Source: a virus. From it: a stretch of 64,000 nucleotides of DNA. Both the position numbers and the translations under genes were made by a program. The notes under the pieces are model-generated. The model had not been told where the DNA came from, made no database searches, and saw only the letters and a program-made list of their open reading frames with translations. Below, piece after piece: positions 1 through 64,000 of this stretch (positions are counted from its first letter, which is position 1; the number at the start of each line of letters is the position of its first letter). The stretch is from the IMG/VR virus record IMGVR_UViG_3300025319_000005, positions 1-64,000 of that record, one strand, 5' to 3'.

Positions 1-16
1 TTATTGATTCTTTCAT
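1..16 (-). CDS. start of a gene cut by the window edge
   Basis: Only five codons (MKESI) from an ATG at 16 are inside the window. The open frame runs off the left edge and the spacing fits the next gene of the minus-strand run. Function cannot be judged. Confidence 0.3.
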
Positions 17-30
17 ATTAAACGTTTTTA

Positions 31-291
31 TTAATGTATTTGTTTAAACCATCCGGCATTTTCCGCATTTGTGAAATCCATATCCGGATGATAAGTATGG
101 AAAACACATCCATAAATGATAGACTTTACCCTGAGTCTATGTTGAATTTCGTACAAAGACCTATCTTGTGATTGACATCTCTTCTTCCTAAGGTTACGAT
201 AGCTGGCACTAAACTCTTTTCCAGACATAGGAATAGCCTGCAGGTAGATAATTGTCTTTTCTTCTTTAGTTAGTGTTATGACCTTATTCAT
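31..291 (-). CDS. hypothetical basic protein, 86 aa
   Basis: Unrecognised protein with a basic Arg/Lys stretch (RNLRKKRCQSQDR) near its middle. The internal Met (MNKVITLTKEEK) is preferred to the Met four codons upstream because it reduces overlap with the stop of the upstream gene at 284. It belongs to the left-end minus-strand series. Confidence 0.6.
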   Translation of the reverse strand: MNKVITLTKEEKTIIYLQAIPMSGKEFSASYRNLRKKRCQSQDRSLYEIQHRLRVKSIIYGCVFHTYHPDMDFTNAENAGWFKQIH

Positions 292-646
292 AAGTAAAAA
301 CAAATGTGTTATTTTTTATTTTAGCCTCAACAAGTCCATATGGCTCTTCATGAAAATAAGAATCACCGAGCTTGACATAATTTTTTTCATTTAATCCCAT
401 AATTAAAGACACAACTGATGTATTTGATAAAGCTGTAATTGTTTCTTTAATACAGATTCCTTCTTTATTAAATTCAAACAAACAAATGCAACCACTAACA
501 TTATTTAAAAGAATGTATTTATCTTCTTCATATGAGAAATCCACCTTTTGATTTTTTAAAACAGTGGATATATATTCTTTTGACTGGCTCAAATATTGAG
601 CTGATACATTCAAAGATATTAGCAAGAAAAAGATTATTGTTTTCAT
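284..646 (-). CDS. secreted hypothetical protein with signal peptide
   Basis: A 120-aa protein starting with a clear Sec signal peptide (MKTIIFFLLISLNVSAQ) and the Bacteroidota-style cleavage context SAQ, so it is probably exported to the periplasm. The mature part has two cysteines in a GCIC motif and no family I recognise. Its 3' end overlaps the next gene by a few bases. Confidence 0.75.
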   Translation of the reverse strand: MKTIIFFLLISLNVSAQYLSQSKEYISTVLKNQKVDFSYEEDKYILLNNVSGCICLFEFNKEGICIKETITALSNTSVVSLIMGLNEKNYVKLGDSYFHEEPYGLVEAKIKNNTFVFTYE

Positions 647-666
647 AATAATTATATTTAAAGTTG

Positions 667-981
667 CTATTGAATTTTTATTTTTTTATTTCCTTTTGTA
701 TCAATATGAGGTTTTAGAATGTCTAATGATTTGTCGCGCAATCCGATTCTTATTGCTGTATCCATTTCTCCTTCGCTAATTTTAGAATGGTTACAACTTT
801 TATCAGTACATCTCCACCTTATCCAAGCACGTTTCTTTAAAGAGCCTTTTATGTGTTTTTCAATAATCATCGGTTGTGAACAAACATCACAAGGCGTTTC
901 TAAATGAACTCTCGTAATTGGCTTCGTAACACCATTTTTACATAGTGTTGGAGTTGTTACATAAACTTTTTCTGTTTTCAT
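667..981 (-). CDS. small zinc-ribbon-like protein
   Basis: About 104 aa from MKTEKVYV; an upstream in-frame Met at 999 would overlap the preceding gene. CDVC and a later C-x4-C (CTDKSC) form a plausible four-cysteine zinc site flanked by a basic segment (KKRAWIRWR), which suggests nucleic-acid binding. Specific role unknown. Confidence 0.65.
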   Translation of the reverse strand: MKTEKVYVTTPTLCKNGVTKPITRVHLETPCDVCSQPMIIEKHIKGSLKKRAWIRWRCTDKSCNHSKISEGEMDTAIRIGLRDKSLDILKPHIDTKGNKKIKIQ

Positions 982-985
982 TATT

Positions 986-1234
986 TTAGTATTTTTCAAT
1001 CATTACTATTTTTGTTGACAAATTATTAGTTTGACGTCTCCAAAAATACATTTTGCTTTTATCAACATTAAGTGTTCCATCATATGAATAGTAATTTCCG
1101 CATCCTAAATATTCAATATTTTTAACATCTTCATAAGAATTTTTATACTTAGATGCATAATCTATTTCTAATATTTCCCCTTTTATTGTGGCGAATACTG
1201 GCCGTTTAGTTGAGATAAGTTCAAATACATTCAT
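986..1234 (-). CDS. hypothetical protein ending in a variant EK motif
   Basis: An 82-aa protein of unknown function. Its last residues, TKIVMIEKY, look like a diverged copy of the R-x-V-L-x-E-K peptide found in dozens of proteins here. Start and stop are tightly coupled to its neighbours (stop of the upstream gene at 1234). Confidence 0.65.
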   Translation of the reverse strand: MNVFELISTKRPVFATIKGEILEIDYASKYKNSYEDVKNIEYLGCGNYYSYDGTLNVDKSKMYFWRRQTNNLSTKIVMIEKY

Positions 1235-1554
1235 TATTTTAATTTTCTTCTTTTCTTTTGTTTTACCTTTAAAAAATTAATTTCTTCCTTGAGAGATATA
1301 ATTAAATTGCTTTTATTTTCAATTAAAATAGAAATATCATTTACATCGTTCCACGCTTTTATTATTCCGCCTTCTGTGGTATTTTGCTTTATTTCATTAT
1401 TACACTTTTTACAAGTTGCAGTTGATATAAAGCCATATTTATCTTCATATTCTTCTATTTTTATATCATCATTGTCGCATTTTATACAGCTCGAAACAAA
1501 TAGCTCTACTATTTTTTCAGAAGATGGAATGTGTATTTTTTGTTTGTGTATCAT
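1234..1554 (-). CDS. Lar-like zinc-ribbon protein (possible restriction alleviation)
   Basis: A 106-aa protein with two CxxC knuckles (CIKC near residue 23, CKKC near 48) followed by a Gly-rich turn and AWNDV. This order, two knuckles then an A-W-N motif, is the pattern of the phage Lar restriction-alleviation family. It then continues into a Lys-rich coiled-coil-like tail that Lar proteins usually lack. The assignment rests on motif order only. Confidence 0.45.
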   Translation of the reverse strand: MIHKQKIHIPSSEKIVELFVSSCIKCDNDDIKIEEYEDKYGFISTATCKKCNNEIKQNTTEGGIIKAWNDVNDISILIENKSNLIISLKEEINFLKVKQKKRRKLK

Positions 1555-1585
1555 TTTCCAAAGATAATAATATTTTCTTTATTTA

Positions 1586-1864
1586 CTAATTTTTTTCATT
1601 AAATTTATCAGTATTTTTTAAAAGGCTTATACTTTCATAGCTAAATTTTTCAGGTGAGCTCTTTTCAATTAAAACGCTACGAGTTAAAACATCTACACCT
1701 AATCTTTTTCTGTAATTGCATATTTTATAACCCATCTCACATTGTTCTTCTGTGTAATCATAAAACAATCCAAAAATATTATAAACATCATTTTTAAAAA
1801 CCGAATTATTTCCACAAATAGGACATTCTTTACCAGTGGATGATATTTTTTGTAAAGTTATCAT
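1586..1864 (-). CDS. zinc-knuckle protein with R-x-V-L-x-E-K motif
   Basis: 92 aa. An N-terminal CPIC and two later cysteines may bind zinc. LTRSVLIEK follows near residue 60 and is one of the shared window-wide peptides. The gene precedes a run of four paralogs that carry the same peptide near their N-termini. No family recognised. Confidence 0.7.
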   Translation of the reverse strand: MITLQKISSTGKECPICGNNSVFKNDVYNIFGLFYDYTEEQCEMGYKICNYRKRLGVDVLTRSVLIEKSSPEKFSYESISLLKNTDKFNEKN

Positions 1865-1873
1865 TTTTTACAA

Positions 1874-2179
1874 TTAAACGGATTTTTTATTTATTTGTTT
1901 GCAGTGCTTTTTTAGAATTACATAATTTTTGTGTTTGACTTCATCCACAACTGTATAAAAATCTGAAAACTTATAATATAAAAGCCAACTATATTCTGCA
2001 AATTCTCCATTATAACACTCTCTTACATGAAATATTTTTCCTATAAAATTTGTATACCACCAAGAAACGACCACCTCAACATCATTTTCAAATCTAAAAT
2101 CAGCGATTTCTATTCTGATGGGATATTTTTCTATTAATACACTTCTTGTTAAAATGCTGTATGATAAAAATTTATTCAT
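1874..2179 (-). CDS. WWY-family paralog 1 with R-x-V-L-x-E-K motif
   Basis: First of four tandem paralogs. Shared layout: the peptide LTRSVLIEKYP near the N-terminus, a central WWY, then G-x-x-FHV, then a C-terminal V-I-L-K-K-H-C-K. Starting at MNKFLSYS gives a short stop/start overlap with the upstream paralog. Function unknown; the repeated duplication suggests a host-interaction or accessory role. Confidence 0.75.
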   Translation of the reverse strand: MNKFLSYSILTRSVLIEKYPIRIEIADFRFENDVEVVVSWWYTNFIGKIFHVRECYNGEFAEYSWLLYYKFSDFYTVVDEVKHKNYVILKKHCKQINKKSV

Positions 2180-2445
2180 ATCTTCTTTGTACAATGTCTT
2201 TTTAAAATTACAGCTCCTATTATATTTCTTCCATAAAATTCTTCCAGAAATATTTGTTCTCCAATAAATTTTTTAAAAATATAAAGTTCATTATCATTCT
2301 GATAATCAGCAACCTGAAAAACCTCTCCAACAAATTCAGAATACCAATATAAGTTTAATAAATGAAAATCATCATGCGGTAATATTCTTACCTTTATAAA
2401 AGCTTTTTCAGTTAAAACTTCTCTTGTTGCTATATTGTTTTTCAT
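2176..2445 (-). CDS. WWY-family paralog 2 with R-x-V-L-x-E-K motif
   Basis: Same architecture as its neighbours: TREVLTEKAF near the N-terminus, YWY in place of WWY, G-x-x-FQV, and C-terminal VILKRHC. The start MKNNIATREV overlaps the preceding stop by four bases, the spacing used throughout this block. Function unknown. Confidence 0.75.
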   Translation of the reverse strand: MKNNIATREVLTEKAFIKVRILPHDDFHLLNLYWYSEFVGEVFQVADYQNDNELYIFKKFIGEQIFLEEFYGRNIIGAVILKRHCTKKI

Positions 2446-2738
2446 ACTGGTTTTTTGCAATGTTTCTTTAAAATATAGTCTCCTTCATTTTTTCCTTTTG
2501 TTGATACTGTATAAAAGTTGTTATAATTTGTTTTTGCAATCCATTCTTTATTAAAACTTGCAAAATCTTCTTTTGTACAATTATTCACATGAAAAATCAT
2601 TCCATTAAATTTTTCTTTAACATACCACCAAGTTCTAAATGGATGCTCAATATCTTCTCTGTTTGGTAAATATATTCTAATCCTAATTGGATATTTTTCA
2701 ACTAATACCTCTCGAGACGCTACATCTTCGTTTTTCAT
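2442..2738 (-). CDS. WWY-family paralog 3 with R-x-V-L-x-E-K motif
   Basis: Paralog with SREVLVEKYPIRI at the N-terminus, TWWY, IFHV and YILKKHCK. MKNEDVASREV is chosen as start because it overlaps the upstream stop by only four bases. Function unknown. Confidence 0.75.
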   Translation of the reverse strand: MKNEDVASREVLVEKYPIRIRIYLPNREDIEHPFRTWWYVKEKFNGMIFHVNNCTKEDFASFNKEWIAKTNYNNFYTVSTKGKNEGDYILKKHCKKPV

Positions 2739-3007
2739 ACCGGTTTTTTGCAATGTTTTTTTAAAATGATACTACCTTCTTCGGCTCCTCCTGAAACTTT
2801 ATAAAAATCTAAAGTGTTCCTACCTGTCCATGCTACACGTTTTGTGTCACTCAATTCTGTGACATGAAAACTTTCACCAATGCGTAGTTGATACCACCAA
2901 GATATATTGGCATCTGCATCACTTTCTAAAGAATAGTCAGACACGGTTATTCTTTTAGGGAATTTTTCAAACAACACTTCTCTATTTAAGGAGGGAGAAT
3001 TATCCAT
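2735..3007 (-). CDS. WWY-family paralog 4, first gene of the block
   Basis: 90 aa with NREVLFEKFP, SWWY, SFHV and ILKKHCK. It is the promoter-proximal copy: two palindromes at 3046-3075 lie directly upstream and may control this gene and the three paralogs behind it. Confidence 0.75.
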   Translation of the reverse strand: MDNSPSLNREVLFEKFPKRITVSDYSLESDADANISWWYQLRIGESFHVTELSDTKRVAWTGRNTLDFYKVSGGAEEGSIILKKHCKKPV

Positions 3008-3045
3008 GAGCCTTGAGTATGTTTAAATTAATTTTAGGGAGAATT

Positions 3046-3075
3046 ATACCAAAAGGTATGTATACCACTTGGTAT
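3046..3075. promoter_or_regulatory. tandem palindromic operator candidate
   Basis: Two palindromes follow each other: ATACC-AAAA-GGTAT at 3046-3059 and ATACCA-CT-TGGTAT at 3062-3075, centres 16 bp apart. They sit just upstream of the four-paralog block and lack the standard promoter of this genome. A dimeric repressor or activator site is the simplest reading. Confidence 0.45.
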
Positions 3076-3084
3076 AAAAATATT

Positions 3085-3825
3085 TCACAATTCATTAAGT
3101 TCTCTGTTTAAATTATTCTCTTTATTCATTTCTCCCCACATTCCTTTGTTATACATTGAAACGTATGTTTTGAATATATCCAATTCTTCTCTATGACTCA
3201 TTGAAAGTAATTTGCCAGCAGTTGTATATGAAAGTGCTTTAAATTTTGGATTTAATTCTTCTAAAAAAGTCCCATCTTCTAATTTATTCTGACTAAAATA
3301 TCCAGGAAATTTAAAAACAGGGAAAGACTCCATACAAAGACCATTCCTGTCTAATAAATCATAATTTAAACATGATTTAATAAATTCGTGCTTTGCACTT
3401 GCGGGTATTGCCAATAGCATAGAAAAAGAAAATTGATTACCGGAAACAAAAAGTTGATTATAATGACTTTTATTAATAAGTGGATTAATGTTGTAGACGT
3501 TATGAAAAATTTCTGATGATTCATTTAATATTATTTGAAGAATAATTATTCTTGCTATTATAATATTTGAAGACTTTTTTCTAAATATAATAGAAGATAG
3601 CTTTTTGCTTTCTTGATAAACTAAAACTATATTTTTATTTTCTTTAAAAGAAGTGCCAATGTATTTCTTTTCCTCTTTTGATAATGGTATTACCTCAGTT
3701 GATAAAAATTTTGTACGAGTTATAAAACCCATAATTAAATCCAGTCTTCTATTTGATTTTTCGACAAGAACAACTCTTGAAGAAGTATAATCATTATTTT
3801 TTATATGTGAGCTGGGCTTTTTCAT
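3085..3825 (-). CDS. 246-aa protein with N-terminal R-x-V-L-x-E-K motif
   Basis: Starts with a short Lys/Ser-rich segment, then SSRVVLVEKSNRR near residues 15-27, then about 210 residues of a mixed domain I do not recognise. A hydrophobic helix (IIIARIIILQIIL) sits near residue 90. If the peptide marks a cleavable N-terminal targeting sequence, this would be the long cargo of the set. Confidence 0.7.
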   Translation of the reverse strand: MKKPSSHIKNNDYTSSRVVLVEKSNRRLDLIMGFITRTKFLSTEVIPLSKEEKKYIGTSFKENKNIVLVYQESKKLSSIIFRKKSSNIIIARIIILQIILNESSEIFHNVYNINPLINKSHYNQLFVSGNQFSFSMLLAIPASAKHEFIKSCLNYDLLDRNGLCMESFPVFKFPGYFSQNKLEDGTFLEELNPKFKALSYTTAGKLLSMSHREELDIFKTYVSMYNKGMWGEMNKENNLNRELNEL

Positions 3826-3844
3826 CTTATATATTAAACGAAAA

Positions 3845-4264
3845 TTATGATTTGAAGTTGTATTTTAAATCTGTAGCATCAATTAATTTAAAAAATTTTT
3901 CATCAAAAGTTGAACGTCCAAAATATAATTTTTTTTTAGTTGTAAATTCTTTTAACTTTTCAATGTGCTTTATTCCATTTAAAAATTTGATCACTTCCGT
4001 ACGCTTCATTTTAAACTTTCTTTCAAAGCCAATCCATATTAAATCATCAAACCAAAATATATCACCATAGTCTAAATTTGGCTCTCTAATTTCATATTGA
4101 AACAGAATCTTACCAGCCTTAACATAAAAATAAAAGTTTGGATATTCTTCACATGTATTAATTTCACATCCTTCCAAAAACGAAAGAAAAAACACTTCCA
4201 TATCATTTTTTAGTGAGAATTTTTCAGTTAGTACTTTCCGAGTTATGGACAATTTTACTTTCAT
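3845..4264 (-). CDS. family E paralog without array (FFLSF family)
   Basis: 139 aa. Shares the N-terminal layout of the array-linked family: V-x-L-S-I-TRKVLTEKF, then EVFFLSFLEGCEI, then FYVKAGKILFQ and a W/F-rich centre. Its C-terminal tail no longer shows the 22-residue repeat pattern and no 36-bp repeats follow it, so it is either an ancestral form or one that has lost its array. Confidence 0.75.
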   Translation of the reverse strand: MKVKLSITRKVLTEKFSLKNDMEVFFLSFLEGCEINTCEEYPNFYFYVKAGKILFQYEIREPNLDYGDIFWFDDLIWIGFERKFKMKRTEVIKFLNGIKHIEKLKEFTTKKKLYFGRSTFDEKFFKLIDATDLKYNFKS

Positions 4265-4280
4265 AATTTACAAATATAGC

Positions 4281-4306
4281 AAAAAACCTCAATTAAGAGG
4301 GTTTTT
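4281..4306 (-). terminator. intrinsic terminator hairpin
   Basis: AAAAACCTC and GAGGGTTTTT form a stem with a six-base loop, followed by a T-run. It lies just past the stop of the lipoprotein gene ending at 4316. The stem is A/T-flanked on both sides and could act in both directions. Confidence 0.7.
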
Positions 4307-4315
4307 GTTTGAAAT

Positions 4316-4843
4316 TTATATCGTTCTCCCCTTCACCAATCGCTCTTTAGCTTTGAGCTTATTAAGCTTCTTAGCTTCAATTAAAAGGAACACGTTTCCA
4401 TCTTGTGTAACGTAATTCTTATTTGCGTACTGTATTGTTCCAACTCCTCCTGCCCATTCTTTTGACATTAAACTATAGCAACCCTCCCCACCATTATTTC
4501 CAAATAGAATAAACTTTCCATCGCCAACCTCAAAACTGAATAAAAATCTATTATCATCAAGAACTTGTTCCACAATACATTTTGTGTTTCTGGGTATAAT
4601 GACAGTTTCTATGTCATTTTTATTTATCATAAGGAGCATGCCATCAGAAATTTTTGCCTCGCCATCTTGATTGGCTTTTACTAAAACGATTTTCCCAGAA
4701 GTATAGAATTGTATCTTCTTTAGTTTTTCTTCAGAAAATTGGTATTCCTTTTGAATGCTTGACGTGTAGGCTATTTTCTTCGAAACACAAGAAGAAAATA
4801 AAAGGGAGATTAATACTGACAATATTAAAATTAAATTTTTCAT
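4316..4843 (-). CDS. lipoprotein, 175 aa
   Basis: Signal peptide with lipobox LLFSSC at residues 15-20, so the mature N-terminal Cys is probably lipidated and the protein membrane-anchored. The mature domain starts with KKIAYTSSIQKEYQFSEE and has a Gly-rich GDGKFILFGNNGGEG turn. Similar lipoproteins are common in Bacteroidota. Second to last in the operon that begins at the promoter at 5821. Confidence 0.75.
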   Translation of the reverse strand: MKNLILILSVLISLLFSSCVSKKIAYTSSIQKEYQFSEEKLKKIQFYTSGKIVLVKANQDGEAKISDGMLLMINKNDIETVIIPRNTKCIVEQVLDDNRFLFSFEVGDGKFILFGNNGGEGCYSLMSKEWAGGVGTIQYANKNYVTQDGNVFLLIEAKKLNKLKAKERLVKGRTI

Positions 4844-4870
4844 AACGTTGTTTTTAAGTGAATTTATGTT

Positions 4871-5203
4871 TTATTGAATTGCTCCAGCTGCTTTTGTGGT
4901 TTTGACGTATATTACTCCGGCAATAGCCGTCATAAATATTCCCACAACCATTCCAATATTCCTTTTGACTTCCTGGGTTATTGGACCGGCTACTTTATTT
5001 GAAACTTGATTATTACTTTTATTTCTGAATATGGGCTGTGAAATTCCATTTCCATAACTTGATGAACTTCTCCAGTTTTCTGCTGATTCTGGAGAGGCTG
5101 TATAACTTTCGTAAGTTTTCTTGTTATCTTCCCTGATGTTTTTTTGAGCAAAACAAAAAGTTGAGATACAAATAATTGATAAAATTAAAATTTCTTTTTT
5201 CAT
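4871..5203 (-). CDS. exported protein with C-terminal membrane helix
   Basis: 110 aa. N-terminal Sec signal (MKKEILILSIICISTFCFAQ), a Ser/Asn-rich low-complexity middle, and a C-terminal helix (GMVVGIFMTAIAGVIYV). Probably a small envelope protein. Four-base overlap with the upstream gene shows translational coupling. Confidence 0.7.
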   Translation of the reverse strand: MKKEILILSIICISTFCFAQKNIREDNKKTYESYTASPESAENWRSSSSYGNGISQPIFRNKSNNQVSNKVAGPITQEVKRNIGMVVGIFMTAIAGVIYVKTTKAAGAIQ

Positions 5204-5463
5204 GGCGTTTGTTTTGTGGTTTTTAACTTACTTTTTTCTTTTATTTCACCCATAGCTTGATAAATATACAATTTACCAAAATAACTTCTTGGCATCTTAT
5301 CAACAAGATTACTCAGTCCTTTTTCGTCTTTTCGTTTTAAACAATCGGAAATATAATCTTTAATTAAATTATCCATTTTACGCTCTTCTTTAATTTGAGC
5401 CAAATGTGCTTCCTCTATCTTTTTGGATAGGTTTTTAATTTTTAAATCTGAAGGAGGTTCCAT
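5200..5463 (-). CDS. hypothetical helical protein
   Basis: 87 aa, strongly charged and helical (KKIEEAHLAQIKEERK), no membrane segment, no recognised family. It lies between a cytosolic-looking gene and an envelope protein gene in the operon from the promoter at 5821. Confidence 0.65.
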   Translation of the reverse strand: MEPPSDLKIKNLSKKIEEAHLAQIKEERKMDNLIKDYISDCLKRKDEKGLSNLVDKMPRSYFGKLYIYQAMGEIKEKSKLKTTKQTP

Positions 5464-5487
5464 GTTGCTTGTTTTTATAATGTTAAT

Positions 5488-5799
5488 TTAATCTACCTGC
5501 ATCATCCTATTCATCACATGTTCAACAAATTTCTTCCTATTTGCTGTTTTTTCTATGAGAGTAGCTTTACTCTCTCTTTGTTCTGTTAAGTGAAGCTCTC
5601 TTACTTTACAAAACCATTCTTCAAAACCTCCAGCAAATTCCTGTGGACGTTGACGGGTTGTTTTTGAGTGTTTAGCTATAACATATTTTGGATCATAGTA
5701 AGCATCTCGTTTGATATCAAGAATGTCTTTTATTAATTTTTCTCTATCTTCATCATATAAAACTATGATTGGTTCTGAACTTGTTCTGTCTGCTAACAT
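5488..5799 (-). CDS. first gene of operon, hypothetical with ATLIEK variant
   Basis: 103 aa, charged, unknown. Contains SKATLIEKTANRK, a loose relative of the R-x-V-L-x-E-K peptide. It is the first gene downstream of the conserved promoter at 5821-5860, with a leader of about 20 nt. Confidence 0.7.
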   Translation of the reverse strand: MLADRTSSEPIIVLYDEDREKLIKDILDIKRDAYYDPKYVIAKHSKTTRQRPQEFAGGFEEWFCKVRELHLTEQRESKATLIEKTANRKKFVEHVMNRMMQVD

Positions 5800-5820
5800 T
5801 TTGTGTGTTTTATTGTTGGT

Positions 5821-5860
5821 TTATAATGTACTATACGAAATATAAAATTAAGGTGTTACA
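5821..5860 (-). promoter_or_regulatory. conserved phage promoter
   Basis: TGTAACACCT, then GTATAGTACATTATAA 15 bp further on. Heads the minus-strand operon 5799-4316. Confidence 0.8.
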
Positions 5861-5923
5861 AAAATGATATATTTATTGATAATTTTTTATTAAAAACTTA
5901 TATTTATAGGAAAGCACAAATAT

Positions 5924-6901
5924 ATGAAAAAAATAAGACAAATAATAAGAAAGTTTCTTTTTGAAGCACATGGAATTCAAATTAGCGTTCACGAATTTTC
6001 AAAAGAGATAGCAACTGATATGTTAGGTGTTATAGAAGATAATTTTATAAGAATGAATAATGGAAGAGAATGGAAATTTGAAGTAGATTTTCAGTCTCCA
6101 GAAACCATAAAAAAAGACACAAAAATAAATATAGTTAAAATTGGATTTACTTTTATTTCTTCTGAGGTGTTTAAGGTGAGTGGAAGTTTTGATCCAAATA
6201 GAACAGTGCTTTTAACTGATGATAATTATAATGTTTTTATAAAATTAGAAATAGAAACAAATACAATAGAAAACGTTTTACAACAAATAGAATCAGTTGT
6301 TTCGCATGAACTTAATCATGCATTTGTTCATATAAAAGGACTGTCAGGTAAATTAAAAGCAAAAAACTTAAATTACTCAAATAAATTCACACGAGGAGAA
6401 TTAAAAACCTTAATAGATAAAACTCCAGCACTTAAGGAATTTACAAAAATGATTTATATGGCAAATCCTTATGAAGTGCAATCAAGAGTGCAACAATCAG
6501 CGTTAGAACTTAAATATATAGACAAAAAAGAAGCAAAAGATACTATAGATGCACTACTTCAGTACGCACCATTAAGAGATGCTAAAATGATGATTTCTTA
6601 TAATTTGGATGAAATAAATAAAGTTGATGGCCAGATATTAGAAAATTTCGTTAAAAAGTTTAATGACAACATTAAGTCAGCTTCAAAAGAAGAAAATCCA
6701 AAAACAATTTATAAAGTAGATAAGTTTTTTGATTATTGGAAAGATGTAATAAATAATGCCGGCGATAAACTTGCAAGGAAAATATATAAAATTGTCGCAG
6801 ATAAACATCAAATACACGAGGGTTGTGTTTATGAATTAACGGATGGAGGAGCTTATAACATAATATTCGGAGAATCATACGGATATAATAGCCATGGCTA
6901 A
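5924..6901 (+). CDS. zinc metalloprotease-like protein (HExxH)
   Basis: 325 aa, one of only two clear plus-strand genes. VVSHELNHAFVH near residue 126 is a full HExxH zinc-binding signature, so a zincin-type peptidase is likely, though the third zinc ligand is not obvious. The N-terminus reads KKIRQIIRKFLFEAHG. This basic helix ending in L-F-E-A resembles phage capsid-targeting or prohead-cleavage peptides and, loosely, the window-wide R-x-V-L-x-E-K peptide. It is divergent from the operon at 5799 and convergent with the sigma gene, sharing a hairpin terminator with it. Confidence 0.75.
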   Translation: MKKIRQIIRKFLFEAHGIQISVHEFSKEIATDMLGVIEDNFIRMNNGREWKFEVDFQSPETIKKDTKINIVKIGFTFISSEVFKVSGSFDPNRTVLLTDDNYNVFIKLEIETNTIENVLQQIESVVSHELNHAFVHIKGLSGKLKAKNLNYSNKFTRGELKTLIDKTPALKEFTKMIYMANPYEVQSRVQQSALELKYIDKKEAKDTIDALLQYAPLRDAKMMISYNLDEINKVDGQILENFVKKFNDNIKSASKEENPKTIYKVDKFFDYWKDVINNAGDKLARKIYKIVADKHQIHEGCVYELTDGGAYNIIFGESYGYNSHG

Positions 6902-6904
6902 CAT

Positions 6905-6943
6905 AAAAAATCCTGCCCAGAATATCTGAAACAGGATTTTTAA
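6905..6943. terminator. bidirectional terminator between convergent genes
   Basis: AAAAAATCCTG pairs with CAGGATTTTT around a 16-base loop, A-run on one side and T-run on the other. It lies between the stops of the plus-strand protease and the minus-strand sigma gene. Confidence 0.8.
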
Positions 6944-6959
6944 AAATCACTTTTGAATT

Positions 6960-8066
6960 TTAAGACAACACAGATTCAAATACATTCCTATTAGCTTTGA
7001 TAATGGATTTAAGCTCTGATTTTCCACGATGTATTGTTGCTTTTATTGTTCCCAAAGGAATATTAAGCTCTTCTGCGATTTCGTTATAGGATTTCTCTTC
7101 AACAAAACGTTTATTCATAATAATACGGCAATTTTCTCCCAGTTTATTTACCGCCTTATTTATTAAAGATTTTTTTTGCTCTGTAATTAATATTTCTTCT
7201 GGATTAAGTGTTCCATCATCTTTCACATCAAATGAAGAATATTCATCCCCTTCGTTTCTCATTTTCTCAGAAGAAACTCCAGCACTCAAAGAAATTGTTT
7301 CCAATCTTTTTTTACGTGTGTAATCAATTAAAAAATTAGAAGCAATACGGCTTATCCAGCTATTAAACGTAAACGTCGGTTTGTACTGGTGAAGTTTTTC
7401 GAACACTCTAACGAATAACTCTGCAGTTAGGTCATCTGCCAAATCTTTATCAAATTTTAAACTTGAAGTATATTTATAATTTATTATAGCATAATAACGT
7501 TTATATAAAACAGAAAATTTTTCTTTTTTTCCAGATAAAATTTCATTTACAGCGTTAATATCTTCTTGATCTATTTTAGAAAAAACTTTTGTAGCAACAG
7601 AATTTTCTTTCGTTGCGACTTCTTTAATTATTTGTTCAACTTCTGTTACGGTTAAAACTTCCTCTGGTTTAGTTAAAACTTCTTTAAGAACCGGTTTAAC
7701 TTCTTTTTCAGGAGTAACAGTGCTGGATTTTGCAGGTTTAACCAATTTATTGATTTTATAATTTTTTTCTTTAGAAGAAGCAAATGTAACTTCAATCAAT
7801 TTATTTAATGAATTAATTCCTGACTTTAAACAATAACCCAAAAAAACTATGTTTTCTCCACTTAAATTTAAAATATCAACTATTCCAATTCTATCATTCG
7901 ATATTTTTTTAGCACCTGATTTTGATGGGTATGACCAATCTTTCCCTTTTCGCATAGCTTTGGTAAGTGGAAATACTCTTACGTTTAACTTATCATTTTT
8001 TACTTTCCCCATTAAAGAATATAATGGAGCCAATTTGATTGCTGAAATTTTTCCTGTGTTTTTCAT
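6960..8066 (-). CDS. ECF-like sigma factor with N-terminal extension
   Basis: 368 aa. The C-terminal half is an ECF-type sigma-70: region 2 near residues 185-255 (DLTAELFVRVFEKL, then FNSWISRIASNFLIDYTRKKR) and region 4 with its helix-turn-helix near 325-355 (YNEIAEELNIPLGTIKATIHRGKSEL). The first roughly 110 residues are a separate domain also found alone in the gene at 8672; between them is a Lys/Glu/Val-rich linker. It should direct host RNA polymerase to phage promoters. The conserved promoter here has an AAC-type -35 box (TGTAACA) as ECF factors prefer, and one copy (8627) heads this operon, so positive autoregulation is likely. Confidence 0.85.
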   Translation of the reverse strand: MKNTGKISAIKLAPLYSLMGKVKNDKLNVRVFPLTKAMRKGKDWSYPSKSGAKKISNDRIGIVDILNLSGENIVFLGYCLKSGINSLNKLIEVTFASSKEKNYKINKLVKPAKSSTVTPEKEVKPVLKEVLTKPEEVLTVTEVEQIIKEVATKENSVATKVFSKIDQEDINAVNEILSGKKEKFSVLYKRYYAIINYKYTSSLKFDKDLADDLTAELFVRVFEKLHQYKPTFTFNSWISRIASNFLIDYTRKKRLETISLSAGVSSEKMRNEGDEYSSFDVKDDGTLNPEEILITEQKKSLINKAVNKLGENCRIIMNKRFVEEKSYNEIAEELNIPLGTIKATIHRGKSELKSIIKANRNVFESVLS

Positions 8067-8100
8067 TTTTTCCGTTTTTTAAAGGTTTGTTTGCTCTTAT

Positions 8101-8607
8101 TTATAGTTCTTCTTCAAGTATTTGTTTATTATCTAAATCAGCCAAAGCCATTGCAATATTGAATTCTCCAATCAAAACCGCTTTTGCAAAATTTCCATGA
8201 TTTTTATCCCATTCTTGAGAAATTGTGCTTTCCTTATTAATAATACGTTTACACATATCTGCTATTACTAAGTTTTTAGAAAGCTGAAGCCTTTCTATCA
8301 TTTCCATGGCTGTTAACCAAATTGTTTTTGTTTTCACGTTATCTTTTTTTAAATTAAATGTTAATCTGGGTTTTATTTCTTTAATTTCTTTTTTTCCAAA
8401 TTCAAAATCAAAATAGTCTAAATCGTTAACATCATAAGAGTATTCATTATCTGCATCTAATTTTTCTTCAAGACGAACATCATTATCCTTTTTGATAACT
8501 GTTCTACGAATGCGAGAAGTTGATTTTTTCATATCTTTTTTCACATGAGTAGCCCATTCTCCATTGAGTGCTGAATTTAACTTATTTCCCGGTCTAACTT
8601 TTCCCAT
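8101..8607 (-). CDS. hypothetical protein co-transcribed with sigma
   Basis: 168 aa, charged. The N-terminal third is basic (KKDMKKSTSRIRRTVIKK), the middle acidic, and the C-terminal part helical. First gene after the promoter at 8627, immediately upstream of the sigma gene, so it could modulate sigma activity; that is inferred from position only. Confidence 0.7.
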   Translation of the reverse strand: MGKVRPGNKLNSALNGEWATHVKKDMKKSTSRIRRTVIKKDNDVRLEEKLDADNEYSYDVNDLDYFDFEFGKKEIKEIKPRLTFNLKKDNVKTKTIWLTAMEMIERLQLSKNLVIADMCKRIINKESTISQEWDKNHGNFAKAVLIGEFNIAMALADLDNKQILEEEL

Positions 8608-8626
8608 TACTTTGTGTTTATTTGTT

Positions 8627-8666
8627 TTATAATGTACTATACAAAATTTAAATGACAGGTGTTACA
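8627..8666 (-). promoter_or_regulatory. conserved phage promoter (sigma operon)
   Basis: Full match to the 40-bp element. Drives 8607-6960, including the sigma factor itself. Confidence 0.85.
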
Positions 8667-8671
8667 AAATA

Positions 8672-9058
8672 TTAAAATAATTCCTTAACTGACTTTCCTC
8701 TATTAGAAAGTATGCCATGTTTAACTTTAGCTATTTTATCATCAGCATCAAGAATGTCATCAACATGCCTTAATCTTAATTTTTCAATAAAAGATTCCAC
8801 ATCTTCTTTAAGACAAAAACCAAAATACTTATTAAACAAAGTGTCAGATTTAAATCTTTCATCATCTATTTTGCCTAAATCTTCAATCCATACATGCCTA
8901 AATCCAACCATTATTTGTTTAGGAAATGACCAGATTTTTTCTTTCTTAACTGCAAGCGGTAGAGCTTTTACTTTAATACTAATTCCAGACTTTACATCTA
9001 AAGAACTGGAAACTAAATAAAGCTGAGCGTCTGTTATATCTAAATCGTCGATTTTCAT
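8672..9058 (-). CDS. stand-alone paralog of the sigma N-terminal domain
   Basis: 128 aa. Aligns by eye with the first 110 residues of the sigma factor: a basic K-x-K/R-x-L/F-PL segment, K-x-W-S-F/Y-P, a central I-x-D-L region, then FGFCLK against LGYCLK. The domain is unknown to me. As a separate copy next to the sigma operon it may compete for the same partner, for example as an anti-sigma or co-activator. Confidence 0.7.
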   Translation of the reverse strand: MKIDDLDITDAQLYLVSSSLDVKSGISIKVKALPLAVKKEKIWSFPKQIMVGFRHVWIEDLGKIDDERFKSDTLFNKYFGFCLKEDVESFIEKLRLRHVDDILDADDKIAKVKHGILSNRGKSVKELF

Positions 9059-9447
9059 TTTAGATTGTTTTGAAGTTTACAATTTATAATTTCTCTTGTT
9101 TCTACATTTTTTTGAACAATTTGTATATGAATTCTTGCGTTATCCTTTCCATTCCATTTAACCTTCAAACCATTTCTTTCAAGTACATCAACAATTTCTT
9201 TACCTTTACCAGACCAAGATAGATAACATCCTTGACTTTCTTTTAAAGAATCTAAATCTTGATTATGATAAAAAATCACTTTATCATATTGTACATCTGG
9301 GACATCTGACCACCCACAAGAATTACAACAAGTATGATTCTCTTTAGCAAAATAACCCAAAGCTCTTAATTCATTAAAAGCATTTTTAATTGGAGCCCGG
9401 AATGAAAATTCTTTTTTTTCTGATTTAACTTTACCTTTTTTAATGAT
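9055..9447 (-). CDS. DUF6891-like protein, start codon unclear
   Basis: The reading frame encodes FRAPIKNAFNELRALGYFAKEN, then CCNSCGW, then FYHNQDLD and YLSWSGKG, a pattern I associate with the DUF6891 family (Cys-rich, GYFA, SCGW, YHxQD). No in-frame ATG exists. A TTG at 9360 would cut off conserved residues, while an ATT or ATC near 9444-9447, just after the promoter at 9461, would keep them. Unusual initiation, a small indel or an assembly error are all possible. Overlaps the next gene by four bases. Confidence 0.65.
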   Translation of the reverse strand: MIKKGKVKSEKKEFSFRAPIKNAFNELRALGYFAKENHTCCNSCGWSDVPDVQYDKVIFYHNQDLDSLKESQGCYLSWSGKGKEIVDVLERNGLKVKWNGKDNARIHIQIVQKNVETREIINCKLQNNLK

Positions 9448-9460
9448 GTATAATTTCTGT

Positions 9461-9500
9461 TTATAATGTACTATACAAGAAAAAATTGAGAGGTGTTACA
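9461..9500 (-). promoter_or_regulatory. conserved phage promoter
   Basis: Full 40-bp element; heads the genes from about 9447 to 8672. Confidence 0.85.
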
Positions 9501-9518
9501 AATTCACTAATTTTTTAA

Positions 9519-10001
9519 TTATGCTATTGATAATTTGCCATTCATTGTTTTTACTATTTGTTCCAACGGAGATTCTATTTTTTGAATTATAGTATTATTA
9601 ATTAAACTTTGAGATTTTATGTAATCATTCTTTTTATTTTGATAATATATTTTTTGCTTATTATTTAAAATTAATCTTTTTTCTTTAATTTTTTCTCTTT
9701 GTTGTTTTAATACTAATCCACAAACTCCTTTGTATAATAAATTTAATCCACTATTTAAACAATCAAATAATTTTATGTAATATGATTCAGCATCATCCAA
9801 TTTTTCTTTTTCGCAAATATGTATTATTTCAAAAATGTGGTTCTCGTATTTATATTTTTTTAAAGAGTTATATAGTTGCCTTTGACCTTTACAATTATAT
9901 AACTTATAAGCATTCCATCTTTTTTCTATATTTATAGATTTACCTATATAAATTTTTCCGTTTGGTGATGTTATTTTATAGATTCCACAAGTTTGTTTCA
10001 T
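9519..10001 (-). CDS. GIY-YIG endonuclease
   Basis: 160 aa. N-terminal GIY-YIG domain: CGIYKITSPNGKIYIGKS at residues 5-22, then R at 28 and an E near 71 that fit the catalytic pattern. The C-terminal half is Lys/Asn-rich, as in homing endonuclease DNA-binding tails. The start overlaps the stop of the integrase gene by four bases, so the two are probably translated together. A selfish homing role or a part in mobility of the adjacent cassette region is plausible. Confidence 0.85.
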   Translation of the reverse strand: MKQTCGIYKITSPNGKIYIGKSINIEKRWNAYKLYNCKGQRQLYNSLKKYKYENHIFEIIHICEKEKLDDAESYYIKLFDCLNSGLNLLYKGVCGLVLKQQREKIKEKRLILNNKQKIYYQNKKNDYIKSQSLINNTIIQKIESPLEQIVKTMNGKLSIA

Positions 10002-10855
10002 AAATGAATATTACTAATAGGAGACGCAATTTTACTTATTAAATTATGTGAAATATGAGTGTAAATTGAAGTTGTTTTTACAGAAGAATGACCTAACAAT
10101 TTTTGAATAAGATTTATATCGACACCATTTTCAACCATATGAGTAGCTGATGTGTGTCTCATTAAGTGAGTATAAACTCTTTTGTTATCTATCCCGGCTT
10201 TCTTTGCCAATTGTTTAATTACATTACCAACGCTGTGTTCGGAATATTGTTCAGCATTATTTTGTCCAGTTAAAACATAAACAAACTGGTCTTTTTTTAT
10301 ATTGTACTCTTTGCAATAGTCTTTTAATATTATAATCAATTGTTCATTTAATCCAACTTGACGGTCTTTATTTCCCTTTGCTTGAATTACATTTATAATC
10401 ATTCGGCTCCGGTCAATGTGTTCCCATTTTAAATTTAATAATTCTGAAACCCGGAGGGAACAAGAATAAAGTAGGGCAAGAATCACTTTATGCTTTTTGT
10501 TTTCGCAGGCGTCAAACATTCGTTGGATTTCATTTACAGATAAAACAATCGGCAGTTTTTTGTTTTTCCTTGGACGTTCTATGTATTTGAATTTTTCAAT
10601 TCCGACCCTTGCAATTTTTTCATAATAAATTTTAATAGCTGAATGGTATCCTGAATGTGTTGATGGTTCCTTAAACTGACCAAGAAACTCAATTATCATT
10701 GTGGTATTAATTCTGTCTGGGTGCGTTACCCCTTTCTTTTCAAAATAAGCAAGAAATCCAGTGAAGTTGCTACAATAGTTAGAAACTGAATTTGGCGAGT
10801 AATTTCGGAACTCCATATAATTTCGGAGCTTCTGTACTGGGTCTGAAATTTCCAT
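9998..10855 (-). CDS. tyrosine recombinase / integrase (XerD-like)
   Basis: 285 aa. N-terminal SAM-like core-binding domain (residues 5-85) and a C-terminal catalytic domain with the expected residues: R in CSLRVSELLNLKW, K in the beta-hairpin (AKGNKDRQV), HLMRHTSATHM, LGHSSVKTTSIYTH with the nucleophilic Tyr. Length and motifs are those of a simple XerC/D-type recombinase; the extra helix typical of integron integrases is not evident. It abuts a stretch of gene cassettes separated by attC-like palindromes (11-13.9 kb), which makes it the obvious candidate for moving them. Confidence 0.9.
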   Translation of the reverse strand: MEISDPVQKLRNYMEFRNYSPNSVSNYCSNFTGFLAYFEKKGVTHPDRINTTMIIEFLGQFKEPSTHSGYHSAIKIYYEKIARVGIEKFKYIERPRKNKKLPIVLSVNEIQRMFDACENKKHKVILALLYSCSLRVSELLNLKWEHIDRSRMIINVIQAKGNKDRQVGLNEQLIIILKDYCKEYNIKKDQFVYVLTGQNNAEQYSEHSVGNVIKQLAKKAGIDNKRVYTHLMRHTSATHMVENGVDINLIQKLLGHSSVKTTSIYTHISHNLISKIASPISNIHL

Positions 10856-10964
10856 GTCTAAATGTATTGATTTTATTAATACTTCAATAAGTGTGCCACA
10901 TATATAATGTTATGTTCAATTGTTTGTTGTTTAATTTTAAAAGCCACCGCACTCCTTTGTTTTT
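10856..10964. other. non-coding junction with inverted-repeat end
   Basis: Separates the methyltransferase stop from the integrase start. It holds one arm of the 26-bp inverted repeat (10917-10942) preceded by GTTATGTT, the same bases found at the border of the attC-like site at 12138 in the opposite orientation. Confidence 0.5.
10917..10942 (+). repeat. 26-bp inverted repeat, left arm
   Basis: CA(A/G)TTGTTTGTTGTTTAA continuing TTTTAAAA, present here on the plus strand and at 12088-12113 on the minus strand with a single mismatch. The two arms bracket the methyltransferase cassette. Confidence 0.7.
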
Positions 10965-11795
10965 TCAAAACAATAAAAGGTTTGGTTTGTACTCATTAAT
11001 TCTGTTTGTCGCTAATTCAAAATATTCCTGTTTCTTTTCCATAATAATATAATTCCGCTTTAAGTTTTTACACACAACTCCAACCGTTCCACTTCCGCCA
11101 AACGGGTCCAACACAACATCGTTTTCATTAGTAAATGTTTTCACAAAAAACTCAACCAACTTTTCGGGGAATACTGCACTATGTTCCATCTTTGAAGTAA
11201 ATTGGTTTGTTACATTATTTGCGTTAATAACATTTGAAGGTCGTGCAAATTCAATGTCCTTAAAATTATCTCTATCCACTACCATTCCGCTTCCGTTGGT
11301 TGGTGTTTTACAATTCTTTCTAAATGCCCTGCTTTTTGTTTCCTCACTTACAGTTGTTCCACAAGCAAGTGCATTAAATGTAATTTGGTTTGGATTGTCT
11401 TTTGTAAAATGATACACAGGCTCAAATCCGTTTTTCATTCTCCCTTTCGTTCCAGTTGGGAAAGCATTTTTTGTCCAACAATATTCTTCCACAAACATAA
11501 ATCCCGTTTCTCTTTTCAGTCGGCAAATCAAATCATAAACATACAGGCTTCGTTCTCCTTTATTGGTGTGTGGCTTTATATTTAAAAAGAAACTTCCAGT
11601 AGGTTTTAAAATCCTTTTTATCTCTGCTCCAATAGGTAAAAACCAATCAATATATTCATTCTCGTTTGTACCTTCGTATGTTGCCTTTCTGCGTTCAGCA
11701 TAAGGCGGTGATGTAAAAACCAAATCAATACTATTAGTATCAATGGTTTTCATCAATTCTAAACAATCTCCTAAATAAACTTTATTGCTTTCCAT
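10965..11795 (-). CDS. site-specific DNA methyltransferase (beta class)
   Basis: 276 aa. Catalytic motif IV TSPPY at residues 29-33 precedes the SAM-binding motif I DPFGGSGT near residue 233, the permuted order of beta-class N4-cytosine/N6-adenine methyltransferases. Full-length for the class. No cognate restriction gene is beside it, so it is an orphan modifier, as common in phages for protection against host restriction. Overlaps the small gene upstream by one base and shares its cassette. Confidence 0.9.
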   Translation of the reverse strand: MESNKVYLGDCLELMKTIDTNSIDLVFTSPPYAERRKATYEGTNENEYIDWFLPIGAEIKRILKPTGSFFLNIKPHTNKGERSLYVYDLICRLKRETGFMFVEEYCWTKNAFPTGTKGRMKNGFEPVYHFTKDNPNQITFNALACGTTVSEETKSRAFRKNCKTPTNGSGMVVDRDNFKDIEFARPSNVINANNVTNQFTSKMEHSAVFPEKLVEFFVKTFTNENDVVLDPFGGSGTVGVVCKNLKRNYIIMEKKQEYFELATNRINEYKPNLLLF

Positions 11796-12037
11796 TAATC
11801 AACCGATATTGAAAGTATGCCCTTTCTTCCGTGTTTCACAAGTTCTTCTCCATCTTCATAAGCAACGGATAAGTGATGATTTTCATCAAGTATTTCTTCC
11901 TTATCAAAATCAATTATTCCATCAGGCAATTCATAAATATCATCTTCTTTGATAATATCTAACTGTTCCTGAGTTAATGGTTCTTTCAATTCGTAACGAA
12001 CCTTTACTGTTTTTGTAACATCAATGTAATTTTTCAT
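11795..12037 (-). CDS. small acidic partner of methyltransferase
   Basis: 80 aa, acidic, unrecognised. Directly precedes the methyltransferase with a one-base overlap and lies inside the same inverted-repeat-bounded cassette. The two genes have probably moved as a pair. Confidence 0.7.
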   Translation of the reverse strand: MKNYIDVTKTVKVRYELKEPLTQEQLDIIKEDDIYELPDGIIDFDKEEILDENHHLSVAYEDGEELVKHGRKGILSISVD

Positions 12038-12087
12038 ATTATATTTATTTTATAGTTATTAATAAAAAGCCAACACACGCCACCTTT

Positions 12088-12113
12088 TTTTAAAATTAAA
12101 CAACAAACAACTG
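12088..12113 (-). repeat. 26-bp inverted repeat, right arm
   Basis: Partner of 10917-10942 in the opposite orientation, about 1.2 kb apart, bracketing the methyltransferase pair. Confidence 0.7.
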
Positions 12114-12137
12114 CCCCTCGCTCGAAAACCCTACGCA

Positions 12138-12222
12138 CCAACATAACACAGGCTACACGCAATAGCCCCACAAGCCCTCACACATCCAAAGCTACTGCAA
12201 GTGTAGCCCCGTCCGTTAGTTG
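12138..12222 (-). repeat. attC-like imperfect palindrome A
   Basis: On the minus strand CTAACGG...GGCTACAC opens and GTGTAGCC...GTGTTATG closes a long imperfect hairpin; the arms pair over GGCTACACxxGCAxTAGC with a few unpaired bases on one side. This asymmetry, with AAC at one end and GTT at the other, is the layout of integron attC sites. Local GC is clearly higher than the surroundings. Confidence 0.55.
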
Positions 12223-12288
12223 CTATTTGTTTTCTTAAAATTAAAAGGCTCACGCTCGCTTAATTTTTTGCAAAAATTTAAAAGGTTA

Positions 12289-12780
12289 CTAACCTCCACT
12301 CATTGGTGTTGTATCAACTGAATAAAATCTCGGATAAGGTGATGTGTTCAAATCTAGCATGAACTTTAAATCAACTAATTTGTCTGGCAAAGTGGAAGGT
12401 ATAATTAAATAAAATTTCCATTTATCTTCTTCATTTATACTTCCTCGTTGCAAAAATAACTCACGTAAATTCCCAATATTTATAAATTGTATTTCTGTAA
12501 TAATTAACTTTTGGTCAATTTCTATTTTAAATTTTGTTTTAAATTTTGTATTCTTTATGTTTTTTTGAACACATACAAATTCCAAATTTTGACAATCTGG
12601 CTGAGAAAGGTCTATAAATTCATTCTCAGCAACTACTTTATCTTCCCACCTTTTAGGACGATTAATGCACTCTATTGTGTAATAGTCGTTATCAGCACCT
12701 ATTATTCTTTTCAATTGTGCAATCGTTATAATTGGCTTCACAAAGTAATTATTTCCATCAATTTTTATTCTAATATCCAT
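12289..12780 (-). CDS. ubiquitin-like (multiubiquitin-type) protein ending in Gly-Gly
   Basis: 163 aa from MDIRIKIDG. The first half matches the pattern of bacterial multiubiquitin-type beta-grasp domains: I-x-I-DG-x-x-Y-x-V, then TIAQLKRIIG, then E-x-x-IDLSQP and a final hydrophobic strand. A second, more diverged domain follows from about residue 80 (FKIEIDQKLIITE ... NLRELFL). The protein ends TTPMSGG: a terminal di-glycine, as required for activation of ubiquitin-like modifiers. Two-domain proteins of this type act with E1, E2 and JAB partners in bacterial anti-phage operons, but no such partners are visible here. Lies in a cassette between attC-like sites A and B. Confidence 0.55.
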   Translation of the reverse strand: MDIRIKIDGNNYFVKPIITIAQLKRIIGADNDYYTIECINRPKRWEDKVVAENEFIDLSQPDCQNLEFVCVQKNIKNTKFKTKFKIEIDQKLIITEIQFINIGNLRELFLQRGSINEEDKWKFYLIIPSTLPDKLVDLKFMLDLNTSPYPRFYSVDTTPMSGG

Positions 12781-12952
12781 AGTATCTTTTCCATCCTTTA
12801 ATTTGTTTATAATTATCAATGTAGTGAAATCCGTTATCTCGTTTTTTCACTAACTGTTTTTTTTCGTTTCCATTTTCATAAATAGCTATAAACTCAAACC
12901 CTTCATCGTTCGGTAAATAACTAACTGGATAAAATTTGCTAACACACGCCAT
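12770..12952 (-). CDS. small cassette protein upstream of Ubl gene
   Basis: 60 aa, unrecognised; aromatic-rich (FHYIDNYKQIKGWKRYYGY). Its ATG lies in ATGGCGTGTGTTAGC, a sequence also found at the same place in the two neighbouring cassettes, so start and leader are part of the cassette border. Overlaps the Ubl gene start by 11 bases. Confidence 0.55.
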   Translation of the reverse strand: MACVSKFYPVSYLPNDEGFEFIAIYENGNEKKQLVKKRDNGFHYIDNYKQIKGWKRYYGY

Positions 12953-13003
12953 CTCTTTTTGTTTATTTATTTTTTACTGCCTCACGCTCGAAGGGCTTAC
13001 GCA

Positions 13004-13088
13004 CCAACCTAACACCATGTTGGTCGTAAGTTTGCAACGTACTAACCGCTTAGGCAAACCTACGCCAACATTTGTACGTTGTACGCAA
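13004..13088 (-). repeat. attC-like imperfect palindrome B
   Basis: Arms 13008-13034 and 13055-13081 pair over ATGTTGG-CGTA-GTTTG with unpaired bases on one arm. The outer box on the minus strand is GTTAGGT, an exact GTTRRRY. The 70 bp that follow (GGTGCGTA, CTTCGAGCG, GGCGTGTGTT) are shared with site A. Confidence 0.6.
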
Positions 13089-13134
13089 GGTTTAAAAATA
13101 AAGGATCACGCACTTCTTAAAGTTTTTCAAACTT

Positions 13135-13443
13135 TTAAGAGATTTTAATCCGTTTACGTTTTGTTTCCCAATCTTTCTCTCCAATTATTTTAGCCGATTT
13201 ATAAATTCGGTTTTCTTTGTCAGCGCAAACATACATTCTGCAATGTGGTTTATCCGAATAATGCCCCTTTACAGCCATCACAGGAAAGTATTGCGTTTCT
13301 TCCATTACAACAACGTGATACATATATTGTTTTCGTTTTCCAATCATAAAATGAAACACTTTTAATAAATCACCAATCAATATCTGTTTACCAGTTTGGT
13401 CGTAGTACGTATTATCTTTCAACTTTTCTAAATATTCTTTCAT
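13135..13443 (-). CDS. hypothetical cassette protein, 102 aa
   Basis: Basic C-terminus (WETKRKRIKIS). The segment GDLLKVFHFMIGKRKQYMYHVVV suggests a small all-beta fold. MKEYLEKL is chosen as start, avoiding overlap with the neighbour that stops at 13446. Second gene of the cassette between attC-like sites B and C. Family not recognised. Confidence 0.65.
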   Translation of the reverse strand: MKEYLEKLKDNTYYDQTGKQILIGDLLKVFHFMIGKRKQYMYHVVVMEETQYFPVMAVKGHYSDKPHCRMYVCADKENRIYKSAKIIGEKDWETKRKRIKIS

Positions 13444-13445
13444 AA

Positions 13446-13667
13446 TTAGTTCCATTTAAAAGGGTTTGTATAATCAATCTCTTTCCAAAAACCAACAACG
13501 CCAAACATCACAATACCTACTATTATTATCAAAACAATAGTAATGTAACTAAGTGGATTATATGGATTAAATCTTCTTGCTGTTGAATATCCTTTACCTA
13601 AGTGAGGTGTTCTTTTTTTATTTGATACTTCCTGTAGAATGAAAAGGAATTTTAATATATTTTTCAT
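13446..13667 (-). CDS. small membrane protein in cassette
   Basis: 73 aa from MKNILKF. One strong transmembrane helix (YITIVLIIIVGIVMFGVVGF) near residues 40-60. A longer frame from 13718 (MVACGGRK) would begin in the conserved cassette border and is less likely. Function unknown. Confidence 0.6.
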   Translation of the reverse strand: MKNILKFLFILQEVSNKKRTPHLGKGYSTARRFNPYNPLSYITIVLIIIVGIVMFGVVGFWKEIDYTNPFKWN

Positions 13668-13732
13668 AATTTGTTTTAAAATGTAAGTACTATGTTTTCT
13701 GCCTCCACACGCCACCATTTATTTTTAAACCC

Positions 13733-13822
13733 AGCGTACAACACCAAATAGGACGCAAGGCTACCTAACTGCTTACTATTCATTACGCTTATACGCCCTG
13801 TCGCCTATTTTTGTACGTTAAA
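13733..13822 (-). repeat. attC-like imperfect palindrome C
   Basis: Arms 13735-13760 and 13796-13821 pair as CGTACAA-AATAGG against CCTATTT-GGTGTTGTACG with extra unpaired bases on one arm. It starts 14 bp after the stop of the gene ending at 13836, as expected for a cassette recombination site. Confidence 0.6.
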
Positions 13823-13835
13823 AATCTCCAACTCA

Positions 13836-14009
13836 TTATTTATATGGTGTTTTCGCCAATACTCTTTTTATCATTTTAATACTTTTCATCACTTGCCTGT
13901 CTGCACAAGTTTGTCCTTCAACTTTTCTGCTTCCAAGAATATTGGCAACTATCCTCAAAGTATCTTCTATTTGTTCGGCTTCAAACTTGTGTATTATTAA
14001 TTCTTCCAT
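13836..14009 (-). CDS. hypothetical helical protein
   Basis: 57 aa from MEELIIHKFEAEQIEDTL, mostly helical, basic C-terminus. An upstream Met at 14057 would overlap the preceding gene by 40 bases. Its stop lies right beside attC-like site C, so it may be the first cassette of the series. Confidence 0.6.
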   Translation of the reverse strand: MEELIIHKFEAEQIEDTLRIVANILGSRKVEGQTCADRQVMKSIKMIKRVLAKTPYK

Positions 14010-14017
14010 TTTTTGTT

Positions 14018-14332
14018 TTAAATCAATCCAGCTTTCTTTTTTGTTGAATATAACCATGATTCAAAATTGTTTTCCGCATTTATATCACGCTTAATCAGAT
14101 ATTCAACATATTGCCTTTTGCTCATTGCTGTAGTTTCAATTTTTTGATCTTTATTTTTAAAGTAACCTTCAGTCAAATAATGAACTTCTTGACCCCATTT
14201 CGCATCAAATATAAATACTAATTTAGTATCTAAATAATTTCGTATTTCATCTGATAGCTTCCAGTCTTTACTAACTCTCGCTTCTTTTCTGTCCTCAATC
14301 AATTTATCAATATATTTACCTTCAAAGTCCAT
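14018..14332 (-). CDS. CysRS C-terminal-domain-like small protein
   Basis: 104 aa from MDFEGKYIDKL. IDKLIEDRKEARVSKDW followed by SDEIRNYL is the helix pattern near the C-terminus of cysteinyl-tRNA synthetases (x-R-x-x-AR-x-x-KDW-x-x-AD-x-IR). No catalytic domain is present, so it is a stand-alone relative, perhaps RNA binding; function is not implied. Confidence 0.55.
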   Translation of the reverse strand: MDFEGKYIDKLIEDRKEARVSKDWKLSDEIRNYLDTKLVFIFDAKWGQEVHYLTEGYFKNKDQKIETTAMSKRQYVEYLIKRDINAENNFESWLYSTKKKAGLI

Positions 14333-14648
14333 AGTTATATATTTTGTTAAGTTGAGCAGTATTATTGAAGTTTCTATGAACAACTCTCATGCAAACAAGA
14401 GGGAAATAATTAGTATTAATATTATACCCAGTATCTTTACCATCTTCAAAAATAATTTGACCGGTTTCAATTTCTCCATTTGTACCATACGCCATTCCGT
14501 CAGAATCAAAGCCAGCTGGATATATTTGTCCACTTTCATCGTATACGCCTTTAACTAAATCAACAAATCCGTTTTTATACAGGATTTTCCCATTTTCAGA
14601 TAATAATCTGACCAATTTTTTCTTACTGTTATCTATTTTCGTAGCCAT
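14322..14648 (-). CDS. hypothetical protein, 108 aa
   Basis: Basic N-terminus, then a Gly/Asp-rich beta-type body (YDESGQIYPAGFDSDGMAYGTNGEIETG). Unrecognised. Overlaps the following gene by about 10 bases; preceded by 70 bp of AT-rich leader without the conserved promoter. Confidence 0.65.
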   Translation of the reverse strand: MATKIDNSKKKLVRLLSENGKILYKNGFVDLVKGVYDESGQIYPAGFDSDGMAYGTNGEIETGQIIFEDGKDTGYNINTNYFPLVCMRVVHRNFNNTAQLNKIYNYGL

Positions 14649-14719
14649 AATGTTAATTTTTCACAAATGTAGAAAAAAAGTAGAAATTGTATATTTTTTC
14701 TTTAAAAAGTTATTAACAA

Positions 14720-14905
14720 TTATTCATCATCTTTAATTCCATCAAGTCTTTCTCCTGTATTATCCCAATATGGAGCCGTTGTAGAGTCATAAAAACCAAC
14801 ATATTCTGAATCTATACAATAATCCACTGTTTCAAGTAGAATTTTTTTCATTTGCTCAGTAGATAGTGTTTCAATCCATTTTTTTAATCTTTCTGTCCGA
14901 TTCAT
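14720..14905 (-). CDS. hypothetical acidic protein, 61 aa
   Basis: An N-terminal helix (TERLKKWIETLSTEQMKKILLE) and an acidic tail ending KDDE. Unknown. Part of the three-gene run starting at 15532. Confidence 0.65.
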   Translation of the reverse strand: MNRTERLKKWIETLSTEQMKKILLETVDYCIDSEYVGFYDSTTAPYWDNTGERLDGIKDDE

Positions 14906-14928
14906 TTTTATTGAGATTTGTTGATTAG

Positions 14929-15303
14929 TTAATGATTATAGCTAATTGTATTATAAGCTGCATCAATCGCAAGTCCTTGTTCAATCCAACCATTGACATC
15001 TATGTGTAAAAGTGTTAGAAAGTCAATTATTTCAGCATCTAATTGAATACTATCGAATAATGTACGCTTGATATTTTCTTTAGGCCAAAGTTTGTTTAGT
15101 TGCTCTATTTCGTTTCTGGATAAACTGTCAAATTTTCTCAATATTAACTTGACTAAACTTGGGTTATAGTTTATTTTATTGATGACAACCACATTTAGTT
15201 TAATATCAATACCTTCAATAATTGAAAAGTCTGAGTTACCTTTAATATGGCAGGAACATCCAATAAAGAACCTGAAATCAATTGCACTTAATGTGGTTTT
15301 CAT
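14929..15303 (-). CDS. hypothetical protein, 124 aa
   Basis: Mixed alpha/beta protein beginning MKTTLSAIDFRFFIGCSCHIKG, ending in an acidic helical part. No recognised domain. Four bases separate it from the zinc-finger gene upstream, so the two are co-transcribed. Confidence 0.65.
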   Translation of the reverse strand: MKTTLSAIDFRFFIGCSCHIKGNSDFSIIEGIDIKLNVVVINKINYNPSLVKLILRKFDSLSRNEIEQLNKLWPKENIKRTLFDSIQLDAEIIDFLTLLHIDVNGWIEQGLAIDAAYNTISYNH

Positions 15304-15307
15304 GTTG

Positions 15308-15532
15308 TTAAGCGTCTAATTCTTTGTCGGCTTGCAGTAATTTTTCTCCAAGAGCATTTTTATCAAGCTCCTTATTTAATAATGAAGTAGTGTAACATCC
15401 AGCAGAACAATATCCTAGATAAAAAGGATTTCCTTCTCCATATACACGTTTTACTTCTTTTGCTGAGTGGATTTTACCACATTCTTGGTTTTTACATACT
15501 CTTTTGTCTGTATCTACTTTTGATTTTTTCAT
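15308..15532 (-). CDS. small zinc-finger protein
   Basis: 74 aa. CKNQEC and CSAGC place four cysteines for a treble-clef-like knuckle; the C-terminus is a Lys/Asp/Glu-rich helix. First gene after the conserved promoter at 15559. Confidence 0.7.
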   Translation of the reverse strand: MKKSKVDTDKRVCKNQECGKIHSAKEVKRVYGEGNPFYLGYCSAGCYTTSLLNKELDKNALGEKLLQADKELDA

Positions 15533-15558
15533 GATGTTTTAATTTAATGTTAAATTTC

Positions 15559-15598
15559 TTATAATGCACTATACAAGAAAAAAATGAGAGGTGTTACA
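15559..15598 (-). promoter_or_regulatory. conserved phage promoter
   Basis: 40-bp element with GTATAGTGCATTATAA as -10 block; drives 15532-14720. Confidence 0.85.
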
Positions 15599-15605
15599 GA
15601 TTCAA

Positions 15606-16343
15606 TTATCTTTTATTAATTACAATAATCACAGATGCAGTGTTTGTTCCACTTTCTTTAAATTCACCTTCAGGCAATTCCTGTATTTCTGCACCAACTT
15701 CTTTGAGCCAATTTTGAAAGTTCACTTCTTTTTTGTTGGTTGATATTTGAGAATGCTTTGAAGCAATGGTTACAATTCTTCCTTCATCTTTCAGACAATC
15801 CCACATTTTCATAATGTGCTGGATATCTTGGTTTTTATTAAAAGGAGGATTTGCAACTATTTTATCGAATTTTTTCGTGCAAGTTAAAAAATCTTCACCA
15901 AGCAAAACAAAATTTTTTATATCTTTTAGAACTTTTTGATTTTCAGGCATTAATTCATAGCCAAAAACTTTTTTATCGTTACCCAAAACTCTTTGAATGG
16001 ATTTTATTATTGAACCTTGTCCGGCTTCTGGTTCGCAAATTTCATCATCTTTTTGTACATCTGCCAATTCAACAAGTCTATCAGCCAAACCTGCAGGTGT
16101 AGCATAAAATTGAAACTCTTTTTTGATATTGCGTTTTTCTCCGCCGGCAATTTGAGTAAGTAACTCAGTTGGGTCTTCGTTGAAGGTGAAACCCTGGATT
16201 TTGCCACCTGTCCATTTTCCTCCAATCAAATTAAGTGATTTCGCAACATCCATGTAAAGTTTGCGGTCAAGAGGAATAGAAGGTAGTTTTACTATTTTTC
16301 CTTCTACTGTGCACTTTTGTAGTATTTGTTCTTTCGTTTCCAT
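15606..16343 (-). CDS. SAM-dependent DNA methyltransferase (N6-adenine type)
   Basis: 245 aa. SAM-binding motif CEPEAGQGSII near residue 103 and catalytic NPPF near 165, the gamma/alpha order of N6-adenine methyltransferases. The N-terminal 80 residues are a separate domain (LYMDVAKSLNLIGGKWTG) of a kind seen in phage adenine methyltransferases. No endonuclease nearby, so probably protective. Single-gene unit under the promoter at 16361. Confidence 0.8.
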   Translation of the reverse strand: METKEQILQKCTVEGKIVKLPSIPLDRKLYMDVAKSLNLIGGKWTGGKIQGFTFNEDPTELLTQIAGGEKRNIKKEFQFYATPAGLADRLVELADVQKDDEICEPEAGQGSIIKSIQRVLGNDKKVFGYELMPENQKVLKDIKNFVLLGEDFLTCTKKFDKIVANPPFNKNQDIQHIMKMWDCLKDEGRIVTIASKHSQISTNKKEVNFQNWLKEVGAEIQELPEGEFKESGTNTASVIIVINKR

Positions 16344-16360
16344 TATATATTTTGTTTTGG

Positions 16361-16400
16361 TTATAATGTACTATACAAAAAATAATTGAGAGGTGTTACA
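16361..16400 (-). promoter_or_regulatory. conserved phage promoter
   Basis: 40-bp element upstream of the methyltransferase at 16343. Confidence 0.85.
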
Positions 16401-16412
16401 AGTAAAGCGTAA

Positions 16413-16700
16413 TTAAATTTTTGAAAAATATTTTTTAGCTTTCGTTTTCACAATTCGCCTTTTCACAATCTTACTTTTCAATCGTATTGAAGTAACTGGC
16501 GGGAATAAATTTGTCGGTCTGCATTTAAACACTCGGCACAAATTATATAAGTAAATTGTTTGCCAGTTTTGCCTTCCCGCTTCCATATTTACATAATTCA
16601 CCCTTGTTACACCAAGCATATCCGCAATATTCTCTTGTGAGTATTTCAGTTGCTTGCGGTATTTTTTCGCTCTTATTCCTATTTCTTTATTTATGTTCAT
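16413..16700 (-). CDS. XRE-family helix-turn-helix regulator
   Basis: 95 aa. Cro/C1-type HTH at residues 10-65 (AKKYRKQLKYSQENIADMLGVTR, then MEAGRQNW). The tail is strongly basic and has no dimerisation domain. No conserved phage promoter precedes it, so it may belong to the host-sigma-dependent early set. Targets unknown; the palindromes at 3046 are one candidate. Confidence 0.85.
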   Translation of the reverse strand: MNINKEIGIRAKKYRKQLKYSQENIADMLGVTRVNYVNMEAGRQNWQTIYLYNLCRVFKCRPTNLFPPVTSIRLKSKIVKRRIVKTKAKKYFSKI

Positions 16701-16783
16701 CGTAAAATATTTTTCAAAAACTTAACTGACATTTAACATAGTATTGTAGACTGTACGAAAAGCACAGCTACAATACTTTTTCG

Positions 16784-16945
16784 TTATTTTTTTAATTTAC
16801 AAGACATTTTTTCCTTCAACACTACAGCAAGTCTATTTCTATCATCATCGTCCGGAACTAATCCATTCCATAATTTAAGTTCATTACAAGTTTTTCTTAC
16901 TGCTTCGTTCCAGATTTCTTTTTCTTTTTTAGTTAAAATTTTCAT
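16784..16945 (-). CDS. small charged protein, 53 aa
   Basis: MKILTKKEKEIWNEAVRKT, then a DDDD acid patch and a basic C-terminus. Its ATG overlaps the stop of the upstream gene by ATGA, good evidence that it is real. Function unknown. Confidence 0.65.
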   Translation of the reverse strand: MKILTKKEKEIWNEAVRKTCNELKLWNGLVPDDDDRNRLAVVLKEKMSCKLKK

Positions 16946-17262
16946 AATTTATATTTTTTAATTTTAGAACCACGTTCCCCTTTTAATGCTATTCCGAGAG
17001 ATTTTGCCACAGATTCTATTGGTGCAACATGGTGATGATTATCACATTTATCCCACATATCCTGTAATCTTTCAGTATACACATCAATAGATTCTTCAAT
17101 GGGTTCGATAGTAACTTTGTATTTTTTGATTTTTACCATTCCGTTAAAACATGTTGGAATAGTTCTTGTCATATTGGTTATTTCGTGAGCTCCAAATGTA
17201 TTGAACGTTTCAAATGAAATAGTCTTATTTGTTTCTTCCGGTATTTTTTTATTTTTGGCCAT
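16942..17262 (-). CDS. hypothetical protein, 106 aa
   Basis: Lys-rich at both ends with a central beta-type segment. A DNHHHV motif might bind metal. Coupled to the next gene by an ATGA overlap. Unrecognised. Confidence 0.65.
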   Translation of the reverse strand: MAKNKKIPEETNKTISFETFNTFGAHEITNMTRTIPTCFNGMVKIKKYKVTIEPIEESIDVYTERLQDMWDKCDNHHHVAPIESVAKSLGIALKGERGSKIKKYKL

Positions 17263-17274
17263 TGTATGTGTTTT

Positions 17275-17517
17275 TTATTTAAAGTATTTTTTAAATTCTG
17301 GAACTTCTCTTTCTGCATCAGAAATTTCTGCCCATTTAATCACAAAACAAGATTTTGGATCTTTATCCATAATCAACCACCTTCCTTCATCTAAAAAATG
17401 TTTTCCCATTCTATATGAACCATAGTATTCATTTTCCGTTGCGGTTAATACATGGACAGCACCACATCCATAAGGAAGTTTTTCCTCTACTGAAATCCAG
17501 TTTCTATCTTTTTTCAT
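17275..17517 (-). CDS. DUF551-like small protein
   Basis: 80 aa from MKKDRNWISVEEKLPYGC. W-I-S-V-E-x-x-LP at the start and a C-terminal VIKWAEI match the pattern of the DUF551 proteins common in phages. Function of the family is unknown. Confidence 0.65.
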   Translation of the reverse strand: MKKDRNWISVEEKLPYGCGAVHVLTATENEYYGSYRMGKHFLDEGRWLIMDKDPKSCFVIKWAEISDAEREVPEFKKYFK

Positions 17518-17525
17518 TGATAATT

Positions 17526-17888
17526 TCAATCAGTTAACATTTCAGCAAGAACTCTGTATCTTCCTGTTAAATCTATGCTTCTTATTGACAGGTCTGTCGC
17601 TTTTAGATTTCTATTGAATTTTAACTCTCTTGAATAAAAAGCTTCAAGCGATACATCACCTATGATATAAGCACATTCATCATTCAAAATAAACTGAGCA
17701 CAACGCCTGGCTATATCCATAGCTGTTTCCCTATCGCACTCTAAAATTTCCAAGATAGTTTTATATCCTTTCTGTAATCTATTCGCAGGAACCGGATTTC
17801 CCATTGCGTTCCATCCAGAAAGATTTTGTTTATTAATGGATGTTGGAACGATTGGTCTTTGTCTTTCAATGTGTTTATTGTTTCTCAT
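17526..17888 (-). CDS. hypothetical protein, 120 aa
   Basis: Helical C-terminal two thirds; the N-terminus is basic and Asn/Gln-rich. Nothing recognised. First gene after the promoter at 17900; operon runs through DUF551-like and two small genes to 16784. Confidence 0.7.
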   Translation of the reverse strand: MRNNKHIERQRPIVPTSINKQNLSGWNAMGNPVPANRLQKGYKTILEILECDRETAMDIARRCAQFILNDECAYIIGDVSLEAFYSRELKFNRNLKATDLSIRSIDLTGRYRVLAEMLTD

Positions 17889-17899
17889 GATGTTTTGTT

Positions 17900-17939
17900 T
17901 TATAATGTGCTATACGAAATTTAAATGGGAGGTGTTACA
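17900..17939 (-). promoter_or_regulatory. conserved phage promoter
   Basis: 40-bp element; drives 17888-16784. Confidence 0.85.
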
Positions 17940-17945
17940 AATATA

Positions 17946-18191
17946 CTAAAAAACCGTAAACTTCAAATCAAATAAATCTGATTGGTTGATTTTTTCAAAT
18001 GTTTTTAAGTTTTCAAACATTTTAATAGCATCACTTTCTTTTTCAAAATCACGGCCAATACCAAAATCATCAGTACTCCAGACAGCTACTCGAAATTTAC
18101 CATCACTTAGCTCGCCAATGTATTTTAATTCTAATTGGCTATTTCCGTACAAACCATCATCGGTATTTTTTGAAATATTTGTTCTTTTCAT
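17946..18191 (-). CDS. hypothetical protein, 81 aa
   Basis: Small alpha/beta protein (LELKYIGELSDGKFRVAVWSTDDFGIGRDF) with an ankyrin-like or ferredoxin-like feel but no firm match. Follows the WGR-ligase frame by one base, in the same transcript from 19327. Confidence 0.65.
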   Translation of the reverse strand: MKRTNISKNTDDGLYGNSQLELKYIGELSDGKFRVAVWSTDDFGIGRDFEKESDAIKMFENLKTFEKINQSDLFDLKFTVF

Positions 18192-18192
18192 T

Positions 18193-19289
18193 TTAATCCT
18201 CCGTTTCTTCTTGTCCTTGTTTGTAAATAATTTGGCTCATTAAACATTCTTCAACATCTACGTCTGTACGCTCTTCTTTGAATACAGGCTGTGCAATAGC
18301 ACCTCCCAAGTACGCATATAAATATTTCACCTCAACAACAGCTCCAATTTCCGGCAATTTTTTATTGGTAGGCACAGAGCATTTTCCCATAAAAATTCTA
18401 TTTCCATTGGTATCAATCAATTCTAAGCCGATAGAACGTTTTGATTTCGTATGATCTTTTACAATGAAAGATGCCTCCTTGATGAATTTGAATTTGACCT
18501 GGTTCCCGCCAGAATTGGGACGACCGGCAGCATATTTACCATCTTTTCTTTTGAAAACAATTCCCTCGGCATTGCTTTTAACTAACTCATCATACATCTT
18601 TTGTTTTTCTTCTTTGGTATAAGCTGTCTTAACAACTTCAAGTGCAGTTCCAAAATGTAATGAATCAAGAACTTTTAATCTTTCCACAAGTGGAATGTTA
18701 GTTAAATCTTTTCCATTATTAGAAAGGATATCAAAGATATACACTTTTTCTCCGACACTCTCTCCGTCAATGATACATTTAAAATATACAATTGCATCAT
18801 TAATAATTTCAGAAAGCTGTATTACTATTCCTTTCTTATTTAGTCCTACAGGTTTTATGGAAGTATCCCCTTCTGATTTAATCATTCTTCTAACGCCGTC
18901 AAATTTCATTTGTCCAACCCATTCATCATCATTAATATACTTTTGAACTTCACTTTCTTCAATTACATTCAAAAGTTGAGGATAAATCCCAAGTGTCTTT
19001 TTTTCAGTTATTACCGGACCTGAAAAATTTAATTTTTTTTTTCATTAGGGAGTTCTTTTTCTTTATAGCCCTTTCCCTTTTTATCTTTTATAAGTTTATC
19101 GTAAACTTTATTTGCTTCTGCTTCATCTACCGGGATCAATGTTTTTGTTCCGGATGTTAGCGTATTCCCAACACGACCGTATTGAAATAGTACAGAAAAT
19201 TTGTCCGAGAATTTCACAATTTGAACGTTGTATTACTTATCGCTCGTCCCTTCTTTAAAAAATAACGAAATTGATTTTACTGTTTCCAT
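18193..19289 (-). pseudogene. WGR-domain ATP-dependent DNA ligase, interrupted by a stop and a frameshift
   Basis: The three pieces together match the WGR-ligase family of bacterial proteins. From ATG 19289: METVKSISLFFKEGTSDK, then in-frame TAA, then YNVQIVKF...FQYGRVGNTL...TLIP (WGR domain). The frame ends at an A10 run near 19032-19041. One base back (-1), KLNFSGPVIT leads into the ligase core: K42 nucleophile-like WVGQMKFDGVRRM, later VFDIL, GIVFKRKDG and QVKFKF. A single extra A, or -1 slippage on A-AAA-AAA, would join WGR and ligase. It may be a decaying gene, a recoded gene (stop readthrough plus frameshift) or carry a homopolymer sequencing error. The ligase half stays open to its end (TTG start at 18972 if expressed alone). 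Confidence 0.75.
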
Positions 19290-19326
19290 GATGTTTAATT
19301 TTTAAATTTATAATTAAATTGTTTGT

Positions 19327-19366
19327 TTATAATGTACTATACGAAATTTAATTGATAGGTGTTACA
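19327..19366 (-). promoter_or_regulatory. conserved phage promoter
   Basis: 40-bp element ahead of the WGR-ligase frame starting at 19289; an intact promoter argues the locus is still expressed. Confidence 0.85.
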
Positions 19367-19760
19367 AATTATGTGTTTTAGCGAATTTTTCATTTTGTTC
19401 TTTCAATATATCACCTGTACGGCTTTTTGAATTTTTTAAATACCAATCAAATTGAGATTTTAATTTTTCCTCAAATGTTTTAGAAACTTCATCATCACAA
19501 CAATTTGGGTACATTTCTTTTTTAATATATTCATGATTAGTTACTCCAGTTGTTGACCAAACTTCATATTTTCCACCTACATTAAACTTGAATTCGGGTT
19601 TATTAAAAGTTACTCCAGCATATGTGTTTACTGCAAAATGATGAGATTTTACTTCATCGCCCTCCTTAAAGCGAGTTCCAAAAAAAGGTCTTGAAATCCA
19701 ACTTCCTGCCGTAACATACAAACCTAAGTGGTCTTTTTTTATTTTAGTTTTCTGTGCCAT
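19362..19760 (-). CDS. hypothetical protein, 132 aa
   Basis: Begins MAQKTKIKKDHLGLYVTAGSWISRPFFGT, contains CCDDEV, ends in a Lys-rich helix. Its last codons overlap the promoter at 19327. No family recognised. Confidence 0.7.
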   Translation of the reverse strand: MAQKTKIKKDHLGLYVTAGSWISRPFFGTRFKEGDEVKSHHFAVNTYAGVTFNKPEFKFNVGGKYEVWSTTGVTNHEYIKKEMYPNCCDDEVSKTFEEKLKSQFDWYLKNSKSRTGDILKEQNEKFAKTHNL

Positions 19761-19769
19761 AATTACAAA

Positions 19770-20246
19770 TTATTTACAAAATTTGAACTTTTCTCCTTTT
19801 AAATTGTATTCCTTATCATGTATTACTTTAATTGAATCAGCTATGGATTTTTGTTTTGCATATTCTTTTTCTTGAATTGGCGCTAATATGTTTAAATTTA
19901 TAGCTTTATAAACCTCATATGAATCATCTAAATTAAGCAGGAGTGTATCTTTTAAATTAAATAAAGAAACAGATACAGCATTATCACAACGAATTTTCAC
20001 ATTACATGTTTTATTCTCTATTGTTATTTTGTATAAATCTATTACACTGAAAATAAGCGAATCTGGAGTTTGAATTCTTTTCCAATCGCTTGAGTGCCAT
20101 ACAATGTTTTGACATATAGACTCTACAAATGTAAGAGGTTCATTTTTTAAGGATTTTAATTGTCCATTGTAATATAACACAAAAATTATGGTAGAAGGAA
20201 TTGAAATTGCGATTATAATTAATCTTATTAGAGGTATGCGTTTCAT
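19770..20246 (-). CDS. membrane-anchored hypothetical protein
   Basis: 158 aa with an N-terminal membrane anchor (LIRLIIIAISIPSTIIFVLYY) and a soluble remainder, presumably periplasmic. Two cysteines may form a disulfide. First gene after the promoter at 20262. Confidence 0.7.
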   Translation of the reverse strand: MKRIPLIRLIIIAISIPSTIIFVLYYNGQLKSLKNEPLTFVESICQNIVWHSSDWKRIQTPDSLIFSVIDLYKITIENKTCNVKIRCDNAVSVSLFNLKDTLLLNLDDSYEVYKAINLNILAPIQEKEYAKQKSIADSIKVIHDKEYNLKGEKFKFCK

Positions 20247-20261
20247 GGTTTTAAGTTTTGA

Positions 20262-20301
20262 TTATAATGTACTATACGAAATTTAAATGAGAGGTGTTAC
20301 A
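20262..20301 (-). promoter_or_regulatory. conserved phage promoter
   Basis: 40-bp element; drives 20246-19362. Confidence 0.85.
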
Positions 20302-20308
20302 AAAATCA

Positions 20309-20542
20309 TTAAGACAATACAATAATACTTCCGCGATGAAATCCGCCATCAGAAAATTTGTAATCATGTCTTTCTAATACTTTTATAACAATATCCTTCA
20401 TTGTTTTTGAATGACCTGTTATTATTACAATAGGAGGAGTTCTAAGTAAAACAAATTCTTCAACAAGAACTTCTGCATCTGCATGTTTTATTCCATGCAA
20501 ATCTAACTCTGGCGTTGAATTATTTGATTTATGTTTTTTCAT
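20309..20542 (-). CDS. Smr-domain protein
   Basis: 77 aa, essentially a lone Smr domain: ELDLHGIKHADAEVLVEEF (LDLHG signature), then IVIITGHSKTMKDIVIKVLE (the T-G-x-S/G loop), ending GSIIVLS. Small Smr proteins nick branched DNA or cleave RNA; which applies here cannot be told. Confidence 0.85.
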   Translation of the reverse strand: MKKHKSNNSTPELDLHGIKHADAEVLVEEFVLLRTPPIVIITGHSKTMKDIVIKVLERHDYKFSDGGFHRGSIIVLS

Positions 20543-20549
20543 TTATAAT

Positions 20550-21041
20550 TTAAAAACTAATTACTTTATCAAATTCTAATGTTGCTCCAGTAATTTTCAT
20601 TTTGTCCATAATTCCTTCAGCAACAATTATATTGGGAGCTGTAATTTTATCATAAAGACTTCCTTCTCGGATTACTCTATAAATATTTTTTCCTTCATCT
20701 GATGCTGGAACAAATTCACTGTCAAAATAAACATGTTTTACTCCACCGATTAACTGAATAATTTCTTCAGGTTGTGCGTTGAATCCACTTCTATTTTTTT
20801 TAATGAATTTTGCAAGGTTAGCCATTTTTTGAATATACTTAGCATTATCCGTATTGACGACGAAGTTCATTGCATACCAAAGATAATTGTCTTTATCTAC
20901 GACATTCATTTGGAAAGTTATTTCACCTATAGGTTCAAGGTATCTTGCACCTTTATAACGTTCAGTTAAAATTTGGATACACATGTGCTTGTATACTTCA
21001 TTTTTATTGGTCGATTCCTGAATTCTGATTTTAGTTTTCAT
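20550..21041 (-). CDS. hypothetical protein, 163 aa
   Basis: Mixed alpha/beta; YLEPIGEITFQMNVVDKDNYLWYAMNF suggests a curved sheet. Located between the Smr gene and a beta-rich small protein in one transcript from 21359. Family not recognised. Confidence 0.7.
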   Translation of the reverse strand: MKTKIRIQESTNKNEVYKHMCIQILTERYKGARYLEPIGEITFQMNVVDKDNYLWYAMNFVVNTDNAKYIQKMANLAKFIKKNRSGFNAQPEEIIQLIGGVKHVYFDSEFVPASDEGKNIYRVIREGSLYDKITAPNIIVAEGIMDKMKITGATLEFDKVISF

Positions 21042-21052
21042 CTGTAAGTTTT

Positions 21053-21313
21053 TTAATTTAATCCCGCAACAGGAATATATATTTTAATCATATCCTCAGA
21101 AATAATCACCGGCATCATTTTATGTTCTTTGTACCATATGTTTGTAATGTAAATCTTTTTATCTTCAATTTCTTCTATAGAAACAATTTTATATGTTTCG
21201 GATGGCAATTCATAAGGAACGCTAACTGATTTTCCATAAGAAACCTTCATTTTTATAACCTTAGTTATGAGGGTTCCAATTACCGGCATTTTTGTTACAT
21301 CCTTGTTTTTCAT
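21053..21313 (-). CDS. hypothetical beta-rich protein
   Basis: 86 aa of alternating strands (YKIVSIEEIEDKKIYITNIWY), likely an SH3-like or OB-like small barrel. First gene of the operon from the promoter at 21359. Confidence 0.65.
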   Translation of the reverse strand: MKNKDVTKMPVIGTLITKVIKMKVSYGKSVSVPYELPSETYKIVSIEEIEDKKIYITNIWYKEHKMMPVIISEDMIKIYIPVAGLN

Positions 21314-21358
21314 AAGTAATTATTTTGTTGTAATGTACTGCCATTAGGCATATGTTAT

Positions 21359-21398
21359 TTATAATGTACTATACAAAAAATAATTGGAAGGTGTTACA
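21359..21398 (-). promoter_or_regulatory. conserved phage promoter
   Basis: 40-bp element driving 21313-20309. Its upstream end overlaps a perfect 16-bp palindrome (CACTTTTTAAAAAGTG at 21397-21412). Confidence 0.85.
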
Positions 21399-21411
21399 CT
21401 TTTTAAAAAGT

Positions 21412-21556
21412 GGTAATAAGATTGCTGTTAATTGCGGCGTCGAACCGCCCCTCTGAACTTATGAAACGTCAAAACAGAAGAAAAAACGTTAGGCTTATAG
21501 CGACAAACTCTCAGCGGAAACCTACCCCTTTCCTATCTCAACAGCAACTTATTACC
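21412..21556 (-). ncRNA. candidate structured RNA between 17-bp closing arms
   Basis: No ORF covers this stretch. The ends 21412-21429 and 21540-21556 are complementary over 17 bp with one bulge. Inside, on the minus strand, are GGCGGTTCGACGCC (hairpin with a tRNA T-loop-like GTTCGAC) close to the 3' arm and GGAAA-GGGGTAGG-TTTCC, a D-arm-like hairpin, close to the 5' arm. The layout is tRNA-like with an 80-nt insert between the arms, but I cannot fit an anticodon arm or a standard tmRNA. Local GC is higher than the surroundings. Confidence 0.4.
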
Positions 21557-21608
21557 GATATCTTTGTTTAATTGTTTAAAAGTACGTTTAAAATACAAAA
21601 TCAGCATT

Positions 21609-21872
21609 TTATTGCTGTTTTAAATGCTTCAAATTCCAATTTCTGCAAAATGAACAATTTCCTTTGTGCGTTAATGAACGTATGTCAGAACTTAGCATAA
21701 GATATTCACAACTATCTACAGTAATCACATCAAAACCCATTCCAGAGTACAAGTCACTTTTTACTCTTTTGTTTGGAACATTTGTTTCACAAGACATAAA
21801 TAATGAAGAGTACAAAACAATGCTTGCGAGAATTTTAAATTTAATTTTCGTTTCAATTTTTATAATTTTCAT
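21609..21872 (-). CDS. small lipoprotein
   Basis: 87 aa. Basic N-terminus, hydrophobic core and lipobox SLFMSCE, so a lipidated Cys near residue 29 is expected. The mature part has CSFC and ends KQQ. Last gene of the run from 23724; followed by the RNA-like stretch. Confidence 0.65.
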   Translation of the reverse strand: MKIIKIETKIKFKILASIVLYSSLFMSCETNVPNKRVKSDLYSGMGFDVITVDSCEYLMLSSDIRSLTHKGNCSFCRNWNLKHLKQQ

Positions 21873-21873
21873 A

Positions 21874-22362
21874 TTATTTGTTTGTTTTTATTATTTTATT
21901 GATTGTATTATTTAAATCATTAATGTCAACATTTTTTTGAGCCAAAATATAAAATTCATAATCTCCAGAAACTTTGCTTTCGTAGTTATATTTATATTTT
22001 CTCCTTATTTTGTTGCAAAATCTATCATAAAATATTTTCCTTGAAGTTGAGCTATCTAAAGCACAAAACAAAAAAGCTTCCGGCATTGTTTCTTTTATAA
22101 AATTCTCCGCAGCTTTATCAATTGTTGGAATAACTGTAAACGCCTTTTTTAAATCATTTTTTAAGTTAAAGCTATTATCTGCAGTAAATTTAAACAGAAA
22201 ATGTCTTTGTTTCTTTGAAAAGTTTTTTATAAAAATTTCATATTTTATTGTTTCAATATTAAATTTTCCAACCCATTTATTTGGTTTTTTATTCCACAAA
22301 ATTGAAGCAGGCTTATTTAACCCTTCAAATATTTTCTTCATAAAATTTTGTTCTTCGTTCAT
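21874..22362 (-). CDS. hypothetical protein, 162 aa
   Basis: Alternating strands and helices (KWVGKFNIETIKYEIFIKNFSKKQRHFLFKFT). No recognised catalytic motif. Tightly packed between neighbours, same transcript as the genes to 23708. Confidence 0.65.
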   Translation of the reverse strand: MNEEQNFMKKIFEGLNKPASILWNKKPNKWVGKFNIETIKYEIFIKNFSKKQRHFLFKFTADNSFNLKNDLKKAFTVIPTIDKAAENFIKETMPEAFLFCALDSSTSRKIFYDRFCNKIRRKYKYNYESKVSGDYEFYILAQKNVDINDLNNTINKIIKTNK

Positions 22363-22364
22363 AA

Positions 22365-22679
22365 TTATTTTTCTAATATTTTTATTGTTGCAAGTTCGTC
22401 ATTCCAAATACGTTTTTCTAATTCTCCGGGCGTTCCATCTTTTTTAATTGAACGATAATATGGATAAGAAACTTCATGGTCGTAGCTATTAAAATCTAAT
22501 TTTGAAAAAATACCAATGATTTCTTTTTTCCCAGAGGTGAAAGATATTTTATCGCCAATAGTAAGTCCGTGCTCTTTCTGCCACTCTTCAGAATGAAAAT
22601 TTTGTTGAGCTTCCTGGTTTTCCAATAAAGATTTTTTTAAAGAAATCTCTTCGTTTTTCAATCCTTCAAGTGTTTTCAT
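22365..22679 (-). CDS. hypothetical protein with KOW/SH3-like stretch
   Basis: 104 aa from MKTLEGLKNEEIS; the longer frame from 22724 would overlap the upstream gene. A helical start is followed by GDKISFTSGKKEIIGIFSKLDFN, typical of a small beta-barrel. Unknown role. Confidence 0.65.
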   Translation of the reverse strand: MKTLEGLKNEEISLKKSLLENQEAQQNFHSEEWQKEHGLTIGDKISFTSGKKEIIGIFSKLDFNSYDHEVSYPYYRSIKKDGTPGELEKRIWNDELATIKILEK

Positions 22680-22695
22680 TTTATGTTTTTTAATG

Positions 22696-23118
22696 TTAAT
22701 ATTTTTTATATTCATCCAAATCAAAACAAACTAACTTACCTTCTTTTGTCCATCCAACTTCGTTTCTACAAGAAGAAGCAAACATCATTTGAGGAATTGT
22801 TAATTTTCTTTCATCAAACTTTATTGGATTACAAAATTCCTGTTCAATTATTGAACCATTATAAGTAAGCTCTGTTTTTGCTAATTCTTTTCTCTTTTCT
22901 TCAGAAGCGTTTTTGTAAATTTGTTCTTCTTCCAAGTTATAATCAACAGAATCTTTATTAATAAGCAACTTAATCACTTTTGTTTTATCCTTATTAGTAA
23001 AAACAAATCTTGTTAGCCCAGTGTCAAAGAAAGTGAAAGCCTCACCCTTGTATATAATAGCTTGTTTCGTTATAGACGAATCAATTTTATCTTGTTTTAT
23101 GACTTGCTCGATTTTCAT
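22696..23118 (-). CDS. kinase-fold-like small phage protein
   Basis: 140 aa. FDTGLTRFVFTNKDKTKVIKLLIN followed by D-Y-N-L-E-E-E-Q-IY resembles the N-lobe of the small kinase-like proteins found in many phages (strand, V-x-K, then N-x-x-E). The catalytic loop is not evident, so a pseudokinase or truncated fold is more likely than an active enzyme. Weak, motif-level call. Confidence 0.5.
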   Translation of the reverse strand: MKIEQVIKQDKIDSSITKQAIIYKGEAFTFFDTGLTRFVFTNKDKTKVIKLLINKDSVDYNLEEEQIYKNASEEKRKELAKTELTYNGSIIEQEFCNPIKFDERKLTIPQMMFASSCRNEVGWTKEGKLVCFDLDEYKKY

Positions 23119-23708
23119 AATTCTATTTTTTGTACACTTTTAACTATACTTAAACAGTGTTTGCAATCAACTTTTTCATCTGTTGGTTCTGTATCTCCAG
23201 CCATGCTTCCTTCAAATAGAATACTACACAAAGCATAATCAGAATTGATATTTGATACAATATGAACACTTTTTTCTATTTCGCTGGTACCAAGTATTTT
23301 TATTTTGTCAGTTTTATATGTCTTTTTTACTTTTGTTTGAACAACTTTTGAAGATTCAATAGATGAGTGATTAATATTTCTAAACCGGTTAAAAGCCAAA
23401 TTTAACAATGCTTGTTTTATACCGTCAATCATTTCTCTTTGACTCCCGGAAGATTTTAACCACATTGCGTCAGCTCCTCTTACATAATCAATCATATAAT
23501 TACAATAAGCAAGTTCTAATTCATTATCTTTTAAGAATTTTTCAATTAATTTGCTTGTGTTTGAATTTCTATCAGTTATTGGTTGATGATAAACAAATGA
23601 TTCAATAAACGCAACGAGTGTTTTATTATCAGTATCTTTAAAATACTCAATTATAAGGTCTTGTAGCATTTTTTGCTGTGATTGCTCTTTTGCTTTTATT
23701 GGTTTCAT
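23115..23708 (-). CDS. hypothetical protein with C-terminal CxxC
   Basis: 197 aa. Helical N-terminal two thirds, then a segment with C-x6-C and CKHC that could hold a zinc ion. Start overlaps the next gene by four bases. First gene after the variant promoter at 23724. Confidence 0.7.
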   Translation of the reverse strand: MKPIKAKEQSQQKMLQDLIIEYFKDTDNKTLVAFIESFVYHQPITDRNSNTSKLIEKFLKDNELELAYCNYMIDYVRGADAMWLKSSGSQREMIDGIKQALLNLAFNRFRNINHSSIESSKVVQTKVKKTYKTDKIKILGTSEIEKSVHIVSNINSDYALCSILFEGSMAGDTEPTDEKVDCKHCLSIVKSVQKIEL

Positions 23709-23723
23709 TTGTTTGTTGTTTGT

Positions 23724-23763
23724 TTACAATGTAAAATACGAAATTTAAATGAGAGGTGTTACA
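23724..23763 (-). promoter_or_regulatory. conserved phage promoter (variant -10)
   Basis: Upstream half intact (TGTAACACCTCTC); the -10 block reads GTATTTTACATTGTAA rather than GTATAGTACATTATAA. Heads 23708-21609. Confidence 0.7.
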
Positions 23764-23766
23764 TTT

Positions 23767-24186
23767 TTAAACACGGTTAAATTCAGCTCTAATTTTATCG
23801 CCAACGTTTTTTTCATATCGCTCCAATCCTTCTTTGTAAACGCTTTCATTTTTTGTGGTTCCAAAAAGATGTAGCAATAATTCCTTTGCAAATTCATCAG
23901 AAGAAATCAATCCACAAAAATCAATGCTTGTTTTACCTTGAATTTCAGATATTGCTGACCTTCTTGTATCGTGTGAGCCGGAAAGAATTTTAACTCTATC
24001 ATCACCGGCTGGACCAACACTTAATGTAATTGCAGAATACCAATAAACCAATCCGCCATAATTTCCATAACAAATTGGTTTAATAAACCAAATATCATCT
24101 ATAATAGGAAAATGATATGATAACTCCGGATATTTTGATATTGGTTCATATCCGTGTTTTAAAGGATCAAATTTATATTTTGCCAT
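23767..24186 (-). CDS. hypothetical protein, 139 aa
   Basis: Starts MAKYKFDPLKHGYEPISKYPELSY. PICYGNYGGLVYWYSAITL and a later charged helix show a compact enzyme-like domain I cannot name. The upstream Met at 24243 would overlap the preceding gene by 70 bases. Confidence 0.65.
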   Translation of the reverse strand: MAKYKFDPLKHGYEPISKYPELSYHFPIIDDIWFIKPICYGNYGGLVYWYSAITLSVGPAGDDRVKILSGSHDTRRSAISEIQGKTSIDFCGLISSDEFAKELLLHLFGTTKNESVYKEGLERYEKNVGDKIRAEFNRV

Positions 24187-24379
24187 CTGCTGTATTGTTT
24201 TTTTGTTTAATGTCTGAAAATTTTCTTTCAAACTCTTCTTCATCAGCTATGTTGATTAATGTTTTTTCTAAAGACAAAAGCTCTTCTTCTATTTCTTGTC
24301 TATTCAATGCACCTTTTATTTGTAGCGCAAGTTTTCGCTGAGCTATTTCTTGCTTTATTATTTTTTTTGCTTTTTCCAT
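24173..24379 (-). CDS. small coiled-coil protein
   Basis: 68 aa, almost all charged helix (KAKKIIKQEIAQRKLALQ), no cysteines. Coupled by overlap to the next gene. Confidence 0.6.
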   Translation of the reverse strand: MEKAKKIIKQEIAQRKLALQIKGALNRQEIEEELLSLEKTLINIADEEEFERKFSDIKQKNNTADGKI

Positions 24380-24398
24380 TTTTGTTTAAATATTGTTT

Positions 24399-24617
24399 TT
24401 ATTCAGCATAGTCACGGCAAACACATTCATAATCATACATCGTTGCATATAGAAGTTCAAACTTCTCTGGATCTTCGTTTGTTTTACCTGTTTCAAGATA
24501 TGAAATAGTTATATCATGTTCAAAAGTATCTTGATTTCTTTTCGAAAACAAATCCCTTTCTTTTTTTAAAGCAATAATCAATTTTGCTTTTTTTTCGTCA
24601 ATTACTGAGTTTTCCAT
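24399..24617 (-). CDS. hypothetical protein, 72 aa
   Basis: Helical, acidic, ends YECVCRDYAE. First gene after the promoter at 24633. Unknown. Confidence 0.65.
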   Translation of the reverse strand: MENSVIDEKKAKLIIALKKERDLFSKRNQDTFEHDITISYLETGKTNEDPEKFELLYATMYDYECVCRDYAE

Positions 24618-24632
24618 AATATTGATTTGATG

Positions 24633-24672
24633 TTATAATGTACTATACGAAATTTAAATGAGAGGTGTTACA
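24633..24672 (-). promoter_or_regulatory. conserved phage promoter inside a 3' coding end
   Basis: 40-bp element driving 24617-23767. Its first half encodes the last residues (VTPLI) and stop of the upstream gene ending at 24654. Confidence 0.85.
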
Positions 24673-25052
24673 ATTTTTGCTTTCTCATGATTAATCTGAA
24701 AATAAGTTGTTAAAAGAAGTTCTATTTCTTTTGCCTTGTCGAGTATTTTTTCTTGAATAATTTGTTGAAATTTATCATAATTTTCCGGAATAACTTCATT
24801 ATGCCAGCTATGCTTCCACTGACCCATATCAATAGCCATTTTAATTAAATCTTTTAATGGGTCACTATTATTTAATTTGTTGGAATAACTCAATTTAAAA
24901 CCATCAATTATAAGTTCATCTTTACCAGTAAAAAAAATATTTATCTCAATTTTCTTTACCTTTCCTTCAACGTTGTTACTTCTGATAGAAATTCCAAGCT
25001 CGTTAAGTTTGTCTGTGAATTCTAAGTGTTTCATAAATTCTGGATTTTTCAT
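24654..25052 (-). CDS. hypothetical protein ending in promoter-encoded VTPLI
   Basis: 132 aa; the N-terminal part is alpha/beta (EKIN-type strands around KKIEINIFFTGKDELIIDG), the C-terminal part helical. The final IVTPLI is read from the promoter at 24633, so gene and promoter share sequence. No family recognised. Confidence 0.65.
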   Translation of the reverse strand: MKNPEFMKHLEFTDKLNELGISIRSNNVEGKVKKIEINIFFTGKDELIIDGFKLSYSNKLNNSDPLKDLIKMAIDMGQWKHSWHNEVIPENYDKFQQIIQEKILDKAKEIELLLTTYFQINHEKAKIVTPLI

Positions 25053-25054
25053 AA

Positions 25055-25270
25055 TTATTTTTTTAAATCAAAATGATTTACAAAAAATTCTGTACTTAAT
25101 ATTCCTTTAGCAATATCGTAAGATTTTTTCGGACAAATTAATTTACCGTTTCTTTTTATGCAAACCTCTGCTGTGCTTTTCCAACCAAAAACTCCACCCT
25201 CACCAAGAACATTAATAACTTGCTGAAAATATTTCTCATTTTCTTTAATTTGTTGCGTAGTTAAATTCAT
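25055..25270 (-). CDS. hypothetical protein, 71 aa
   Basis: Compact protein (FQQVINVLGEGGVFGWKSTAEVCIKRNGKLICPKKSYD); the two cysteines could be a redox pair. Packed between neighbours with an ATGA overlap upstream. Unknown. Confidence 0.65.
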   Translation of the reverse strand: MNLTTQQIKENEKYFQQVINVLGEGGVFGWKSTAEVCIKRNGKLICPKKSYDIAKGILSTEFFVNHFDLKK

Positions 25271-25362
25271 GATTTTTTGTTTTTAGGATTATAGTGAGTC
25301 CCATCAACCAAAGACACGCCATGCTTTATTCCGGCAATAAAATCATCAAGACTATAACCCAT
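25267..25362 (-). CDS. tiny protein, 31 aa
   Basis: MGYSLDDFIAGIKHGVSLVDG, basic tail. The stop TGA overlaps the ATG of the next gene. Supported only by that coupling and by fitting the gap; overlaps the neighbouring small ORF by 11 bases. Confidence 0.45.
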   Translation of the reverse strand: MGYSLDDFIAGIKHGVSLVDGTHYNPKNKKS

Positions 25363-25510
25363 CTTTTTTTTTACTTATGTGCTTTCCAATTAAAAAGCCT
25401 ATTTCATTACCAATGTCCGATAAGTCCAGATTGACGTCACCATCAAATTTTTTATTAAAAGCAGATAGTCCCTTTATTATTTCTGTTGTTGTATCTTTGT
25501 GATTTTCCAT
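25352..25510 (-). CDS. small protein, 52 aa
   Basis: MENHKDTTTEIIKGLSAFNKK, then DVNLDLSDIGNEIGFLIGKH and a Lys run. Fills the gap behind 25513 with tight spacing. Unknown. Confidence 0.55.
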   Translation of the reverse strand: MENHKDTTTEIIKGLSAFNKKFDGDVNLDLSDIGNEIGFLIGKHISKKKDGL

Positions 25511-25512
25511 GT

Positions 25513-25725
25513 TTATTCTTTTTTTGACATTAATTTCATATTGTCGTTTATTGCCTCAGTCATATCCAGAATAGCCTGGTTATAAGCAATGCACGCTCTA
25601 CGATATTTGATGTTGTTCTCGATTATCTTATCAGAGTTATCAGCTACGTTCTTAAAAGCCTCCATTATCTCAAAAGGATTATTGAACATATTCATGTTGC
25701 TGAATTTTTCGAAAGTATTTTCCAT
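25513..25725 (-). CDS. small helical protein
   Basis: 70 aa; Asn/Met-rich helix-forming protein (NMFNNPFEIMEAFKNVADNS). No motif. Same run as its neighbours. Confidence 0.6.
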   Translation of the reverse strand: MENTFEKFSNMNMFNNPFEIMEAFKNVADNSDKIIENNIKYRRACIAYNQAILDMTEAINDNMKLMSKKE

Positions 25726-25744
25726 GGTTAATTATTTTTTGTTT

Positions 25745-25936
25745 CTATATTTTATTTGTTTTATGTTCTTTAGACTTTAAACGTTCCAGCTTTTGAGCAA
25801 TTTCAATACAATCGTCATTTAAGATGTTATAATACATAGCACCTCCCATTTTATTCCTTTGTAAAATAGCTTCAGCCAAGTTTTTTTCACCATCTTCTAC
25901 AGTCGTAAAGTTGGCCAAATTTTGTAAGTAGTTCAT
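25745..25936 (-). CDS. hypothetical protein, 63 aa
   Basis: From MNYLQNLANFTTVEDGEKNLAEAIL; the longer frame from 26023 would overlap the family G gene. Helical, basic C-terminus. Unknown. Confidence 0.55.
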   Translation of the reverse strand: MNYLQNLANFTTVEDGEKNLAEAILQRNKMGGAMYYNILNDDCIEIAQKLERLKSKEHKTNKI

Positions 25937-25955
25937 GTCGTTTAGTTTTAAATAA

Positions 25956-26288
25956 TTATCTATAATATCGTAATGCGTGTGCGGCAAATAAAAATTGATT
26001 CCCTTCTTTATCTTCAATTCCACATATTAATTCTCCTGTAATATCATGAAGAGATCTTGAAAAAACTTCAAATTCCAACAATTTTCTATCTACATATTCT
26101 CCATATAAACCATAAGTAAAATAGTGTCTTTTTGTTGGTTCTCTAAACTCCATTTCATGAAATTTAACATTATAAGTTGAATAATGAAATCCAGAATTTG
26201 TAATATTTACAACATCTCCTATGTTTATCAATGTATATTTCTCTACGAGAACCCGGCGTGTTAATTTGTTTTTTTCAACAATTTCCAT
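25956..26288 (-). CDS. family G paralog 1 with R-x-V-L-x-E-K motif
   Basis: One of three tandem paralogs: MEIVEKNKLTRRVLVEKY, then a G-D/A-V-V-x-V strand, YxxYxxKFxEMxF, an EFExFSxS turn, and ICGIEDKEGNQFLF near the C-terminus. Start chosen at the Met just before EIVEK, as in the neighbouring copy. Function unknown. Confidence 0.7.
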   Translation of the reverse strand: MEIVEKNKLTRRVLVEKYTLINIGDVVNITNSGFHYSTYNVKFHEMEFREPTKRHYFTYGLYGEYVDRKLLEFEVFSRSLHDITGELICGIEDKEGNQFLFAAHALRYYR

Positions 26289-26289
26289 G

Positions 26290-26625
26290 CTATTCAATAT
26301 AACTTAATGCGCTTTGGTTAAATAAAAATTGATTTCCTTCTTCATCTTCAATTCCGCACAATAATATATCCTCTCTTTGAAATCCAAGTATATTACTGTG
26401 AAATTCAGATTTAGAAAAAATTTTAAATTCTTTTTTTTTAAAAAATTTGGGTGAAATTCTACCTTGTATTTCACAGTTTTTAAACATCATTTCTTTGAAT
26501 TTTTGTGTATAACTCGCATATCTCTCACCTGGATATTTAACTTTCACTATAGTGCCAATTCCCATAAATTCAAATTTTTCTACGAGAACCCTGCGTGTTA
26601 ATTTTGTCTTTTCAACAATTTCCAT
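26290..26625 (-). CDS. family G paralog 2 with R-x-V-L-x-E-K motif
   Basis: MEIVEKTKLTRRVLVEKFEF, GIGTIVKVKYPGERY, then LCGIEDEEGNQFLF. The N-terminal 20 residues are nearly identical to those of paralog 1, but the middle differs. Confidence 0.7.
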   Translation of the reverse strand: MEIVEKTKLTRRVLVEKFEFMGIGTIVKVKYPGERYASYTQKFKEMMFKNCEIQGRISPKFFKKKEFKIFSKSEFHSNILGFQREDILLCGIEDEEGNQFLFNQSALSYIE

Positions 26626-26629
26626 ATTA

Positions 26630-26944
26630 TTAAATATAACTTAACCCAGTTTGACCAAACAAAAACTGATTCCCTTCCTCATCTTCAATTCCGCAAATTA
26701 ACTCTCCGTTTCTATGGTTAGTAGATTTGGAAAAAATTTCAAATTCTTTATCATAAAAAATTAGTGACGAATAATTTAATCTTGATGCAATCGATTTAAA
26801 ACCCATTTCTATAAATTTAACACGATAATTTGAATAATGCATTCCAGAATGTACAACTTTTACGACAGCTCCAATCCCCATAAATTCAAATTTCTCTATG
26901 AGAACCCGGCGTGTTAATATGGTTTTCTCCTTATCATTCACCAT
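26630..26944 (-). CDS. family G paralog 3 with R-x-V-L-x-E-K motif
   Basis: KTILTRRVLIEKFEFMGIG at the N-terminus and ICGIEDEEGNQFLFGQT at the C-terminus. Overlaps the next gene by 11 bases. The three copies sit head to tail, consistent with recent tandem duplication. Confidence 0.7.
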   Translation of the reverse strand: MVNDKEKTILTRRVLIEKFEFMGIGAVVKVVHSGMHYSNYRVKFIEMGFKSIASRLNYSSLIFYDKEFEIFSKSTNHRNGELICGIEDEEGNQFLFGQTGLSYI

Positions 26945-27239
26945 TTACAACTTTAATAAGTTTAGTGTCGTTATTTCCATAAGTTGAGCCTCTTTCTCCG
27001 CTTTTCTTTGGAGTTAAATCCTTTCTTAGTTCAAATCCATGATAAACCGGATCAACCACACCAAAAGAAACAGAAACAGTAATTTTATCAATTAACATTG
27101 TCCTTATGGTATCATTAATTATATCACCAACTTTATAAATGGCTTTGCTTAAACCATACTCTTGATAAAGAGCTCTCTTAGCCGATTCGTAATCAACATT
27201 AATCTGTTGTAATTTTTTATTATATTCTGCTTCTTCCAT
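26934..27239 (-). CDS. hypothetical protein, 101 aa
   Basis: Helical start (EYNKKLQQINVDYESAKRALYQEYG) followed by a beta segment with VGDIINDTIRTMLIDKITVSV. Resembles small phage proteins that couple a coiled coil to a barrel; no firm family. Confidence 0.65.
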   Translation of the reverse strand: MEEAEYNKKLQQINVDYESAKRALYQEYGLSKAIYKVGDIINDTIRTMLIDKITVSVSFGVVDPVYHGFELRKDLTPKKSGERGSTYGNNDTKLIKVVNGE

Positions 27240-27241
27240 TT

Positions 27242-27421
27242 TTAACTAATTAAAATTATTCCTGCTATTAAAATATATAATCCTTGTAACCACATTGGGA
27301 TGAAACAGGTTGGAGTATCCTCATTAATAGTGAAAATGTTATAACCGAACACAATCCAAAGTAAATGAATTATAAATCCTACAAAAGGAATGAATGGTGA
27401 ATAATAAAGTAATTTTTTCAT
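27242..27421 (-). CDS. small two-helix membrane protein
   Basis: 59 aa: MKKLLYYSPFIPFVGFIIHL and LQGLYILIAGIILIS are both strongly hydrophobic. Too short to recognise a family. Fills the gap behind 27239. Confidence 0.6.
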   Translation of the reverse strand: MKKLLYYSPFIPFVGFIIHLLWIVFGYNIFTINEDTPTCFIPMWLQGLYILIAGIILIS

Positions 27422-27470
27422 GTTTTAATTTTTCTATTTTATGTGTAAATGATTTAAAGCAAATTCTAAA

Positions 27471-27653
27471 TCATCGTACAAATACTAATTTATAGCTCAT
27501 TACCTTCGGTACAGAAACATATTTATTATCAGGACCGGAAACGACAATTTTCTCTCCATATCTCCTTTTATGTTCTGCTTTAAGTGCAAGTATGATTTTT
27601 TTAACCAATTCCTTATCTAAAGGCTTTGGCTCAGTATTTTCAGGATTTTCCAT
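27471..27653 (-). CDS. hypothetical protein, 60 aa
   Basis: Acidic N-terminus, a Lys-rich helix (KELVKKIILALKAEHKRR) and a C-terminal beta pair. After its stop another frame continues YDDLEFALNHLHIK, so a small indel near 27471 may have shortened it. First gene after the promoter at 27664. Confidence 0.6.
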   Translation of the reverse strand: MENPENTEPKPLDKELVKKIILALKAEHKRRYGEKIVVSGPDNKYVSVPKVMSYKLVFVR

Positions 27654-27663
27654 GGTATTTGGT

Positions 27664-27703
27664 TTATAATGTACTATACAAATTAAAATCGAGAGGTGTT
27701 ACA
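27664..27703 (-). promoter_or_regulatory. conserved phage promoter
   Basis: 40-bp element; drives 27653 and probably the genes down to 25055. Confidence 0.85.
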
Positions 27704-27704
27704 A

Positions 27705-28013
27705 TTATTTCTTCTTTGCAGGTTTTTTCTTCTTTAATTTTGCATCTATTTCACTTGAGGTCATATATAAATAAATTCGCCTTACAAATTCACCATGTCG
27801 CACTTGTCCGTGTTTATCTACTGGACAAGTCAAATCAATTAGTCTTGATATTAAATCCCTATCTTGATTTTTTAAAGCTATCTTATTGTATTTATCCATC
27901 TTATCGCCCAACTTAACTGATAAGGCTTCAAATACTGCATAAGCATCTGCCACCGCATTTACTTGTGAAATGATACTGGCTTCCGTTTTTTTAGATAGTT
28001 TCATAGTTTTCAT
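27705..28013 (-). CDS. hypothetical protein with Lys-rich tail
   Basis: About 102 aa from MKTMKLSKK; helical, ends KKKKPAKKK, so nucleic-acid or membrane-surface contact is possible. Unknown. Confidence 0.65.
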   Translation of the reverse strand: MKTMKLSKKTEASIISQVNAVADAYAVFEALSVKLGDKMDKYNKIALKNQDRDLISRLIDLTCPVDKHGQVRHGEFVRRIYLYMTSSEIDAKLKKKKPAKKK

Positions 28014-28020
28014 TTTATTG

Positions 28021-28287
28021 TTAAGCATGTCGTTTTTGATTTTTAGAAGGAGTTTTAGAATTTTCAGTTAAAAATTGCTCCAACTCATTAAGTAGTTCAT
28101 CACAATCGCATTTGTCTGATAATGCATCGTCTAATTCTTTCTGAGCATATTTTTCATCCTCGTCACTCTCTGGCTCTGCCAATGTTTTTATAAAAGGCAT
28201 AGTTGTTTCATCAAGCTCAGTATTGAGCTCTTCTCTTTTGTTTTTAATAAACGAAAGAATTTCTTCGTGCAAGTCTTCTACTTCCAT
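28021..28287 (-). CDS. hypothetical acidic helical protein
   Basis: 88 aa, very acidic middle (EPESDEDEKYAQKELDDALSD) with a CDCDE cluster. Unknown. Confidence 0.65.
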   Translation of the reverse strand: MEVEDLHEEILSFIKNKREELNTELDETTMPFIKTLAEPESDEDEKYAQKELDDALSDKCDCDELLNELEQFLTENSKTPSKNQKRHA

Positions 28288-28299
28288 ATTTTTAGGATT

Positions 28300-28623
28300 T
28301 TATAGTGCTTCAAATTTTTTAATCCACTCTGCTTGTCTTTTCCTATCAACCTCATCTATACCATCTTTGTCAAGCGTCAATAATTCTTCAAGAGTATATC
28401 TTAATTTTCCATTTTTTTCGTCAATTTTGCATTGACATACAGACACTTCAATCGCTTCTTCAATACTCCTCGGATTTAAAGCTTGCAGTGTAGGTTCATA
28501 CTTGCCGGTTTTCTTATTAAAATAAGTCAAACCTTTTTCCCAAACAATTTGACGCTCAGCATTAAGCTTTATCCAAAGCTGCCGGTCAGATTCTGAATTA
28601 AAAAGTGATTTCTCTGTTTCCAT
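28300..28623 (-). CDS. hypothetical protein with start codon inside its promoter
   Basis: 107 aa, Trp- and Glu-rich. The only Met upstream, at 28623, is the ATG inside the promoter's final CATTATG. If transcription starts about 7 nt past the GTATAG box, this mRNA would be leaderless or nearly so. Confidence 0.65.
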   Translation of the reverse strand: METEKSLFNSESDRQLWIKLNAERQIVWEKGLTYFNKKTGKYEPTLQALNPRSIEEAIEVSVCQCKIDEKNGKLRYTLEELLTLDKDGIDEVDRKRQAEWIKKFEAL

Positions 28624-28659
28624 AATGTACTATACGAAAAATTAATATCAGGTGTTACA
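28620..28659 (-). promoter_or_regulatory. conserved phage promoter overlapping a start codon
   Basis: TGTAACACCTGATATTAA, then GTATAGTACATTATG, whose last three bases are the start of the gene at 28623. Last copy before the promoter-poor paralog region. Confidence 0.8.
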
Positions 28660-28661
28660 AA

Positions 28662-29087
28662 TCACTTAAAGTATATTTTTTTTGCCACTTTACCAAATGA
28701 TTTTTGTACTATACAAGATGTATAATCAGATATCAAGCCAACTTCTAATTCATCTAAATAAATACCGAATAGTAAACAAACATTTTCAACTTTAAAATTT
28801 TTATTAATAAGATTTTTTATAAAAGTTTGTATCTGCATATTTGATATTAAATATTTTTCTTTAAACATAAGCCATACTAAATTATATCTAACTCTAAAAA
28901 TATTTGGGACACATTCATATGTAAATAATATTTTATCATTTTTCAAATAAAAAATAGAGCCTGGATATGAATCTAATATTTTAATATCACATCCATCAAG
29001 AATTGAAAGAAAAAAATATTCTATTTCATTCTGAATAGAATATTTTTCAAACAATACTTTCCTAGTTATATGTAATTCTATTTTCAA
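28662..29087 (-). CDS. family E paralog (array-less)
   Basis: 141 aa. LHITRKVLFEKYSIQNEIEYFFLSILDGCDIKI and F-Y-L-KNDKILF match the family E N-terminus. The tail NKNFKVENVCLLFGIYLDELEVG keeps only a trace of the 22-residue periodicity; no DNA-level repeats follow. Ends against the promoter at 28620. Confidence 0.75.
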   Translation of the reverse strand: MKIELHITRKVLFEKYSIQNEIEYFFLSILDGCDIKILDSYPGSIFYLKNDKILFTYECVPNIFRVRYNLVWLMFKEKYLISNMQIQTFIKNLINKNFKVENVCLLFGIYLDELEVGLISDYTSCIVQKSFGKVAKKIYFK

Positions 29088-29089
29088 TA

Positions 29090-29413
29090 TTAAATGCCAC
29101 TTAAATTTTTAAATTTTGTTATCTCTGCCCAGTTATTTTCATCTAAATAATACTTTAAAGCTCTATTTTCCGTGTATTTTTCAACCAACACTCTACGGGT
29201 TTCTTTTCTCATTTGCTCTTTAAGACGTTGAGTATTATAGAATTCCTCATCTTTTCGCCAATATCCATATACACAGTAATCACAAGCACATTCATCATAT
29301 CGTTCTTTTGTACATGAAATAGCACTTATGCCATAACGTTTACCTTTTTTCATTTTATGAATTCCAAGGAAGCATAAAATCCTTCCTATTATTTGCAATA
29401 ATCTATTCATCAT
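29090..29413 (-). CDS. family C zinc-knuckle paralog 1
   Basis: First of six tandem genes sharing: a hydrophobic start with C-F-x-G-I/Y-H, KGK-x-Y/W, R-x-D-x-C-x-x-C, a W/Y-x-x-D segment, then ETRRVLVEKY. The two Cys plus upstream Cys/His could form one zinc site. Here the metal cluster is CACDYC. Confidence 0.7.
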   Translation of the reverse strand: MMNRLLQIIGRILCFLGIHKMKKGKRYGISAISCTKERYDECACDYCVYGYWRKDEEFYNTQRLKEQMRKETRRVLVEKYTENRALKYYLDENNWAEITKFKNLSGI

Positions 29414-29780
29414 TTTTCGTAAATGTAACGTTTTCATCAACTATGTAATGAATTCTCAATAACTTCCCATCATCATGCACTGTATTAATACGTTTTAATG
29501 ATTTAACACGATTTTGCTGAAAAACATCAGAATAATCAGATATGTCGTATTTTTCTGGTTTTGATTTTTCTACCAACACTTTCCGGCGCTCTTTATTTAT
29601 TCTTGATTGGAATTTCATTAGATTATATCCATCTTCATCAGGAACCCATTCTGTATAATTAAACTTACCGCGAATACATACATCGTATCTATTATGTTTT
29701 GACCACGCGACACCTTTAAGCTTTTTGTGATAACCAAAAAAACATAAAATTTTGTTATACAAATATACTATTTTTTTCAT
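29403..29780 (-). CDS. family C zinc-knuckle paralog 2
   Basis: MKKIVYLYNKILCFFGYHKKLKG, NRYDVCIRG, EWVPDEDGYNLMKFQSRINKERRKVLVEKSK. The second knuckle Cys is missing, so zinc binding may be lost. The 45-residue tail after the peptide is unique. Confidence 0.7.
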   Translation of the reverse strand: MKKIVYLYNKILCFFGYHKKLKGVAWSKHNRYDVCIRGKFNYTEWVPDEDGYNLMKFQSRINKERRKVLVEKSKPEKYDISDYSDVFQQNRVKSLKRINTVHDDGKLLRIHYIVDENVTFTKNDE

Positions 29781-29788
29781 TATATTTC

Positions 29789-30127
29789 TTAAATTTCGTA
29801 ATGATTCCAAGCTCTATTAATTCCGATTTTTCTTGCAAAACGCCTACTACTTTCTCTTGCTATTTCTTTAAAATCACCATTTATATGTTTGACACTTCGA
29901 CATTCATTATGCATCTTCTCAAATAATACCCGGCGAGTTTCATCTAAAGTCTGTATTTTAAATAACCAAAGTTTATATCCTTTATTGTCTTCTTTATAGC
30001 GAGAATAGGTACAGTTTTTACATACGTCATATCTCATTTCAGCACACCAAGAAATTCCTTTAATCATGTTATGGATACCATGATAACATAAAAACTTGTT
30101 CCAAAATTTATTAAACCGGCTTTTCAT
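29789..30127 (-). CDS. family C zinc-knuckle paralog 3
   Basis: FWNKFLCYHGIHNMIKG, MRYDVCKNC, LWLFKIQTLDETRRVLFEKMHNE. Tail of 35 residues with no counterpart in the other copies. Confidence 0.7.
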   Translation of the reverse strand: MKSRFNKFWNKFLCYHGIHNMIKGISWCAEMRYDVCKNCTYSRYKEDNKGYKLWLFKIQTLDETRRVLFEKMHNECRSVKHINGDFKEIARESSRRFARKIGINRAWNHYEI

Positions 30128-30134
30128 AATCCAA

Positions 30135-30485
30135 TTAAAAATATTCTATTCTATTTGCTGTTTCTTTAAAGGATATTGCTCCAATAGATTTCATCGCTTC
30201 TTTATATTCCAAAAAAGATTTAATATCATCTTTCATTTTAGGAGCCTTTTCAAACAACACTCGTCTTTTCTCTTGAAATAATTTAAGCCTAAATTTTATT
30301 AATTTTGAATGTTCTAAATCAAGAACCCAATAACTAAATTTACAACCCTTACGCTTACAAGCATCATATCTCATATCGTTTGACCAGGTTATACCCTTTA
30401 CAATGTCGTGCTTTTCATAATGACATAAAATCATATAATATAAACTCTTGCCCCAAAGAAATATTTTAAAAAGTAGTTTTATCAT
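30135..30485 (-). CDS. family C zinc-knuckle paralog 4
   Basis: YYMILCHYEKHDIVKG, MRYDACKRKGC (spacing C-x4-C), KFRLKLFQEKRRVLFEKAPK. Tail unique. Hydrophobic N-terminus may be a membrane anchor or a buried helix. Confidence 0.7.
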   Translation of the reverse strand: MIKLLFKIFLWGKSLYYMILCHYEKHDIVKGITWSNDMRYDACKRKGCKFSYWVLDLEHSKLIKFRLKLFQEKRRVLFEKAPKMKDDIKSFLEYKEAMKSIGAISFKETANRIEYF

Positions 30486-30490
30486 GTTTT

Positions 30491-30745
30491 TTAATGATAA
30501 TCAATTTCCCAATCAGGTTCTTTAAATTTTTCAATTAAAACCTTTCTTGTTTCACGCTGTATTTGTTCTTGGTAAAGTATTAAATTATGCCCTTTAATAT
30601 CTAATTTCCAGAACGTTTTACCACATTTTATACATAAATCCTGTCTGGAGTGAATATACCAATAACAACCTTTCTGTATCTTATGAATACCAAAGAAACA
30701 TAAAATATTTTTTATGTTTAATCTATATAAAAAATTGATTCTCAT
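30491..30745 (-). CDS. family C zinc-knuckle paralog 5
   Basis: NILCFFGIHKIQKG, SRQDLCIKC, LILYQEQIQRETRKVLIEKFKEPDW. The shortest copy, ending 10 residues after the peptide, so it shows the minimal domain. Confidence 0.7.
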   Translation of the reverse strand: MRINFLYRLNIKNILCFFGIHKIQKGCYWYIHSRQDLCIKCGKTFWKLDIKGHNLILYQEQIQRETRKVLIEKFKEPDWEIDYH

Positions 30746-30754
30746 ATTTAAAAT

Positions 30755-31084
30755 TTACCAACATATTTCCCATTCAGAACTTTCATTTAAACCTTGCATT
30801 TTTCTTACTTTTCTTAATATTATATCCTCGTTAATTTGTTTTACAAAAACACTTAATGAATTATCGGTTTTTTCAATTAACACTTTCCTGGTTTGCCTTT
30901 GTGCATTCACACTATACCAAAAAACCTCATATCCATCTTTATCAAATACGTATACCGGCATACCACAATGCTTACACATATCTTTTCTTTGAAATTCGCT
31001 ATTCCAAATATAACCTTTTTTAATATTATGTATGTTGAACCAATAGCACTTAATCCAAAGAAAAATATTTCGAATACGTTTCAT
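30755..31084 (-). CDS. family C zinc-knuckle paralog 6
   Basis: IKCYWFNIHNIKKGYIW, RKDMCKHC, VFWYSVNAQRQTRKVLIEKTDN, then a 35-residue tail. Farthest upstream copy of the tandem. Confidence 0.7.
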   Translation of the reverse strand: MKRIRNIFLWIKCYWFNIHNIKKGYIWNSEFQRKDMCKHCGMPVYVFDKDGYEVFWYSVNAQRQTRKVLIEKTDNSLSVFVKQINEDIILRKVRKMQGLNESSEWEICW

Positions 31085-31092
31085 TATATGTT

Positions 31093-31605
31093 TTATATGT
31101 CAAATACAATATTTTCTGGAAAATCTTTTTCTATTAGAGTGTGCAATCCTAAATAATTATACTCTTCCCATTCTGATTGAGCCAATTTTGCACAAGGTGT
31201 ATATTCTTTTAATCTACAATTCTGAAATTCTTTTTCCAATGTTGAATTCGATTCAGTTAAACTTTCATCAAGTCCCTTCCAGCCAATATAAGGCATGTAA
31301 TTATTCAAATTAATGTAGTTATATATTATACTTTTTATAAACTCTTGAATTTCTTTATGAGCCATTTGATACTCTTTTTCAAAAACAAACCAGATCATTT
31401 TATACCTTACATAAAAATTCTTGGTTGCTGTTCCTTGTTGAAAAAATATAAAACCATCCTTTATATAAAAAATATTACCCGGATACATATCAGAAACTTT
31501 AAGCTCACATCCATCCAAAAAAGAAAGAAAAAACCCTTCCATATCACTTTTAATGGAAAACTTCTCCGTAAGGACTTTCCTGGTTATAATTAATTCTACT
31601 TTCAT
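31093..31605 (-). CDS. family E paralog with decayed C-terminal repeats
   Basis: 170 aa. VELIITRKVLTEKFSIKSDMEGFFLSFLDGCELKV and YIKDGFIFFQ define the family. The tail retains INLNNYMP and RLKEYTP about two repeat periods apart, relics of the LETHVKLEGYTP unit, but DNA repeats are no longer recognisable. A second motif-like peptide, HTLIEKD, lies near its C-terminus. Sits directly downstream of array 1. Confidence 0.75.
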   Translation of the reverse strand: MKVELIITRKVLTEKFSIKSDMEGFFLSFLDGCELKVSDMYPGNIFYIKDGFIFFQQGTATKNFYVRYKMIWFVFEKEYQMAHKEIQEFIKSIIYNYINLNNYMPYIGWKGLDESLTESNSTLEKEFQNCRLKEYTPCAKLAQSEWEEYNYLGLHTLIEKDFPENIVFDI

Positions 31606-31624
31606 ATATTTTTAATAAAAATGT

Positions 31625-31921
31625 GGTGTATAGCCTCTAATTTTATATATGTTTCCAACTTACCGCCTTTTTTACCTACAACAGCGTTTGGTGTATAGCC
31701 CTCTAATTTTATATGTGTTTCCAATTGCCACACAATAAGCACCTCATCAACTTGGGTGTATAGCCCTCTAATTTTATATGTGTTTCCAATCAGAAAGGGT
31801 TTTACTTTTTTGTGTAATGGGTGTATAGCCCTCTAATTTTATATGTGTTTCCAATTTAAAAAGGTGTACGGAATCACCAAAGCATGGTGTATAGCCCTCT
31901 AATTTTATATGTGTTTCCAAT
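31625..31921 (-). CRISPR. CRISPR-like array 1: five 36-bp repeats, four spacers
   Basis: Repeats at 31625-31659 (35 bp, terminal and diverged), 31690-31725, 31755-31790, 31820-31855 and 31886-31921; the last four are identical. Spacers are 30, 29, 29 and 30 nt and unrelated to each other. On the minus strand the repeat starts ATTGGAAACACATATA and ends AGGGCTATACACC. The 5'-most repeat encodes the C-terminus of the family E gene at 32199. The two 29-nt spacers break the protein frame, which argues that the array is kept as nucleic acid rather than as protein. Confidence 0.8.
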
Positions 31922-32199
31922 ATATCCTTTATAAACAATTGTGTTTCAGCATAGTTAAGCTCATATTTACTTTCAAAAACTGACCAAATCAAGTCATATT
32001 TAACCCAGAAATACCTATTTTTTAATTCCTGCTGAAATAAAATTAAGTCATTTTTTACATAAAAAACAAAATCCTGATACTTGTCTGAAATTTTAATTTC
32101 ACATCCCTCAAGAAAAGAAAGAAAAAATACATTCATTTCGTGTTTGATGTTAAATTTTTCAAACAACACTTTTCTTGTTATAATTAGTTCTATTTTCAT
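31774..32199 (-). CDS. family E gene fused to array 1
   Basis: 141 aa. IELIITRKVLFEKFNIKHEMNVFFLSFLEGCEIKI, FYVKNDLILFQQ, FWVKYDLIWSVFE, then FIKDI leading straight into LETHIKLEGYTP, the translation of the first array repeat. It then reads one spacer, a second repeat and part of a spacer before a frame shift caused by a 29-nt spacer ends it. The natural protein may end anywhere in the array; the conserved body is residues 1-105. Confidence 0.75.
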   Translation of the reverse strand: MKIELIITRKVLFEKFNIKHEMNVFFLSFLEGCEIKISDKYQDFVFYVKNDLILFQQELKNRYFWVKYDLIWSVFESKYELNYAETQLFIKDILETHIKLEGYTPCFGDSVHLFKLETHIKLEGYTPITQKSKTLSDWKHI

Positions 32200-32387
32200 A
32201 TATTTTTAACAGAATGTGGTGTATAGCCATCATCTAATTTTATATGCGTTTCCGGCTCGTTTTTGGTGTCATAAAAATAAAAATCAGGTGTATAGCCCTC
32301 TATTTTCACATGTGTTTCCAGCCCGTAAGCGTTATTTTTTGTATAAGCTGAAGGTATATAGCCCTCCAACTTTACATGTGTTTCCAA
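32196..32387 (-). CDS. open frame across array 2 (translated repeats)
   Basis: 63 codons that are three array units: L/METHVKLEGYIP and variants separated by 10-residue variable pieces. It has no independent body or plausible start other than a TTG in a repeat. Probably a readthrough segment of the family E gene at 32798, cut off by a stop in one spacer. Confidence 0.25.
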   Translation of the reverse strand: METHVKLEGYIPSAYTKNNAYGLETHVKIEGYTPDFYFYDTKNEPETHIKLDDGYTPHSVKNI

Positions 32388-32520
32388 TCAATTGCTATTT
32401 CTTTTATAAACATCAAACGGTATATAACCATCTGACTTTACGTGTGTTTCCAATTTTGTTGTGACGGCTAAGAGAGCAGCTGAAGGTGTGTAGTCTTCTA
32501 ATTTCACATGTGTTTCCAAC
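32218..32520 (-). CRISPR. CRISPR-like array 2: five repeats, four 30-nt spacers
   Basis: Repeats at 32218-32256 (39 bp, diverged), 32287-32322, 32353-32388, 32419-32454 and 32485-32520, each differing by several bases; all four spacers are exactly 30 nt. The variants keep the reading ETHxKxxxYxP, so protein-level constraint or shared ancestry is visible even as the DNA diverges. The leader-proximal repeat is the C-terminal codons of the gene at 32798. Confidence 0.75.
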
Positions 32521-32798
32521 CTATCTTTTATAAAAGATTGAATATCATTATGGTTAAATTTGTATTTCATTTCAAAAACTGACCAAATTAAGTCATACCT
32601 TACATAAAAATGCCTATTTTTTATTTGCTGTTCGAATAAAATCAAGTCATTTTTTACATAAAAAATTGAATATATATATTTTTTACTTAATTTTATTTCA
32701 CATTCATCCACAAAAGAAAGAAAAAAATCTTCCATTTCGTGTTTTATGTTGAATTTCTCAAAAATAACTTTTCTGGTGATTATTAATTCTACTTTCAT
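32388..32798 (-). CDS. family E gene fused to array 2
   Basis: 136 aa from MKVELIITRKVIFEKFNIKHEMEDFFLSFVDECEI; body as in the other family E genes (FYVKNDLILFEQ, VRYDLIWSVFEMKY). From FIKDR it runs into LETHVKLEDYTP and a second repeat, stopping in the following spacer. An upstream Met at 32819 adds seven residues but overlaps the gene before it. Confidence 0.75.
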   Translation of the reverse strand: MKVELIITRKVIFEKFNIKHEMEDFFLSFVDECEIKLSKKYIYSIFYVKNDLILFEQQIKNRHFYVRYDLIWSVFEMKYKFNHNDIQSFIKDRLETHVKLEDYTPSAALLAVTTKLETHVKSDGYIPFDVYKRNSN

Positions 32799-32800
32799 TT

Positions 32801-33172
32801 TTATCTTACCTTTTGACAATACCTTTCATCATCAGCAAATTTTTCAATTAAAACAACCCTTTTTTCTAAACTGATTTTATAAACCTTTTTTAAATGCAAA
32901 ATTCTCTGCAACGTTTCTTTACTTATTGGATTATAAGAGCTAACATGAAAAGAATCGCAATTTTGGCAATCGTAATAACTACATATATCACCTAATGAAT
33001 CATTGTCCCAATTTATCGTGTAACCTTCTAATCCTGAATTTTCAGATTCTTCCTCCAGCCCATAGTTATTTTTAATATACACATGCCGGTTAAAGATATG
33101 ACATTTTATCCACTGTAGAATTTTTTGAGCTTTAGATTTCATTTGTTGTTTTTTACCAAAAATTCCATTCAT
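32801..33172 (-). CDS. C-terminal R-x-V-L-x-E-K protein with zinc-like cysteines
   Basis: 123 aa from MNGIFGKKQQMKSK. Long relative of family C: W-I-K-C-H-I-F-N-R-H, later CSYYDCQNC, ending SLEKRVVLIEKFADDERY. Function unknown. Confidence 0.65.
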   Translation of the reverse strand: MNGIFGKKQQMKSKAQKILQWIKCHIFNRHVYIKNNYGLEEESENSGLEGYTINWDNDSLGDICSYYDCQNCDSFHVSSYNPISKETLQRILHLKKVYKISLEKRVVLIEKFADDERYCQKVR

Positions 33173-33311
33173 GACCTTTAACAATCCAATTAGGCATAGG
33201 AATGTATTTCTCTATAAGCACTTTTCTTGTATTTTCTGCTATAATTTTTATCTTTTTAGTTGCTTCAATTTCTTTTATTGAGCTATAAAATGGTGAACAT
33301 TTTCTTAACAT
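33153..33311 (-). CDS. small R-x-V-L-x-E-K protein N1
   Basis: 52 aa: MLRKCSPFYSSIKEIEATKK, then AENTRKVLIEKYIPMPNW. One of at least seven very small proteins here in which a charged helix leads to the shared peptide near the C-terminus. Overlaps the next gene's start region by about 20 bases. Confidence 0.65.
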   Translation of the reverse strand: MLRKCSPFYSSIKEIEATKKIKIIAENTRKVLIEKYIPMPNWIVKGHEWNFW

Positions 33312-33332
33312 AGTTTTTTTAATTAGATGAAG

Positions 33333-33509
33333 TTAATTTATATACTTTTCTATTAACACTGTTCTGGTGTTCTCTTTTATAATTTTATTTCTTTCTATAA
33401 ATTCCATAATAAGTCTTTTCTTGAGCCTAAACTCTTCTATGCGTTTCAAAGAGGCTTCTTTGTTTGATTTTCTAAAATCTAACGAATTATAATATGAATT
33501 TTTTCCCAT
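33333..33509 (-). CDS. small R-x-V-L-x-E-K protein N2
   Basis: 58 aa: MGKNSYYNSLDFRKSNKEAS, a basic helix, then KENTRTVLIEKYIN at the very end. Helix plus terminal peptide is the whole protein, so the peptide is likely its functional part. Confidence 0.65.
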   Translation of the reverse strand: MGKNSYYNSLDFRKSNKEASLKRIEEFRLKKRLIMEFIERNKIIKENTRTVLIEKYIN

Positions 33510-33524
33510 TGGATTTCTTATTTT

Positions 33525-33671
33525 TTAACTTTGCATTTTTTCTACCAGAACTTTACGAGTATTCTCTTCTAAAAATTCTTCTCTTAGTTTATTCTTTTTC
33601 CATTTGTATATCTCCGACCTCTTTTGAGCTGCATATTTCTGTTTATCAGGATTATAATTTCTTTGTTTCAT
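33525..33671 (-). CDS. small R-x-V-L-x-E-K protein N3
   Basis: 48 aa: MKQRNYNPDKQKYAAQKRSE, then EENTRKVLVEKMQS. Same layout as N2, one of the shortest carriers of the peptide. Confidence 0.65.
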   Translation of the reverse strand: MKQRNYNPDKQKYAAQKRSEIYKWKKNKLREEFLEENTRKVLVEKMQS

Positions 33672-33682
33672 TTATTTTCTTT

Positions 33683-33844
33683 TTAAAAATAAATTGAAAT
33701 CAATTTCCATTTTTCTATTAGGACTTTACGTGTGTTCTCTTCTATAAATTTTCTCTGAGCATGCCTTTCTTTAGCAATTTTTCTATAATATTCAATATAT
33801 TCATCAAAAGAAATATCAGAAGCGGTTTTAATTCCAGTTTTCAT
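33683..33844 (-). CDS. small R-x-V-L-x-E-K protein N4
   Basis: 53 aa: MKTGIKTASDISFDEYIEYY, then EENTRKVLIEKWKLISIYF. ATG overlaps the stop of the upstream gene. Confidence 0.65.
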   Translation of the reverse strand: MKTGIKTASDISFDEYIEYYRKIAKERHAQRKFIEENTRKVLIEKWKLISIYF

Positions 33845-34062
33845 ATAAATTTAATGTAATTTTTTTTTAATTTAAATTTTTCTATTAAAACCGTTCTCGT
33901 ATTCTCTTCTATGAATTTTTTCTGCTTTTCCTCTGCTTCTTTTTCAAATCTACACTTTTTTAACCATAAATAAGCTTCATCAGCTCTGGTTCTTCGTATC
34001 TGAGCATCGCTTTTTTCATTAGTGAACATGGTTGTAAAATATGCTATTTTTGGCTCTTCCAT
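33841..34062 (-). CDS. small R-x-V-L-x-E-K protein N5
   Basis: 73 aa; RRTRADEAYLWLKKCRFEKEAEEKQ helix, then EENTRTVLIEKFKLKKN. Overlaps the start region of the next gene by about 19 bases, as elsewhere in the block. Confidence 0.65.
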   Translation of the reverse strand: MEEPKIAYFTTMFTNEKSDAQIRRTRADEAYLWLKKCRFEKEAEEKQKKFIEENTRTVLIEKFKLKKNYIKFI

Positions 34063-34457
34063 TTTTCTATAAGGACTTTACGTGTATTTTGAATTTTGTA
34101 CCAGGCTTTCTCATTTGGATAAATTGGAACCCATTCTAATATTTCTCCTTTAAATCTCAAATTCAATTCTCTTTCAGCTACACCCATAAGAAATAAAAAC
34201 TTATTTGTCAATTCTAATAATACAGGTTCATCAATTTCATCATCCCAACGAATAAACTCATAGTGCTTCTTACTAGTTTCAAATATGTACCGGTGATACC
34301 AATAAATATTTGACCAATGTTGTTGTGTTACCTGAGAAAATGGAATTTTAACCCCATCTTTAGTTGTCCAAACTTCCTCAAATACTCCAGCCTCAGTTTC
34401 TTCTAAAAACGGCTTATATTCGAATATCGTCTTTAAATTGTTTTCAACTTTTTCCAT
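34044..34457 (-). CDS. R-x-V-L-x-E-K protein N6, 137 aa
   Basis: Trp/Tyr-rich body (WSNIYWYHRYIFETSKKHYEFIRW) ending IQNTRKVLIEKWKSQK. First gene after the variant promoter at 34472. Unknown domain. Confidence 0.7.
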   Translation of the reverse strand: MEKVENNLKTIFEYKPFLEETEAGVFEEVWTTKDGVKIPFSQVTQQHWSNIYWYHRYIFETSKKHYEFIRWDDEIDEPVLLELTNKFLFLMGVAERELNLRFKGEILEWVPIYPNEKAWYKIQNTRKVLIEKWKSQK

Positions 34458-34471
34458 GACTTAATTCATTG

Positions 34472-34509
34472 TTATATCACTATACGAGAAATAATTGATA
34501 CGTGTTACA
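34472..34509 (-). promoter_or_regulatory. diverged copy of the conserved promoter
   Basis: TGTAACACGTATCAATTATT then CTCGTATAGTGATATAA; two bases shorter in the -10 block. The only copy between 28.7 and 48.9 kb. Confidence 0.6.
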
Positions 34510-34705
34510 ACTTTATTGGTATTCGACACAATTTTAGCAATTTTTGACTCAAATATGTTTTTTCTATTAAAACCCTCCTAATGTATATTATATCTGGCAC
34601 AGTCATCATTGCCCGACCGTACTTAATAATATCAAATGCCTCTTCTTCGCTTATTCTAAAACGAGCCAGCATCTCTTTTATCTCAAAATCATATAGATAC
34701 CTCAT
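34505..34705 (-). CDS. R-x-V-L-x-E-K protein N7
   Basis: 66 aa; helical, MARFRISEEEAFDIIKYG-like body with YIRRVLIEKTYLSQKLL near the C-terminus. Its 3' end overlaps the variant promoter. Confidence 0.6.
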   Translation of the reverse strand: MRYLYDFEIKEMLARFRISEEEAFDIIKYGRAMMTVPDIIYIRRVLIEKTYLSQKLLKLCRIPIKL

Positions 34706-35210
34706 TTTTCTTTGAAAGTTCTTTAAATGATGTTGTAGCTAAATTTAAGCTAGAAGGATGATATTCACCTAAACTTTTAAATTCTATTATTTCTTTAGCA
34801 AGTATAAATGAACCTCTTACCGGCATACAATCATTTTTTATTTCATTTTCCAATATCATCCAATCTTTAGAATTCTTAATAGAACCCATTGAATATGGTG
34901 AATAACCATTAAGTTTTATACTGTTCTTTAGTAAACCTTTTATAAGTATTTGTGTTTTAGCATAGCTAAACCCAAATTTCATTTTAAAAACTGACCATAT
35001 GATGTCATATCTGACATAAAAAAACTTATATTTAATTTGTTGATGAAATAAAATCATATCTTCTTTTACATAAAAATAAAGCTCCGGATATTCTTTACTC
35101 GTTTTAATTTCACATCCTTCGATAAAAGACAGAAAAAACTCTTTTGCACCTTCTGTAGAAGAATATTTCTCGGTTAGGACTTTTCTCGTTATGACTAATT
35201 CTATTTTCAT
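34689..35210 (-). CDS. family E paralog with decayed repeats
   Basis: 173 aa. VITRKVLTEKYSSTEGAKEFFLSFIEGCEI, FYVKEDMILFHQQ, VRYDIIWSVFKM. The tail keeps a faint 22-residue rhythm (SIKLNGYSP, EIKNDCMP, FKSLGEYHP), what an array would look like after long drift in frame. Downstream neighbour of array 3. Confidence 0.75.
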   Translation of the reverse strand: MKIELVITRKVLTEKYSSTEGAKEFFLSFIEGCEIKTSKEYPELYFYVKEDMILFHQQIKYKFFYVRYDIIWSVFKMKFGFSYAKTQILIKGLLKNSIKLNGYSPYSMGSIKNSKDWMILENEIKNDCMPVRGSFILAKEIIEFKSLGEYHPSSLNLATTSFKELSKKNEVSI

Positions 35211-35767
35211 TTATCAAATAAGTTTATAGTGCTCCATAAATCACCAAGTATTACTGGTGTATAACCCTCCAATTTCACATGTGTTTCCAACAAAGATTTA
35301 GGACTAGGAAATACTTCTTTAGGTGTATAACCCTCCAATTTCACATGTGTTTCCAACCAAGCCCAGGATTGTATTGCACCACCAACAGGTGTATAACCCT
35401 CCAATTTCACATGTGTTTCCAACTTTTTTTGCAGAATATTAATTCTCCCAACAGGTGTATAACCCTCCAATTTCACATGTGTTTCCAACCTATCCTTTAT
35501 AAAAGATTGAATATCACTATAGTTAAGTTTATATTTGTTCTCAAAAACTGACCAAATTAAGTCAAATCTCATATAAAAATACTTAATTTTTGTTTCCTGT
35601 TCAAACAAAATCAAGTCATTTTTTACATAAAAAATAAAATTCGGGTATTTTTTACTTAATCTTATTTCACATCCATCAATAAAAGAAAGAAAAAAATCTT
35701 CCATTTCGTGTTCAATGTTAAATTTCTCAAAAATAACTTTTCTGGTTGGAATTAATTCTATATTCAT
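35207..35767 (-). CDS. family E gene fused to array 3
   Basis: 186 aa. IELIPTRKVIFEKFNIEHEMEDFFLSFIDGCEIRL, FYVKNDLILFEQ, MRFDLIWSVFENKY, FIKDR, then four perfect LETHVKLEGYTP units separated by 10-residue variable pieces, ending 15 residues after the last. All spacers are 30 nt, so the array stays open in this frame. The peptide after each repeat is different; whether the tail is made and used as protein is unknown. Confidence 0.75.
   Translation of the reverse strand: MNIELIPTRKVIFEKFNIEHEMEDFFLSFIDGCEIRLSKKYPNFIFYVKNDLILFEQETKIKYFYMRFDLIWSVFENKYKLNYSDIQSFIKDRLETHVKLEGYTPVGRINILQKKLETHVKLEGYTPVGGAIQSWAWLETHVKLEGYTPKEVFPSPKSLLETHVKLEGYTPVILGDLWSTINLFDK
35256..35489 (-). CRISPR. CRISPR-like array 3: four identical 36-bp repeats, three 30-nt spacers
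   Basis: Repeats at 35256-35291, 35322-35357, 35388-35423 and 35454-35489 are base-for-base identical; spacers are exactly 30 nt and unrelated. Minus-strand repeat: begins GTTGGAAACACATGTG, ends TTGGAGGGTTATACACC. The 36+30 geometry, GTTGGAA start, central GGAGGG and A/C-rich end are those of type VI-B (Cas13b) direct repeats in Flavobacteriia and relatives; in that type the array is read in this orientation. No cas gene is in the window. A further spacer-length stretch follows the last repeat. Confidence 0.85.
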
Positions 35768-35803
35768 TTTTATAATACTTAAACGAAAAATCCTGTTATT
35801 TGT

Positions 35804-36019
35804 TCATATTTTGTCTCCTGTTTTCTGTCCAGATTCGTCATTTATTTTATTAAAAACAAGCAACTGGCCATTTATATTAAACCCAAATTCAGAAAAATGA
35901 CAATCATTGCATTGATAAATCTCATGTATTGTTCCTTGGTTTATACATAAACCATTATCTTTCGGTGTAATTTCATAATCACATTGAAAACATATTTTAT
36001 GCCCGGTTTTGTCTTTCAA
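35804..36019 (-). CDS. small zinc-ribbon protein
   Basis: 71 aa with CFQC and CNDC about 30 residues apart, a classic four-Cys ribbon; last 12 residues repeat the theme KTGHK/KTGDK. Lacks the R-x-V-L-x-E-K peptide although surrounded by carriers. Confidence 0.65.
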   Translation of the reverse strand: MKDKTGHKICFQCDYEITPKDNGLCINQGTIHEIYQCNDCHFSEFGFNINGQLLVFNKINDESGQKTGDKI

Positions 36020-36444
36020 TGTTTTATTTTTACCAAATTTAATATTCTCCTATTATTATTTAATGTTCTCCTATTATTCCATGTTCTACATACAAATTCT
36101 CTAAACTCAATATAATTATCCAATTCCTCATAAGAAATATAAAATTCTGATACATCATAAAATATGATTTTTCTCATAGGAATAAATGTTGTCGGGTGAT
36201 AAAGATTTTCACCTATAACATAATTCGTGTTGTTTCCCATCATTGGAGATAGAACTTTACTGGCTATGTAATTAATGCCGTTTATATTTTCTGTTCCCCA
36301 AATACAAGACTTTTGATTTATAACAAACATCTCTTTATAAGCCTTTTTCCATAACTCATAAGAAATAAGCATCAAAAGACCATGCTCTGAAAAATTAGAA
36401 AAGGATAAATACTTTTCAGTTAAAACCCGGCGTGTTAATTTCAT
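36016..36444 (-). CDS. family S paralog 1 with N-terminal motif
   Basis: 142 aa: KLTRRVLTEKYLSFSNF at the N-terminus, then ELWKKAYKEMF and ASKVLSPMMG, shared in outline with four downstream-numbered paralogs. Low-complexity NNRR repeats near the C-terminus. Function unknown. Confidence 0.7.
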   Translation of the reverse strand: MKLTRRVLTEKYLSFSNFSEHGLLMLISYELWKKAYKEMFVINQKSCIWGTENINGINYIASKVLSPMMGNNTNYVIGENLYHPTTFIPMRKIIFYDVSEFYISYEELDNYIEFREFVCRTWNNRRTLNNNRRILNLVKIKH

Positions 36445-36866
36445 TAAAGTATTCGTAAATAATTAACTAATCCAAGTGTATGCAAATAATCAATTACAAG
36501 TGTTCTTAAATTAACACCATTCTTTAAAAAAGAAGAAATATCTTCAGTGTAACAATAAGTTGTAATGTGATAAAATGGATTCAGCTCACCCATATTTTTA
36601 TTTTTTAAAGTTAAAGTTATTATCCTGTTTTCCATGCTATCACCAATTCTATTTAATTCGCTTATGTGATATAAATCAATTTTTTGTCCAGTAACAGGAC
36701 AAATAATTTTTGAAACAATGAATACAATCCGTTCTAAATTATTTTTATTCTCAATTCTTTTAAACGTAATATCCCATAATTTATCCGGAACATCTTCTAT
36801 GTTCGTATATCTCCAAAATGGCGAGGATTTCTCTATCAGGACTTTACGAGTTAAAGTATTGCTCAT
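36444..36866 (-). CDS. family S paralog 2
   Basis: 140 aa from MSNTLTRKVLIEKSSPFWRY; VPDKLW, VSKIICPVTG. A longer frame from 36917 would overlap the neighbour. Shares SSPFWRY directly after the peptide with two other copies. Confidence 0.7.
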   Translation of the reverse strand: MSNTLTRKVLIEKSSPFWRYTNIEDVPDKLWDITFKRIENKNNLERIVFIVSKIICPVTGQKIDLYHISELNRIGDSMENRIITLTLKNKNMGELNPFYHITTYCYTEDISSFLKNGVNLRTLVIDYLHTLGLVNYLRIL

Positions 36867-36879
36867 CTTGTATTTTCCA

Positions 36880-37284
36880 TTAAGATGTTTTGTGCTTGTT
36901 CCTCCAGAATATGTCAATAATATCTCTTAAAAATTCACCAGTTGAAAAATCAGATACCATTGTGTTTAACGTTGAAAATGGCATGTTAAAATAATAGTGG
37001 TTGAAAATTATCTTTCTTTTGCTATCAGAAAGTGATAAATATAACATTTCTACTTCTGAAATTGTAAAATCCTTTTCATGCATTAGTGGCGATAAAATTT
37101 CATAAGCCAGGTATTCTATTATTTTATCCGCTCTTTGAGATTCTACTACAGTATCCGATATTTTAAGCATAGAATCTCTAACCTTATTCCAGATATGCTC
37201 CGGAACCTCAAGTGGGAAATTGTATTTCCAAAAAGGTGAGGATTTTTCTGTCAAAACTCGACGTGTTAAACTTTGATGTTCCAT
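36880..37284 (-). CDS. family S paralog 3
   Basis: 134 aa: SLTRRVLTEKSSPFWKYNFP, VPEHIWNKV, YLAYEILSPLMHEKDFTIS. The conserved I-L/I-x-P-L/M-x element after a helix is typical of this family. Confidence 0.7.
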   Translation of the reverse strand: MEHQSLTRRVLTEKSSPFWKYNFPLEVPEHIWNKVRDSMLKISDTVVESQRADKIIEYLAYEILSPLMHEKDFTISEVEMLYLSLSDSKRKIIFNHYYFNMPFSTLNTMVSDFSTGEFLRDIIDIFWRNKHKTS

Positions 37285-37307
37285 TTAAATCATTAAATTA
37301 CAATTGT

Positions 37308-37541
37308 TTAGCTCAACATTACATTACTACATTCTATACATAATCCCATGTCAGGATTATTAGGATAGTCTTTTTCATATCCTATTTTCGTAAACGTCTT
37401 TTCTCCACAACAATCACAAGAAGTTAAACATTCACTCACAAACATACTACCTGAAATCCTAATATGATAACCTTTCTTTTTTAATGTACCTATAGAGCTG
37501 CCTTTTTCTATTAAAACATGACGTGTTAATGTGTTGTTCAT
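37308..37541 (-). CDS. family D zinc protein 1
   Basis: 77 aa: NTLTRHVLIEKGSSIG, LKKKGY, then CDCC, KIGYE, DMGLCIEC. Two CxxC knuckles around K-I-G-Y-E; paralogous to 38399. Confidence 0.7.
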   Translation of the reverse strand: MNNTLTRHVLIEKGSSIGTLKKKGYHIRISGSMFVSECLTSCDCCGEKTFTKIGYEKDYPNNPDMGLCIECSNVMLS

Positions 37542-37960
37542 GTTATTTCTCTCCTTAAAAATTTTGAACTACATTTCATTGAATATTCCCACAGTATCTC
37601 AATAGTTTCTTTTAACATAAAAGAACTCTGATAGTGACGCTTATTACATAACAAATTCATAGACACTTCAAAATAACAATCGTTGTCGAAAATTATATCC
37701 CTATAAGAATAAGCGAAATTGTTATTTACGAATTTTATAGGTGAAATAGTAAAATCCTCTTTTATGAGCGGTGATAGAATTTGACCGGCAATGTAGTGTA
37801 TTAATTTATCAGCTATTTTTGTTTCACCCGTATCATTAAACATGTCTTGAATTATATTAAAATGCTTCAGCCACAATTTCTCTGGAACCAAACTTGGATT
37901 CGGATATCTCCAAAAATGTGAGGATTTCTCTATCAGGACTTTACGAGTTAAAGTGTTCAT
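37538..37960 (-). CDS. family S paralog 4
   Basis: 140 aa from MNTLTRKVLIEKSSHFWRYPNP; VPEKLWLKHF, AGQILSPLIKEDFTIS. Four-base overlap with the zinc gene that follows. Confidence 0.7.
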   Translation of the reverse strand: MNTLTRKVLIEKSSHFWRYPNPSLVPEKLWLKHFNIIQDMFNDTGETKIADKLIHYIAGQILSPLIKEDFTISPIKFVNNNFAYSYRDIIFDNDCYFEVSMNLLCNKRHYQSSFMLKETIEILWEYSMKCSSKFLRREIT

Positions 37961-37961
37961 G

Positions 37962-38399
37962 TTATTTTCCATTTAAAATATATTCTATATTATACTTTAA
38001 TCCAATGTAACTATATATATCTGATAAGTCTACTAATGTTTCACGCTCAACTTTTAACGACTTTATTTTTCTATTGATTCCAGCAAACTCTATTAAATGA
38101 TGTGCCGGACGAATCATAGTTGTGGGTCGTATATTTGGATGTTTTGTTGTTGTTATTGCATAAGGAACATAAGTTATATTGTAATTTCTCATTTTTAGCA
38201 TAGGAGATATGATTTTTTCTATAACGAATTCCAATACTATGATACCATTATTTAAATTTCCTTTACTGGCTAAAATTTCAAAATTAAGTTCTTCTGCGAC
38301 TTTTATCCACATAATCCAAGGCACGTCATCCACATTTGAATAACGCTCGAAAAGTGAGGATTTCTCTGTAAGGACTTTCCTGGTTAAAATATTATTCAT
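37962..38399 (-). CDS. family S paralog 5
   Basis: 145 aa: NNILTRKVLTEKSSLFERYSNVDDVP, ASKGN, VIEKIISPMLKMRNYNI. Most diverged copy of the five. Confidence 0.7.
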   Translation of the reverse strand: MNNILTRKVLTEKSSLFERYSNVDDVPWIMWIKVAEELNFEILASKGNLNNGIIVLEFVIEKIISPMLKMRNYNITYVPYAITTTKHPNIRPTTMIRPAHHLIEFAGINRKIKSLKVERETLVDLSDIYSYIGLKYNIEYILNGK

Positions 38400-38656
38400 C
38401 ATAAAGATAAAAATTTATCAAATCCCATACTACATCTTTCACATAATCCAATATCGGTAATTCCAAAAAAAAATGACTCATAACCAATTTTTACTTGTGT
38501 TCTTCTTTTGCAGAAATCACAAAATTCCAACTCAGCTCTTGAAAAAATTTTTGTACCAAAAGGATGTATTTTTTGAAAATAACCTCTATTCTTTAATTCA
38601 CCTACAAAAGAATAAGATTTTTCAATTAAGACTTGACGTGTTAAGGTGTTGCTCAT
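38399..38656 (-). CDS. family D zinc protein 2
   Basis: 85 aa from MSNTLTRQVLIEKSYSFVGELKNRGY; CDFC, KIGYE, LCERC. Start chosen where the family consensus begins; the longer frame from 38716 has an unrelated hydrophobic extension. Outermost gene of the S/D cluster. Confidence 0.7.
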   Translation of the reverse strand: MSNTLTRQVLIEKSYSFVGELKNRGYFQKIHPFGTKIFSRAELEFCDFCKRRTQVKIGYESFFFGITDIGLCERCSMGFDKFLSL

Positions 38657-38872
38657 TTTTATGTTTCTATGCGTGTTTTTTAAATGCAAAGGTAGAAAAA
38701 TTATTGCACAAAACATCGAAAATAACCCAGCAAATTTATATGAAATATATCCGGTTTTTTGGGAGCGCTGGAGTAACAGGAGAGTGGTAGGATTTTATAT
38801 TAAATAAAAATTAAACCCAAGTTGATGTTGTGGAAAATGTTATATAGTTAAAATGATATAAAACTACATTTA
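38657..38872. other. non-coding stretch upstream of family S/D cluster
   Basis: About 215 bp without a supported gene. It should hold the promoter of the S/D cluster but no copy of the conserved phage promoter. One GGTAGGATTTTATA copy of the window-wide repeat lies near 38787. Confidence 0.5.
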
Positions 38873-39262
38873 TTAATGAAAACATATATATTTAGCAAAT
38901 TCATCGCCATAAAATCCGGTATCCATACACTTTTTACACTCTATATGGGAAGTACTATTGCTAATGTTTTTTAGATTATGTTTCTCATTAAAATATTCTA
39001 AACTTTCTAAACTTTTCTGTAAAAATTCTTTTATCGGAACAATATTTTCTCTCATTTCTTCTAGTTCTTCCTGTAAAATTATTTTCACTTTTTCGGTATC
39101 ACTGTTTTGGCAATTAACGTAATGCCTTCCATAGCAATTTGAATCGCTAAAACAAGTATTATTTTCTCCTATTTCTAATGGTAAAATTTCATGAATAATT
39201 GTCATTAGGTGATTTAGCAACTCTGTTTTAGTGTCGCAAATTATTTCAATTTCTGTTTTCAT
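38873..39262 (-). CDS. hypothetical protein with C-terminal CxxC
   Basis: 129 aa, helical centre (EELEEMRENIVPIKEFLQKSLE) and a C-terminal ECKKCMDTGFYGDEFAKYICFH, a possible zinc site of the DnaJ-knuckle type (C-x-x-C-x-G-F/Y). Unknown. Confidence 0.65.
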   Translation of the reverse strand: MKTEIEIICDTKTELLNHLMTIIHEILPLEIGENNTCFSDSNCYGRHYVNCQNSDTEKVKIILQEELEEMRENIVPIKEFLQKSLESLEYFNEKHNLKNISNSTSHIECKKCMDTGFYGDEFAKYICFH

Positions 39263-39288
39263 AATTTTTTAGTTTTTATAATTGTTTT

Positions 39289-39537
39289 TTAGTTAGCAAA
39301 CGCTAAATTTATTTCACCAGTTAAGTAACACCACGTATCATCAATTATTTCTATTGAATAAGTGTATAAAAACTTCTTACACATCATTTCTATTTGCTCC
39401 TTATTGTTAATATGGAACAAATATTTATCAAACTTCTTGTTTGATTTCATTTGTTCCCAAATTTGACCACATTCAAATCCGTGTGTGAACGAATTAGATT
39501 GGTCATTAAATGACATTACAAGATTAAAGTCTTCCAT
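39289..39537 (-). CDS. hypothetical protein, 82 aa
   Basis: MEDFNLVMSFNDQSNSFTHGFECGQIWEQM; short alpha/beta protein resembling immunity-type small proteins but without firm match. One base upstream of the stop of the GNAT gene. Confidence 0.65.
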   Translation of the reverse strand: MEDFNLVMSFNDQSNSFTHGFECGQIWEQMKSNKKFDKYLFHINNKEQIEMMCKKFLYTYSIEIIDDTWCYLTGEINLAFAN

Positions 39538-39538
39538 A

Positions 39539-40099
39539 TTAGTGAAATCTTTTTTTGTTTGTTCTTATTGTTTTATTTTTTTCGTTAATTATTTCATTAT
39601 ACATAGGCAAATCCACCACTTTGCAATACATGAAATATGATTGTTCATTCTCGTTTTTAAAATCAAATGAATGTTTGAAATTTAACGCTTCAAAAAACTT
39701 TGGTCTTCTTGATGATGTGACAACTACTGAATCAGAATTACTTTTTTCAATAATTTCTTTCAATCGTAAATACGTTAGATACTTTCCAATACCTTTTCTT
39801 TGATAATCATGGTGAACTGTGCCAAATGATAATTCTAATACATTAGAAGATGTATGCGACCATAGCCAGCTCCCGCATCCAATTATTTTACCGTCAAGTA
39901 ATGCAATGTAATATGTTGGTCGATAATTAATATTCGTGAACGAACAGATTAATTCTTCTTCAATATCTGCTTTCGAATAAGTAAGCCAAATACCTTCTCT
40001 TTGGTATGTATTCCATATTAAATCAGTTAACTCATTTATTTTTCTTATTGTAAGTTTTTCAAAATTAACATCTCCTACATTTTTAAAATTCTTTGTCAT
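39539..40099 (-). CDS. GNAT-family N-acetyltransferase
   Basis: 186 aa. YIALLDGKIIGCGSWLW (strand before the CoA site), then FGTVHHDYQRKGIGKYLTYLRLKEI, the R/Q-x-x-G-x-G/A acetyl-CoA loop at about residues 112-118, then VTSSRRPKFFEALNF. Acetylates an amine substrate that cannot be predicted; phage GNATs can modify host or anti-phage proteins. Confidence 0.85.
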   Translation of the reverse strand: MTKNFKNVGDVNFEKLTIRKINELTDLIWNTYQREGIWLTYSKADIEEELICSFTNINYRPTYYIALLDGKIIGCGSWLWSHTSSNVLELSFGTVHHDYQRKGIGKYLTYLRLKEIIEKSNSDSVVVTSSRRPKFFEALNFKHSFDFKNENEQSYFMYCKVVDLPMYNEIINEKNKTIRTNKKRFH

Positions 40100-40110
40100 A
40101 ATAAAAACTT

Positions 40111-40740
40111 TTATTTATTCCTTGATTCGCCTTTTCCATCGTATTTACCATTAGACGAATTGAGAGCCCAGCCAACTCGTTCAATTTCATTAAATTCCCA
40201 AGGCCTATTTATCTTACCATCTTCTGATATTGTCAAGTATTCTCCATTACGTCTCATCGGTGCTTCTATTAACCAAGGAGTAGGTTCCGGCTCACAAACA
40301 AAAAAATCATTTTCATCCATACCTATAGGATTAGTTCCAGACATTGTTATTGCTCCTTCTGGTATTGGTCTTAGGTTTTCTGGTTTTTCCCATTTAATTC
40401 GTGTATCTTTAAATAATTCATTAACGACACTAATATCTTTATTTGACCAAGGCGTTAATTCTTTTTGATGTTCATATCTTTTTGATAACCAGTATTCATC
40501 ATTATTTGTTTCTAATACATATTTTTGATGGAGAATTTTTTTACATGCCGTGCTGTATTCATCTATAGTGTTTTGAGTATCTTGCTGTGCTGATTTATAT
40601 TGTTCTTCGCCAACATAACGACCGTGTCGTGTTTCATGAACATTTTTTTGAATATCTAAGTATGCTAATAGTGTTTTGAATGAATTTTCGGAAATAATTA
40701 TATTACCAGTACCGTCTTTTATTGCTTCTATTTTTTTCAT
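40111..40740 (-). CDS. hypothetical protein, 209 aa
   Basis: Mostly helical N-terminal half and a Pro/Gly-rich C-terminal half (PIPEGAITMSGTNPIGMDENDF). Lies between two acetyltransferase genes; co-transcription is likely, function unknown. Confidence 0.65.
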   Translation of the reverse strand: MKKIEAIKDGTGNIIISENSFKTLLAYLDIQKNVHETRHGRYVGEEQYKSAQQDTQNTIDEYSTACKKILHQKYVLETNNDEYWLSKRYEHQKELTPWSNKDISVVNELFKDTRIKWEKPENLRPIPEGAITMSGTNPIGMDENDFFVCEPEPTPWLIEAPMRRNGEYLTISEDGKINRPWEFNEIERVGWALNSSNGKYDGKGESRNK

Positions 40741-40741
40741 T

Positions 40742-41707
40742 TTATATTTTATTTAAATTTATGTTTTTCATTATTACAAAGTCATTTTTATCTTCAAAAT
40801 CACCGCCATCTATATTGCCAAGACAATTTTTATCACAATATTCACCAACTGTTCCTATTATTTCAAATCCTTCTCGCTTATAAAAATTAAGAGGCCTACC
40901 ATCTTTATCTACATATGAATAAATTCGTTCACAACCAACACTTTTAGCAAATGCATATAAATGTTCCATCACCTGCGTTCCTAATTTAAGGTTTCTTAAT
41001 TCAGGCACAATTCCCAACCATCCAAGCCATAACTCCTTAGTATCGGTTGCTCCATTAAGTGTATATAAACCACAGACACCAACTTGTTTGTTTCCAAGTT
41101 TGATTAACCATACTTCCCATAGTCTATCGCTTTGTGCGTTATCAGATGGGATAATTTCACACCAAACAAGCATAGTTTGATAAAATATTGGGGTAAAATC
41201 TTCTGCAAGAGGCTTTAACACCTGAGAGTAATCGTAAATATTTCTTGTTTTAAAAAAAGATAGTTTATTATTCAGAACTTTTTGCATTATTGAATAGTTT
41301 TCGCCATTGTGCGTTAATTTTTTATTCAGAATCCACCCTCTTTTATTATGATAATCGTAAGCATCTATTGTATCTAAGTAAATTACTTTATAATTATGGT
41401 CAATAGCCCATTTATATCGTATTTTAGATAAAAGTTCACCATATCCGTTCCCCCGATATTGTGGCTCAACCCAAAGGAGTGTATTATAAGGGGATATATC
41501 TAATCCTTCTCCATCTCTTTCTGTATCAAATACACCAGTCGCCATTGGCATATTATTAATTAATCCGACATAACAAATAGAATCTTTGTCATTAATTAAC
41601 CATCTATCAAATTCAACATTAGCTTCTTCGTTCTGCACATTCCAACGCAGTTGAATTATAGAAGTAACATATGACCTATGAGATTCGTTTATTTCAATTA
41701 TTTTCAT
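40742..41707 (-). CDS. double GNAT-domain acetyltransferase
   Basis: 321 aa with two GNAT domains: the first has VEPQYRGNGYGELLSKIRY near residue 94, the second LGIVPELRNLKLGTQVMEHLYAFA near 250. Both have the Q/R-x-x-G/K-x-G/L CoA-binding turn, though the second is atypical (R-N-L-K-L-G). Fused tandem GNATs occur in aminoglycoside and peptide-modifying enzymes; substrate unknown. Confidence 0.8.
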   Translation of the reverse strand: MKIIEINESHRSYVTSIIQLRWNVQNEEANVEFDRWLINDKDSICYVGLINNMPMATGVFDTERDGEGLDISPYNTLLWVEPQYRGNGYGELLSKIRYKWAIDHNYKVIYLDTIDAYDYHNKRGWILNKKLTHNGENYSIMQKVLNNKLSFFKTRNIYDYSQVLKPLAEDFTPIFYQTMLVWCEIIPSDNAQSDRLWEVWLIKLGNKQVGVCGLYTLNGATDTKELWLGWLGIVPELRNLKLGTQVMEHLYAFAKSVGCERIYSYVDKDGRPLNFYKREGFEIIGTVGEYCDKNCLGNIDGGDFEDKNDFVIMKNINLNKI

Positions 41708-42113
41708 TTTTTATAAATTTTAAAATATAATCTGGTTTTGGTAAATCATTGTAATTTCTTATTCTGAGCTTCGTTCCTTCGTCATTATACCAACCATTAT
41801 CTGATACCATATTATTTTTTTCAAAAACACCACAATGTCCATAGTCAAACCGCTTAATACTTATTATTTGACCGTCTTCTGTTATTTTATGTGGTTGCCA
41901 ATACCCTTCAGTTGAGCTTTTACCTTTACCTGTCCAAATTAATATACAACCTATTTCTGGCTCTTTTAAATGTTCAAAATCTTTGCTTTCATATAAATCT
42001 TTTATTGTTGGAGTTGCATTGTCCCAATTGATTAAATGAGCCAGACCAATCCTTTTTAATGGATATGTTTTACAACTATCTCTATGAGTTATGGTTACTT
42101 CAAATAATTTCAT
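41694..42113 (-). CDS. hypothetical protein, NlpC/CHAP-like pattern
   Basis: 139 aa. GCILIWTGKGKS followed by GHCGVFE is the order of strand and catalytic-His segments in NlpC/P60 or CHAP hydrolases, but no cysteine nucleophile is evident upstream, so activity is doubtful. Overlaps the double GNAT start by 14 bases. Confidence 0.5.
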   Translation of the reverse strand: MKLFEVTITHRDSCKTYPLKRIGLAHLINWDNATPTIKDLYESKDFEHLKEPEIGCILIWTGKGKSSTEGYWQPHKITEDGQIISIKRFDYGHCGVFEKNNMVSDNGWYNDEGTKLRIRNYNDLPKPDYILKFIKNENN

Positions 42114-42119
42114 TAATTA

Positions 42120-42455
42120 TTAGTTTTTAATAGGTGTTATTATTCCATCTTTAATTTCAAACTTATGATTTTCTTCTTTTGAAACTTCAATATACACTGA
42201 TTCATAATTTAATATTTGTCCTTGTTCATTAACAGGTGTGAAATATTTTGCATCGTAACCTACTAAATTACCATGATTTAATTCTTCAAAATGCATTGCA
42301 TATTTGCAATCTTTGATTCTATATCCGACATGATAGAAACACTTTGCCAGCGTGTATATCGTACCATGCTGCGGAACATCAGCTTTATTACATAATAAGT
42401 TAACATCAATCTTTCCTATGTTTGTATTACATATAAATTTGTTTATTTCTTTCAT
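42120..42455 (-). CDS. hypothetical protein, 111 aa
   Basis: Beta-rich protein with three cysteines (CNT, LLCNKADVP, KDCKYA). First of the acetyltransferase run, preceded by 140 bp of AT-rich DNA in which I see no conserved promoter. Confidence 0.65.
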   Translation of the reverse strand: MKEINKFICNTNIGKIDVNLLCNKADVPQHGTIYTLAKCFYHVGYRIKDCKYAMHFEELNHGNLVGYDAKYFTPVNEQGQILNYESVYIEVSKEENHKFEIKDGIITPIKN

Positions 42456-42597
42456 ATTGTTTTATTTAATCATAGAAGTGATTTTGCTAGTTCTTTGAAA
42501 TAATTATATTTTTCACAATAGACATAAATATAACTTAAACAGCCAGAAATATAAAAAATCAAAAGTTCAATATTATACATTCTGTGTCAGTCATTTG

Positions 42598-43077
42598 TTA
42601 TTTTTGAATAGTTCTTATGTATTGTACTATCTCTTCTTCAAAAGAAGGTTGTATTGTTGTATATATATTCATTGATAGTCCGGTTGTGTTTAAAAAATCT
42701 ATAAAATTTAAAAAATCTTTATGTAATTCGGTTGGATTACTTTTTAAATTATAAAAATAAATTCCGTCGCCATTTTGAGAATCCTTATGAATAAATTCTA
42801 CTCCTTCAGAAACAATATCTGGTGCTATAATTTTTAACGTTTTTAAAATATCTGGGAAGTTATCATTAAATTTATCATTAAATTCATATAATTTTGTGTA
42901 ATAATCATTATTAATAATTTTAATAACAATATTTGCTCCACTAAGAATACGATTAACGTATGTCTTTAATGATTTTTCATTTTTAACAACACTGTTTTCT
43001 CTTGTTTTAAAAGAAAAATAATCAGAAAAATTATTATAGAATCTTCCATTTTTTAGATAAATTACATCTGTTTTCAT
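42598..43077 (-). CDS. hypothetical protein, 159 aa
   Basis: MKTDVIYLKNGRFYNNFSDYF; alternating strands and helices, no cysteines or catalytic motif. Unknown. Confidence 0.65.
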   Translation of the reverse strand: MKTDVIYLKNGRFYNNFSDYFSFKTRENSVVKNEKSLKTYVNRILSGANIVIKIINNDYYTKLYEFNDKFNDNFPDILKTLKIIAPDIVSEGVEFIHKDSQNGDGIYFYNLKSNPTELHKDFLNFIDFLNTTGLSMNIYTTIQPSFEEEIVQYIRTIQK

Positions 43078-43113
43078 TTTATTTCTATATTAGTTAATAC
43101 TTTTTTCTAAATT

Positions 43114-43911
43114 TTACATTTTTCCATCAATAAGATTTTTATCTTTTTCTGAATTCAGCTCTCTATATGTTTCAAATATTTGAAAATTCATCCAAGCCAT
43201 TATCTCTAGTAAATTACATATTCCATATTTTTGAATATGCTTTTTTAATTCAATAGAGTTGAAACCACCTTCAACATCACCTATTTTCTCTTGTCCTGTT
43301 TCAGTATCAATCACAATAGATATTTTATTTGTTTCTGTATTATATTTATATTGTAATAATTCTTTCATTTTATTTTCAATAAATTTAGATTTATTAATCG
43401 CCAGTTTATCAGCTAAAATATTAAATTTTTCAAAAATTTCTTCTGTTATTGTAAATGTAACTTTTTTCTTCCTAAGATTACATTCCATAAATGATAACTC
43501 AATAACACGATATGGTTCAGAAAGTGTTTTAACCCATAAAACACAAACAGAAACAATATACAAAAATGGAAAACTTTGTATTTTTTCTAAATCATATGGA
43601 CAAGTAATAGTCATAGTTCTAATAGGTGATAATTTATGACGAGTTGCATCATCAGCCTCTTCTTCGTAAATATCTAACTCACCCCTATCATTAACTGATC
43701 GATTTTCAGTAGACCCTAACCATATTGTTTGTTTTAAGTCAAATAATCTTTGAATATTATTTCTAATAGAATCTGACTCTTCTAAGTTGTAAGAAGTGTC
43801 TTTATGTATTTCTGTATAACATTCTCTGTCTTCAAGTATATTAAGTAATTTTTCAAAAGCTTGTTCTTTTTCATTTGAATCTTTATAAGGTTCGTGTTTT
43901 TCTGTTTTCAT
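43114..43911 (-). CDS. 265-aa protein with ribbon-helix-helix-like segment
   Basis: Helical; MECNLRKKKVTFTITEEIFEKFNILADKLAINKSKFIENKMKELL (about residues 142-188) reads as a ribbon-helix-helix DNA-binding unit (basic strand, then two helices). The rest is unrecognised. A transcriptional or partition role is plausible from that segment alone. Confidence 0.55.
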   Translation of the reverse strand: MKTEKHEPYKDSNEKEQAFEKLLNILEDRECYTEIHKDTSYNLEESDSIRNNIQRLFDLKQTIWLGSTENRSVNDRGELDIYEEEADDATRHKLSPIRTMTITCPYDLEKIQSFPFLYIVSVCVLWVKTLSEPYRVIELSFMECNLRKKKVTFTITEEIFEKFNILADKLAINKSKFIENKMKELLQYKYNTETNKISIVIDTETGQEKIGDVEGGFNSIELKKHIQKYGICNLLEIMAWMNFQIFETYRELNSEKDKNLIDGKM

Positions 43912-44029
43912 TTTTTTTTCTAAGTAATATAATTATTTATTTGCAAGTATATATATTATTTATATTATTGTCAAGTAAATTTATAATTATTTTTAATAAT
44001 ATTAGTAAATTCCAAAATCCAGTTGAAAG

Positions 44030-44581
44030 TTATTTGATTTGTAAAAAATTTGTGAGCACTGGATGGTCAAGGTTTGGTTTTACCAATTTTAGATGTGCGT
44101 TAGATAAACGACCCATTCTCCATTTACCAGCACCAGGTGTATAGTCCTTAAGTTTTATATTTGTTTCCGATATGTTTACACCATTACCAGAAGATGTATT
44201 TGGCGTGTATCCATTCAAATTTATAAGTGTTTCCAACGTTTGTGCCGCATTGGCGATTGGAATTATTGGTGTATATTCATCCAATCTTATATGTGTTTCT
44301 AATACGTCTTTTATAAACGACTGAGTTTTAGAATAACTAAATTTATATTTGTCCTCAAAAACCGACCAAATTAGATCGAATCTCACATAAAAATACCTGT
44401 TTTCTGTTTCCTGTTGAAATAATAATAAGTCATTTTTCACATAAAAAATATAATGTGGATGTTTGTCTGAAATTTTTAATTCACACCCCTCTATAAAAGA
44501 CAGGAAGAAATCCTCCATTTCGTGTTTGATGTGAAATTTCTCAAATAGGACTTTCCGAGTTATGGATAGGGTCGTTATCAT
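44030..44581 (-). CDS. family E gene fused to decayed array 4
   Basis: 183 aa. LSITRKVLFEKFHIKHEMEDFFLSFIEGCELKI, FYVKNDLLLFQQ, VRFDLIWSVFEDKY, FIKDV, then LETHIRLDEYTP, LETLINLNGYTP, SETNIKLKDYTP and a fourth, SNAHLKLVKPN. All in frame at 22-residue spacing, but the DNA repeats have diverged strongly. An isolated copy 9 kb from the other family members. Confidence 0.75.
   Translation of the reverse strand: MITTLSITRKVLFEKFHIKHEMEDFFLSFIEGCELKISDKHPHYIFYVKNDLLLFQQETENRYFYVRFDLIWSVFEDKYKFSYSKTQSFIKDVLETHIRLDEYTPIIPIANAAQTLETLINLNGYTPNTSSGNGVNISETNIKLKDYTPGAGKWRMGRLSNAHLKLVKPNLDHPVLTNFLQIK
44071..44303 (-). CRISPR. CRISPR-like array 4, degenerate
   Basis: Diverged repeats at 44136-44171, 44202-44237 and 44268-44303 with exactly 30-nt spacers, plus a very degenerate fourth at about 44071-44106. 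66-bp periodicity is strict. Substitutions fall so that E-T, K/N-L and Y-T-P survive in translation, the signature of a relic array retained as protein. Confidence 0.6.
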
Positions 44582-44851
44582 ATTTTATCATATTACCAGC
44601 AAATGTAAGAAAATTATGTTAATATCTTGGATTTGTGGAGACAGAAAAAACCATACTTGAATTTTGTGACAGGATTTTACGTTTTACGTGAAATAAATAA
44701 AAGTGGACATTATTAGAATTTTTTGTGTTAATGTTTACTTTTCTTATTACTGTTTTCAATATTCTCAATAGTCTTTGAATAATTTCATTTGTTTTGAGTT
44801 TTAAATTCTTTTTTCTTTCGTTTCTTTAATCCCATAAATTACTTGTTCTAT
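44582..44851. other. non-coding spacer with GGATTTTAC copy
   Basis: About 270 bp with no gene I can support. Contains one GACAGGATTTTACGT copy (about 44670) of the window-wide repeat and T-rich tracts. Confidence 0.5.
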
Positions 44852-46375
44852 TTATAAATTTTTTAATAGGAATTCTTTTTTAGATAATTTTGCATTTAAC
44901 TCACTTTCAATTTCAGCTTCCAATCCTTGAATTAATTCTCCGATATTAGGTAGTTTATCTTTAATGACATTCAAACTACCCAATTCTTCTATCTCCGGAA
45001 TTCCGTTTACCATAGATGAGGAAATAATGTCTTCAGATGGATTAAAACCATATTGTCTTAACTCTGTAATTAATTGAATTAGATTTTGCTTGTCATCCTC
45101 ATTGTCGTGTATGATATTTGGAATAATAATATAAGCATATGGCTTGTTCAATTTTTCCAATTCATGAGGTAGAATTTCACCAGACTCAATTCTTTTTCTA
45201 TCTTCCTTGTCAAGTCTAGCAGCTCTTCCAAAAGTTTGTAAAAACTTGCTCTTATTTAAAGTACGTAAAGGCATAATTCCGGTAAAACCACTAACATCTA
45301 TTCCTTCGGCCAATATATCATAATGTAATACAATAAGCTCTTTTTCAATATCTGAGCCATCTGATTTCAAACGCTTTAAAAATTCTTGCCTACTTACTTT
45401 TTCACCATTAATATCATTACCAATTTCGTCATTTGAAGCAACAGCATAAACATTAACTCCACTATTTCTCAAATTTACATACTCAACACTTTCAAGAAAT
45501 TTCTTAATATCTTGAGTTCCTTTTACTGAAATAAGAATTTTTGGTTTTAATTTCGTTAATACTTTTTTATGCTGGTAAAATGATTCCGATATAATCAAAC
45601 TCAAACTCTTATTATAATCATCCGAATGATAAAACCCATCTGTTTTTACAACATGGAGCCTCGGTCTAACCATTTTACCAAGTTCTATAGCTTCTCTTGG
45701 AGTCATTGAATATAAAACATTCCCATATAAGTCTATATTATTCATTCCACGTCCTTTATCTGAAGGAGTGTGAATAGTTGTAGCTGTAAAGAAATAACTC
45801 CTTGGAGAAGTTAAAGTATGAAGAATATCGTGAAACTGCTCTTGGACAAGATAGTGTGCCTCATCATTTAAAACTATTGAAATAGGTTGTTTTTGACTTT
45901 TCCTCGCATCTTCTATCTTGTCGGCTGAATTATATGTAGAAAAGAATATAAGCGGTAAATCTTGCGATTTTGATTTTTCTATCATGTATTTAATTCCTTG
46001 AACAGATGTTCCGGAACCAATCTCTGAAAAAGGAATGTTGTTTCCATCTAAATTAGAATGAATACGCATTTCTTCTAATTCATTTTCTTCTGTCTTTCCT
46101 CCTGAGTGTACAAACATATAACGAGCTTCAATACCATTAGAAATTAAGAACCCATACACTTCTTTTAATAATTGATAAGTAAGAATAATGCGCGGAGCAT
46201 TTACAACATACATTCTGAACTGATTAGGGTTCATTATTATATCATTTGCTATAATTGCAGCTTCACAATAAGTTTTTCCTACTCCAGTAGGTAAACAGAT
46301 AATTCCTTTTGAATTATAAAATGTCATCGTTACTGAATCTTTTTGATATCCATATAGTTTCTCTAATACATTCAT
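44852..46375 (-). CDS. SF2 helicase (restriction-type translocase)
   Basis: 507 aa. Walker A PTGVGKT near residue 31, DEAH-box NDEAHYL near 163, FFTATT (motif III) and QTFGRAARLDKE (motif VI) near 384, so a complete two-RecA-domain SF2 motor. Located in one operon with a nuclease and an adenine methyltransferase, so it probably drives DNA translocation for a restriction-like system; a repair helicase is the alternative. Confidence 0.85.
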   Translation of the reverse strand: MNVLEKLYGYQKDSVTMTFYNSKGIICLPTGVGKTYCEAAIIANDIIMNPNQFRMYVVNAPRIILTYQLLKEVYGFLISNGIEARYMFVHSGGKTEENELEEMRIHSNLDGNNIPFSEIGSGTSVQGIKYMIEKSKSQDLPLIFFSTYNSADKIEDARKSQKQPISIVLNDEAHYLVQEQFHDILHTLTSPRSYFFTATTIHTPSDKGRGMNNIDLYGNVLYSMTPREAIELGKMVRPRLHVVKTDGFYHSDDYNKSLSLIISESFYQHKKVLTKLKPKILISVKGTQDIKKFLESVEYVNLRNSGVNVYAVASNDEIGNDINGEKVSRQEFLKRLKSDGSDIEKELIVLHYDILAEGIDVSGFTGIMPLRTLNKSKFLQTFGRAARLDKEDRKRIESGEILPHELEKLNKPYAYIIIPNIIHDNEDDKQNLIQLITELRQYGFNPSEDIISSSMVNGIPEIEELGSLNVIKDKLPNIGELIQGLEAEIESELNAKLSKKEFLLKNL

Positions 46376-46398
46376 AATGATTGTGTTTTTAAATGAAT

Positions 46399-47010
46399 TT
46401 AAGGTTTTACTTCTTTTAACTTATTATCAATGGATTTTACCAATTCACGAACTTTGTTCCAAAATGGTAGATTATTATCCAATAGTCCTTTTAAATCTTT
46501 ATACCCGATACACTTAACTTTCCTTTTAAACATTTCCTGGTCAGTGTAAAAATGTAAACCATCTGCAGTTGTAAAAACAAAGTGCCGGTAGTTATTAGAA
46601 TCTGTATTGTCGGTTATTACGTTATGCGTTAACATTCCATCTGAAAACATATTTGATAAACTGTCCTTACTGGCCGTTAAAAGTTCTGACGTGTCTGTTC
46701 TGTATTTTACCTGAACAACACATTTTTCCATTTTGATGTTTAATCCGGTCCCGTCCACACCATTATCGTTTTCTTGTACAGGAACATAATCATAAACTCC
46801 AACACGATTATCACAAGGATGCAAAGAAAGGAATATTTCAATAAAGAACTCAAATCCATCACCCAAATACTTAAGAGAGTCATAACGTGTTGGGTCAATA
46901 AGAGATTGACGCTCAAGACTACGCATAAACTTTGACATGGTATTAACTTTATCACTGAATAGGTCAGATAGATTGTGACATTTTGTTTGAAACTGGTGAT
47001 GGATTTTCAT
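46399..47010 (-). CDS. PD-(D/E)xK (Mrr-like) nuclease
   Basis: 203 aa. NGVDGTGLN then CVVQVKYRTD at about residues 88-106 is the D-x(n)-Q-x-K catalytic pattern of Mrr-type restriction nucleases. The N-terminal 80 residues are helical. Sits between the helicase and methyltransferase genes, matching the nuclease / ATPase / methyltransferase set of single-chain type ISP restriction enzymes in split form. Confidence 0.7.
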   Translation of the reverse strand: MKIHHQFQTKCHNLSDLFSDKVNTMSKFMRSLERQSLIDPTRYDSLKYLGDGFEFFIEIFLSLHPCDNRVGVYDYVPVQENDNGVDGTGLNIKMEKCVVQVKYRTDTSELLTASKDSLSNMFSDGMLTHNVITDNTDSNNYRHFVFTTADGLHFYTDQEMFKRKVKCIGYKDLKGLLDNNLPFWNKVRELVKSIDNKLKEVKP

Positions 47011-47022
47011 GGCTTTTGTTTT

Positions 47023-47430
47023 TTAATGTCCAAATTTTATTTTTCCAGTAAAAGTATTTTTTAATTTTTCTATAGTTTCTGCCGAAAAATACCAATAACA
47101 GTTTTCTTGTCCGTTTAATCCTGCGTTTCTTAAAATTTTAATATCAGGTCTCATTACTGGTCCAGCTAATGTTTGATTTTCATTATCTGCGACTGCATTA
47201 ATTTCAATAGCTGGGTTATTTACTATTGCAATGGCAGTAATTTTACCGCCTATTGATTCATAAAGAGGCAAGCCTTCGTGTTCACCTCTTAATTCTAAAA
47301 AATTTTCAATTAATTCAATAGAAAATCCCACTTCTGTGTTTATTAGCATTTTTTTGTTTTTTAAAACAACTGAATTGTTGTCTTTAATTATAGATATGCT
47401 TTTTTGTCTAATTAATAAATTATTTTTCAT
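47023..47430 (-). CDS. XkdF-like prohead-associated protein
   Basis: 135 aa. ITAIAIVNNPAIEINAVA, then LAGPVMRPDIKILRN and CYWYFSAETIEKLKNTF: the pattern (V/I-G-P-V-x-x-P-D-x-x-I-x-R, then Y-x-x-F-S-x-E-T-I) of XkdF-type phage prohead protease or scaffold proteins. Shorter than usual and ending at KFGH. Odd to find inside a restriction-like operon. Best single piece of evidence for phage origin. Confidence 0.5.
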   Translation of the reverse strand: MKNNLLIRQKSISIIKDNNSVVLKNKKMLINTEVGFSIELIENFLELRGEHEGLPLYESIGGKITAIAIVNNPAIEINAVADNENQTLAGPVMRPDIKILRNAGLNGQENCYWYFSAETIEKLKNTFTGKIKFGH

Positions 47431-47448
47431 TTTGTTTGAAAATATTCT

Positions 47449-48924
47449 TTAATCTAAAAACTCTTTCCAAAAGTCTTTGCGGAATGTGGATATGACCTTA
47501 CGCTTATATCTATGTCCCATTGTTCCGTCACAAAAACTCATTAATTTAATAAATTTCTCATTTAACATAGATTTCTGGATGTTTTCAAAATTTATAGGTT
47601 CATCAACAATGGCATAAGCAAATTGAGTTAAACCGTATTCTCCTGTTTTATCTATTATTGGTTTTGAAATTCCATTACTCCATATTACCTTAGGTGTATT
47701 AAAATGACCATTTTTAGATAATGACCAAAATAGATTTACCGTTCCATCTTTTAATATAGTATAGACACAAGGGTATTTAAAATCTTCTGTTTTTTCTTTT
47801 GACATGTGTTTTTTGTCACTACCATAAGCAGACCGACTATACAACACCTCAACTTTTTCTTCTCCCTCTTTTGCTATTAACTTTTGTATTTCATTAAACA
47901 TTCCATTAGGAATAAATTCCATATTTGAAATATCTAATTTTTCAATAATTCCATCTTGACATTTAATTGTTGTTATTGTATTATTTGAGGGAGAGTTTTT
48001 AATGCAATAAAAATCAAAAGTAGTTTGTACGCCAAACATTTTAACACCATCTTCTCTGTTGTGTAAATTTAAACTTAATATTTTCTTTGACCTTAATAAA
48101 GTTTGAATTGTTTTAAATCCACCATCAAAATCTCTCCAATTGCTAGGGTGAACACCAACAAAATAACCAGCTTCAACCAAACAACTTTCAATTGATTTTT
48201 TAACGAATTTATCCCAAAGTGGTTGTGACTTTTTATTTCCTTCTTTAAGCTCTTGATACGGAGGATTCATCACAATAACATCAAATTTTTCAATTCCCCA
48301 TATCTCTCTCGTGTGTTCATCAAATTTTTCATCCAAAAACGAACCATTATATATATTCAAAGAATATTCATCATTAGGATCAAAAGCACAAAGGAATAGA
48401 AACATATTTTTAGCTTGAAGTTCACCAACGTATAATTGATTTTCTACTATGTGTTTATATCTTAATTCCTCATCTGGTTCAAATTCCTTAAGACCATACA
48501 TAAGTCTATTTACAATAACACTTGAAAAAATACCACAACCGTTACAAGGGTCTAAGAATTTCAATTTAGGATTTGACCAAACTTCTTTAGGTAAAGTATC
48601 AAGCATATCCTGTACAAGAGAAATTGGCGTCATAACCTCTCCGAAGGCTTTTTTCTCCACTTCTCCTACTTTAACGTATTCACGTAGCATTTTGACTATT
48701 TCTTTGCTGTAATGATATTTTCCAATACTTTCATCCTTCATCATGTTTTTTACCTTGATGAATAAATCTCTATCACCATCCAAAATAGATAAAATAGCCA
48801 TTCTTTTCTTGCTGGTACTTAAACCCTCAAGTGTTATTTTAATGTCTTTATCAATTCCTGACACTTCATCAATCATCATTTGGTCGATTAATGTTTCAAA
48901 TTGATTTTTCTTTGCGTTTGTCAT
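47449..48924 (-). CDS. N6-adenine DNA methyltransferase (type I/IIG-like)
   Basis: 491 aa. N-terminal helical part, then FGEVMTPISLVQDML (motif X), LDPCNGCGIFSSV (motif I) and VIVMNPPYQ (motif IV) near residue 225. The C-terminal 200 residues fit a target-recognition domain. First gene after the promoter at 48954 and ahead of the XkdF-like, nuclease and helicase genes. Confidence 0.85.
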   Translation of the reverse strand: MTNAKKNQFETLIDQMMIDEVSGIDKDIKITLEGLSTSKKRMAILSILDGDRDLFIKVKNMMKDESIGKYHYSKEIVKMLREYVKVGEVEKKAFGEVMTPISLVQDMLDTLPKEVWSNPKLKFLDPCNGCGIFSSVIVNRLMYGLKEFEPDEELRYKHIVENQLYVGELQAKNMFLFLCAFDPNDEYSLNIYNGSFLDEKFDEHTREIWGIEKFDVIVMNPPYQELKEGNKKSQPLWDKFVKKSIESCLVEAGYFVGVHPSNWRDFDGGFKTIQTLLRSKKILSLNLHNREDGVKMFGVQTTFDFYCIKNSPSNNTITTIKCQDGIIEKLDISNMEFIPNGMFNEIQKLIAKEGEEKVEVLYSRSAYGSDKKHMSKEKTEDFKYPCVYTILKDGTVNLFWSLSKNGHFNTPKVIWSNGISKPIIDKTGEYGLTQFAYAIVDEPINFENIQKSMLNEKFIKLMSFCDGTMGHRYKRKVISTFRKDFWKEFLD

Positions 48925-48953
48925 GAGAAATGGTTTTTGTTTAATTAATTATG

Positions 48954-48993
48954 TTATAACGTACTATACGAATTTTAAAAGAGAGGTGTTACA
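48954..48993 (-). promoter_or_regulatory. conserved phage promoter
   Basis: 40-bp element with GTATAGTACGTTATAA; drives the operon 48924-44852. Confidence 0.85.
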
Positions 48994-50139
48994 AATTTCA
49001 TTGGTCTTCGGCACAAGTTAATGATAAATCATAATATAAAACACAAATATATAAATTTCTGATTGGTTTTTACTGGATTTTACTATAGTATATTTTTACA
49101 CTTTTTTAAACATAAACAGAAGTATGATTTACTATCATTTTCCATGAGAGAAAAGTAGATACTTTTATTGAGCTTTTTAATACTAAAATTAAAGAGGATG
49201 AAATGGGATTTATGTAGGATTTTACGTGAATGTCTACTTTTTCTAAATTTGTAAGAGGTTGGTTGTCAGGATTTTACATATAATTATATAACTTTAATAA
49301 AAACACGTAAAATAATATTAAAACATTGATACTGGTTCGGTTCACATTGTGAGGTTGTAGCTCTGTCCATTTATCAACCAACGAAATTGAACTGATTTAT
49401 GGGATTTAATAGAAATACGATAAATCGTATAAGTAAAATCCTGACATACTTTTCACAAATCCTATCACACTCCACAACGTCCTATCTAAAGACATTTCAG
49501 AACATTTAAAAAAATTTTAAAAATATAAACGTTAAAAGTGGGTTTTTGTGGTAAAAAGTGGGAGCCATAATTTAGCAGGACAATAGTAGGATTTTACTTG
49601 AGCTGAAAGTGAATAAAAGCTCTGGTCGGTAAAATCCTAATTATCCTCGTGTAGTCGTTTGTTGTCGGATAGCACAGTACTTTCCTTTCGTACCATAGGA
49701 TTTTACCATTCTGGGAGAAATTATTTACTTGTAGTCGGATAAATTGTTGATAACTTTATTTTTATCAATATCGGTAGGATTTTACGAGTACAAAATTGTT
49801 GATAACTATTTCTATTAAACAAAATGCTGGTTATAAGACAAGTAAAATCCTGGCACGATTTTATCTGGCACGTAAATTGATATTAGTAAAATCCTGCTAC
49901 CAATTCCCAAAGTGAATCTTATTCGTTTTCTTGTGATAAGTGTTAATAACTTTGTTAATAGAATGCAACATTTTGTAGGATTTTACGTTTAACTGTATAT
50001 GAACGTGTTTCCATCGCGTTTGGTTTTGGCCTACTGAGTTTAAATTAAAGAGGTTCCTGGTTTTGTTTTGTTTGCTCCTTCACCGTGTCCGCTACTCTTA
50101 ATTTACTCAGTGGGCTTTTTTATTGTTATATTTGTGAAA
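48994..50139. other. long non-coding block, candidate replication origin
   Basis: Over 1.1 kb with no supported gene. Eleven copies of GTAGGATTTTAC or its reverse complement occur between 49075 and 49986 in both orientations. Two TTGTTGATAAC elements (49744, 49796) resemble DnaA boxes. AT-rich tracts lie between. Dense short repeats in a gene-free, AT-rich stretch fit an origin or a centromere/packaging-type site. Confidence 0.45.
49075..49986. repeat. GTAGGATTTTAC short repeat cluster (11 copies)
   Basis: Copies begin near 49075, 49214, 49267, 49433, 49586, 49629, 49696, 49774, 49842, 49886 and 49975. Core GGATTTTAC is exact; flanks prefer GTA before and GT/CC after. Orientation is mixed. 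More copies lie outside (44670, 50546, 54352, 54381, 58757, 60600, 61183, 61270, 61391). Confidence 0.75.
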
Positions 50140-50550
50140 ATGATAAAAAGTCTTGAATATATTAAAATTCACATATTAAAAGAAGGAGAAAAGCCTGTTT
50201 TATTATCTGAGTTAGAAAACAAGATAGTTGCTTGGGCATTACATCTCCCTGAAAAAATACAAATTTCTCATTGCAACTCTAAAGAAAATTCAAATCCAAT
50301 AAAATTCATTGGAGGGAGAGAATACCGTTCCCTTGGAGATACCTGCAGAATGTTTTGTAAAATGAGACTACAAAATAGAATGTTTGATTACTTTTTCTGG
50401 GATGGAATTGTAAAAGTAATACATAATGATTATGATTACTTTAGTGAAGAATACTATGCTTTTAAAAATAGTTTTTATTATTATATTGTCACAGGAAGTT
50501 ATAATCACCGGATGGTGTTAATAGAAAAATTCAATAGGGAGAAATGGTAG
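50140..50550 (+). CDS. plus-strand R-x-V-L-x-E-K protein beside repeat cluster
   Basis: 136 aa from MIKSLEYIKIHILKEGEKPV; an upstream frame from 50068 is an artefact of extension. Body GGREYRSLGDTCRMFCKMRL unknown; C-terminus YNHRMVLIEKFNREKW carries the shared peptide. It is the only plus-strand carrier and is flanked by GGATTTTAC repeats. Confidence 0.65.
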   Translation: MIKSLEYIKIHILKEGEKPVLLSELENKIVAWALHLPEKIQISHCNSKENSNPIKFIGGREYRSLGDTCRMFCKMRLQNRMFDYFFWDGIVKVIHNDYDYFSEEYYAFKNSFYYYIVTGSYNHRMVLIEKFNREKW

Positions 50551-50593
50551 GATTTTACCGGTTAATAATTATAAAACTTATTTTTGGGATATC

Positions 50594-50800
50594 TTAAAAA
50601 CTACCAGCATCATGTAAGTGATTACCAGAATCGTCATAAACGTGTGTCTTCAACATTGAGCCACCTTTTGTATTTGCTTCTTTAAATGCTTCTTCTTTGG
50701 TTTTAAAATCTCCCTCTATCCAATCTGAGCCATCGAATGTATCAACTCCTACAACTCTGAATTTACCTTTTGGTGCTTTGAAATCTTTTATAGTTAACAT
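50594..50800 (-). CDS. small conserved phage-type protein
   Basis: 68 aa: GKFRVVGVDTFDGSDWIEGDFKTKEEAFKEANTKGG then KTHVYDDSGNHL. A pattern familiar from short phage and bacterial proteins (V-V-G-V-D-T-F-D-G), but the function is unknown. Confidence 0.7.
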   Translation of the reverse strand: MLTIKDFKAPKGKFRVVGVDTFDGSDWIEGDFKTKEEAFKEANTKGGSMLKTHVYDDSGNHLHDAGSF

Positions 50801-50850
50801 AAGGATAAGTTTTAAATTTATGATATATATTATATTTTATTTAAGGAATC

Positions 50851-50875
50851 AGGATTTTGCCCAGAGGAAAATCCT
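50851..50875. terminator. hairpin terminator candidate
   Basis: AGGATTTT and AAAATCCT pair around a short GC-rich loop, with a T-run on the right. Lies just past the stop of the gene ending at 50912 (minus strand). Confidence 0.55.
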
Positions 50876-50911
50876 TTTTATCTATCTCAACTATGATACA
50901 TGTCATTATAA

Positions 50912-51175
50912 TCAGATATTTACCACCGTACAAAAAACAAGTCCCTCACAATCATTAAGATGATGTAGAACATTGGCTGAAGATTCTTCTAACAATGACC
51001 TGGTTCTTCCAACTGAAAGATGAGGTAAAGTACATAAAGTGGTTGTAAAAGAAACCTTTTTCCCAATTGAATGCATTTCATCCCAATCATTGGGGCATTT
51101 CTTTTTTAACTTAGTTACTGCACTAAGCATTTGTTTCTTTTGTGTAAAATGAGCTGTTACGCGAATTGCTTCCAT
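50912..51175 (-). CDS. hypothetical protein, 87 aa
   Basis: Lys-rich N-terminal helix (FTQKKQMLSAVTKLKKKCPNDW); Cys- and His-bearing C-terminal half. Unknown. Last gene of the minus-strand run from 52827. Confidence 0.6.
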   Translation of the reverse strand: MEAIRVTAHFTQKKQMLSAVTKLKKKCPNDWDEMHSIGKKVSFTTTLCTLPHLSVGRTRSLLEESSANVLHHLNDCEGLVFCTVVNI

Positions 51176-51176
51176 G

Positions 51177-51410
51177 TTATTCCAAGTTTAAGGTTCCTAA
51201 CAATGACAGGTTTTTACATACCTCTTCTGTTTTAATGTAAAATCCATCTTTACCTTTTTTAAATATCCCAAGTTTTGTGGACATCTTATTTATTAAATCA
51301 ATGAAGACCGGCTTTTTAATGTCGTCATATAAGCTCTCTAATAAAACAATCCCTTCTTCATTATTTGAAATTGAAATTACATCTTCGATATTGTTATATT
51401 TAAATTTCAT
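51177..51410 (-). CDS. hypothetical protein, 77 aa
   Basis: Helix-rich small protein (VLLESLYDDIKKPVFIDLINKMSTKLGIF). Separated from the next gene by one base. Unknown. Confidence 0.6.
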   Translation of the reverse strand: MKFKYNNIEDVISISNNEEGIVLLESLYDDIKKPVFIDLINKMSTKLGIFKKGKDGFYIKTEEVCKNLSLLGTLNLE

Positions 51411-51422
51411 AGTTAAGAATAT

Positions 51423-51629
51423 CTAATTTAAAAATATTGGATACAAATCATTATCTGACTCAGGGATATATAAAAACACATTTTGCATGCCAGTATCTTT
51501 ATTTATCTCGTCGATGTCATTATCAATACATTTATATGCTTCTTTGGTACCTTCTCCGGTTCTATCAAAGAACCTTTCGGCATTTTTGATATCTCTTACT
51601 AATTCGATTTCAATTTTTTTGTTTTCCAT
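51423..51629 (-). CDS. hypothetical protein, 68 aa
   Basis: From MENKKIEIELVRDIKNAERFFDR; the long frame from 51728 overlaps the membrane protein gene. Acidic alpha/beta protein, unknown. Confidence 0.6.
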   Translation of the reverse strand: MENKKIEIELVRDIKNAERFFDRTGEGTKEAYKCIDNDIDEINKDTGMQNVFLYIPESDNDLYPIFLN

Positions 51630-51879
51630 TTGTTTTAATGTTTTTGTTCTTGTCGTTTTTATTTTCAGTTCTGCCGGACCATTGAGTCGTTCCATCGTTT
51701 CTTTGTGTGAATTTTGGTTTTGTATCAAGACTGGTCATCTCACCTAGGTGAAAATCGTTATATTTATCATCCAGAACCTGGTTCTTTCTCTCATCCGCTT
51801 TTCGAATTCGTCTAGAAATTAACACACCGACTAATCCTGCAATAGCCATCATTGCGATTAATATTATATTTGTGTTCAT
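51610..51879 (-). CDS. small membrane-anchored protein
   Basis: 89 aa. N-terminal membrane helix (NIILIAMMAIAGLVGVLI) followed by basic RRIRK, so the C-terminal, charged and Asn/Lys-rich half should be cytoplasmic. Resembles spanin or holin-sized proteins only in topology. Confidence 0.65.
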   Translation of the reverse strand: MNTNIILIAMMAIAGLVGVLISRRIRKADERKNQVLDDKYNDFHLGEMTSLDTKPKFTQRNDGTTQWSGRTENKNDKNKNIKTNGKQKN

Positions 51880-51980
51880 TACATGTTCTTGATTTGGTTG
51901 GTTTATATATTAAACGTATTGTACCAGGTTGAATGTTGCATAAATATAAAAAGTTTTTTATTGAAGTTAAAAAATAATAT

Positions 51981-52352
51981 TTATGACCCGCTGGACATTC
52001 GTTTCAATAATAGCGAATTGTCAACCATAAAAGACTGAAAATCAGAAGTATCAAAGTCATCTTTCAATTGTGGTATATCATAAGTGTCATTCACGTTGTT
52101 TTTGATGTAATCAATCAACACTTCGAATGTATTTGATTGACATGTTGCCTTAATTGCTGTCAGTCGTTGTTCAACTTCTAAAAACCATTTAGGTTTCTTT
52201 TCTTTTAAATAGTTCATAGCTACAGGTAAGTGATGTGTCATCAAGTTGTCATCGCAAATATGATTTAACATTAAATAGACATCATCTATTTTTGTTGATA
52301 ATCTCCCATCTACTATGGAAAATAATTGAAGTAAATTAAATTGTTTTGTCAT
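51981..52352 (-). CDS. hypothetical helical protein, 123 aa
   Basis: Helical throughout with HICDDNLMTHHL. Unknown. Spaced normally before the next gene. Confidence 0.65.
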   Translation of the reverse strand: MTKQFNLLQLFSIVDGRLSTKIDDVYLMLNHICDDNLMTHHLPVAMNYLKEKKPKWFLEVEQRLTAIKATCQSNTFEVLIDYIKNNVNDTYDIPQLKDDFDTSDFQSFMVDNSLLLKRMSSGS

Positions 52353-52380
52353 TTTATTGTTGTTTTTAGGTTTATATATT

Positions 52381-52827
52381 CTAATTTATGTTTTCACGTC
52401 CTGTTTTTTCCAATTGCTCAGCGAAATGTCCTGAATAGGTTCCATCCTTGGCCGGTAAAATAATCCGAATAACGTTCCGGCCAAGTTCTCTAGCTAAAAT
52501 TGCTTTTACTTTGTATCCGGTTAGGATATCATTATATTCTTTTCCGGGTTCTAATTTTGTCCCGGATTTGATAAGTCTGAAAGCTGCCCACATTATTCCA
52601 TTAGCTATTTCTGGAGATACTCTCATACAAAACTGTAAATCGAGATGATCAAAGTTTTCAGCAATACCATGGGTATGGATGTTGGTACCATATGGGAATT
52701 CATCCGGACTTTCATTAAAAACGAAATGAGTATACCATCCAACTTTTTTGATTGAGTCACTCTCAAGTTTATTAAAGATTCGCTGGTCACTTGGGAATTT
52801 ATATACTTTCTCTTTTTTCTTTTTCAT
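52381..52827 (-). CDS. DUF4262-like protein
   Basis: 148 aa: VGWYTHFVFNES, then FPYGTNIHTHGI, LDLQFCMRVSPEIANGIMWAAF and VKAILAREL. The order (G-W, FPYxxxxHTxGI, P-E, N-G-x-x-x-A) fits the DUF4262 pattern. Function of the family unknown. Confidence 0.55.
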   Translation of the reverse strand: MKKKKEKVYKFPSDQRIFNKLESDSIKKVGWYTHFVFNESPDEFPYGTNIHTHGIAENFDHLDLQFCMRVSPEIANGIMWAAFRLIKSGTKLEPGKEYNDILTGYKVKAILARELGRNVIRIILPAKDGTYSGHFAEQLEKTGRENIN

Positions 52828-52895
52828 GGTTATATTTTTTCAGTTAAAGTTATTCTTCAATAAGCTACTTTAAAATCAAATAGTTATGAATTTAA

Positions 52896-53795
52896 TTATA
52901 CTACAATCAATTCAAACATATCAAATAACTCAATTTCTGCCATGCTCCATTCTATATCAAATTTTTCTAATATTGATTTAGGAATGCTAATATTTTTCCC
53001 ATTAAAATATTTTAACAGTTTATCTCTAAAGTTTTTATCTTTTATTAAGTCAAAAGATAAATTTGGTACTAATGCAGCTGTTTTTTTAAGTGCATCATTT
53101 TTTTTCGATTTAGGGAGAAATAATAATTTTTCACGATTGTTTAAGGATTTATTTTCTTTGTTAAAAATTAAATTTTCGTCAATATCTGTTATAATGTAGC
53201 TATCTTCTCCAGATAATTTCAAAAACAACTTTGTTTTATTTGTTGTGCTCTGTTTTTGAACTCCAATTAGTCTTTCTAAATAACTTATTTTAAAAGTTTT
53301 GATTTTGTTATTTAATTCTATAATTTTTTTTTCAACTTCTTTTGTTATTAATAATCCGTCAAGATAAAACGAACTTTCTTTCTTTGTAACTAAGTGAAAT
53401 CCCATTAATTCAAAGTCTGTGAGTGTTCCATCTTCGAGAAGTGTTCCGGCTCCAAGTGGAAGTAAAGAAAATTCATCAAGTTTTTCTTTCGTTATGTTAT
53501 TTTTTGTAATGTAATCATTATTTATCTCAACTTCAAGGATTAAAATATCTTCTTTGGATAAGTGGGCAGAAATGATTTCACCAACTACATCTCCTATAAA
53601 TTTAACTTCTTCCTGAACTTCACCAGCATCTTCAAAAATAGATGTGTTTAGTTTTCTTTGATTTATATTATAAATAAATTTCTCAACTTCATTTTTAGGA
53701 AATTTCCTTTCGTTTAAATTAGCAACATCACATGTTAAAACTTCAAAGTAATGAAGTAAAACTTGAGTTTGTGTTTCTTTTGCTGAGTTTTTCAT
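52896..53795 (-). CDS. hypothetical protein, prohead-protease-like N-terminus
   Basis: 299 aa. N-terminal VANLNERKFPKNEVEKFI recalls the N-x-N-G-R-x-Y/F-P element of T4 gp21-type (S80) prohead proteases and scaffold-protease fusions; LGAGTLLEDGTLTDFELMGFHLV follows. The catalytic Ser/His pair is not convincing. If real it would be the protease for the L-x-E peptides discussed elsewhere, but this is a weak match. Confidence 0.4.
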   Translation of the reverse strand: MKNSAKETQTQVLLHYFEVLTCDVANLNERKFPKNEVEKFIYNINQRKLNTSIFEDAGEVQEEVKFIGDVVGEIISAHLSKEDILILEVEINNDYITKNNITKEKLDEFSLLPLGAGTLLEDGTLTDFELMGFHLVTKKESSFYLDGLLITKEVEKKIIELNNKIKTFKISYLERLIGVQKQSTTNKTKLFLKLSGEDSYIITDIDENLIFNKENKSLNNREKLLFLPKSKKNDALKKTAALVPNLSFDLIKDKNFRDKLLKYFNGKNISIPKSILEKFDIEWSMAEIELFDMFELIVV

Positions 53796-54098
53796 GGTTA
53801 TATTTTTTTTAGTTAAAGTTTTACTTTAAGTTACCCTCCTCTTGACCCGTTAGAAATCAATAGATTATCAGTTTTAATTTCCTTCGCTTAGTAAAATGTA
53901 AAATCCTAATTATATGCAAGTTCAGGTACCTTCAATATCAAGTAGTTATAAAGAAGTTGTAAAAATGAATACTCATTATCAATTAGTTACGAGCTAAAAA
54001 TTTTCAATAATCATTCCTATGTTAAAAATCAATTAGTTACGCAACACTGCCAGCTGTACATTCATCATATTGTTTTATTCATAATGTGATATTTTGTT

Positions 54099-54138
54099 CT
54101 ATAACGTACTATACGAATTTTAAATCTTAGGTGTTACA
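54099..54138 (-). promoter_or_regulatory. conserved phage promoter with distant gene
   Basis: 40-bp element ending CGTTATAG. The next gene downstream starts 300 bp away at 53795, the longest leader of the set. Confidence 0.8.
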
Positions 54139-54184
54139 AGAAAAGGATATGTTAAATATTTAAGGTAAAACCCTAAGTATTTAG

Positions 54185-54240
54185 ATATACGTAAAATCCA
54201 ATTGAATTTCTGTCACGAAAAAGAATTAAATTAGTGACAG
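54185..54240 (+). repeat. inverted repeat copy 1 with internal hairpin
   Basis: ATACGTAAAATCCAATT followed by CTGTCAC-17 nt-GTGACAG. A closely similar 55-bp sequence lies at 61227-61282 in the opposite orientation. Confidence 0.7.
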
Positions 54241-54387
54241 GATTTTAGATTTATATTTCGTATATCAATAATTTTTAAAAAACGGTTTGAGAAACGCCAG
54301 GTCAAAAAAAATCCCTGGCAGAAATTACCAGAGAAAAAGTATCATATATCAGGATTTTACATTTAGATTAGTATGAGTATCAGGATT

Positions 54388-54870
54388 TTACGCTCTTGAG
54401 TCGAGTTCCTTTTTAATTTTAGCAGCTTCTTCGAAGGCTTCAGTTGAGACCATTATGTTCATGTGACGTATTAGTTTGTCTGTGGAAATGTTTTTATAAT
54501 CAAATGCGTTGATTTGTAATTGGTCGGTATCACGATATAATAGATTATCTATTTCATTATCTTCCGGGTCTTCGTCATCATAATACTCATCTTCTTCGCT
54601 TCCATCTTTAGAAGGTTCACCTGGTTGTAATCCAAAGTTTATCTCCTTCATACCTATATCTATAAGTATTTGGCGTCCTAATTGTGGTTCTTTATTATAT
54701 TCGTATGTAGACTCAGCGAGTTCAGAAAAACCTTCCGGAAGTATTCCGTCAGCTATTCCGGATTCGTCTGATAGGCATCCTTGGGAATCGTAATAGGTAC
54801 GTGGAGTGATTAGAAAAAAATAATCTCCATCATTATTTGATAATTGAAAATAAAAATCTGATGCTTTCAT
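54388..54870 (-). CDS. acidic protein with UVR-like C-terminal helix pair
   Basis: 160 aa. A long Asp/Glu stretch (EEDEYYDDEDPEDNE) precedes LIRHMNIMVSTEAFEEAAKIKKEL, matching the UVR motif (L-x3-M-x3-A-x-x-E-x-F-E-x-AA-x-I) found in UvrB/UvrC. A stand-alone UVR helix pair could bind UvrA/UvrC-like partners; otherwise unknown. Confidence 0.65.
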   Translation of the reverse strand: MKASDFYFQLSNNDGDYFFLITPRTYYDSQGCLSDESGIADGILPEGFSELAESTYEYNKEPQLGRQILIDIGMKEINFGLQPGEPSKDGSEEDEYYDDEDPEDNEIDNLLYRDTDQLQINAFDYKNISTDKLIRHMNIMVSTEAFEEAAKIKKELDSRA

Positions 54871-54876
54871 GTAAGA

Positions 54877-55215
54877 TTAAACGGAAAATCCTGCAATTTG
54901 TTTCTTTAGCTTTTCCTCTCCCTTAGTTTTAATATCGCTTCTCCCTATAAATTTCCTATTAGTCATTGTTTTATTTTCTTTCTTTTCAGATTGTGTAACT
55001 TTTTTGCTTGGAGTGAGGTTGTTATTAAACTTATCTTCTGCAGGCGTTTCTGGTTTATGTTTCTTATTATCAATGATATAACAGTCCCAACAACAGTATA
55101 AGTTTCTCCCTGATTTAACCGGTTTTCCACAAGCTGAATTGTGACAGGTTGGAATTATTTTGTCTAATGCTTTCTTATATTTTTTTGAGTTCTTCTGTTT
55201 GGTTTTGGTTTCCAT
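54877..55215 (-). CDS. zinc-finger protein, 112 aa
   Basis: CHNSACGKPV, then CCWDC: four cysteines for one zinc knuckle, between strongly basic ends. Overlaps the aminopeptidase start region by 41 bases. Confidence 0.65.
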   Translation of the reverse strand: METKTKQKNSKKYKKALDKIIPTCHNSACGKPVKSGRNLYCCWDCYIIDNKKHKPETPAEDKFNNNLTPSKKVTQSEKKENKTMTNRKFIGRSDIKTKGEEKLKKQIAGFSV

Positions 55216-56158
55216 TGTCGGTGGTAATAATTGGTTTTTTGGTTATATTAAATAGGAACTTGGTAAAGTTTTCCATGTCTGTCCCATTACATTTTTCTAT
55301 AGTATCATCTATTGAGTGACAGATTCTCCATGTGTCATGTTTTTTCATATCGTATTCAGGAAGGATTCCTATACAAAGTACTGGATATTTGTATCTACGA
55401 AATGCGATAGCATCACTTGGTGGGGTTCTTAATTTTTGGATGTTATGTCCTAGGGTTGTTTCTAATGAGATATGAAGCTCGTCTTCTGATTTATTTTTCT
55501 CACAGTCTGACCAGATTATTGTCCCGTTACCGGTAAGCTCTAAATTAATAACAGCGGATATTTCTCCGTATATTTCATGAGAAATGTTTCTACTTCCTTT
55601 TATAGATGAAGATTTTTTAGCGAATCTGTTGGCTCCTTTTGCACTTATCTCTTCGGAATCTGAGAAAAGTATAATGGTTCTTTGATGTTCATCTTTGGAT
55701 GTTTTAATTAGAGATGAGAGCCTGAGAAGATTACAGACGCTGGCAGAATTGTCTTGTGCGTTTTGGCTATGAACGTTCATGACGTCATGGTGTGCACAAA
55801 AAACAATAGCTGGACCGGTTACTTGAGGATTTGGTTCAGCAATTATATTAACAAGCTTGTGACTCGAGTAGCTACTATTTCCCCAAGTGATGTCGTTCCC
55901 TCCTTGGGCTTCGAAAATATCTAATGAGTATTTTACACCAAGTTTGTTAAGTGTGTCTATAATATACATCGCACGGTTAGTTATAGGATTGGGCTGAGGT
56001 ATATTAGCAGAATAAAGATTATGAACTGATGATAAGTCAACCAAAAATTCATATGATGTGTTAGATTTCTCGAGTGCAGCTAATTGCTGGAGAAAAAACA
56101 GATTTCTCCAGTTTTCTTCGAATTCATAATCATCATATTTATATTCCTGGTCTTTCAT
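55175..56158 (-). CDS. M28-family zinc aminopeptidase
   Basis: 327 aa. VFCAHHDVM (first His and Asp ligand), NSASVCNLLRLSSLI (Asp/Asn region), FSDSEEISAKGA (Glu-Glu) and a late HSIDDT form the co-catalytic M28 metal set in order. No signal peptide, so cytoplasmic. May degrade host peptides during infection; a phage-borne M28 enzyme is unusual. Confidence 0.8.
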   Translation of the reverse strand: MKDQEYKYDDYEFEENWRNLFFLQQLAALEKSNTSYEFLVDLSSVHNLYSANIPQPNPITNRAMYIIDTLNKLGVKYSLDIFEAQGGNDITWGNSSYSSHKLVNIIAEPNPQVTGPAIVFCAHHDVMNVHSQNAQDNSASVCNLLRLSSLIKTSKDEHQRTIILFSDSEEISAKGANRFAKKSSSIKGSRNISHEIYGEISAVINLELTGNGTIIWSDCEKNKSEDELHISLETTLGHNIQKLRTPPSDAIAFRRYKYPVLCIGILPEYDMKKHDTWRICHSIDDTIEKCNGTDMENFTKFLFNITKKPIITTDNGNQNQTEELKKI

Positions 56159-56198
56159 ACGTTTGCAAATGTAGTAAATAATTATTTAGTTTAAACAA

Positions 56199-56232
56199 AA
56201 AGTCCAGTGATTATAATTTTTCACTGGACTTT
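56199..56232. terminator. strong intrinsic terminator
   Basis: AAAGTCCAGTGA pairs perfectly with TCACTGGACTTT around a 10-base loop, with T-runs outside. Ends the transcript of the gene at 56244 (minus strand). Confidence 0.85.
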
Positions 56233-56243
56233 CGTAGGGAGAA

Positions 56244-56555
56244 TTAATCCTTCATCTTTTTGACTTTAACCTTTTCTTCGTCATCGTCATTTAAATAATC
56301 TTCCGCATCTTCGGTGTCATGACCATGTTTGTTCAGGCAGAAGAATTCTGGACCAGAACCAACTGCGAATAATCTTTCTACACAGGTTTTTACATCCATT
56401 ATTTCACTATCTGTTGTGATTGTAACGTCTCCAACATTATGACCTTCAGTTATGTCATAATTGATTTTTTCAAGGTCAGTTGAAGAATAAGGCTCCTCAG
56501 ATAAAATTTCAATTTGAACTACCGTCCGGTAGAATTTACGTTTACTTAATGACAT
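56244..56555 (-). CDS. hypothetical acidic protein, 103 aa
   Basis: Beta-rich N-terminal half (FYRTVVQIEILSEEPYS), GHNVGDVTITTDSE, then an acidic tail (EDAEDYLNDDDEEK). The pattern recalls small phage proteins of the DUF-type 'conserved in tail-less operons'; no firm family. Confidence 0.65.
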   Translation of the reverse strand: MSLSKRKFYRTVVQIEILSEEPYSSTDLEKINYDITEGHNVGDVTITTDSEIMDVKTCVERLFAVGSGPEFFCLNKHGHDTEDAEDYLNDDDEEKVKVKKMKD

Positions 56556-56580
56556 GATGTTTTGTTTATTTGTGTTTAAT

Positions 56581-57210
56581 TTATTTTTCTACTTCCTGTT
56601 TATAAATTTCAAGCATTTTATCTATTGCTTTATTCTCAACAGCATTTTTATTTGAGGATTTGTCAAAAATTCCTTTCAGAGCTATCTCTCCAACTTTTTT
56701 GCAAGGATAATATGTATCTTCACCTTTCGCAAGTTTTTCTCCGAACCGGTTTCCTTTTTGAGGCTCTTTTTGAAATCCTTTATACAATTCAAGAACCATT
56801 TTATCAAGATCAATTACATATGCGTATTCGCAAAAAAGAGAGTCTTTAATAAAATTAGTTCCATCCAGCATATGCTCAACTTTTCCTGACATTATTTCCG
56901 GTATATATTTTGCACCTTGTAATTCTCTTAATAAGGCATACCATTCTTCTGATTTGCCGGTTGATACACCACTATTAAAAAACTTATTGTATTTTTCCTG
57001 AATTAACTTTGATGGCTTTTTATTTTCATCTACAAGTTCAACTTTTTTACAATTCTTTTTGAACTGGTCCCAGCCATTGATTTCATCAATTTTCTGCAAT
57101 TCTATTACAACTTCTTCACCAACACCGCCGTCTGGATATCCATCAAATTGATTGTAAAATCCTTTGGCTTTTTCATCCTCAATGATTATAACTGCGCTTC
57201 TTGTTCCCAT
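56581..57210 (-). CDS. phage protein of the MGTRS/YNQFDGYP type
   Basis: 209 aa. Starts MGTRSAVIIIEDEKAKGFYNQFDGYPDGGVGEEV. The N-terminal pattern (MGTRS, then Y-x-x-F-D-G-Y-P-x-G-x-G) is shared by a widespread set of small phage and bacterial proteins of unknown role. First gene after the promoter at 57235. Confidence 0.75.
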   Translation of the reverse strand: MGTRSAVIIIEDEKAKGFYNQFDGYPDGGVGEEVVIELQKIDEINGWDQFKKNCKKVELVDENKKPSKLIQEKYNKFFNSGVSTGKSEEWYALLRELQGAKYIPEIMSGKVEHMLDGTNFIKDSLFCEYAYVIDLDKMVLELYKGFQKEPQKGNRFGEKLAKGEDTYYPCKKVGEIALKGIFDKSSNKNAVENKAIDKMLEIYKQEVEK

Positions 57211-57234
57211 TTTATTTATGTGTTTTGGTTTATT

Positions 57235-57273
57235 TTATAATGTACTATACGAAAATTAAATTAAGGTGTTACA
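57235..57273 (-). promoter_or_regulatory. conserved phage promoter
   Basis: One base shorter than the standard 40; drives 57210-56244. Confidence 0.8.
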
Positions 57274-57363
57274 AAATCAGAAGTAATGGGTGCGATTTTT
57301 TTGGTTATCGTTATCATTTATTTTGTGCAGTGAACCACTACTACATCTCACGTACTTCTTTTT

Positions 57364-57918
57364 TTAGTTGTTATTAAATTGATACTCAACATCTTCCTCG
57401 TCATAGAAAAATCCTTGATGTTCACAATCTTCCGGGTAAGGTAAAGAATCCCAAACTTTCTTCCAATTTTCTTTTGAAGGGAGATTCTCGACAAGTTTAG
57501 GAACTTTAAAGCCTCTATTTGCTACAACTGTTAAATTACATCCTCCATAGTCTTTCCATCCTTCTTTTATAAGTTGGTTTGCGGTTTTTCCTCCTTGAGA
57601 TGAAATTGGAGTCTCATAATTGTGAAAATCTTTTATATAAGCCAATTTAACTTTTCCATCTGTGATACCTCTTTCTGTAATTTTGCCGGAGAACACTTTT
57701 TTTCTTATATCGTCTGAGTTTTTACCGGTGATTCCATTCATTTCTCCAATGAGTGTATAAATATCTTTACCTCCAAACTCACCATAACCTCCATAATCTT
57801 CTTCTGTAAAAACCTGACCATCTTCTGTGATCATATGAACTTTAAAAGTTTCTCTAATTGATCCGGCATTAGGAATACTCTTTTGAGTATCCGATGTTTT
57901 AAAACTGAAATATCCCAT
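57364..57918 (-). CDS. hypothetical protein, 184 aa
   Basis: MGYFSFKTSDTQKSIPNAGS, then GGYGEFGGKDIYTLIGEMNG and TVVANRGFKVPKLVEN. A repeated Gly/aromatic pattern suggests a beta-rich binding domain. First gene after the promoter at 57939. Confidence 0.7.
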   Translation of the reverse strand: MGYFSFKTSDTQKSIPNAGSIRETFKVHMITEDGQVFTEEDYGGYGEFGGKDIYTLIGEMNGITGKNSDDIRKKVFSGKITERGITDGKVKLAYIKDFHNYETPISSQGGKTANQLIKEGWKDYGGCNLTVVANRGFKVPKLVENLPSKENWKKVWDSLPYPEDCEHQGFFYDEEDVEYQFNNN

Positions 57919-57938
57919 AATATGTTTTTGTTTTTGAT

Positions 57939-57978
57939 TTATAATGTGCTATACAAATTTTAAATGAGAGGTGTTACA
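57939..57978 (-). promoter_or_regulatory. conserved phage promoter inside a 3' coding end
   Basis: 40-bp element; drives 57918. Encodes the terminal VVTPLI and stop of the upstream gene. Confidence 0.85.
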
Positions 57979-58967
57979 ACTTTGGATAATTTATTCGCAA
58001 ATACTTCATTGATTATTTCTTCAATGTATTCTTCTTCTTTTGTTAATGTTTCTTTACCGGATAGTTTTTGTTTGGCAACAATAAGCTTTTTTAAGTGTTC
58101 TTTGCTATTGTATTTTCCACCAATAGGGAGAAGTATGCCGAATCCTCCAAAAAGTATTTCTAATTCGTGTGTTGAACTCATTGTTCCTTCGTGAAATGAA
58201 GCTCCGTAAAGAATACAACAATTATATATTCCATTTAGATAATTCTCAATAGAAATCTTTTGTTCTTTTTTTGTACTTCCCTCAAGAGAATCTCCAAAGT
58301 GTCTTCCGTCAGAAGATGAAATCCAATTAAACATTCTATGGGAAGGAATCCCTCTTTTTCTTAATCCGGCTTCAATTTGTTTATCATTTACTGCAGTTCT
58401 CCCTGAAGAATGTCCAATCCATCCGTGAGCATATCCTTTTGAAACGTATTCTTTTAATTTTGGTGAGTTAAAAACTTCATCTGAAAACCCACCTTGATAT
58501 AATTTCGGATTTGCCGTTAAAATATCTAAATCCATCCAAAGAACCAATTTTTGTTTCTTTGCTTCCTTTTGAGATTTAATTTTTTCTCTTTCCCAGAAAG
58601 CTTTTTGTGCTGGTATGTTTCTGTCTTTTTTAAAACCTTTATCGTAATAGGATTTTACAAGAGAAATGAACTCTGAAGTGCTTTGAAACTCAGCATCCCG
58701 TCCGAATATCTTATTACTATGTAACCCTTTGTTATAGAACGTTTTATCAGCCTCAAGGTAAAATCCTACATATTTTGAGTCACCGTATATTTCAGCTATT
58801 GTTTCTCCGTTAAGTCCTGGAAATTTTTTGGATACGATTATTGAATTCAGTTCTATTTTGAAATCAATTTCTTTTGTATCGGTAACAATAACAAGAAATT
58901 CATCCATAGATGATGAAGACGCGAAACAAGAGTGAATGTGTTTAGTTATTACGATTGGCTTTTTCAT
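57960..58967 (-). CDS. hypothetical protein, 335 aa, VTPLI tail
   Basis: The largest unrecognised protein of the right part. HIHSCFASSSSMDEFLVIVTDTKEID, GFYLEADKTFYNKG, then a middle AHGWIGHSSGRTAVND and SSDGRHFGDSLEG. No domain I can name. Its last codons are read from the promoter at 57939. Confidence 0.7.
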   Translation of the reverse strand: MKKPIVITKHIHSCFASSSSMDEFLVIVTDTKEIDFKIELNSIIVSKKFPGLNGETIAEIYGDSKYVGFYLEADKTFYNKGLHSNKIFGRDAEFQSTSEFISLVKSYYDKGFKKDRNIPAQKAFWEREKIKSQKEAKKQKLVLWMDLDILTANPKLYQGGFSDEVFNSPKLKEYVSKGYAHGWIGHSSGRTAVNDKQIEAGLRKRGIPSHRMFNWISSSDGRHFGDSLEGSTKKEQKISIENYLNGIYNCCILYGASFHEGTMSSTHELEILFGGFGILLPIGGKYNSKEHLKKLIVAKQKLSGKETLTKEEEYIEEIINEVFANKLSKVVTPLI

Positions 58968-58972
58968 TGTGT

Positions 58973-59185
58973 TTAGTTTTTAACCGGTTTGAATTCACAA
59001 AAATCTTCAAGGTCTCTTAAATCAATTCGACCAAATTTGACTGAGCTATAATAGCCTTGTCTTTCAAATCTCTTAACCCAATTTTTAAAAGCTTCAAGAG
59101 TTGCTTTTAACCCTGTGTATGTTTTACCCATATCAATAGAGATTCCATCTGGGGAGATTACATCATATTTTTTTGAGTTTTCCAT
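58973..59185 (-). CDS. hypothetical protein, 70 aa
   Basis: From MENSKKYDVISPDG. An earlier ATG at 59194 lies inside the promoter's last bases and would make a leaderless message, so the second Met is preferred. Short alpha/beta protein, unknown. Confidence 0.65.
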   Translation of the reverse strand: MENSKKYDVISPDGISIDMGKTYTGLKATLEAFKNWVKRFERQGYYSSVKFGRIDLRDLEDFCEFKPVKN

Positions 59186-59190
59186 TGTTT

Positions 59191-59230
59191 TCATAATGTA
59201 CTATACGAATTTTAAATCTTAGGTGTTACA
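59191..59230 (-). promoter_or_regulatory. conserved phage promoter overlapping an ATG
   Basis: TGTAACACCTAAGATTTAA, then GTATAGTACATTATG; the last three bases are an in-frame ATG of the gene below. Confidence 0.85.
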
Positions 59231-59277
59231 CTTTTAATGAATGTTTGTAACAAAATAGTTATAAACTTGTTACAAAA

Positions 59278-59532
59278 CTACAACCAACCTTCTTTAAATT
59301 TTTCAGGCTTACCTTCTGTTATTCTCCATTTTTCAAACCATTCACCCCATTCTCCCCTTCTTGTTCTTGTGATTGTTACTTCATTATCATCCACAGTATT
59401 TTCCTCAATAAGACTTTTTAAATTCTTTTTGAGCTCTTGGTATGTTTTGAAGCTTTTATATTCTGCTGAAACATAGAAACTTTTTCTTACCCAGCAACCT
59501 GGTTTTTTACCTCTTCTTCTTTGTTGTGCCAT
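59278..59532 (-). CDS. small basic protein with WGE motif
   Basis: 84 aa: MAQQRRRGKKPGCWVRKSFYVSAEYKS, ending EWGEWFEKWRITEGKPEKF. Highly basic N-terminus suggests DNA or RNA contact. Shares a one-base overlap with the GP88-like gene. Unknown family. Confidence 0.6.
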   Translation of the reverse strand: MAQQRRRGKKPGCWVRKSFYVSAEYKSFKTYQELKKNLKSLIEENTVDDNEVTITRTRRGEWGEWFEKWRITEGKPEKFKEGWL

Positions 59533-60326
59533 TATGCTGCTTTTTTAAGTTTAATGATAATTGACTTTGAAACTTCATTGGATTTTACGTTTGTTTTAAT
59601 TGCAAAGCCAGTTTTAAAAGCAAGTGAATTATCAAATCCTTTGAAAATTACTTTCTTATATCTCAAGCCAACAATAACTCCTTTTGGATCTAAGTGTCTT
59701 AAGTCATTTATATCGCCATCAATTACTTTATATCCCAAATGTGATTTAGGAACAACATCAAACACCATTGCAACATTCACTTTATTTCTAAGCATATCCA
59801 TAGCAATGGAATCATTTGTTTCTGACCGGCTGAAAACTAAGTTATAGTTTTTAGGGAGAACTGAATTAAACCTTGTATGATTTTTTGTATAATCATAGAA
59901 AATTACTTTTGGAAACAATTGAAAAATGTTTTTCCCATCTTTGATTTTAAGTTTTTCATAAGGGATATCAGAAGTTCCATTTAGCCGAATGACAAAGTTT
60001 CCTCCTTCAATTTTGTGTTTTACTTCTATCTGAGCTATTTCAGAATAAAGCGTTTTAAGAAATAGGGGTTGGTCGTGTAGAAATAATTCAGTTTTATTCG
60101 TTCTCCCCTTTTGAACTTGTGTTAATCCACCTTTACCGGAACCATATAAACACGACTTTGAACATCCTGCCGTTGCCATAGGACAAACAGTTTTACCTAA
60201 ACTATTTTGTTTATGGGGAGAAAGATATAAAATATATGTTTTCCAACCTAATTTTTCTCCCTTCATCGTTTTTATGTTTCGGGTAGTTAATAAAGAATTT
60301 GGAATGTAATATGGCAAAGTTTCCAT
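59532..60326 (-). CDS. GP88-family phage protein
   Basis: 264 aa. LGWKTYILYLSPHKQNS then VCPMATAGCSKSCLYGSG near residue 46: the C-P-x-x-x-x-x-C-x-x-x-C-x-Y cysteine pattern of the phage GP88 family. Further conserved RLNGTSDIP and FYDYTKNH, and R-Y-K-x-V near the C-terminus. Family function is not established; the cysteines suggest a metal or Fe-S site. Confidence 0.8.
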   Translation of the reverse strand: METLPYYIPNSLLTTRNIKTMKGEKLGWKTYILYLSPHKQNSLGKTVCPMATAGCSKSCLYGSGKGGLTQVQKGRTNKTELFLHDQPLFLKTLYSEIAQIEVKHKIEGGNFVIRLNGTSDIPYEKLKIKDGKNIFQLFPKVIFYDYTKNHTRFNSVLPKNYNLVFSRSETNDSIAMDMLRNKVNVAMVFDVVPKSHLGYKVIDGDINDLRHLDPKGVIVGLRYKKVIFKGFDNSLAFKTGFAIKTNVKSNEVSKSIIIKLKKAA

Positions 60327-60369
60327 AGATAAATAGTTTAATTGGTTTGTAATGTGATATTTTGTTTAT

Positions 60370-60409
60370 TTATAATGCACTATACAAAATTAAATTGAGA
60401 CACGTTACA
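60370..60409 (-). promoter_or_regulatory. conserved phage promoter, variant
   Basis: TGTAACGTGTCTCAATTTAA then GTATAGTGCATTATAA. The -35-side triplet differs (CGTGT for CACCT). Drives the GP88-like gene and 59278. Confidence 0.8.
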
Positions 60410-60410
60410 A

Positions 60411-60587
60411 TTATTTAAACAAACGTAATGTTTTATATAATTCTCCAATCTGAGCTTTTAGAATACGTTGTTCGTGTGCAATAGTATTTATTTGACGCTT
60501 ATTTGCGGAAAGTTTATTCTGAGCAGTTAATAACTCTCTGGAAACCATTTGCTTACACTTGTCGAAAACTTCTTTCTTTACATTCAT
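60411..60587 (-). CDS. small helical protein, 58 aa
   Basis: MNVKKEVFDKCKQMVSRELL followed by NKLSANKRQINTIAHEQRIL, an amphipathic coiled-coil-like helix. Its stop is right against the promoter at 60370. Unknown. Confidence 0.6.
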   Translation of the reverse strand: MNVKKEVFDKCKQMVSRELLTAQNKLSANKRQINTIAHEQRILKAQIGELYKTLRLFK

Positions 60588-60600
60588 TTTGTTCAGGATT

Positions 60601-61100
60601 TTACCGGTTTATTTTTGGTGGAGTTGTTTTAAAAGCTTTTTTATATATTTCTTTTGCTTGTTTCCAATCCTCTGCACCTCCGTCACATGAAATTTCAGTT
60701 TGTGGAAAATGGTGTTTTAATCTTAACATTGAAATTTTAACCATTAAATCGTATGGTTTACGTGCACTTTTACAGAACTCAAATATTAGTCCATTTTCTG
60801 CACGTCCTTCACTCTGTCTTTCTATCACAAAAGTTTCGTGGCTCATATCATCTTTGTTTTCGCCGTTGAATATAATAATATCATCGGTAAATTTAGGTTC
60901 TCCGGTTCCATCTCCGCCGGCCAATACAATTGATTTATCAATTTGATAATCAGCTGATTTTGAGCGGTCTGGTAAAAGTCCGGCTACTGTTTTTAATTCC
61001 TCTGATAGAATTTTGAATTTTTCGCTGTCCAGTTTTGCTGGAGTTTTGTAGTAGTTCGTATATCCGATAATTTCTAACGCCCTTTTGGGTGCGCCCTCAT
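60601..61100 (-). CDS. hypothetical protein, probable -1 frameshift near the start
   Basis: The conserved-looking frame (E-I-I-GYTNYYKTPAKLDSEKFKILSEELK, VAGLLPDRSKSADYQIDKSIVLAGGDGTGEPKF ...) is open from 61098 to 60601 but has no ATG. An ATG at 61100, well placed after the promoter at 61116, enters the other frame and stops after eight codons. The frames meet at C-CCA-AAA, a perfect X-XXY-YYZ slippery heptamer, so -1 frameshifting, or a one-base error, would join them. Protein about 165 aa; the TTG at 60924 would remove the conserved first third. Confidence 0.6.
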
Positions 61101-61115
61101 TTAGTTAATACTGAT

Positions 61116-61155
61116 TTATAATGTACTATACAGAATTTAATTGATAGGTGTTACA
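61116..61155 (-). promoter_or_regulatory. conserved phage promoter
   Basis: 40-bp element; drives 61100-60411. Confidence 0.85.
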
Positions 61156-61226
61156 AAAACAGAAAACAAACATATCTGGTGTAAAATCCTAAAGCAAATA
61201 TATATACGCAAATTAAAACTATATTT

Positions 61227-61282
61227 CTGTCACTAATTAATTCTTTTCGTGACAGGAAATGAATTGGATTTTACGTATATCC
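61227..61282 (-). repeat. inverted repeat copy 2 with internal hairpin
   Basis: CTGTCAC-15 nt-GTGACAG followed by GAATTGGATTTTACGTATA; the reverse complement matches 54185-54240 with few differences. The copies face each other 7 kb apart. Confidence 0.7.
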
Positions 61283-61348
61283 TTATTAGGTAAAATCCTT
61301 CAGCTGGTGCCTGCTGGCCAGGGATTTGGATTTGAGTTAAAAAGAAAA

Positions 61349-61375
61349 GAGCCGAACATTTAATGCCCGGCTCTA
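61349..61375 (-). terminator. intrinsic terminator
   Basis: AGAGCCG pairs with CGGCTCT around a 13-base loop, followed on the minus strand by TTTTCTTTTT. Directly behind the lipoprotein gene ending at 61400. Confidence 0.85.
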
Positions 61376-61399
61376 AGCTCGTCGTGTTTAAATAGGATT

Positions 61400-61591
61400 T
61401 TACTTCTTTGCAGATGTAGTATCCACTTTTACTTTAGTAGAATCAACAGCACCAGTGCTACCTGTTGATACAGGAGCTACAATAATGGTGCTATCAACTG
61501 CTGTTGCTGTTACTTCTTCAGTCTTAGCGGTGTTGCAAGAGGAAAAAATAAACGCTGCTAAAACGGCTGTTAATATCAATGTTTTTTTCAT
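61400..61591 (-). CDS. small flavobacterial-type lipoprotein
   Basis: 63 aa. MKKTLILTAVLAAFIFSSC gives a lipobox with Cys19; the mature part is only Thr/Val/Ser/Asp-rich low complexity (APVSTGSTGAVDSTKVKVDTTS). Short lipoproteins like this are typical of Flavobacteriia. It has its own terminator; no conserved promoter lies directly ahead. Confidence 0.75.
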   Translation of the reverse strand: MKKTLILTAVLAAFIFSSCNTAKTEEVTATAVDSTIIVAPVSTGSTGAVDSTKVKVDTTSAKK

Positions 61592-61615
61592 GGCTGTAAA
61601 TATAGATTAAAAAAC

Positions 61616-61646
61616 AAAAAATCCAAGATTAACTCCCGGATTTTTT
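61616..61646 (-). terminator. intrinsic terminator
   Basis: AAAAATCC and GGATTTTT pair around a 13-base loop with a T-run out on the minus strand. Ends the gene at 61668. Confidence 0.75.
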
Positions 61647-61667
61647 ATTAACAATTTGTTCGATAAA

Positions 61668-61892
61668 TTAGAATATTTCTTTTAAGGTTTTAAATCCAAG
61701 ACTATCATCAACTTTGATAGATATTTCTTCGATTTCACTATCTGGATTTATTTCAGCTTTTACGTGGTACATGAACTCGATAAGAGCTGTGAACGTATCC
61801 AAGTCCATTTGCTTTACATCATTAATTATGCGTTCTTCCATTTCTGCCACCGAAGTAGTTGCGCTTGCAGTGTCTACACTTAGTTTGTCCAT
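61668..61892 (-). CDS. hypothetical acidic protein, 74 aa
   Basis: SVAEMEERIINDVKQMDLDTFTALIEFMYHVKAEINPD; acidic, helical. Sole gene between the variant promoter at 61912 and the terminator at 61616. Confidence 0.65.
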   Translation of the reverse strand: MDKLSVDTASATTSVAEMEERIINDVKQMDLDTFTALIEFMYHVKAEINPDSEIEEISIKVDDSLGFKTLKEIF

Positions 61893-61911
61893 GAGATATT
61901 TTGTTTTTGAT

Positions 61912-61949
61912 TTGTAATGTACTACAAAATTAAATTCTTTGGTGTTATA
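61912..61949 (-). promoter_or_regulatory. conserved phage promoter, damaged -10
   Basis: TATAACACCAAAGAATTTAA then TTGTAGTACATTACAA; the -10 block lacks the AT of GTATAG (two bases missing). Weak or inactive. Confidence 0.6.
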
Positions 61950-61951
61950 TT

Positions 61952-62413
61952 TTAATTCATCGTTATCATTACATAATCAGTATCAACCAATTGAGCGAGC
62001 TCATTTATTTGATTAATTACTTTTTTAGGAACAAGCTCATACAATTTGCCTTTTAATTCACTTTTTTCTACTTCTGCAATTTCTCCTGAAATTTCTGCAA
62101 ATATATCACCCTGAAATATACGCTCACTCATATCGGTAACATCTTTAAATGCTTCACGACCTTTTAAAAGTTTAACTACATCATCCAGTAAAACATTTTC
62201 CGGCATGGTCATAATTGACATTTTGTGCATTGATTTTAATATATTATGCTTAACAAGTTCTATTTCCCCGCCAAATGCTCTTGCTTTTTTAATAGCTTCT
62301 CCCCTTGTGTATTCTTGTATTACTCCATAAGATGCTAAATATCCATTTCGTTTTTGGTCAGCTCTTGCATGGTTGTTTTCTTTTAAAACAACTCTGTATA
62401 ATTTCTTTTCCAT
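61952..62413 (-). CDS. hypothetical protein, 153 aa
   Basis: Basic N-terminus (MEKKLYRVVLKENNHARADQKRNGY), helical C-terminus. Unknown. Single gene under the promoter at 62433. Confidence 0.65.
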   Translation of the reverse strand: MEKKLYRVVLKENNHARADQKRNGYLASYGVIQEYTRGEAIKKARAFGGEIELVKHNILKSMHKMSIMTMPENVLLDDVVKLLKGREAFKDVTDMSERIFQGDIFAEISGEIAEVEKSELKGKLYELVPKKVINQINELAQLVDTDYVMITMN

Positions 62414-62432
62414 GAGATATTTTGTTTTTTGG

Positions 62433-62472
62433 TTATGATGTACTATACAATATTTAATTCTTTGGTGTTACA
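62433..62472 (-). promoter_or_regulatory. conserved phage promoter
   Basis: TGTAACACCAAAGAATTAAA then TTGTATAGTACATCATAA; heads 62413. Confidence 0.8.
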
Positions 62473-62704
62473 AGGCAGTTATTAAAAATTTAGCTATGGC
62501 TTCCAATTCTTCTGCATGAATTAAAATCGAGCCATTACCTTCTGCTTTATCTACTTCCAAGCCAGTAGAACTTAAATGTCCTATTCGACTTCGTTGTCCA
62601 TCAATTGTTCTGAATATCCAGAAGTTTCCAACACCATCATCAATAAATTCAAGTTTATGATTTTTGAATACAGGGTTTTCTATTATTTTGGTTATTGTTT
62701 TCAT
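62468..62704 (-). CDS. hypothetical protein, 78 aa
   Basis: HKLEFIDDGVGNFWIFRTIDGQRSRIGHLSSTG: beta-meander, then an acidic helix. Its stop overlaps the promoter at 62433. Unknown. Confidence 0.65.
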   Translation of the reverse strand: MKTITKIIENPVFKNHKLEFIDDGVGNFWIFRTIDGQRSRIGHLSSTGLEVDKAEGNGSILIHAEELEAIAKFLITAL

Positions 62705-62707
62705 GGC

Positions 62708-62893
62708 TTATTTTCTTTCGTTGATTACCTGATAAATTAAATCCTCAACCACAAGACTCCAATTTGCTGTTTCATCCTGGTTTTGAGCTGCCGGATACCT
62801 TTTTAATACTTCTTGAATTTCCGCGTCAGTCAGTTCTTTTTTTAATGAATCGGCGATTGTTTCGACATCTAAGTCAATTATTTCGTTTTCCAT
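62708..62893 (-). CDS. hypothetical acidic protein, 61 aa
   Basis: Acidic helical protein (DLDVETIADSLKKELTDAEIQEVLKRYP). Unknown; middle of the three-gene run from 63132. Confidence 0.65.
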   Translation of the reverse strand: MENEIIDLDVETIADSLKKELTDAEIQEVLKRYPAAQNQDETANWSLVVEDLIYQVINERK

Positions 62894-62897
62894 GTTG

Positions 62898-63116
62898 TTA
62901 AGGTATTGAAATTATAACTTTTGCTTCAGGGAGAAACTGAGGCGTTACTTCAACTTTGGTTGTGTAAAATTCAGCATCATCAGGAGCAAGTCCTTGATGG
63001 TCAGCAACATCCTGCAACCCTCCTGCAATGTTGTTAGTAATTGTTTTTATATCTTCATCAGATGTGATTTTATCTGAAAAGGTAAGTGTTACTAAAAATG
63101 TGTGTGTCTTACTCAT
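62898..63116 (-). CDS. hypothetical protein, 72 aa
   Basis: HTFLVTLTFSDKITSDEDIKTITNNIAGGLQ; ferredoxin-like beta-alpha pattern. First gene after the promoter at 63132. Confidence 0.65.
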   Translation of the reverse strand: MSKTHTFLVTLTFSDKITSDEDIKTITNNIAGGLQDVADHQGLAPDDAEFYTTKVEVTPQFLPEAKVIISIP

Positions 63117-63131
63117 GGCGTTATGTTTTGT

Positions 63132-63171
63132 TTACAATGTACTATACAAGAAATAATTGAATGGTGTTACA
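63132..63171 (-). promoter_or_regulatory. conserved phage promoter
   Basis: 40-bp element with ACATTGTAA at the end; drives 63116-62468. Confidence 0.8.
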
Positions 63172-63175
63172 AATA

Positions 63176-63373
63176 TTATTCGACTTGTAAAATCCTATCA
63201 AGAATCATTCTCTCAACATTCCCATTCTTTATTTTGTTCGCCCACATACCGGCAATTGCTATAAACTCATCCAATGTATCGGCTTCATCAATTTCTTCTG
63301 TTATTTGTTCTAAATCATCTCCCTCTAAGGTGATGGATTTTTTGTATTCTGATTTCAATTTGTCTAATGTCAT
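63176..63373 (-). CDS. hypothetical protein, 65 aa
   Basis: MTLDKLKSEYKKSITLEGDD, acidic, helical. Same transcript as 63379 from the promoter at 63572. Unknown. Confidence 0.65.
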   Translation of the reverse strand: MTLDKLKSEYKKSITLEGDDLEQITEEIDEADTLDEFIAIAGMWANKIKNGNVERMILDRILQVE

Positions 63374-63378
63374 AGCGT

Positions 63379-63555
63379 TTAGTTTTTTACGTTAATTTCA
63401 GTCATTAATATAAAGTCTTCAAGTTCAGCTCCGTCAAGTGATTTACCACCGTCAGCATAAAATGAAGCAAGCATCATTTCACTTAACTCTTTGAGTTTTG
63501 TTGCAATTTCAACGGCTGTTCCACTTCCTGTTATTTTAATTTCTAATTCTTCCAT
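63379..63555 (-). CDS. small protein, 58 aa
   Basis: MEELEIKITGSGTAVEIATK, then SEMMLASFYADGGKSLDGAE. Starts right after the promoter and is tightly coupled to the next gene. Unknown. Confidence 0.65.
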   Translation of the reverse strand: MEELEIKITGSGTAVEIATKLKELSEMMLASFYADGGKSLDGAELEDFILMTEINVKN

Positions 63556-63571
63556 GATATTTTGTTTTTGT

Positions 63572-63611
63572 TTACAATGTACTATACAAGAAATAATTGA
63601 ATGGTGTTACA
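63572..63611 (-). promoter_or_regulatory. conserved phage promoter
   Basis: 40-bp element identical in its 5' part to that at 63132; drives 63555-63176. Confidence 0.8.
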
Positions 63612-63629
63612 GATACGTGAATATATTTG

Positions 63630-64000
63630 TTACGCTTCCACCGCAATTTTACTGTTTTCTATTCGGGCGTTTTTCATTTCCTCCCTGTTTTGTGGGAAAA
63701 TATCCCCAAGTTCCTCAACAGTTAAAGTTTTAAATCCTTTAAAACGTTCAAGAAATTTTTTATTGATTGAAATGTTTTGTTCAAATTCAATTGGTTTTTT
63801 ATCTTCTTTTGCACTCTTCAATTCATCTTTTGAACAATCGTTTTTGCTTTCAGGATAGTATGCTTTCAAATAAGTAGAAGCATCAACAGGTGTCATACGT
63901 TTTAGTTTTTCAACTGTGCTATCTCCACCGATATTAACAAAGCAGTATTTTGGATTTTTAAGTGTAAAATCCATAATTAACACGCCATCATTATTATCTC
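63630..64000 (-). CDS. hypothetical protein, 5' end cut by the window edge
   Basis: At least 117 residues; NNDGVLIMDFTLKNPKYCFVNIGG is open to the right edge, so the internal GTG (63983) or ATG (63974) need not be the start. Lys/Glu-rich C-terminal half (ELKSAKEDKKPIEF). Unknown. Confidence 0.55.
   Translation of the reverse strand, partial: DNNDGVLIMDFTLKNPKYCFVNIGGDSTVEKLKRMTPVDASTYLKAYYPESKNDCSKDELKSAKEDKKPIEFEQNISINKKFLERFKGFKTLTVEELGDIFPQNREEMKNARIENSKIAVEA

Follow-up and report, generated by a model that had tools for sequence, protein, structure and literature searches.

The window analysed here, bases 1-64,000 of the 212,632-base virus record IMGVR_UViG_3300025319_000005, carries a gene for a 163-aa protein that is very probably a divergent ubiquitin-like protein of the Multi_ubiq type. 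By its surroundings, this gene belongs to an integron-type gene cassette, and it stands apart from the conjugation enzymes that accompany its known relatives. Bacteria have only recently been recognised to use ubiquitin-like conjugation as one layer of their immunity, and a lone ubiquitin-like gene on a virus could mean interference with, or borrowing of, a host protein-tagging defence. Among the explanations weighed below, a decoy or competitor for host conjugation enzymes is rated first, with a probability of about 0.37. The features of the region are collected in Table 1.

Table 1. Genes and attC-like sites in and around the cassette array (window positions).
Feature	Position	Strand	Remarks
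GIY-YIG nuclease adjoining the recombinase	9519..10001	(-)	
XerA/XerC-like tyrosine recombinase beside the array	9998..10855	(-)	Below the integron integrase cut-off
Cassette: 80-aa ORF and DNA methyltransferase (N6_N4_Mtase)	10965..12037	(-)	
attC-like hairpin that ends the cassette, directly downstream of the ubiquitin-like gene	12122..12228	(-)	Covariance model 84.3 bits, E 9.4e-20 (training sequence); DNA fold z -3.0
Ubiquitin-like protein gene, 163 aa	12289..12780	(-)	Multi_ubiq relative; residues 1-75 firm ubiquitin-like domain, 76-163 possible second; end SGG
60-aa ORF; overlaps the ubiquitin-like gene at its start	12770..12952	(-)	No relatives found
attC-like hairpin, upstream of the 60-aa ORF; terminates the cassette before it	12988..13091	(-)	70.4 bits, E 5e-16 (training sequence); DNA fold z -3.5
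Cassette: two small ORFs (90 and 106 aa) without assigned function	13135..13718	(-)	
Third attC-like hairpin	13723..13830	(-)	42.2 bits, E 1.8e-8 (training sequence); DNA fold z -2.8

A remote relative of multiubiquitin proteins

Two overlapping minus-strand ORFs, of 60 and 163 aa, occupy positions 12289-12952. The longer one begins with an ATG at 12780, has its stop at 12289-12291 and encodes the C-terminal end ...RFYSVDTTPMSGG. Its sole Pfam match is Multi_ubiq (PF14452), at 13.7 bits and E 0.075, below the curated cut-off of 24.5 bits; the alignment is in register, placing residues 4-61 on profile positions 2-59 of 69. An independent profile, built from 26 ubiquitin-like units of ten plasmid Multi_ubiq proteins with the query left out, scored residues 1-75 at 20.9 bits, a value reached by none of 5000 shuffled sequences (best shuffle, 10.1). 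When the same profile was run over the 1759 frames of the record, the 163-aa protein was the only match (E 2.4e-5), the next frame lying at E 3; by this profile and these shuffles, homology to known Multi_ubiq members is significant. An enlarged profile of 39 units gave residues 1-75 a score of 23.3 bits, again equalled by 0 of 5000 shuffles, and hhalign assigned the same residues a probability of 91% (E 1e-6). In a phmmer comparison of the protein with 4293 frames of other loci, the top four matches were all Multi_ubiq. The best place found by tblastn in 72,556 plasmids was a multiubiquitin protein of Nostoc, a match insignificant by itself (E 9), and the two proteins share 33% identity over 64 aa in a pairwise alignment. 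Matches to HIV protease in a sequence search of the PDB were dismissed as chance. The earlier note had assigned the protein to the multiubiquitin type and proposed a profile search for it; this assignment is upheld by the profiles, shuffles, hhalign and phmmer as a remote relationship, the proposed search being significant with the independent profile but falling under the Pfam cut-off. Since tblastn against phages, plasmids, viral contigs and one genome per species returned no close homologue, there is no signal of selection or conservation for the protein, which counts against the decoy reading below. The two scans of genome collections likewise gave no relatives.

The earlier note also described two beta-grasp-like segments. 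For the first, residues 1-75, the shuffle tests just given make a ubiquitin-like domain firm; the second is less secure. Residues 76-163 can be aligned to a ubiquitin-like unit along nearly their full length, and their hhalign score just exceeds those of all 400 shuffles; in HMMER, 12 of 5000 shuffles did as well against the 26-unit profile and 197 of 5000 against the 39-unit profile. A second ubiquitin-like domain is possible. A single-sequence model of the whole protein (pLDDT 40) has the order strand-strand-helix-strand in residues 3-72, and a fold search with this low-confidence model placed two multi-ubiquitin proteins, 9d5b and 8u38, at the head of the PDB matches, with E about 0.5 and, for 8u38, a probability of 0.80. 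Modelled alone, also from a single sequence and with low confidence, the second half is all-beta and not ubiquitin-like (pLDDT 59), and the fold search with it matched nothing notable.

The terminal SGG, which the earlier note had read as a match to the multiubiquitin type, is a real Gly-Gly end, of a kind that 2 of the record's 819 open frames with 60 or more residues have. It is not diagnostic, however, as the known Multi_ubiq proteins compared here end in a single Gly (TTEG) or in other residues, or run into an E2 domain. Tails vary among those without a fused E2, and in two of them an RFF strand is followed by TTEG; in several E2-fused forms, a similar Gly is retained ahead of the linker. 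The tail RFYSVDTTPMSGG resembles RFFTGKKTTTEG of the Nostoc and Rhizobium relatives. The terminal Gly is in keeping with the tails of those Multi_ubiq relatives that end in Gly, and a strict Gly-Gly is not the mark of the family. The C-terminal Gly is a putative conjugation site.

An attC-bounded cassette in a virus record

The attC-like sites were aligned as a set of eight, comprising the three of this record and five from other viral contigs. They share the conserved ends CTAACG... and ...GTGTTATGTTGGTGCGTA, and 9 of the 22 pairs of the stem show compensatory changes on both sides. Conserved ends and a covarying stem are what is expected of attC sites, and the elements are read as attC-like for this reason. 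As single-stranded DNA, each site folds better than its shuffles. A covariance model run over the record recovered the three sites, all in the island, and no further strong match; because the model was built with these very sites, the informative point is the absence of others. The resulting array spans window positions 10909-13840. Lying between two such hairpins, the ubiquitin-like gene and the 60-aa ORF form an integron-type gene cassette, with recombination as a putative property. The mobile-looking cassette of the earlier note is thus supported by two attC-like sites that bound the genes and by the nine compensatory pairs of their stem.

The two ORFs of the cassette lie in different frames and share 11 bases. 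Such overlaps are frequent among translationally coupled genes, and the arrangement makes coupling of the 60-aa ORF to the ubiquitin-like gene probable. The smaller ORF matched nothing in the searches made, tblastn included. Near-perfect inverted repeats flank two of the cassettes, at 10917-10942/12088-12113 (96%) and 13078-13102/13718-13742 (92%), so that each of the two is bounded by inverted copies of the sequence beside its attC-like site.

With other cargo, the attC-like element recurs in no fewer than six further viral contigs (L022, L025/L033, L026, L028, L029 and, in part, L036), and ubiquitin-like genes were found in none of the other attC-bearing viral contigs. A scan with a 17-base motif pointed to 15 contigs, a number near the estimated chance level; the attC-like element surrounds the motif in only seven of these, and the remaining contigs were discarded. 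The DNA of the N6_N4_Mtase gene is 71% identical to a copy in contig L029, which also bears an attC-like site. The neighbouring recombinase was rejected as an integron integrase, reaching 165.8 bits against the 265-bit cut-off of TIGR02249 with the model matched in two separate stretches. It scores better as XerA-like, likewise under the cut-off. For a complete integron, the array lacks an integrase over the TIGR02249 cut-off.

The largest frames of the record match ribonucleotide reductase and helicase, and a PHROGs comparison of these largest frames found no structural hallmark, so that the viral nature of the record rests mainly on its IMG/VR classification. The best matches of one of its helicases are cyanophage proteins, at about 31% identity. 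A sigma-factor-like protein with an N-terminal extension is encoded at window positions 6960-8066 and has a single distant relative, in viral contig L021. Because this protein gave one distant virus relative only, there is no empty site for comparison. A 62-base repeat (TTATAATGTACTATACAAG...GAGAGGTGTTACAAA), which is perhaps a phage promoter, occurs at window positions 9461, 15559, 16361, 17900 and 19327, is absent from the inside of the cassette island, and has many more partial copies in contigs L002 and L003.

Missing partners and possible functions

In 17 of 18 plasmid loci, the known Multi_ubiq genes adjoin an E1 (ThiF) gene, together with an E2, a DUF6527 or a JAB-type protein. Bub operons have been described as a family of putative immune pathways, and Bub and Bil operons together as known or putative immune pathways (PMC13373217). 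We infer that the plasmid operons are Bub operons, judging by the genes they contain and by the naming of multi-ubiquitin chains as BubA or BilA in the PDB. The 163-aa gene has no such layout, with adjacent E1 (ThiF), E2, and DUF6527 or JAB genes, and the whole record holds no E1, E2 or JAB protein over cut-off (PF00899, PF14464, PF14462 and PF14461, two E2 families among them), in agreement with the earlier note, which had the gene standing alone. A PF14452 search of the record itself also returned no match, missing the divergent 163-aa copy; very divergent partners would therefore escape Pfam models too. A weak ThiF match at 132190-132360 (11.2 bits) was dropped as an E1 candidate, as it contains an internal stop codon. 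Two or more tandem ubiquitin-like units are usual in Multi_ubiq proteins without being universal: the multiubiquitin gene of Rhizobium phaseoli (locus L042, 2212-2722) encodes one unit only (88 aa) and follows a small DUF2188 gene. This layout resembles that of the 60-aa ORF and the ubiquitin-like gene, and the small proteins do not match each other.

Under the decoy reading, a cassette with a divergent ubiquitin-like gene and its coupled 60-aa ORF would have been delivered to the phage, and the protein would be used in trans during infection. There it may tie up the E1/E2 enzymes that a host defence operon of the multiubiquitin (Bub/Bil-like) kind encodes, whether it competes as a substrate or binds them non-covalently, and conjugation by the host defence would be blunted. 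Use in trans is the most likely mode, given a Gly-ending tail and a record in which E1, E2 and JAB were not recognised. The neighbouring methyltransferase cassette could plausibly supply an anti-restriction gene, and the array as a whole may serve as a swappable store of counter-defence. The fully specified form of this proposal, namely an orphan phage decoy that arrived on an integron-type cassette and, by substrate mimicry, captures the E1/E2 enzymes on which host multiubiquitin (Bub/Bil) immunity depends, is more doubtful than the general one. Several points count against a decoy: support is weak for the second domain, which bears the tail and whose low-confidence model is not ubiquitin-like; the analysis traced neither a host nor a host E1/E2 pair; and the literature searched yielded no phage decoy of the ubiquitin-like kind.

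Ranked just behind the decoy, and nearly as likely, is a passenger cassette, whose gene would have been caught by chance from the host gene-cassette pool with no gain to the phage, and perhaps without expression. The location of the gene in an attC-bounded array suits this origin, as do its lack of relatives in phages or viral contigs, the recurrence of the attC-like site in six or more further viral contigs that yielded no ubiquitin-like gene, and the mixed cargo of published phage cassettes (PMC9892861). The 163-aa frame is nevertheless intact and overlaps an upstream ORF, which speaks against a mere passenger. Useless DNA, moreover, is usually purged from phage genomes. It is rather unlikely, but less so than the explanations that follow, that the protein acts by binding without being conjugated, for example in a toxin-antitoxin-like or scaffold pair with the 60-aa ORF. 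The two ORFs share a cassette with an 11-base overlap, a multi-ubiquitin protein can form filaments according to the title of PDB entry 9d5b, and the record has no conjugation enzymes over cut-off, although such a role leaves the Gly-ending tail unexplained and the 60-aa ORF matches nothing.

Improbable, in turn, is a modifier that works with host enzymes and defends the infected cell from competing phages. An E1/E2 copy in the host could use the 163-aa protein, and an immune role is on record, known or putative, for the Bub and Bil operons (PMC13373217); this explanation nonetheless calls for a match to the host enzymes, and neither a host operon nor lysogeny is in evidence. Slightly less probable again is a chance resemblance of a protein that is not ubiquitin-like at all. 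The sub-threshold Pfam score and the poor structure models would be in keeping with chance, whereas the 0 of 5000 shuffles, the next frame of the record at E 3, and the convergence of tblastn, pairwise alignment, hhalign, fold search and phmmer on Multi_ubiq speak against it.

A decoy would matter for the understanding of phage counter-defence. The literature searched yielded no account of a phage protein acting as a block on conjugation itself, and a phage that encodes a relative of the modifier on its own offers a candidate for such a block that can be tested directly. If the proposal is true, phages would draw counter-defence genes from the integron cassette pool, and substrate mimicry by the decoy would add a new kind of counter-defence.

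Comparison with known systems

The closest known proteins are the Multi_ubiq members of Bub-type operons in Nostoc (WP_179070496.1), Rhizobium phaseoli (WP_064826237.1) and Spirosoma (ADB42778.1). The 163-aa protein shares with them a ubiquitin-like unit that is about 70 residues long and aligns in register with theirs, including the IDG, IT..QL..L.G and IDL positions, and with those of Nostoc and Rhizobium an aromatic RF end strand followed by a short Gly-ending tail. Unlike them, it is far more divergent, falling under the Pfam cut-off, has no E1, E2, DUF6527 or JAB neighbour, and is encoded on a virus within a cassette. The multi-ubiquitin protein of Methylobacterium brachiatum and Ubl-BilA (8u38, 9d5b) have tandem ubiquitin-like domains and provide the best fold matches of the low-confidence model, matches that are not significant (E about 0.5) at a sequence identity of 14-24%.

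The phage T4 protein Vs.4 antagonises the related CBASS defence by sequestering cGAMP (PMC10097602). As is proposed for the 163-aa protein, it is a phage protein directed against a defence that uses ubiquitin-like conjugation; in contrast to the proposal, it sequesters cGAMP and is no ubiquitin-like decoy, which counts against the decoy reading. The cassette setting has its nearest parallel in the phage-borne attC clusters (CALINs) of Qi et al. 2023, whose orphan methyltransferases were suggested to be anti-restriction genes (PMC9892861). The section consulted mentions no ubiquitin-like cargo, and the recombinase of the present array differs in being Xer-like. Both settings present attC-bounded phage cassettes with N6_N4 methyltransferases among the cargo. 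Phage-borne attC cassettes are already known; the new element is the combination, an orphan Multi_ubiq relative carried as an integron-type cassette in a phage.

What the first reader, a model, noticed from the sequence alone, without database searches (positions are those of the whole stretch)
31625..32520. Two more arrays next to it with frame-breaking spacers (arrays 1 and 2)
Array 1 has four identical repeats and a diverged terminal one, with spacers of 30, 29, 29 and 30 nt. The two 29-nt spacers put repeats into a different reading frame, so a purely protein-repeat explanation fails. Array 2 has five diverged repeats with exact 30-nt spacers. Terminal-repeat degeneration at the leader-distal end is a known CRISPR trait. 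Together with array 3 this gives at least eleven spacers within 4 kb.
Basis: partly seen in the sequence, partly recalled or inferred. Interest (0 to 1): 0.85.

Follow-up and report, generated by a model that had tools for sequence, protein, structure and literature searches.

The report
CRISPR-like arrays inside phage genes
This large phage carries several small CRISPR-like arrays with no Cas genes, each sitting at the 3' end of a copy of one duplicated protein gene, which suggests that host machinery writes new 30-letter spacers into phage genes.

Summary
Observation confirmed. A1 has four identical 36-nt repeats plus a 35-nt degenerate one (spacers 30/29/29/30). A2 has five diverged repeats (spacers 30; last repeat +3 nt). 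The window belongs to a 212.6-kb virus record carrying five arrays, A1-A5, each fused to the 3' end of a paralogue of one protein family; a related contig set adds three more (B1-B3). Spacers are mutually unrelated and above genome GC. In A1 and B1-B3, 29/31-nt spacers throw repeats out of the gene's frame, so an in-frame protein repeat cannot explain the set. Growth is polar: where one repeat is degenerate it is always the gene-distal one, and A5's is 34/36 identical to a related phage's intact repeat but 25/36 to its own array. Cas1 is absent by search; no Cas effector was detected. Best reading: cas-less phage CRISPR arrays fed in trans by a (probably Bacteroidota) host, with the gene end serving as leader and first repeat. 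The 36/30 geometry equals Bacteroidota Cas13a arrays and repeats weakly resemble type VI, but membership is unproven: A1-A4-type repeats lack the hairpin and no protospacers were found. Location in coding 3' ends with paralogue-specific repeats is, as far as I found, undescribed.

The parts
31625..31921 (-). Array A1: R1 31886-31921, R2 31820-31855, R3 31755-31790, R4 31690-31725 (identical 36-mers), R5 31625-31659 (35 nt, degenerate); spacers 30, 29, 29, 30 nt
31774..32199 (-). Family E gene carrying A1; the frame ends inside R3 after the first 29-nt spacer
31922..31966 (-). Putative leader of A1 (coding DNA just upstream of R1)
   Evidence: inference
32218..32520 (-). Array A2 (decayed): R1 32485-32520, R2 32419-32454, R3 32353-32388, R4 32287-32322, R5 32218-32256 (39 nt, 3-nt insertion); spacers 30 nt
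32388..32798 (-). Family E gene carrying A2; stops at the end of spacer 2
32521..32565 (-). Putative leader of A2
   Evidence: inference
35256..35489 (-). Array A3: four perfect 36-mers GTTGGAAACACATGTGAAATTGGAGGGTTATACACC, three 30-nt spacers
35207..35767 (-). Family E gene carrying A3, open through the whole array (186 aa)
35490..35534 (-). Putative leader of A3
   Evidence: inference
44136..44303 (-). Array A4 (decayed): R1 44268-44303, R2 44202-44237, R3 44136-44171; 30-nt spacers
44030..44581 (-). Family E gene carrying A4, open through the array
34689..35210 (-). Family E paralogue without an array; keeps a weak R1-like segment near 34898-34922
   Evidence: E = 2.1, weak
31093..31605 (-). 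Family E paralogue without an array
28662..29087 (-). Family E paralogue without an array
3845..4264 (-). Family E paralogue without an array

Best explanation
These are cas-less, phage-borne CRISPR arrays, several now decaying, built at the 3' ends of a duplicated phage gene family (family E). The end of the coding sequence serves as leader and first repeat. A Cas1-Cas2-type integrase supplied in trans by the host, probably a Bacteroidota bacterium, copies the 36-nt R1 and inserts a ~30-nt foreign spacer at the gene-proximal end; older units drift or decay at the distal end. The array is probably transcribed as the tail of the gene's mRNA, and the crRNAs would be loaded by a host effector (Cas13-type is the best guess) to hit competing mobile elements, or to occupy the effector. 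Shown: architecture, polarity, unrelated spacers, absence of Cas1 from the record. Inferred: trans adaptation, transcription, effector type, biological use.
For: 36-nt repeats with sharp ends in A1, A3, A5 and relatives; spacers 29-32 nt and mutually unrelated. Repeats fall out of the gene's frame in A1, B1, B2 and B3. Polarity: in all four arrays with a single deviant repeat it is the gene-distal one (A1, A5, B1, B2); A5 R4 is 34/36 identical to the intact repeat of relative B3 but 25/36 to its own R1-R3, as expected if new units copy R1. Spacer GC 37% vs genome 29%, P = 2e-4, no self-matches. Relatives with the same gene family carry arrays with other repeats and other spacers. Synonymous change is reduced in the gene part next to the array: P = 0.001 and 0.003 in two of three pairs, 0.18 in the third. 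No Cas1, no Cas-family hit in the proteins examined. Shine-Dalgarno-like motifs depleted (3/192 vs 30/192), as expected for Bacteroidota. Two Bacteroidota genomes with Cas13a have adjacent arrays with exact 36/30 geometry, and their only Cas1 hit lies away from Cas13a. Trans adaptation of a type VI-B array by II-C Cas1 is shown in Flavobacterium columnare (PMC8092290), and virus-borne arrays fed by hosts are described in archaea (PMC6858448).
Against: No protospacer found. No host array with the phage repeats found in the one pattern scan, which covered the A1/A3 type only. A1/A3 repeats have no stable hairpin. 24 of 25 spacers are open in the coding frame, hinting at some protein-level constraint. 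The leader is coding DNA, which is unusual. Family E synonymous comparison rests on three genes.
Confidence: 0.7

Rival explanations
1. RNA decoys: the repeats imitate host CRISPR repeats so that phage crRNAs occupy the host effector (Racr-type anti-CRISPR); spacer content is incidental.
For: Cas-less repeats on a phage; Racrs are known for most types (PMC10651486); a surplus first-repeat crRNA sequesters Cas13b and weakens defence (PMC13187072).
Against: Three to five repeats with distinct foreign spacers are more than a decoy needs; repeats differ strongly between paralogues and from known type VI repeats; the A1/A3 type is unstructured.
Confidence: 0.18
2. Neo-arrays as accidents or adaptation sinks: host Cas1-Cas2 mis-integrates at a gene end that resembles its leader-repeat junction, so spacers end up in phage DNA with no crRNA function.
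For: R1 is coding sequence at a homologous position in diverged paralogues; array-less paralogues exist; each array repeat equals its own gene's R1.
Against: Recurrence in at least eight loci and reduced synonymous change beside the array suggest maintenance; decayed arrays are kept.
Confidence: 0.2
3. Protein tandem repeat: 22-residue units with 12 constant and 10 variable residues forming a variable C-terminal tail.
For: A3, A4 and A5 are open in frame throughout; 24 of 25 spacers are open in the coding frame.
Against: Frame breaks in A1, B1, B2, B3; stops in repeats; repeats identical at synonymous sites with unrelated linkers. An ordinary 23-residue protein repeat in relative G002 (850-1250) shows the opposite pattern: diverged DNA, conserved linkers, frame kept.
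Confidence: 0.07
4. The arrays descend from a host or other phage CRISPR array that recombined into family E.
For: Weak similarity of repeats to type VI repeats, with the better strand usually being the transcribed one.
Against: The repeat belongs to the gene family's own C-terminal helix segment and differs by paralogue; the tree does not resolve array gain or loss.
Confidence: 0.15

Closest known systems
Virus-borne mini-CRISPR arrays of Sulfolobales viruses SPV1/SPV2 (Medvedeva 2019, PMC6858448)
   Same: Cas-less arrays on viruses with leaders, spacer turnover, dependence on host Cas
   Different: Those have 1-2 spacers, lie in intergenic regions and copy host repeats and leaders; here up to 4 spacers, at coding 3' ends, with no host match found
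CRISPR arrays of huge phages without cas1/cas2 (Al-Shayeb 2020, PMC7162821)
   Same: Large phage, compact arrays, no adaptation genes
   Different: Location inside a duplicated gene family with paralogue-specific repeats not described there in the passages read
RNA anti-CRISPRs / solitary repeat units (PMC10651486)
   Same: Phage-borne CRISPR-like repeats without cas genes
   Different: Multi-spacer arrays; that survey found no type VI representatives
Type VI-A (Cas13a) arrays of Bacteroidota (L060/L063, L064/L065, L057)
   Same: 36-nt repeat, 30-nt spacer; A5 repeat vs L057 repeat z = 4.8
   Different: No Cas13 on the phage; repeat sequence and hairpin not the same
Flavobacterium columnare VI-B array fed by II-C Cas1 (PMC8092290)
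   Same: Precedent for adaptation in trans in Bacteroidota with 36-bp repeats
   Different: Host chromosomal system

Membership tests
CRISPR array | Near-identical direct repeats of 23-50 nt | tested here: met
   36-nt exact copies in A1, A3, A5, B1-B3; A2 and A4 are decayed
CRISPR array | Unique spacers of near-constant length | tested here: met
   25 spacers of 29-32 nt, chance-level similarity
CRISPR array | Polar growth with degenerate leader-distal end | tested here: met
   A1, A5, B1, B2; A5 R4 keeps the relative's repeat
CRISPR array | Spacers match mobile elements | tested here: inconclusive
   No convincing match in the spacers searched; environmental targets poorly covered
CRISPR array | Non-coding leader upstream | tested here: not met
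   The upstream DNA is the coding end of family E; reduced synonymous change only suggests a leader role
CRISPR array | Transcribed and processed to crRNA | not testable with these tools
   needs RNA data
CRISPR array | Associated cas genes (not required for cas-less viral arrays) | tested here: not met
   No Cas1; no Cas hit among the ten largest unannotated proteins; the wider PADLOC list was only partly shown
Type VI (Cas13) array | 36-nt repeat, 30-nt spacer | tested here: met
   not specific to type VI
Type VI (Cas13) array | Repeat sequence similar to Cas13 repeats | tested here: inconclusive
   z up to 4.9 vs Bacteroidota Cas13a repeats and 5.1 vs a VI-B repeat recalled from memory; no exact match
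Type VI (Cas13) array | Repeat hairpin | tested here: inconclusive
   9-bp hairpin in B1, 5-bp in A5, none stable in A1/A3
Type VI (Cas13) array | Cas13 effector in the same genome | tested here: not met
   Largest ORF 861 aa; an effector would have to come from the host
Protein tandem repeat | Repeats stay in one reading frame | tested here: not met
   frames 0,0,2,1 in A1; 0,1,1,2 in B2 and B3; 0,2 in B1
Racr / solitary repeat unit | Imitates a repeat of the host's own CRISPR-Cas | tested here: inconclusive
   host unknown; no matching host array found

The most novel reading that the evidence does not exclude
CRISPR arrays can be born and kept inside protein-coding phage genes: the 3' end of a gene family acts as leader and first repeat, each paralogue making its own repeat, with host Cas1-Cas2 inserting spacers.
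Probability: 0.35. Interest if true: 0.9.

Novelty: new variant of a known kind. Interest (0 to 1): 0.72.

Why it matters
If true, it shows a route by which CRISPR arrays arise from ordinary coding sequence, puts adaptive immunity records inside phage genes, and would give possible type VI-like phage arrays, a type for which a large survey found no solitary repeat units (PMC10651486). Repeat turnover frozen in A5 makes the order of array evolution directly readable.

Tried and rejected
(1) In-frame protein repeat: rejected as a full explanation (frame breaks). (2) Chance repeats: rejected. (3) Sequencing error for odd spacers: unlikely (B3 identical in three assemblies). (4) Self-targeting or targeting of the related phages: no match above shuffled level. 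(5) Spacer targets in phages or plasmids: only chance-level hits; exact scans of viral contigs for four spacers found only the arrays themselves. (7) Rfam: no match over 28-45 kb. (8) Family E by Pfam, PHROGs and PDB fold search: nothing convincing. (9) Cas13d search in 148 Bacteroidota: nothing, and no control rang. (10) Family E was not found in 395 Bacteroidota genomes, with no positive control, nor in the phage collection.

Full report
What is there. The window is bases 1-64000 of a 212,632-base virus record. Arrays 1 and 2 are as described; array 3 lies close by; a degenerate array 4 (44136-44303) and an array 5 outside the window (G000:199294) complete the set. All five lie at the 3' end of members of one paralogous family ('family E', N-terminal TRKVLxEK), transcribed gene first, array last. 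Arrays of this type are absent from ten Markov controls.

Not an in-frame protein repeat. Repeats within A1, A3 and A5 are identical to the base, including synonymous sites, with ends at exactly 36 nt, while the intervening sequences are unrelated. Spacers of 29 or 31 nt put later repeats out of frame in A1 and in the relatives' arrays B1, B2 and B3. In contrast, an ordinary 23-residue protein repeat in relative G002 has diverged DNA, conserved linkers and a kept frame. Two facts cut the other way: A3, A4 and A5 are open throughout, and 24 of 25 spacers are open in the repeat's coding frame, against 11 and 19 in the other sense frames and 16-18 antisense. I cannot explain this phase bias.

Relatives. 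A profile of family E found contigs from IMG/VR samples 3300025164, 3300025319 and 3300025289, and a repeat pattern found the same contigs. G001 overlaps G000 and shares A5. G002 has arrays B1 (CCTTTTAGACAGTTTAAATTCTAAAGGGTATAAAAC) and B2 (CCTTGAAGAGGGTCTAAAATCTAACGGTTATAAAAC, four copies plus a degenerate fifth); G003, G004 and G005 share B3 (CCTTGAAGATGGTCTAAAATCTAACGGTTATAAAAC, four copies). Apart from shared contigs, no spacer recurs.

Polarity. Where one repeat deviates it is the gene-distal one (A1 5th of 5, A5 4th of 4, B1 3rd of 3, B2 5th of 5; by simple counting 1 in 300 if position were random). The A5 terminal repeat is 34/36 identical to the B3 repeat and 25/36 to its own three upstream copies. 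So the first repeat changed and newer copies follow it, while the oldest unit kept the older sequence: the expected trace of insertion next to the leader.

Origin of spacers. Mean GC is 37% against 29% (P = 2e-4) and no spacer matches elsewhere in the genome better than shuffled controls. No target was found in the related phages, in phages or plasmids for the spacers tried or by exact scans for four spacers. Origin is therefore foreign but unknown.

Machinery. No Cas1 in the record. Ten large unannotated proteins have no PADLOC hit; the scan of 56 proteins showed only its first 25 families, so small or divergent Cas proteins are not fully excluded. Adaptation would have to come from the host. 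Shine-Dalgarno-like motifs are rare before start codons (3 of 192 against 30 of 192 inside genes), which fits a Bacteroidota host by general knowledge. Cas13a was found over cut-off in two Bacteroidota genomes, each with an adjacent array of 36/30 geometry; their Cas1 hits lie elsewhere in the genome. A Bacteroidota MAG (L057) has a 36/30 array with a very similar repeat, but no Cas13a was found in it. Several further reference repeats used were recalled from memory and are leads only.

Type. In the transcribed orientation, A5 against the L057 repeat gives z = 4.8-4.9, B1 against a Leptotrichia repeat (memory) 5.7, A3 against a VI-B repeat (memory) 5.1. These are single-base shuffles of AT-rich sequences, and other types reach z of about 3-4.5, so the signal is modest. 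B1 has a 9-bp and A5 a 5-bp stem; A1 and A3 repeats fold no better than shuffles. Type VI is the best guess, not an assignment.

The leader. The last 45 nt before R1 are alike across A and B lineages, and synonymous change falls towards the array in two of three gene pairs. This may reflect a DNA-level function or recent recombination. A model of family E (mean pLDDT 84.6) places R1 at the end of its last long helix, so R1 is native coding sequence. It has no PDB match of note; three uncharacterised proteins of uncultured phages match at E < 0.001. The gene tree groups A5, B2 and B3 with full support and leaves the rest unresolved, so gain and loss of arrays cannot be dated.

Verdict. The arrays are very probably real products of CRISPR-type spacer insertion on a phage. 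Their use, whether exclusion of competitors, decoy, or accident, is open. Known viral mini-arrays lie in intergenic regions (PMC6858448); arrays inside the 3' ends of a duplicated gene family, each with its own repeat, are new as far as the papers read here show.

Noticed in passing
window 1661-4243, 26238-38384, 44537-44560; G000 115972, 171699, 199013: 35 places in the genome where a short peptide TRxVL[IFTV]EK occurs in small, otherwise different proteins, at any position and with different codons; the reversed control gives 1. Looks like a protein-level tag.
   Followed up: partly
window, 23 places such as 5820-5861, 8626-8667, 63571-63612: Dispersed ~40-nt element (minus strand TTGTAACACC...TATAGTACATTATAA), probably a phage promoter.
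   Followed up: no
window 1-64000 and L019-L026: Shine-Dalgarno-like motifs depleted before start codons (3/192 vs 30/192 inside genes), pointing to a Bacteroidota-type host.
   Followed up: partly
25 spacers of A1-A5 and B1-B3: 24 of 25 spacers are open in the coding frame that continues the preceding repeat, more than in other frames.
   Followed up: partly
G002:C1:850-1250: Ordinary 23-residue protein repeat (ETNLERYGV...), a useful contrast to the arrays.
   Followed up: partly
G001:C1:19127-19264: Start of a further family E paralogue, 89% identical to the A5 gene, at the contig end beyond the end of G000.
   Followed up: no
G000, among the 56 proteins of 250 aa or more: The phage encodes a phenylalanyl-tRNA synthetase-like protein, thymidylate synthase, ribonucleotide reductase, several methyltransferases and a tyrosine recombinase (9998-10855).
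   Followed up: no

Follow-up and report, generated by a model that had tools for sequence, protein, structure and literature searches.

CRISPR-like arrays that begin at the 3' ends of a family of small phage genes

A non-coding leader and a dedicated repeat are regarded as requirements of a CRISPR array. In the phage locus described here, the end of a protein-coding gene appears to fill both roles. The type VI-B arrays of Flavobacterium columnare consist of 36-bp repeats and gain new spacers of 28–32 bp, mostly 30 bp, in trans through the type II-C Cas1; these spacers come from phage and host DNA, and the host-derived ones are mostly not antisense to mRNA (PMC8092290). Virus-borne mini-CRISPR arrays are known from Sulfolobales portogloboviruses and others (PMC6858448, PMC11656645). 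Phages also carry RNA anti-CRISPRs (Racr), which are solitary non-coding repeat units; the survey of such solitary repeats masked open reading frames (ORFs) and reported zero type VI members (PMC10651486). Our literature searches found no description of a protein gene serving as leader and first repeat, in agreement with a preliminary description of the locus, whose author knew of no such array.

The window analyzed comprises positions 1–64,000 of the 212.6-kb virus record IMGVR_UViG_3300025319_000005. The array under study (array 3) is located on the minus strand within an ORF of 186 aa (35207..35767) that belongs to a gene family designated E; the gene body spans 35490–35767, the array 35226–35489, and the tail with the stop codon 35207–35225. 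The four identical 36-bp repeats and three unrelated 30-bp spacers reported previously proved exact on re-examination: the 36-nt repeat GTTGGAAACACATGTGAAATTGGAGGGTTATACACC occurs four times on the minus strand with zero mismatches and a period of 66 nt, and the three 30-nt spacers are mutually unrelated. Starting from the gene, the array consists of repeat 1 (35454..35489), spacer 1 (35424..35453), repeat 2 (35388..35423), spacer 2 (35358..35387), repeat 3 (35322..35357), spacer 3 (35292..35321), repeat 4 (35256..35291), and a fourth 30-nt unit (35226..35255) ahead of the tail and stop. Repeat 1 doubles as the 3' end of the E gene body, as had been claimed, and encodes the sequence LETHVKLEGYTP that ends the body shared by the family. 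Since the ORF is continuous through the whole array, each of the four repeats could be translated. Chance cannot account for four perfect 36-mers spaced at a 66-nt period. The exact repeat had no match in the viral_contigs or genome_contigs collections, and other such structures in the 212.6-kb record were found only on other E genes.

The same phage carries five arrays, each on its own E gene and each with its own repeat; arrays 1, 2 and 4, which had likewise been listed before, are real and sit on E genes as well. Array 1 (31625..31921, minus strand; E gene 31774..32199) comprises four identical 36-nt repeats (31886–31921, 31820–31855, 31755–31790 and 31690–31725) and a diverged gene-distal repeat (31625–31659), with spacers of 30, 29, 29 and 30 nt. 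Because spacers 2 and 3 are 29 nt long, its ORF stops within the array, past repeat 2. Array 2 (32218..32520, minus strand; E gene 32388..32798) has five diverged repeats at 66-nt spacing with a 3-nt insert in the last one, and an in-frame TGA closes spacer 2. Array 4 (44070..44303, minus strand; E gene 44030..44581, 183 aa) contains three diverged repeats, a decayed fourth and 30-nt spacers, and the ORF is open across it. An E-profile search of the record also identified array 5, which lies beyond the window on the plus strand (record position 199294). Its repeat CCTTGAAGAGCTCCTAAAATTACAAGGGTATAAAAC is dissimilar to the array 3 repeat, yet it holds the same position in the protein (LEELLKLQGYKT), which indicates that the repeat is each gene's own 3' end. 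Further E paralogs on the minus strand carry only decayed units of ~22 aa (LKNSIKLNGYSP... in 34689..35210; also 31093..31605) or a decayed end (28662..29087 and 3845..4264).

A second paralogous family of small genes (TRKVLIEKSSxFWRY...), with at least four copies at window positions 36016–38402 on the minus strand, adjoins the E cluster. The peptide motif TRKVL(I/F)EK is repeated in many otherwise different small proteins, N-terminal in some, including E, and C-terminal in others (minus strand, window positions 26598, 30547, 30889, 33227, 33557, 33730, 34082, 35186, 35743, 36848, 37945 and 38381; also elsewhere). It is conserved at the protein level only, with few close DNA matches, and is disordered in the structural model of E. 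The phage also encodes a sigma-70-like factor (window 6960–8066, minus strand).

Relatives were gathered by profile, motif and DNA-pattern scans of IMG/VR. The same array design was found in about nine further phage lineages, about ten in all, with GC contents of 27–49%. Array-bearing records are G001 (two arrays), G003/G004/G005 (one species), G006, G007/G008, G009, G010, G011 together with L103 (near-identical repeats, same sample), L104/L111 and L105/L113. The array of L115 is decayed, the further phage L101 has a single unit and no array, and G002 is a near-identical piece (99.8%) of the window's own phage. All arrays found are on E genes; as most were found via E-family searches, arrays without an E gene would have been missed. 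When the proteins of this phage were compared with all records by BLAST, E was the only family common to all array-bearing records, a strong hint rather than proof because some records are fragments. The E repeat sequences differ widely between phages and track protein homology; in every case, a repeat has evolved together with the E gene that it ends.

The E protein has about 105 aa. In its AlphaFold2 model (pLDDT 84), one helix is followed by four strands and two helices; the second half of the last helix is encoded by the repeat. Searches of PHROGs, Pfam, NCBIfam and PADLOC gave nothing convincing, a fold search of the PDB gave no match, and no catalytic motif was recognized. Family E was not found in genome_contigs, INPHARED or PLSDB, and an Rfam search was likewise negative. 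Five remote look-alikes of the fold (~15% identity) were detected in BFVD, all of them uncharacterized proteins of "uncultured Caudovirales phage"; their accessions are neighboring ones (A0A6J5L6U7, A0A6J5L9N2, A0A6J5L9M7, A0A6J5LB14 and A0A6J5L5T5). No leader motif was seen at the DNA level, synonymous conservation ahead of the repeat being no higher than elsewhere in the E gene.

Array growth takes place next to the gene. In the arrays whose gene-proximal repeats match perfectly (A1, A5, B1, B2, F, H, K, M, N and Q), any divergence is distal; in arrays 2 and 4 the repeats have diverged throughout. The three proximal repeats of array 5 have the gene's own newer sequence, and its distal repeat (CCTTGAAGATGGTCTAAAATCTAACGATTAAAAAAC) is nearly identical to the repeat of phage C. 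The paralogs L112, with one repeat, and L111, with two, differ by exactly 66 bp, i.e., a 30-nt spacer plus one repeat; they belong to the same phage and are identical on both sides of the insertion, and represent an empty and an occupied site, a natural snapshot before and after a single insertion. The distal divergence, the likeness of the array 5 and phage C repeats and the 66-bp pair are marks of CRISPR-type adaptation, i.e., of insertion at the leader end with repeat duplication: growth at one end, duplication of the leader-proximal repeat and a degenerate old terminal repeat were all found. No turnover was seen in array C, which was identical in three samples. In the phage with L111 and L112 (IMGVR_UViG_3300027806_000037), the whole E gene and ~100 bp behind it are duplicated 4.5 kb apart; the flanks farther out are unrelated, a pattern that would fit E genes moving or duplicating in one piece.

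As in CRISPR arrays, identical repeats within the range of ~23–47 bp alternate with unique spacers of near-constant length; array repeats are 36 nt long, and the arrays are short (2–5 repeats). The 36 + 30 geometry is, as claimed earlier, that of Flavobacterium VI-B/II-C arrays (PMC8092290). The repeat had also been assigned to type VI-B, and here its primary sequence is in line with the claim: all 12 E repeats tested outscored random phage 36-mers for VI-B, with mean –log10 p values of 2.9 for the Bergeyella VI-B repeat, 0.5–1.2 for types I, II and V and 2.4 for one VI-A repeat, scores that rest on a provisional, uncurated comparison set of 16 CRISPR repeats. Against the same provisional repeats, the array 3 repeat ties, in exact register, for the best VI-B score among 424,634 record windows. 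Its tie partner is a non-E window outside the 64-kb window (record 208722, plus strand, L017). That 36-mer is single and antisense to a ribonucleotide reductase gene; its equally high score is probably due to chance and a useful caution. The hairpin does not follow the assignment, since a VI-B-like hairpin is clear in L054, partial in H and F and absent in arrays 1 and 3, and most E repeats lack it. No RNA hairpin is generally conserved across the E repeats; a terminal 4-bp pairing is weakly above column shuffles (p = 0.008; 0.047 with one repeat per clade). Searches of plasmid arrays with the E repeats and VI-B repeats found none. The earlier suggestion that the phage guides host Cas13b with array 3 gained no support: most repeats are without the VI-B hairpin, and no spacer matched anything in the collections searched.

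The 47 intact spacers are mutually unrelated and measure 30 nt (35 spacers), 29 nt (7), 31 nt (4) or 32 nt (1). In each of the eight phages compared, they are richer in GC than the phage that carries them. A spacer search gave no match in six related phage records, INPHARED or PLSDB. Reading each spacer in the phase set by the preceding repeat, we found an in-phase stop in 6 of 47, compared with 22.1 expected from shuffles and 13–20 in the other five frames. Stops are likewise depleted in the 18 spacers that are untranslated today (2 versus 8.9, p = 0.0005), so that selection apparently acted on each of them while it still occupied the first position. In the gene phase, the codon use of the spacers is intermediate, half-way from off-frame DNA to true coding sequence, which is what one would see if genomic pieces were random but retained when the frame stayed open. 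This open-frame filter is new and suggests that the protein tail, or translation through the first spacer, has some role. Read in phase, spacer C-s1 (SIVAEEFGYQ) resembles NLVAEEFGYK of Phocaeicola infB, with 22 of 31 nt identical, and another spacer (LSIVDTPGP) is like a GTPase G3 motif. An origin of C-s1 from infB is suggestive, yet within chance after multiple testing.

Cas1, Cas2 and Cas4 were not found in the phage records searched, including the whole 212.6-kb record, whose longest ORF of 861 aa leaves nothing of Cas9 or Cas13b size; the absence of cas genes stated for the window therefore holds for the whole record as far as Cas1/2/4 and ORF size are concerned. We incline, with modest confidence, to the explanation that a gene end mimicking a repeat, acted on by host Cas1-Cas2-type integration, gives rise to a phage mini-array or decoy. 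The last 36 coding bases of an E gene also serve as repeat 1 of a CRISPR-like array. Pieces of ~30 bp, apparently from elsewhere, enter at the gene end, and the 36 bp nearest the gene are copied along with them; the gene is thereby preserved while the array lengthens downstream of it, the older repeats coming to lie farther from the gene and decaying. The inserting enzyme is likely a host CRISPR integrase, the Cas1-Cas2 of Bacteroidota II-C/VI-B adaptation, because the unit sizes match exactly and E is the only gene that the phages have in common; as the phage records encode no Cas1, Cas2 or Cas4, the host is its most economical source. The E ends probably look sufficiently like a VI-B-like repeat to be accepted by the host integrase, and perhaps by the effector. 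The 3' part of the E mRNA, with its VI-B-like repeats, might then act as a decoy or non-targeting crRNA-like RNA for the host type VI system, each insertion might add one decoy repeat, and insertions might survive only if the E frame remains open through the new spacer. Several points speak against this explanation. The spacers had no source in the collections searched, the VI-B comparison repeats are provisional and one non-E window ties with the array 3 repeat, most E repeats lack the VI-B hairpin, no DNA-level leader was seen beyond ordinary gene conservation, and array C showed no turnover. An RNA decoy gives no account of the open frame through the spacer, and the wide repeat differences between phages are unusual if a given host integrase must recognize the repeats.

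It has to be asked whether the arrays are ordinary 22-residue tandem protein repeats homogenized by gene conversion. The frame of arrays 3, 4 and 5 is open throughout, four of the five repeat differences between arrays 1 and 3 fall at third codon positions, and decayed 22-aa units are seen in E paralogs, all of which such repeats would explain. However, the repeat spacings are 65–68 nt, spacer lengths of 29, 31 or 32 nt shift the reading frame, and frame loss or stops occur in arrays 1, 2, B1, C, F, H, K, M and Q. Because most arrays have frame-breaking spacers or in-frame stops, they are structures at the nucleic-acid level and not protein repeats. In G001, G003–5, G008, G009 and G010 the ORF closes in spacer 1 or at most ~13 nt into repeat 2, and the repeats are still identical. 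Likewise, the spacers are unrelated and their length is set by bases rather than codons. Close homologs that conserve the 10-residue inserts as protein, which would have spoken against a CRISPR-like array, were not seen; the inserts differ and the frame is mostly lost. Frame loss and the exact 66-bp insertion pair rule out tandem protein repeats as the sole explanation, and we regard this origin as very improbable. In another reading it is the peptide that matters: with every insertion E would acquire ~10 new C-terminal residues derived from host or other coding DNA and display them, e.g., to disturb a host protein, while a CRISPR integrase may still carry out the DNA step. Such peptide-level diversification would fit the strong depletion of in-phase stops, the half-way codon use, the two in-phase spacers that resemble conserved bacterial proteins (infB and the G3 motif) and the open arrays 3, 4 and 5. 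It is nevertheless unlikely, as older spacers are out of frame in most arrays, some spacers contain stops, the infB likeness is reachable by chance given the number of comparisons, and an exact 36-nt repeat is unnecessary for a peptide function.

Another unlikely reading, about as doubtful as diversification of the peptide tail, is that host Cas1-Cas2 integrates off target into a repeat-like gene end and that the arrays are useless to the phage, E being kept for other reasons. It would account for short arrays, some of them decayed (arrays 2 and 4), for spacers that match nothing and for repeats that mostly do not fold, but not readily for a design that recurs up to five times per phage in about ten otherwise unrelated phages, with the VI-B repeat likeness common to all. 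Less likely still is an undescribed system that acquires spacers or provides guides autonomously, with E itself, a fold of 105 aa, aiding insertion or binding the array RNA. The presence of E as the only gene common to all array-bearing phages, the lack of encoded Cas1/2/4 and the constant coevolution of the repeat with its E gene agree with it, whereas E is only ~105 aa long and without a recognized fold or catalytic motif, and the units have the sizes of known Cas1-Cas2 products.

The recurrence of the design in about ten otherwise unrelated phages implies that a protein gene can be leader and first repeat. Taking the host-integrase explanation as a basis, our results suggest that phages capture the enzymes with which the host acquires spacers, either to exploit them or as a sink. 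The E arrays are candidates for counter-defence against type VI (Cas13b), a type with no members in the published ORF-masked survey of solitary repeats (PMC10651486). It is possible, if somewhat short of an even chance, that they form an undescribed kind of locus, spread across unrelated phages, whose expandable array has a protein gene as its leader and founding repeat and whose captures must extend the frame, the product being an RNA decoy or guide against type VI or a library of peptide tails, possibly with E-aided acquisition.

Compared with false or decayed CRISPR calls from tandem protein repeats, the E arrays likewise have repeats within an ORF and, in some genes, a 22-aa frame; unlike these, they have unrelated spacers, frames that are often lost, decayed terminal repeats and an exact pair of empty and occupied sites. 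They resemble Racr (PMC10651486) as a repeat mimic in a phage without cas genes that would be a decoy of the host effector, but Racr is a single non-coding repeat without spacers, whereas the E arrays have multiple repeats and spacers in and behind a gene. Virus mini-CRISPR arrays (PMC6858448, PMC11656645) are also short, belong to viruses without cas genes, and share with the E arrays a plausible insertion by host adaptation proteins. They have host-identical repeats, a host-like non-coding leader and spacers that match related viruses; in the E arrays, a protein gene is leader and first repeat, each gene has its own repeat, and no spacer matched the six phage records or INPHARED. The VI-B arrays of F. 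columnare (PMC8092290), which also take spacers from the host genome, share with the E arrays the 36-bp repeats, the ~30-bp spacers, growth at the leader end and a similar primary sequence of the repeat. Unlike them, the E arrays are phage-borne, have no cas13b, use a gene rather than a standard non-coding leader and mostly lack the hairpin. With mini-arrays and solitary repeats already known, we file the E arrays as a new variant among phage-borne CRISPR-like arrays.
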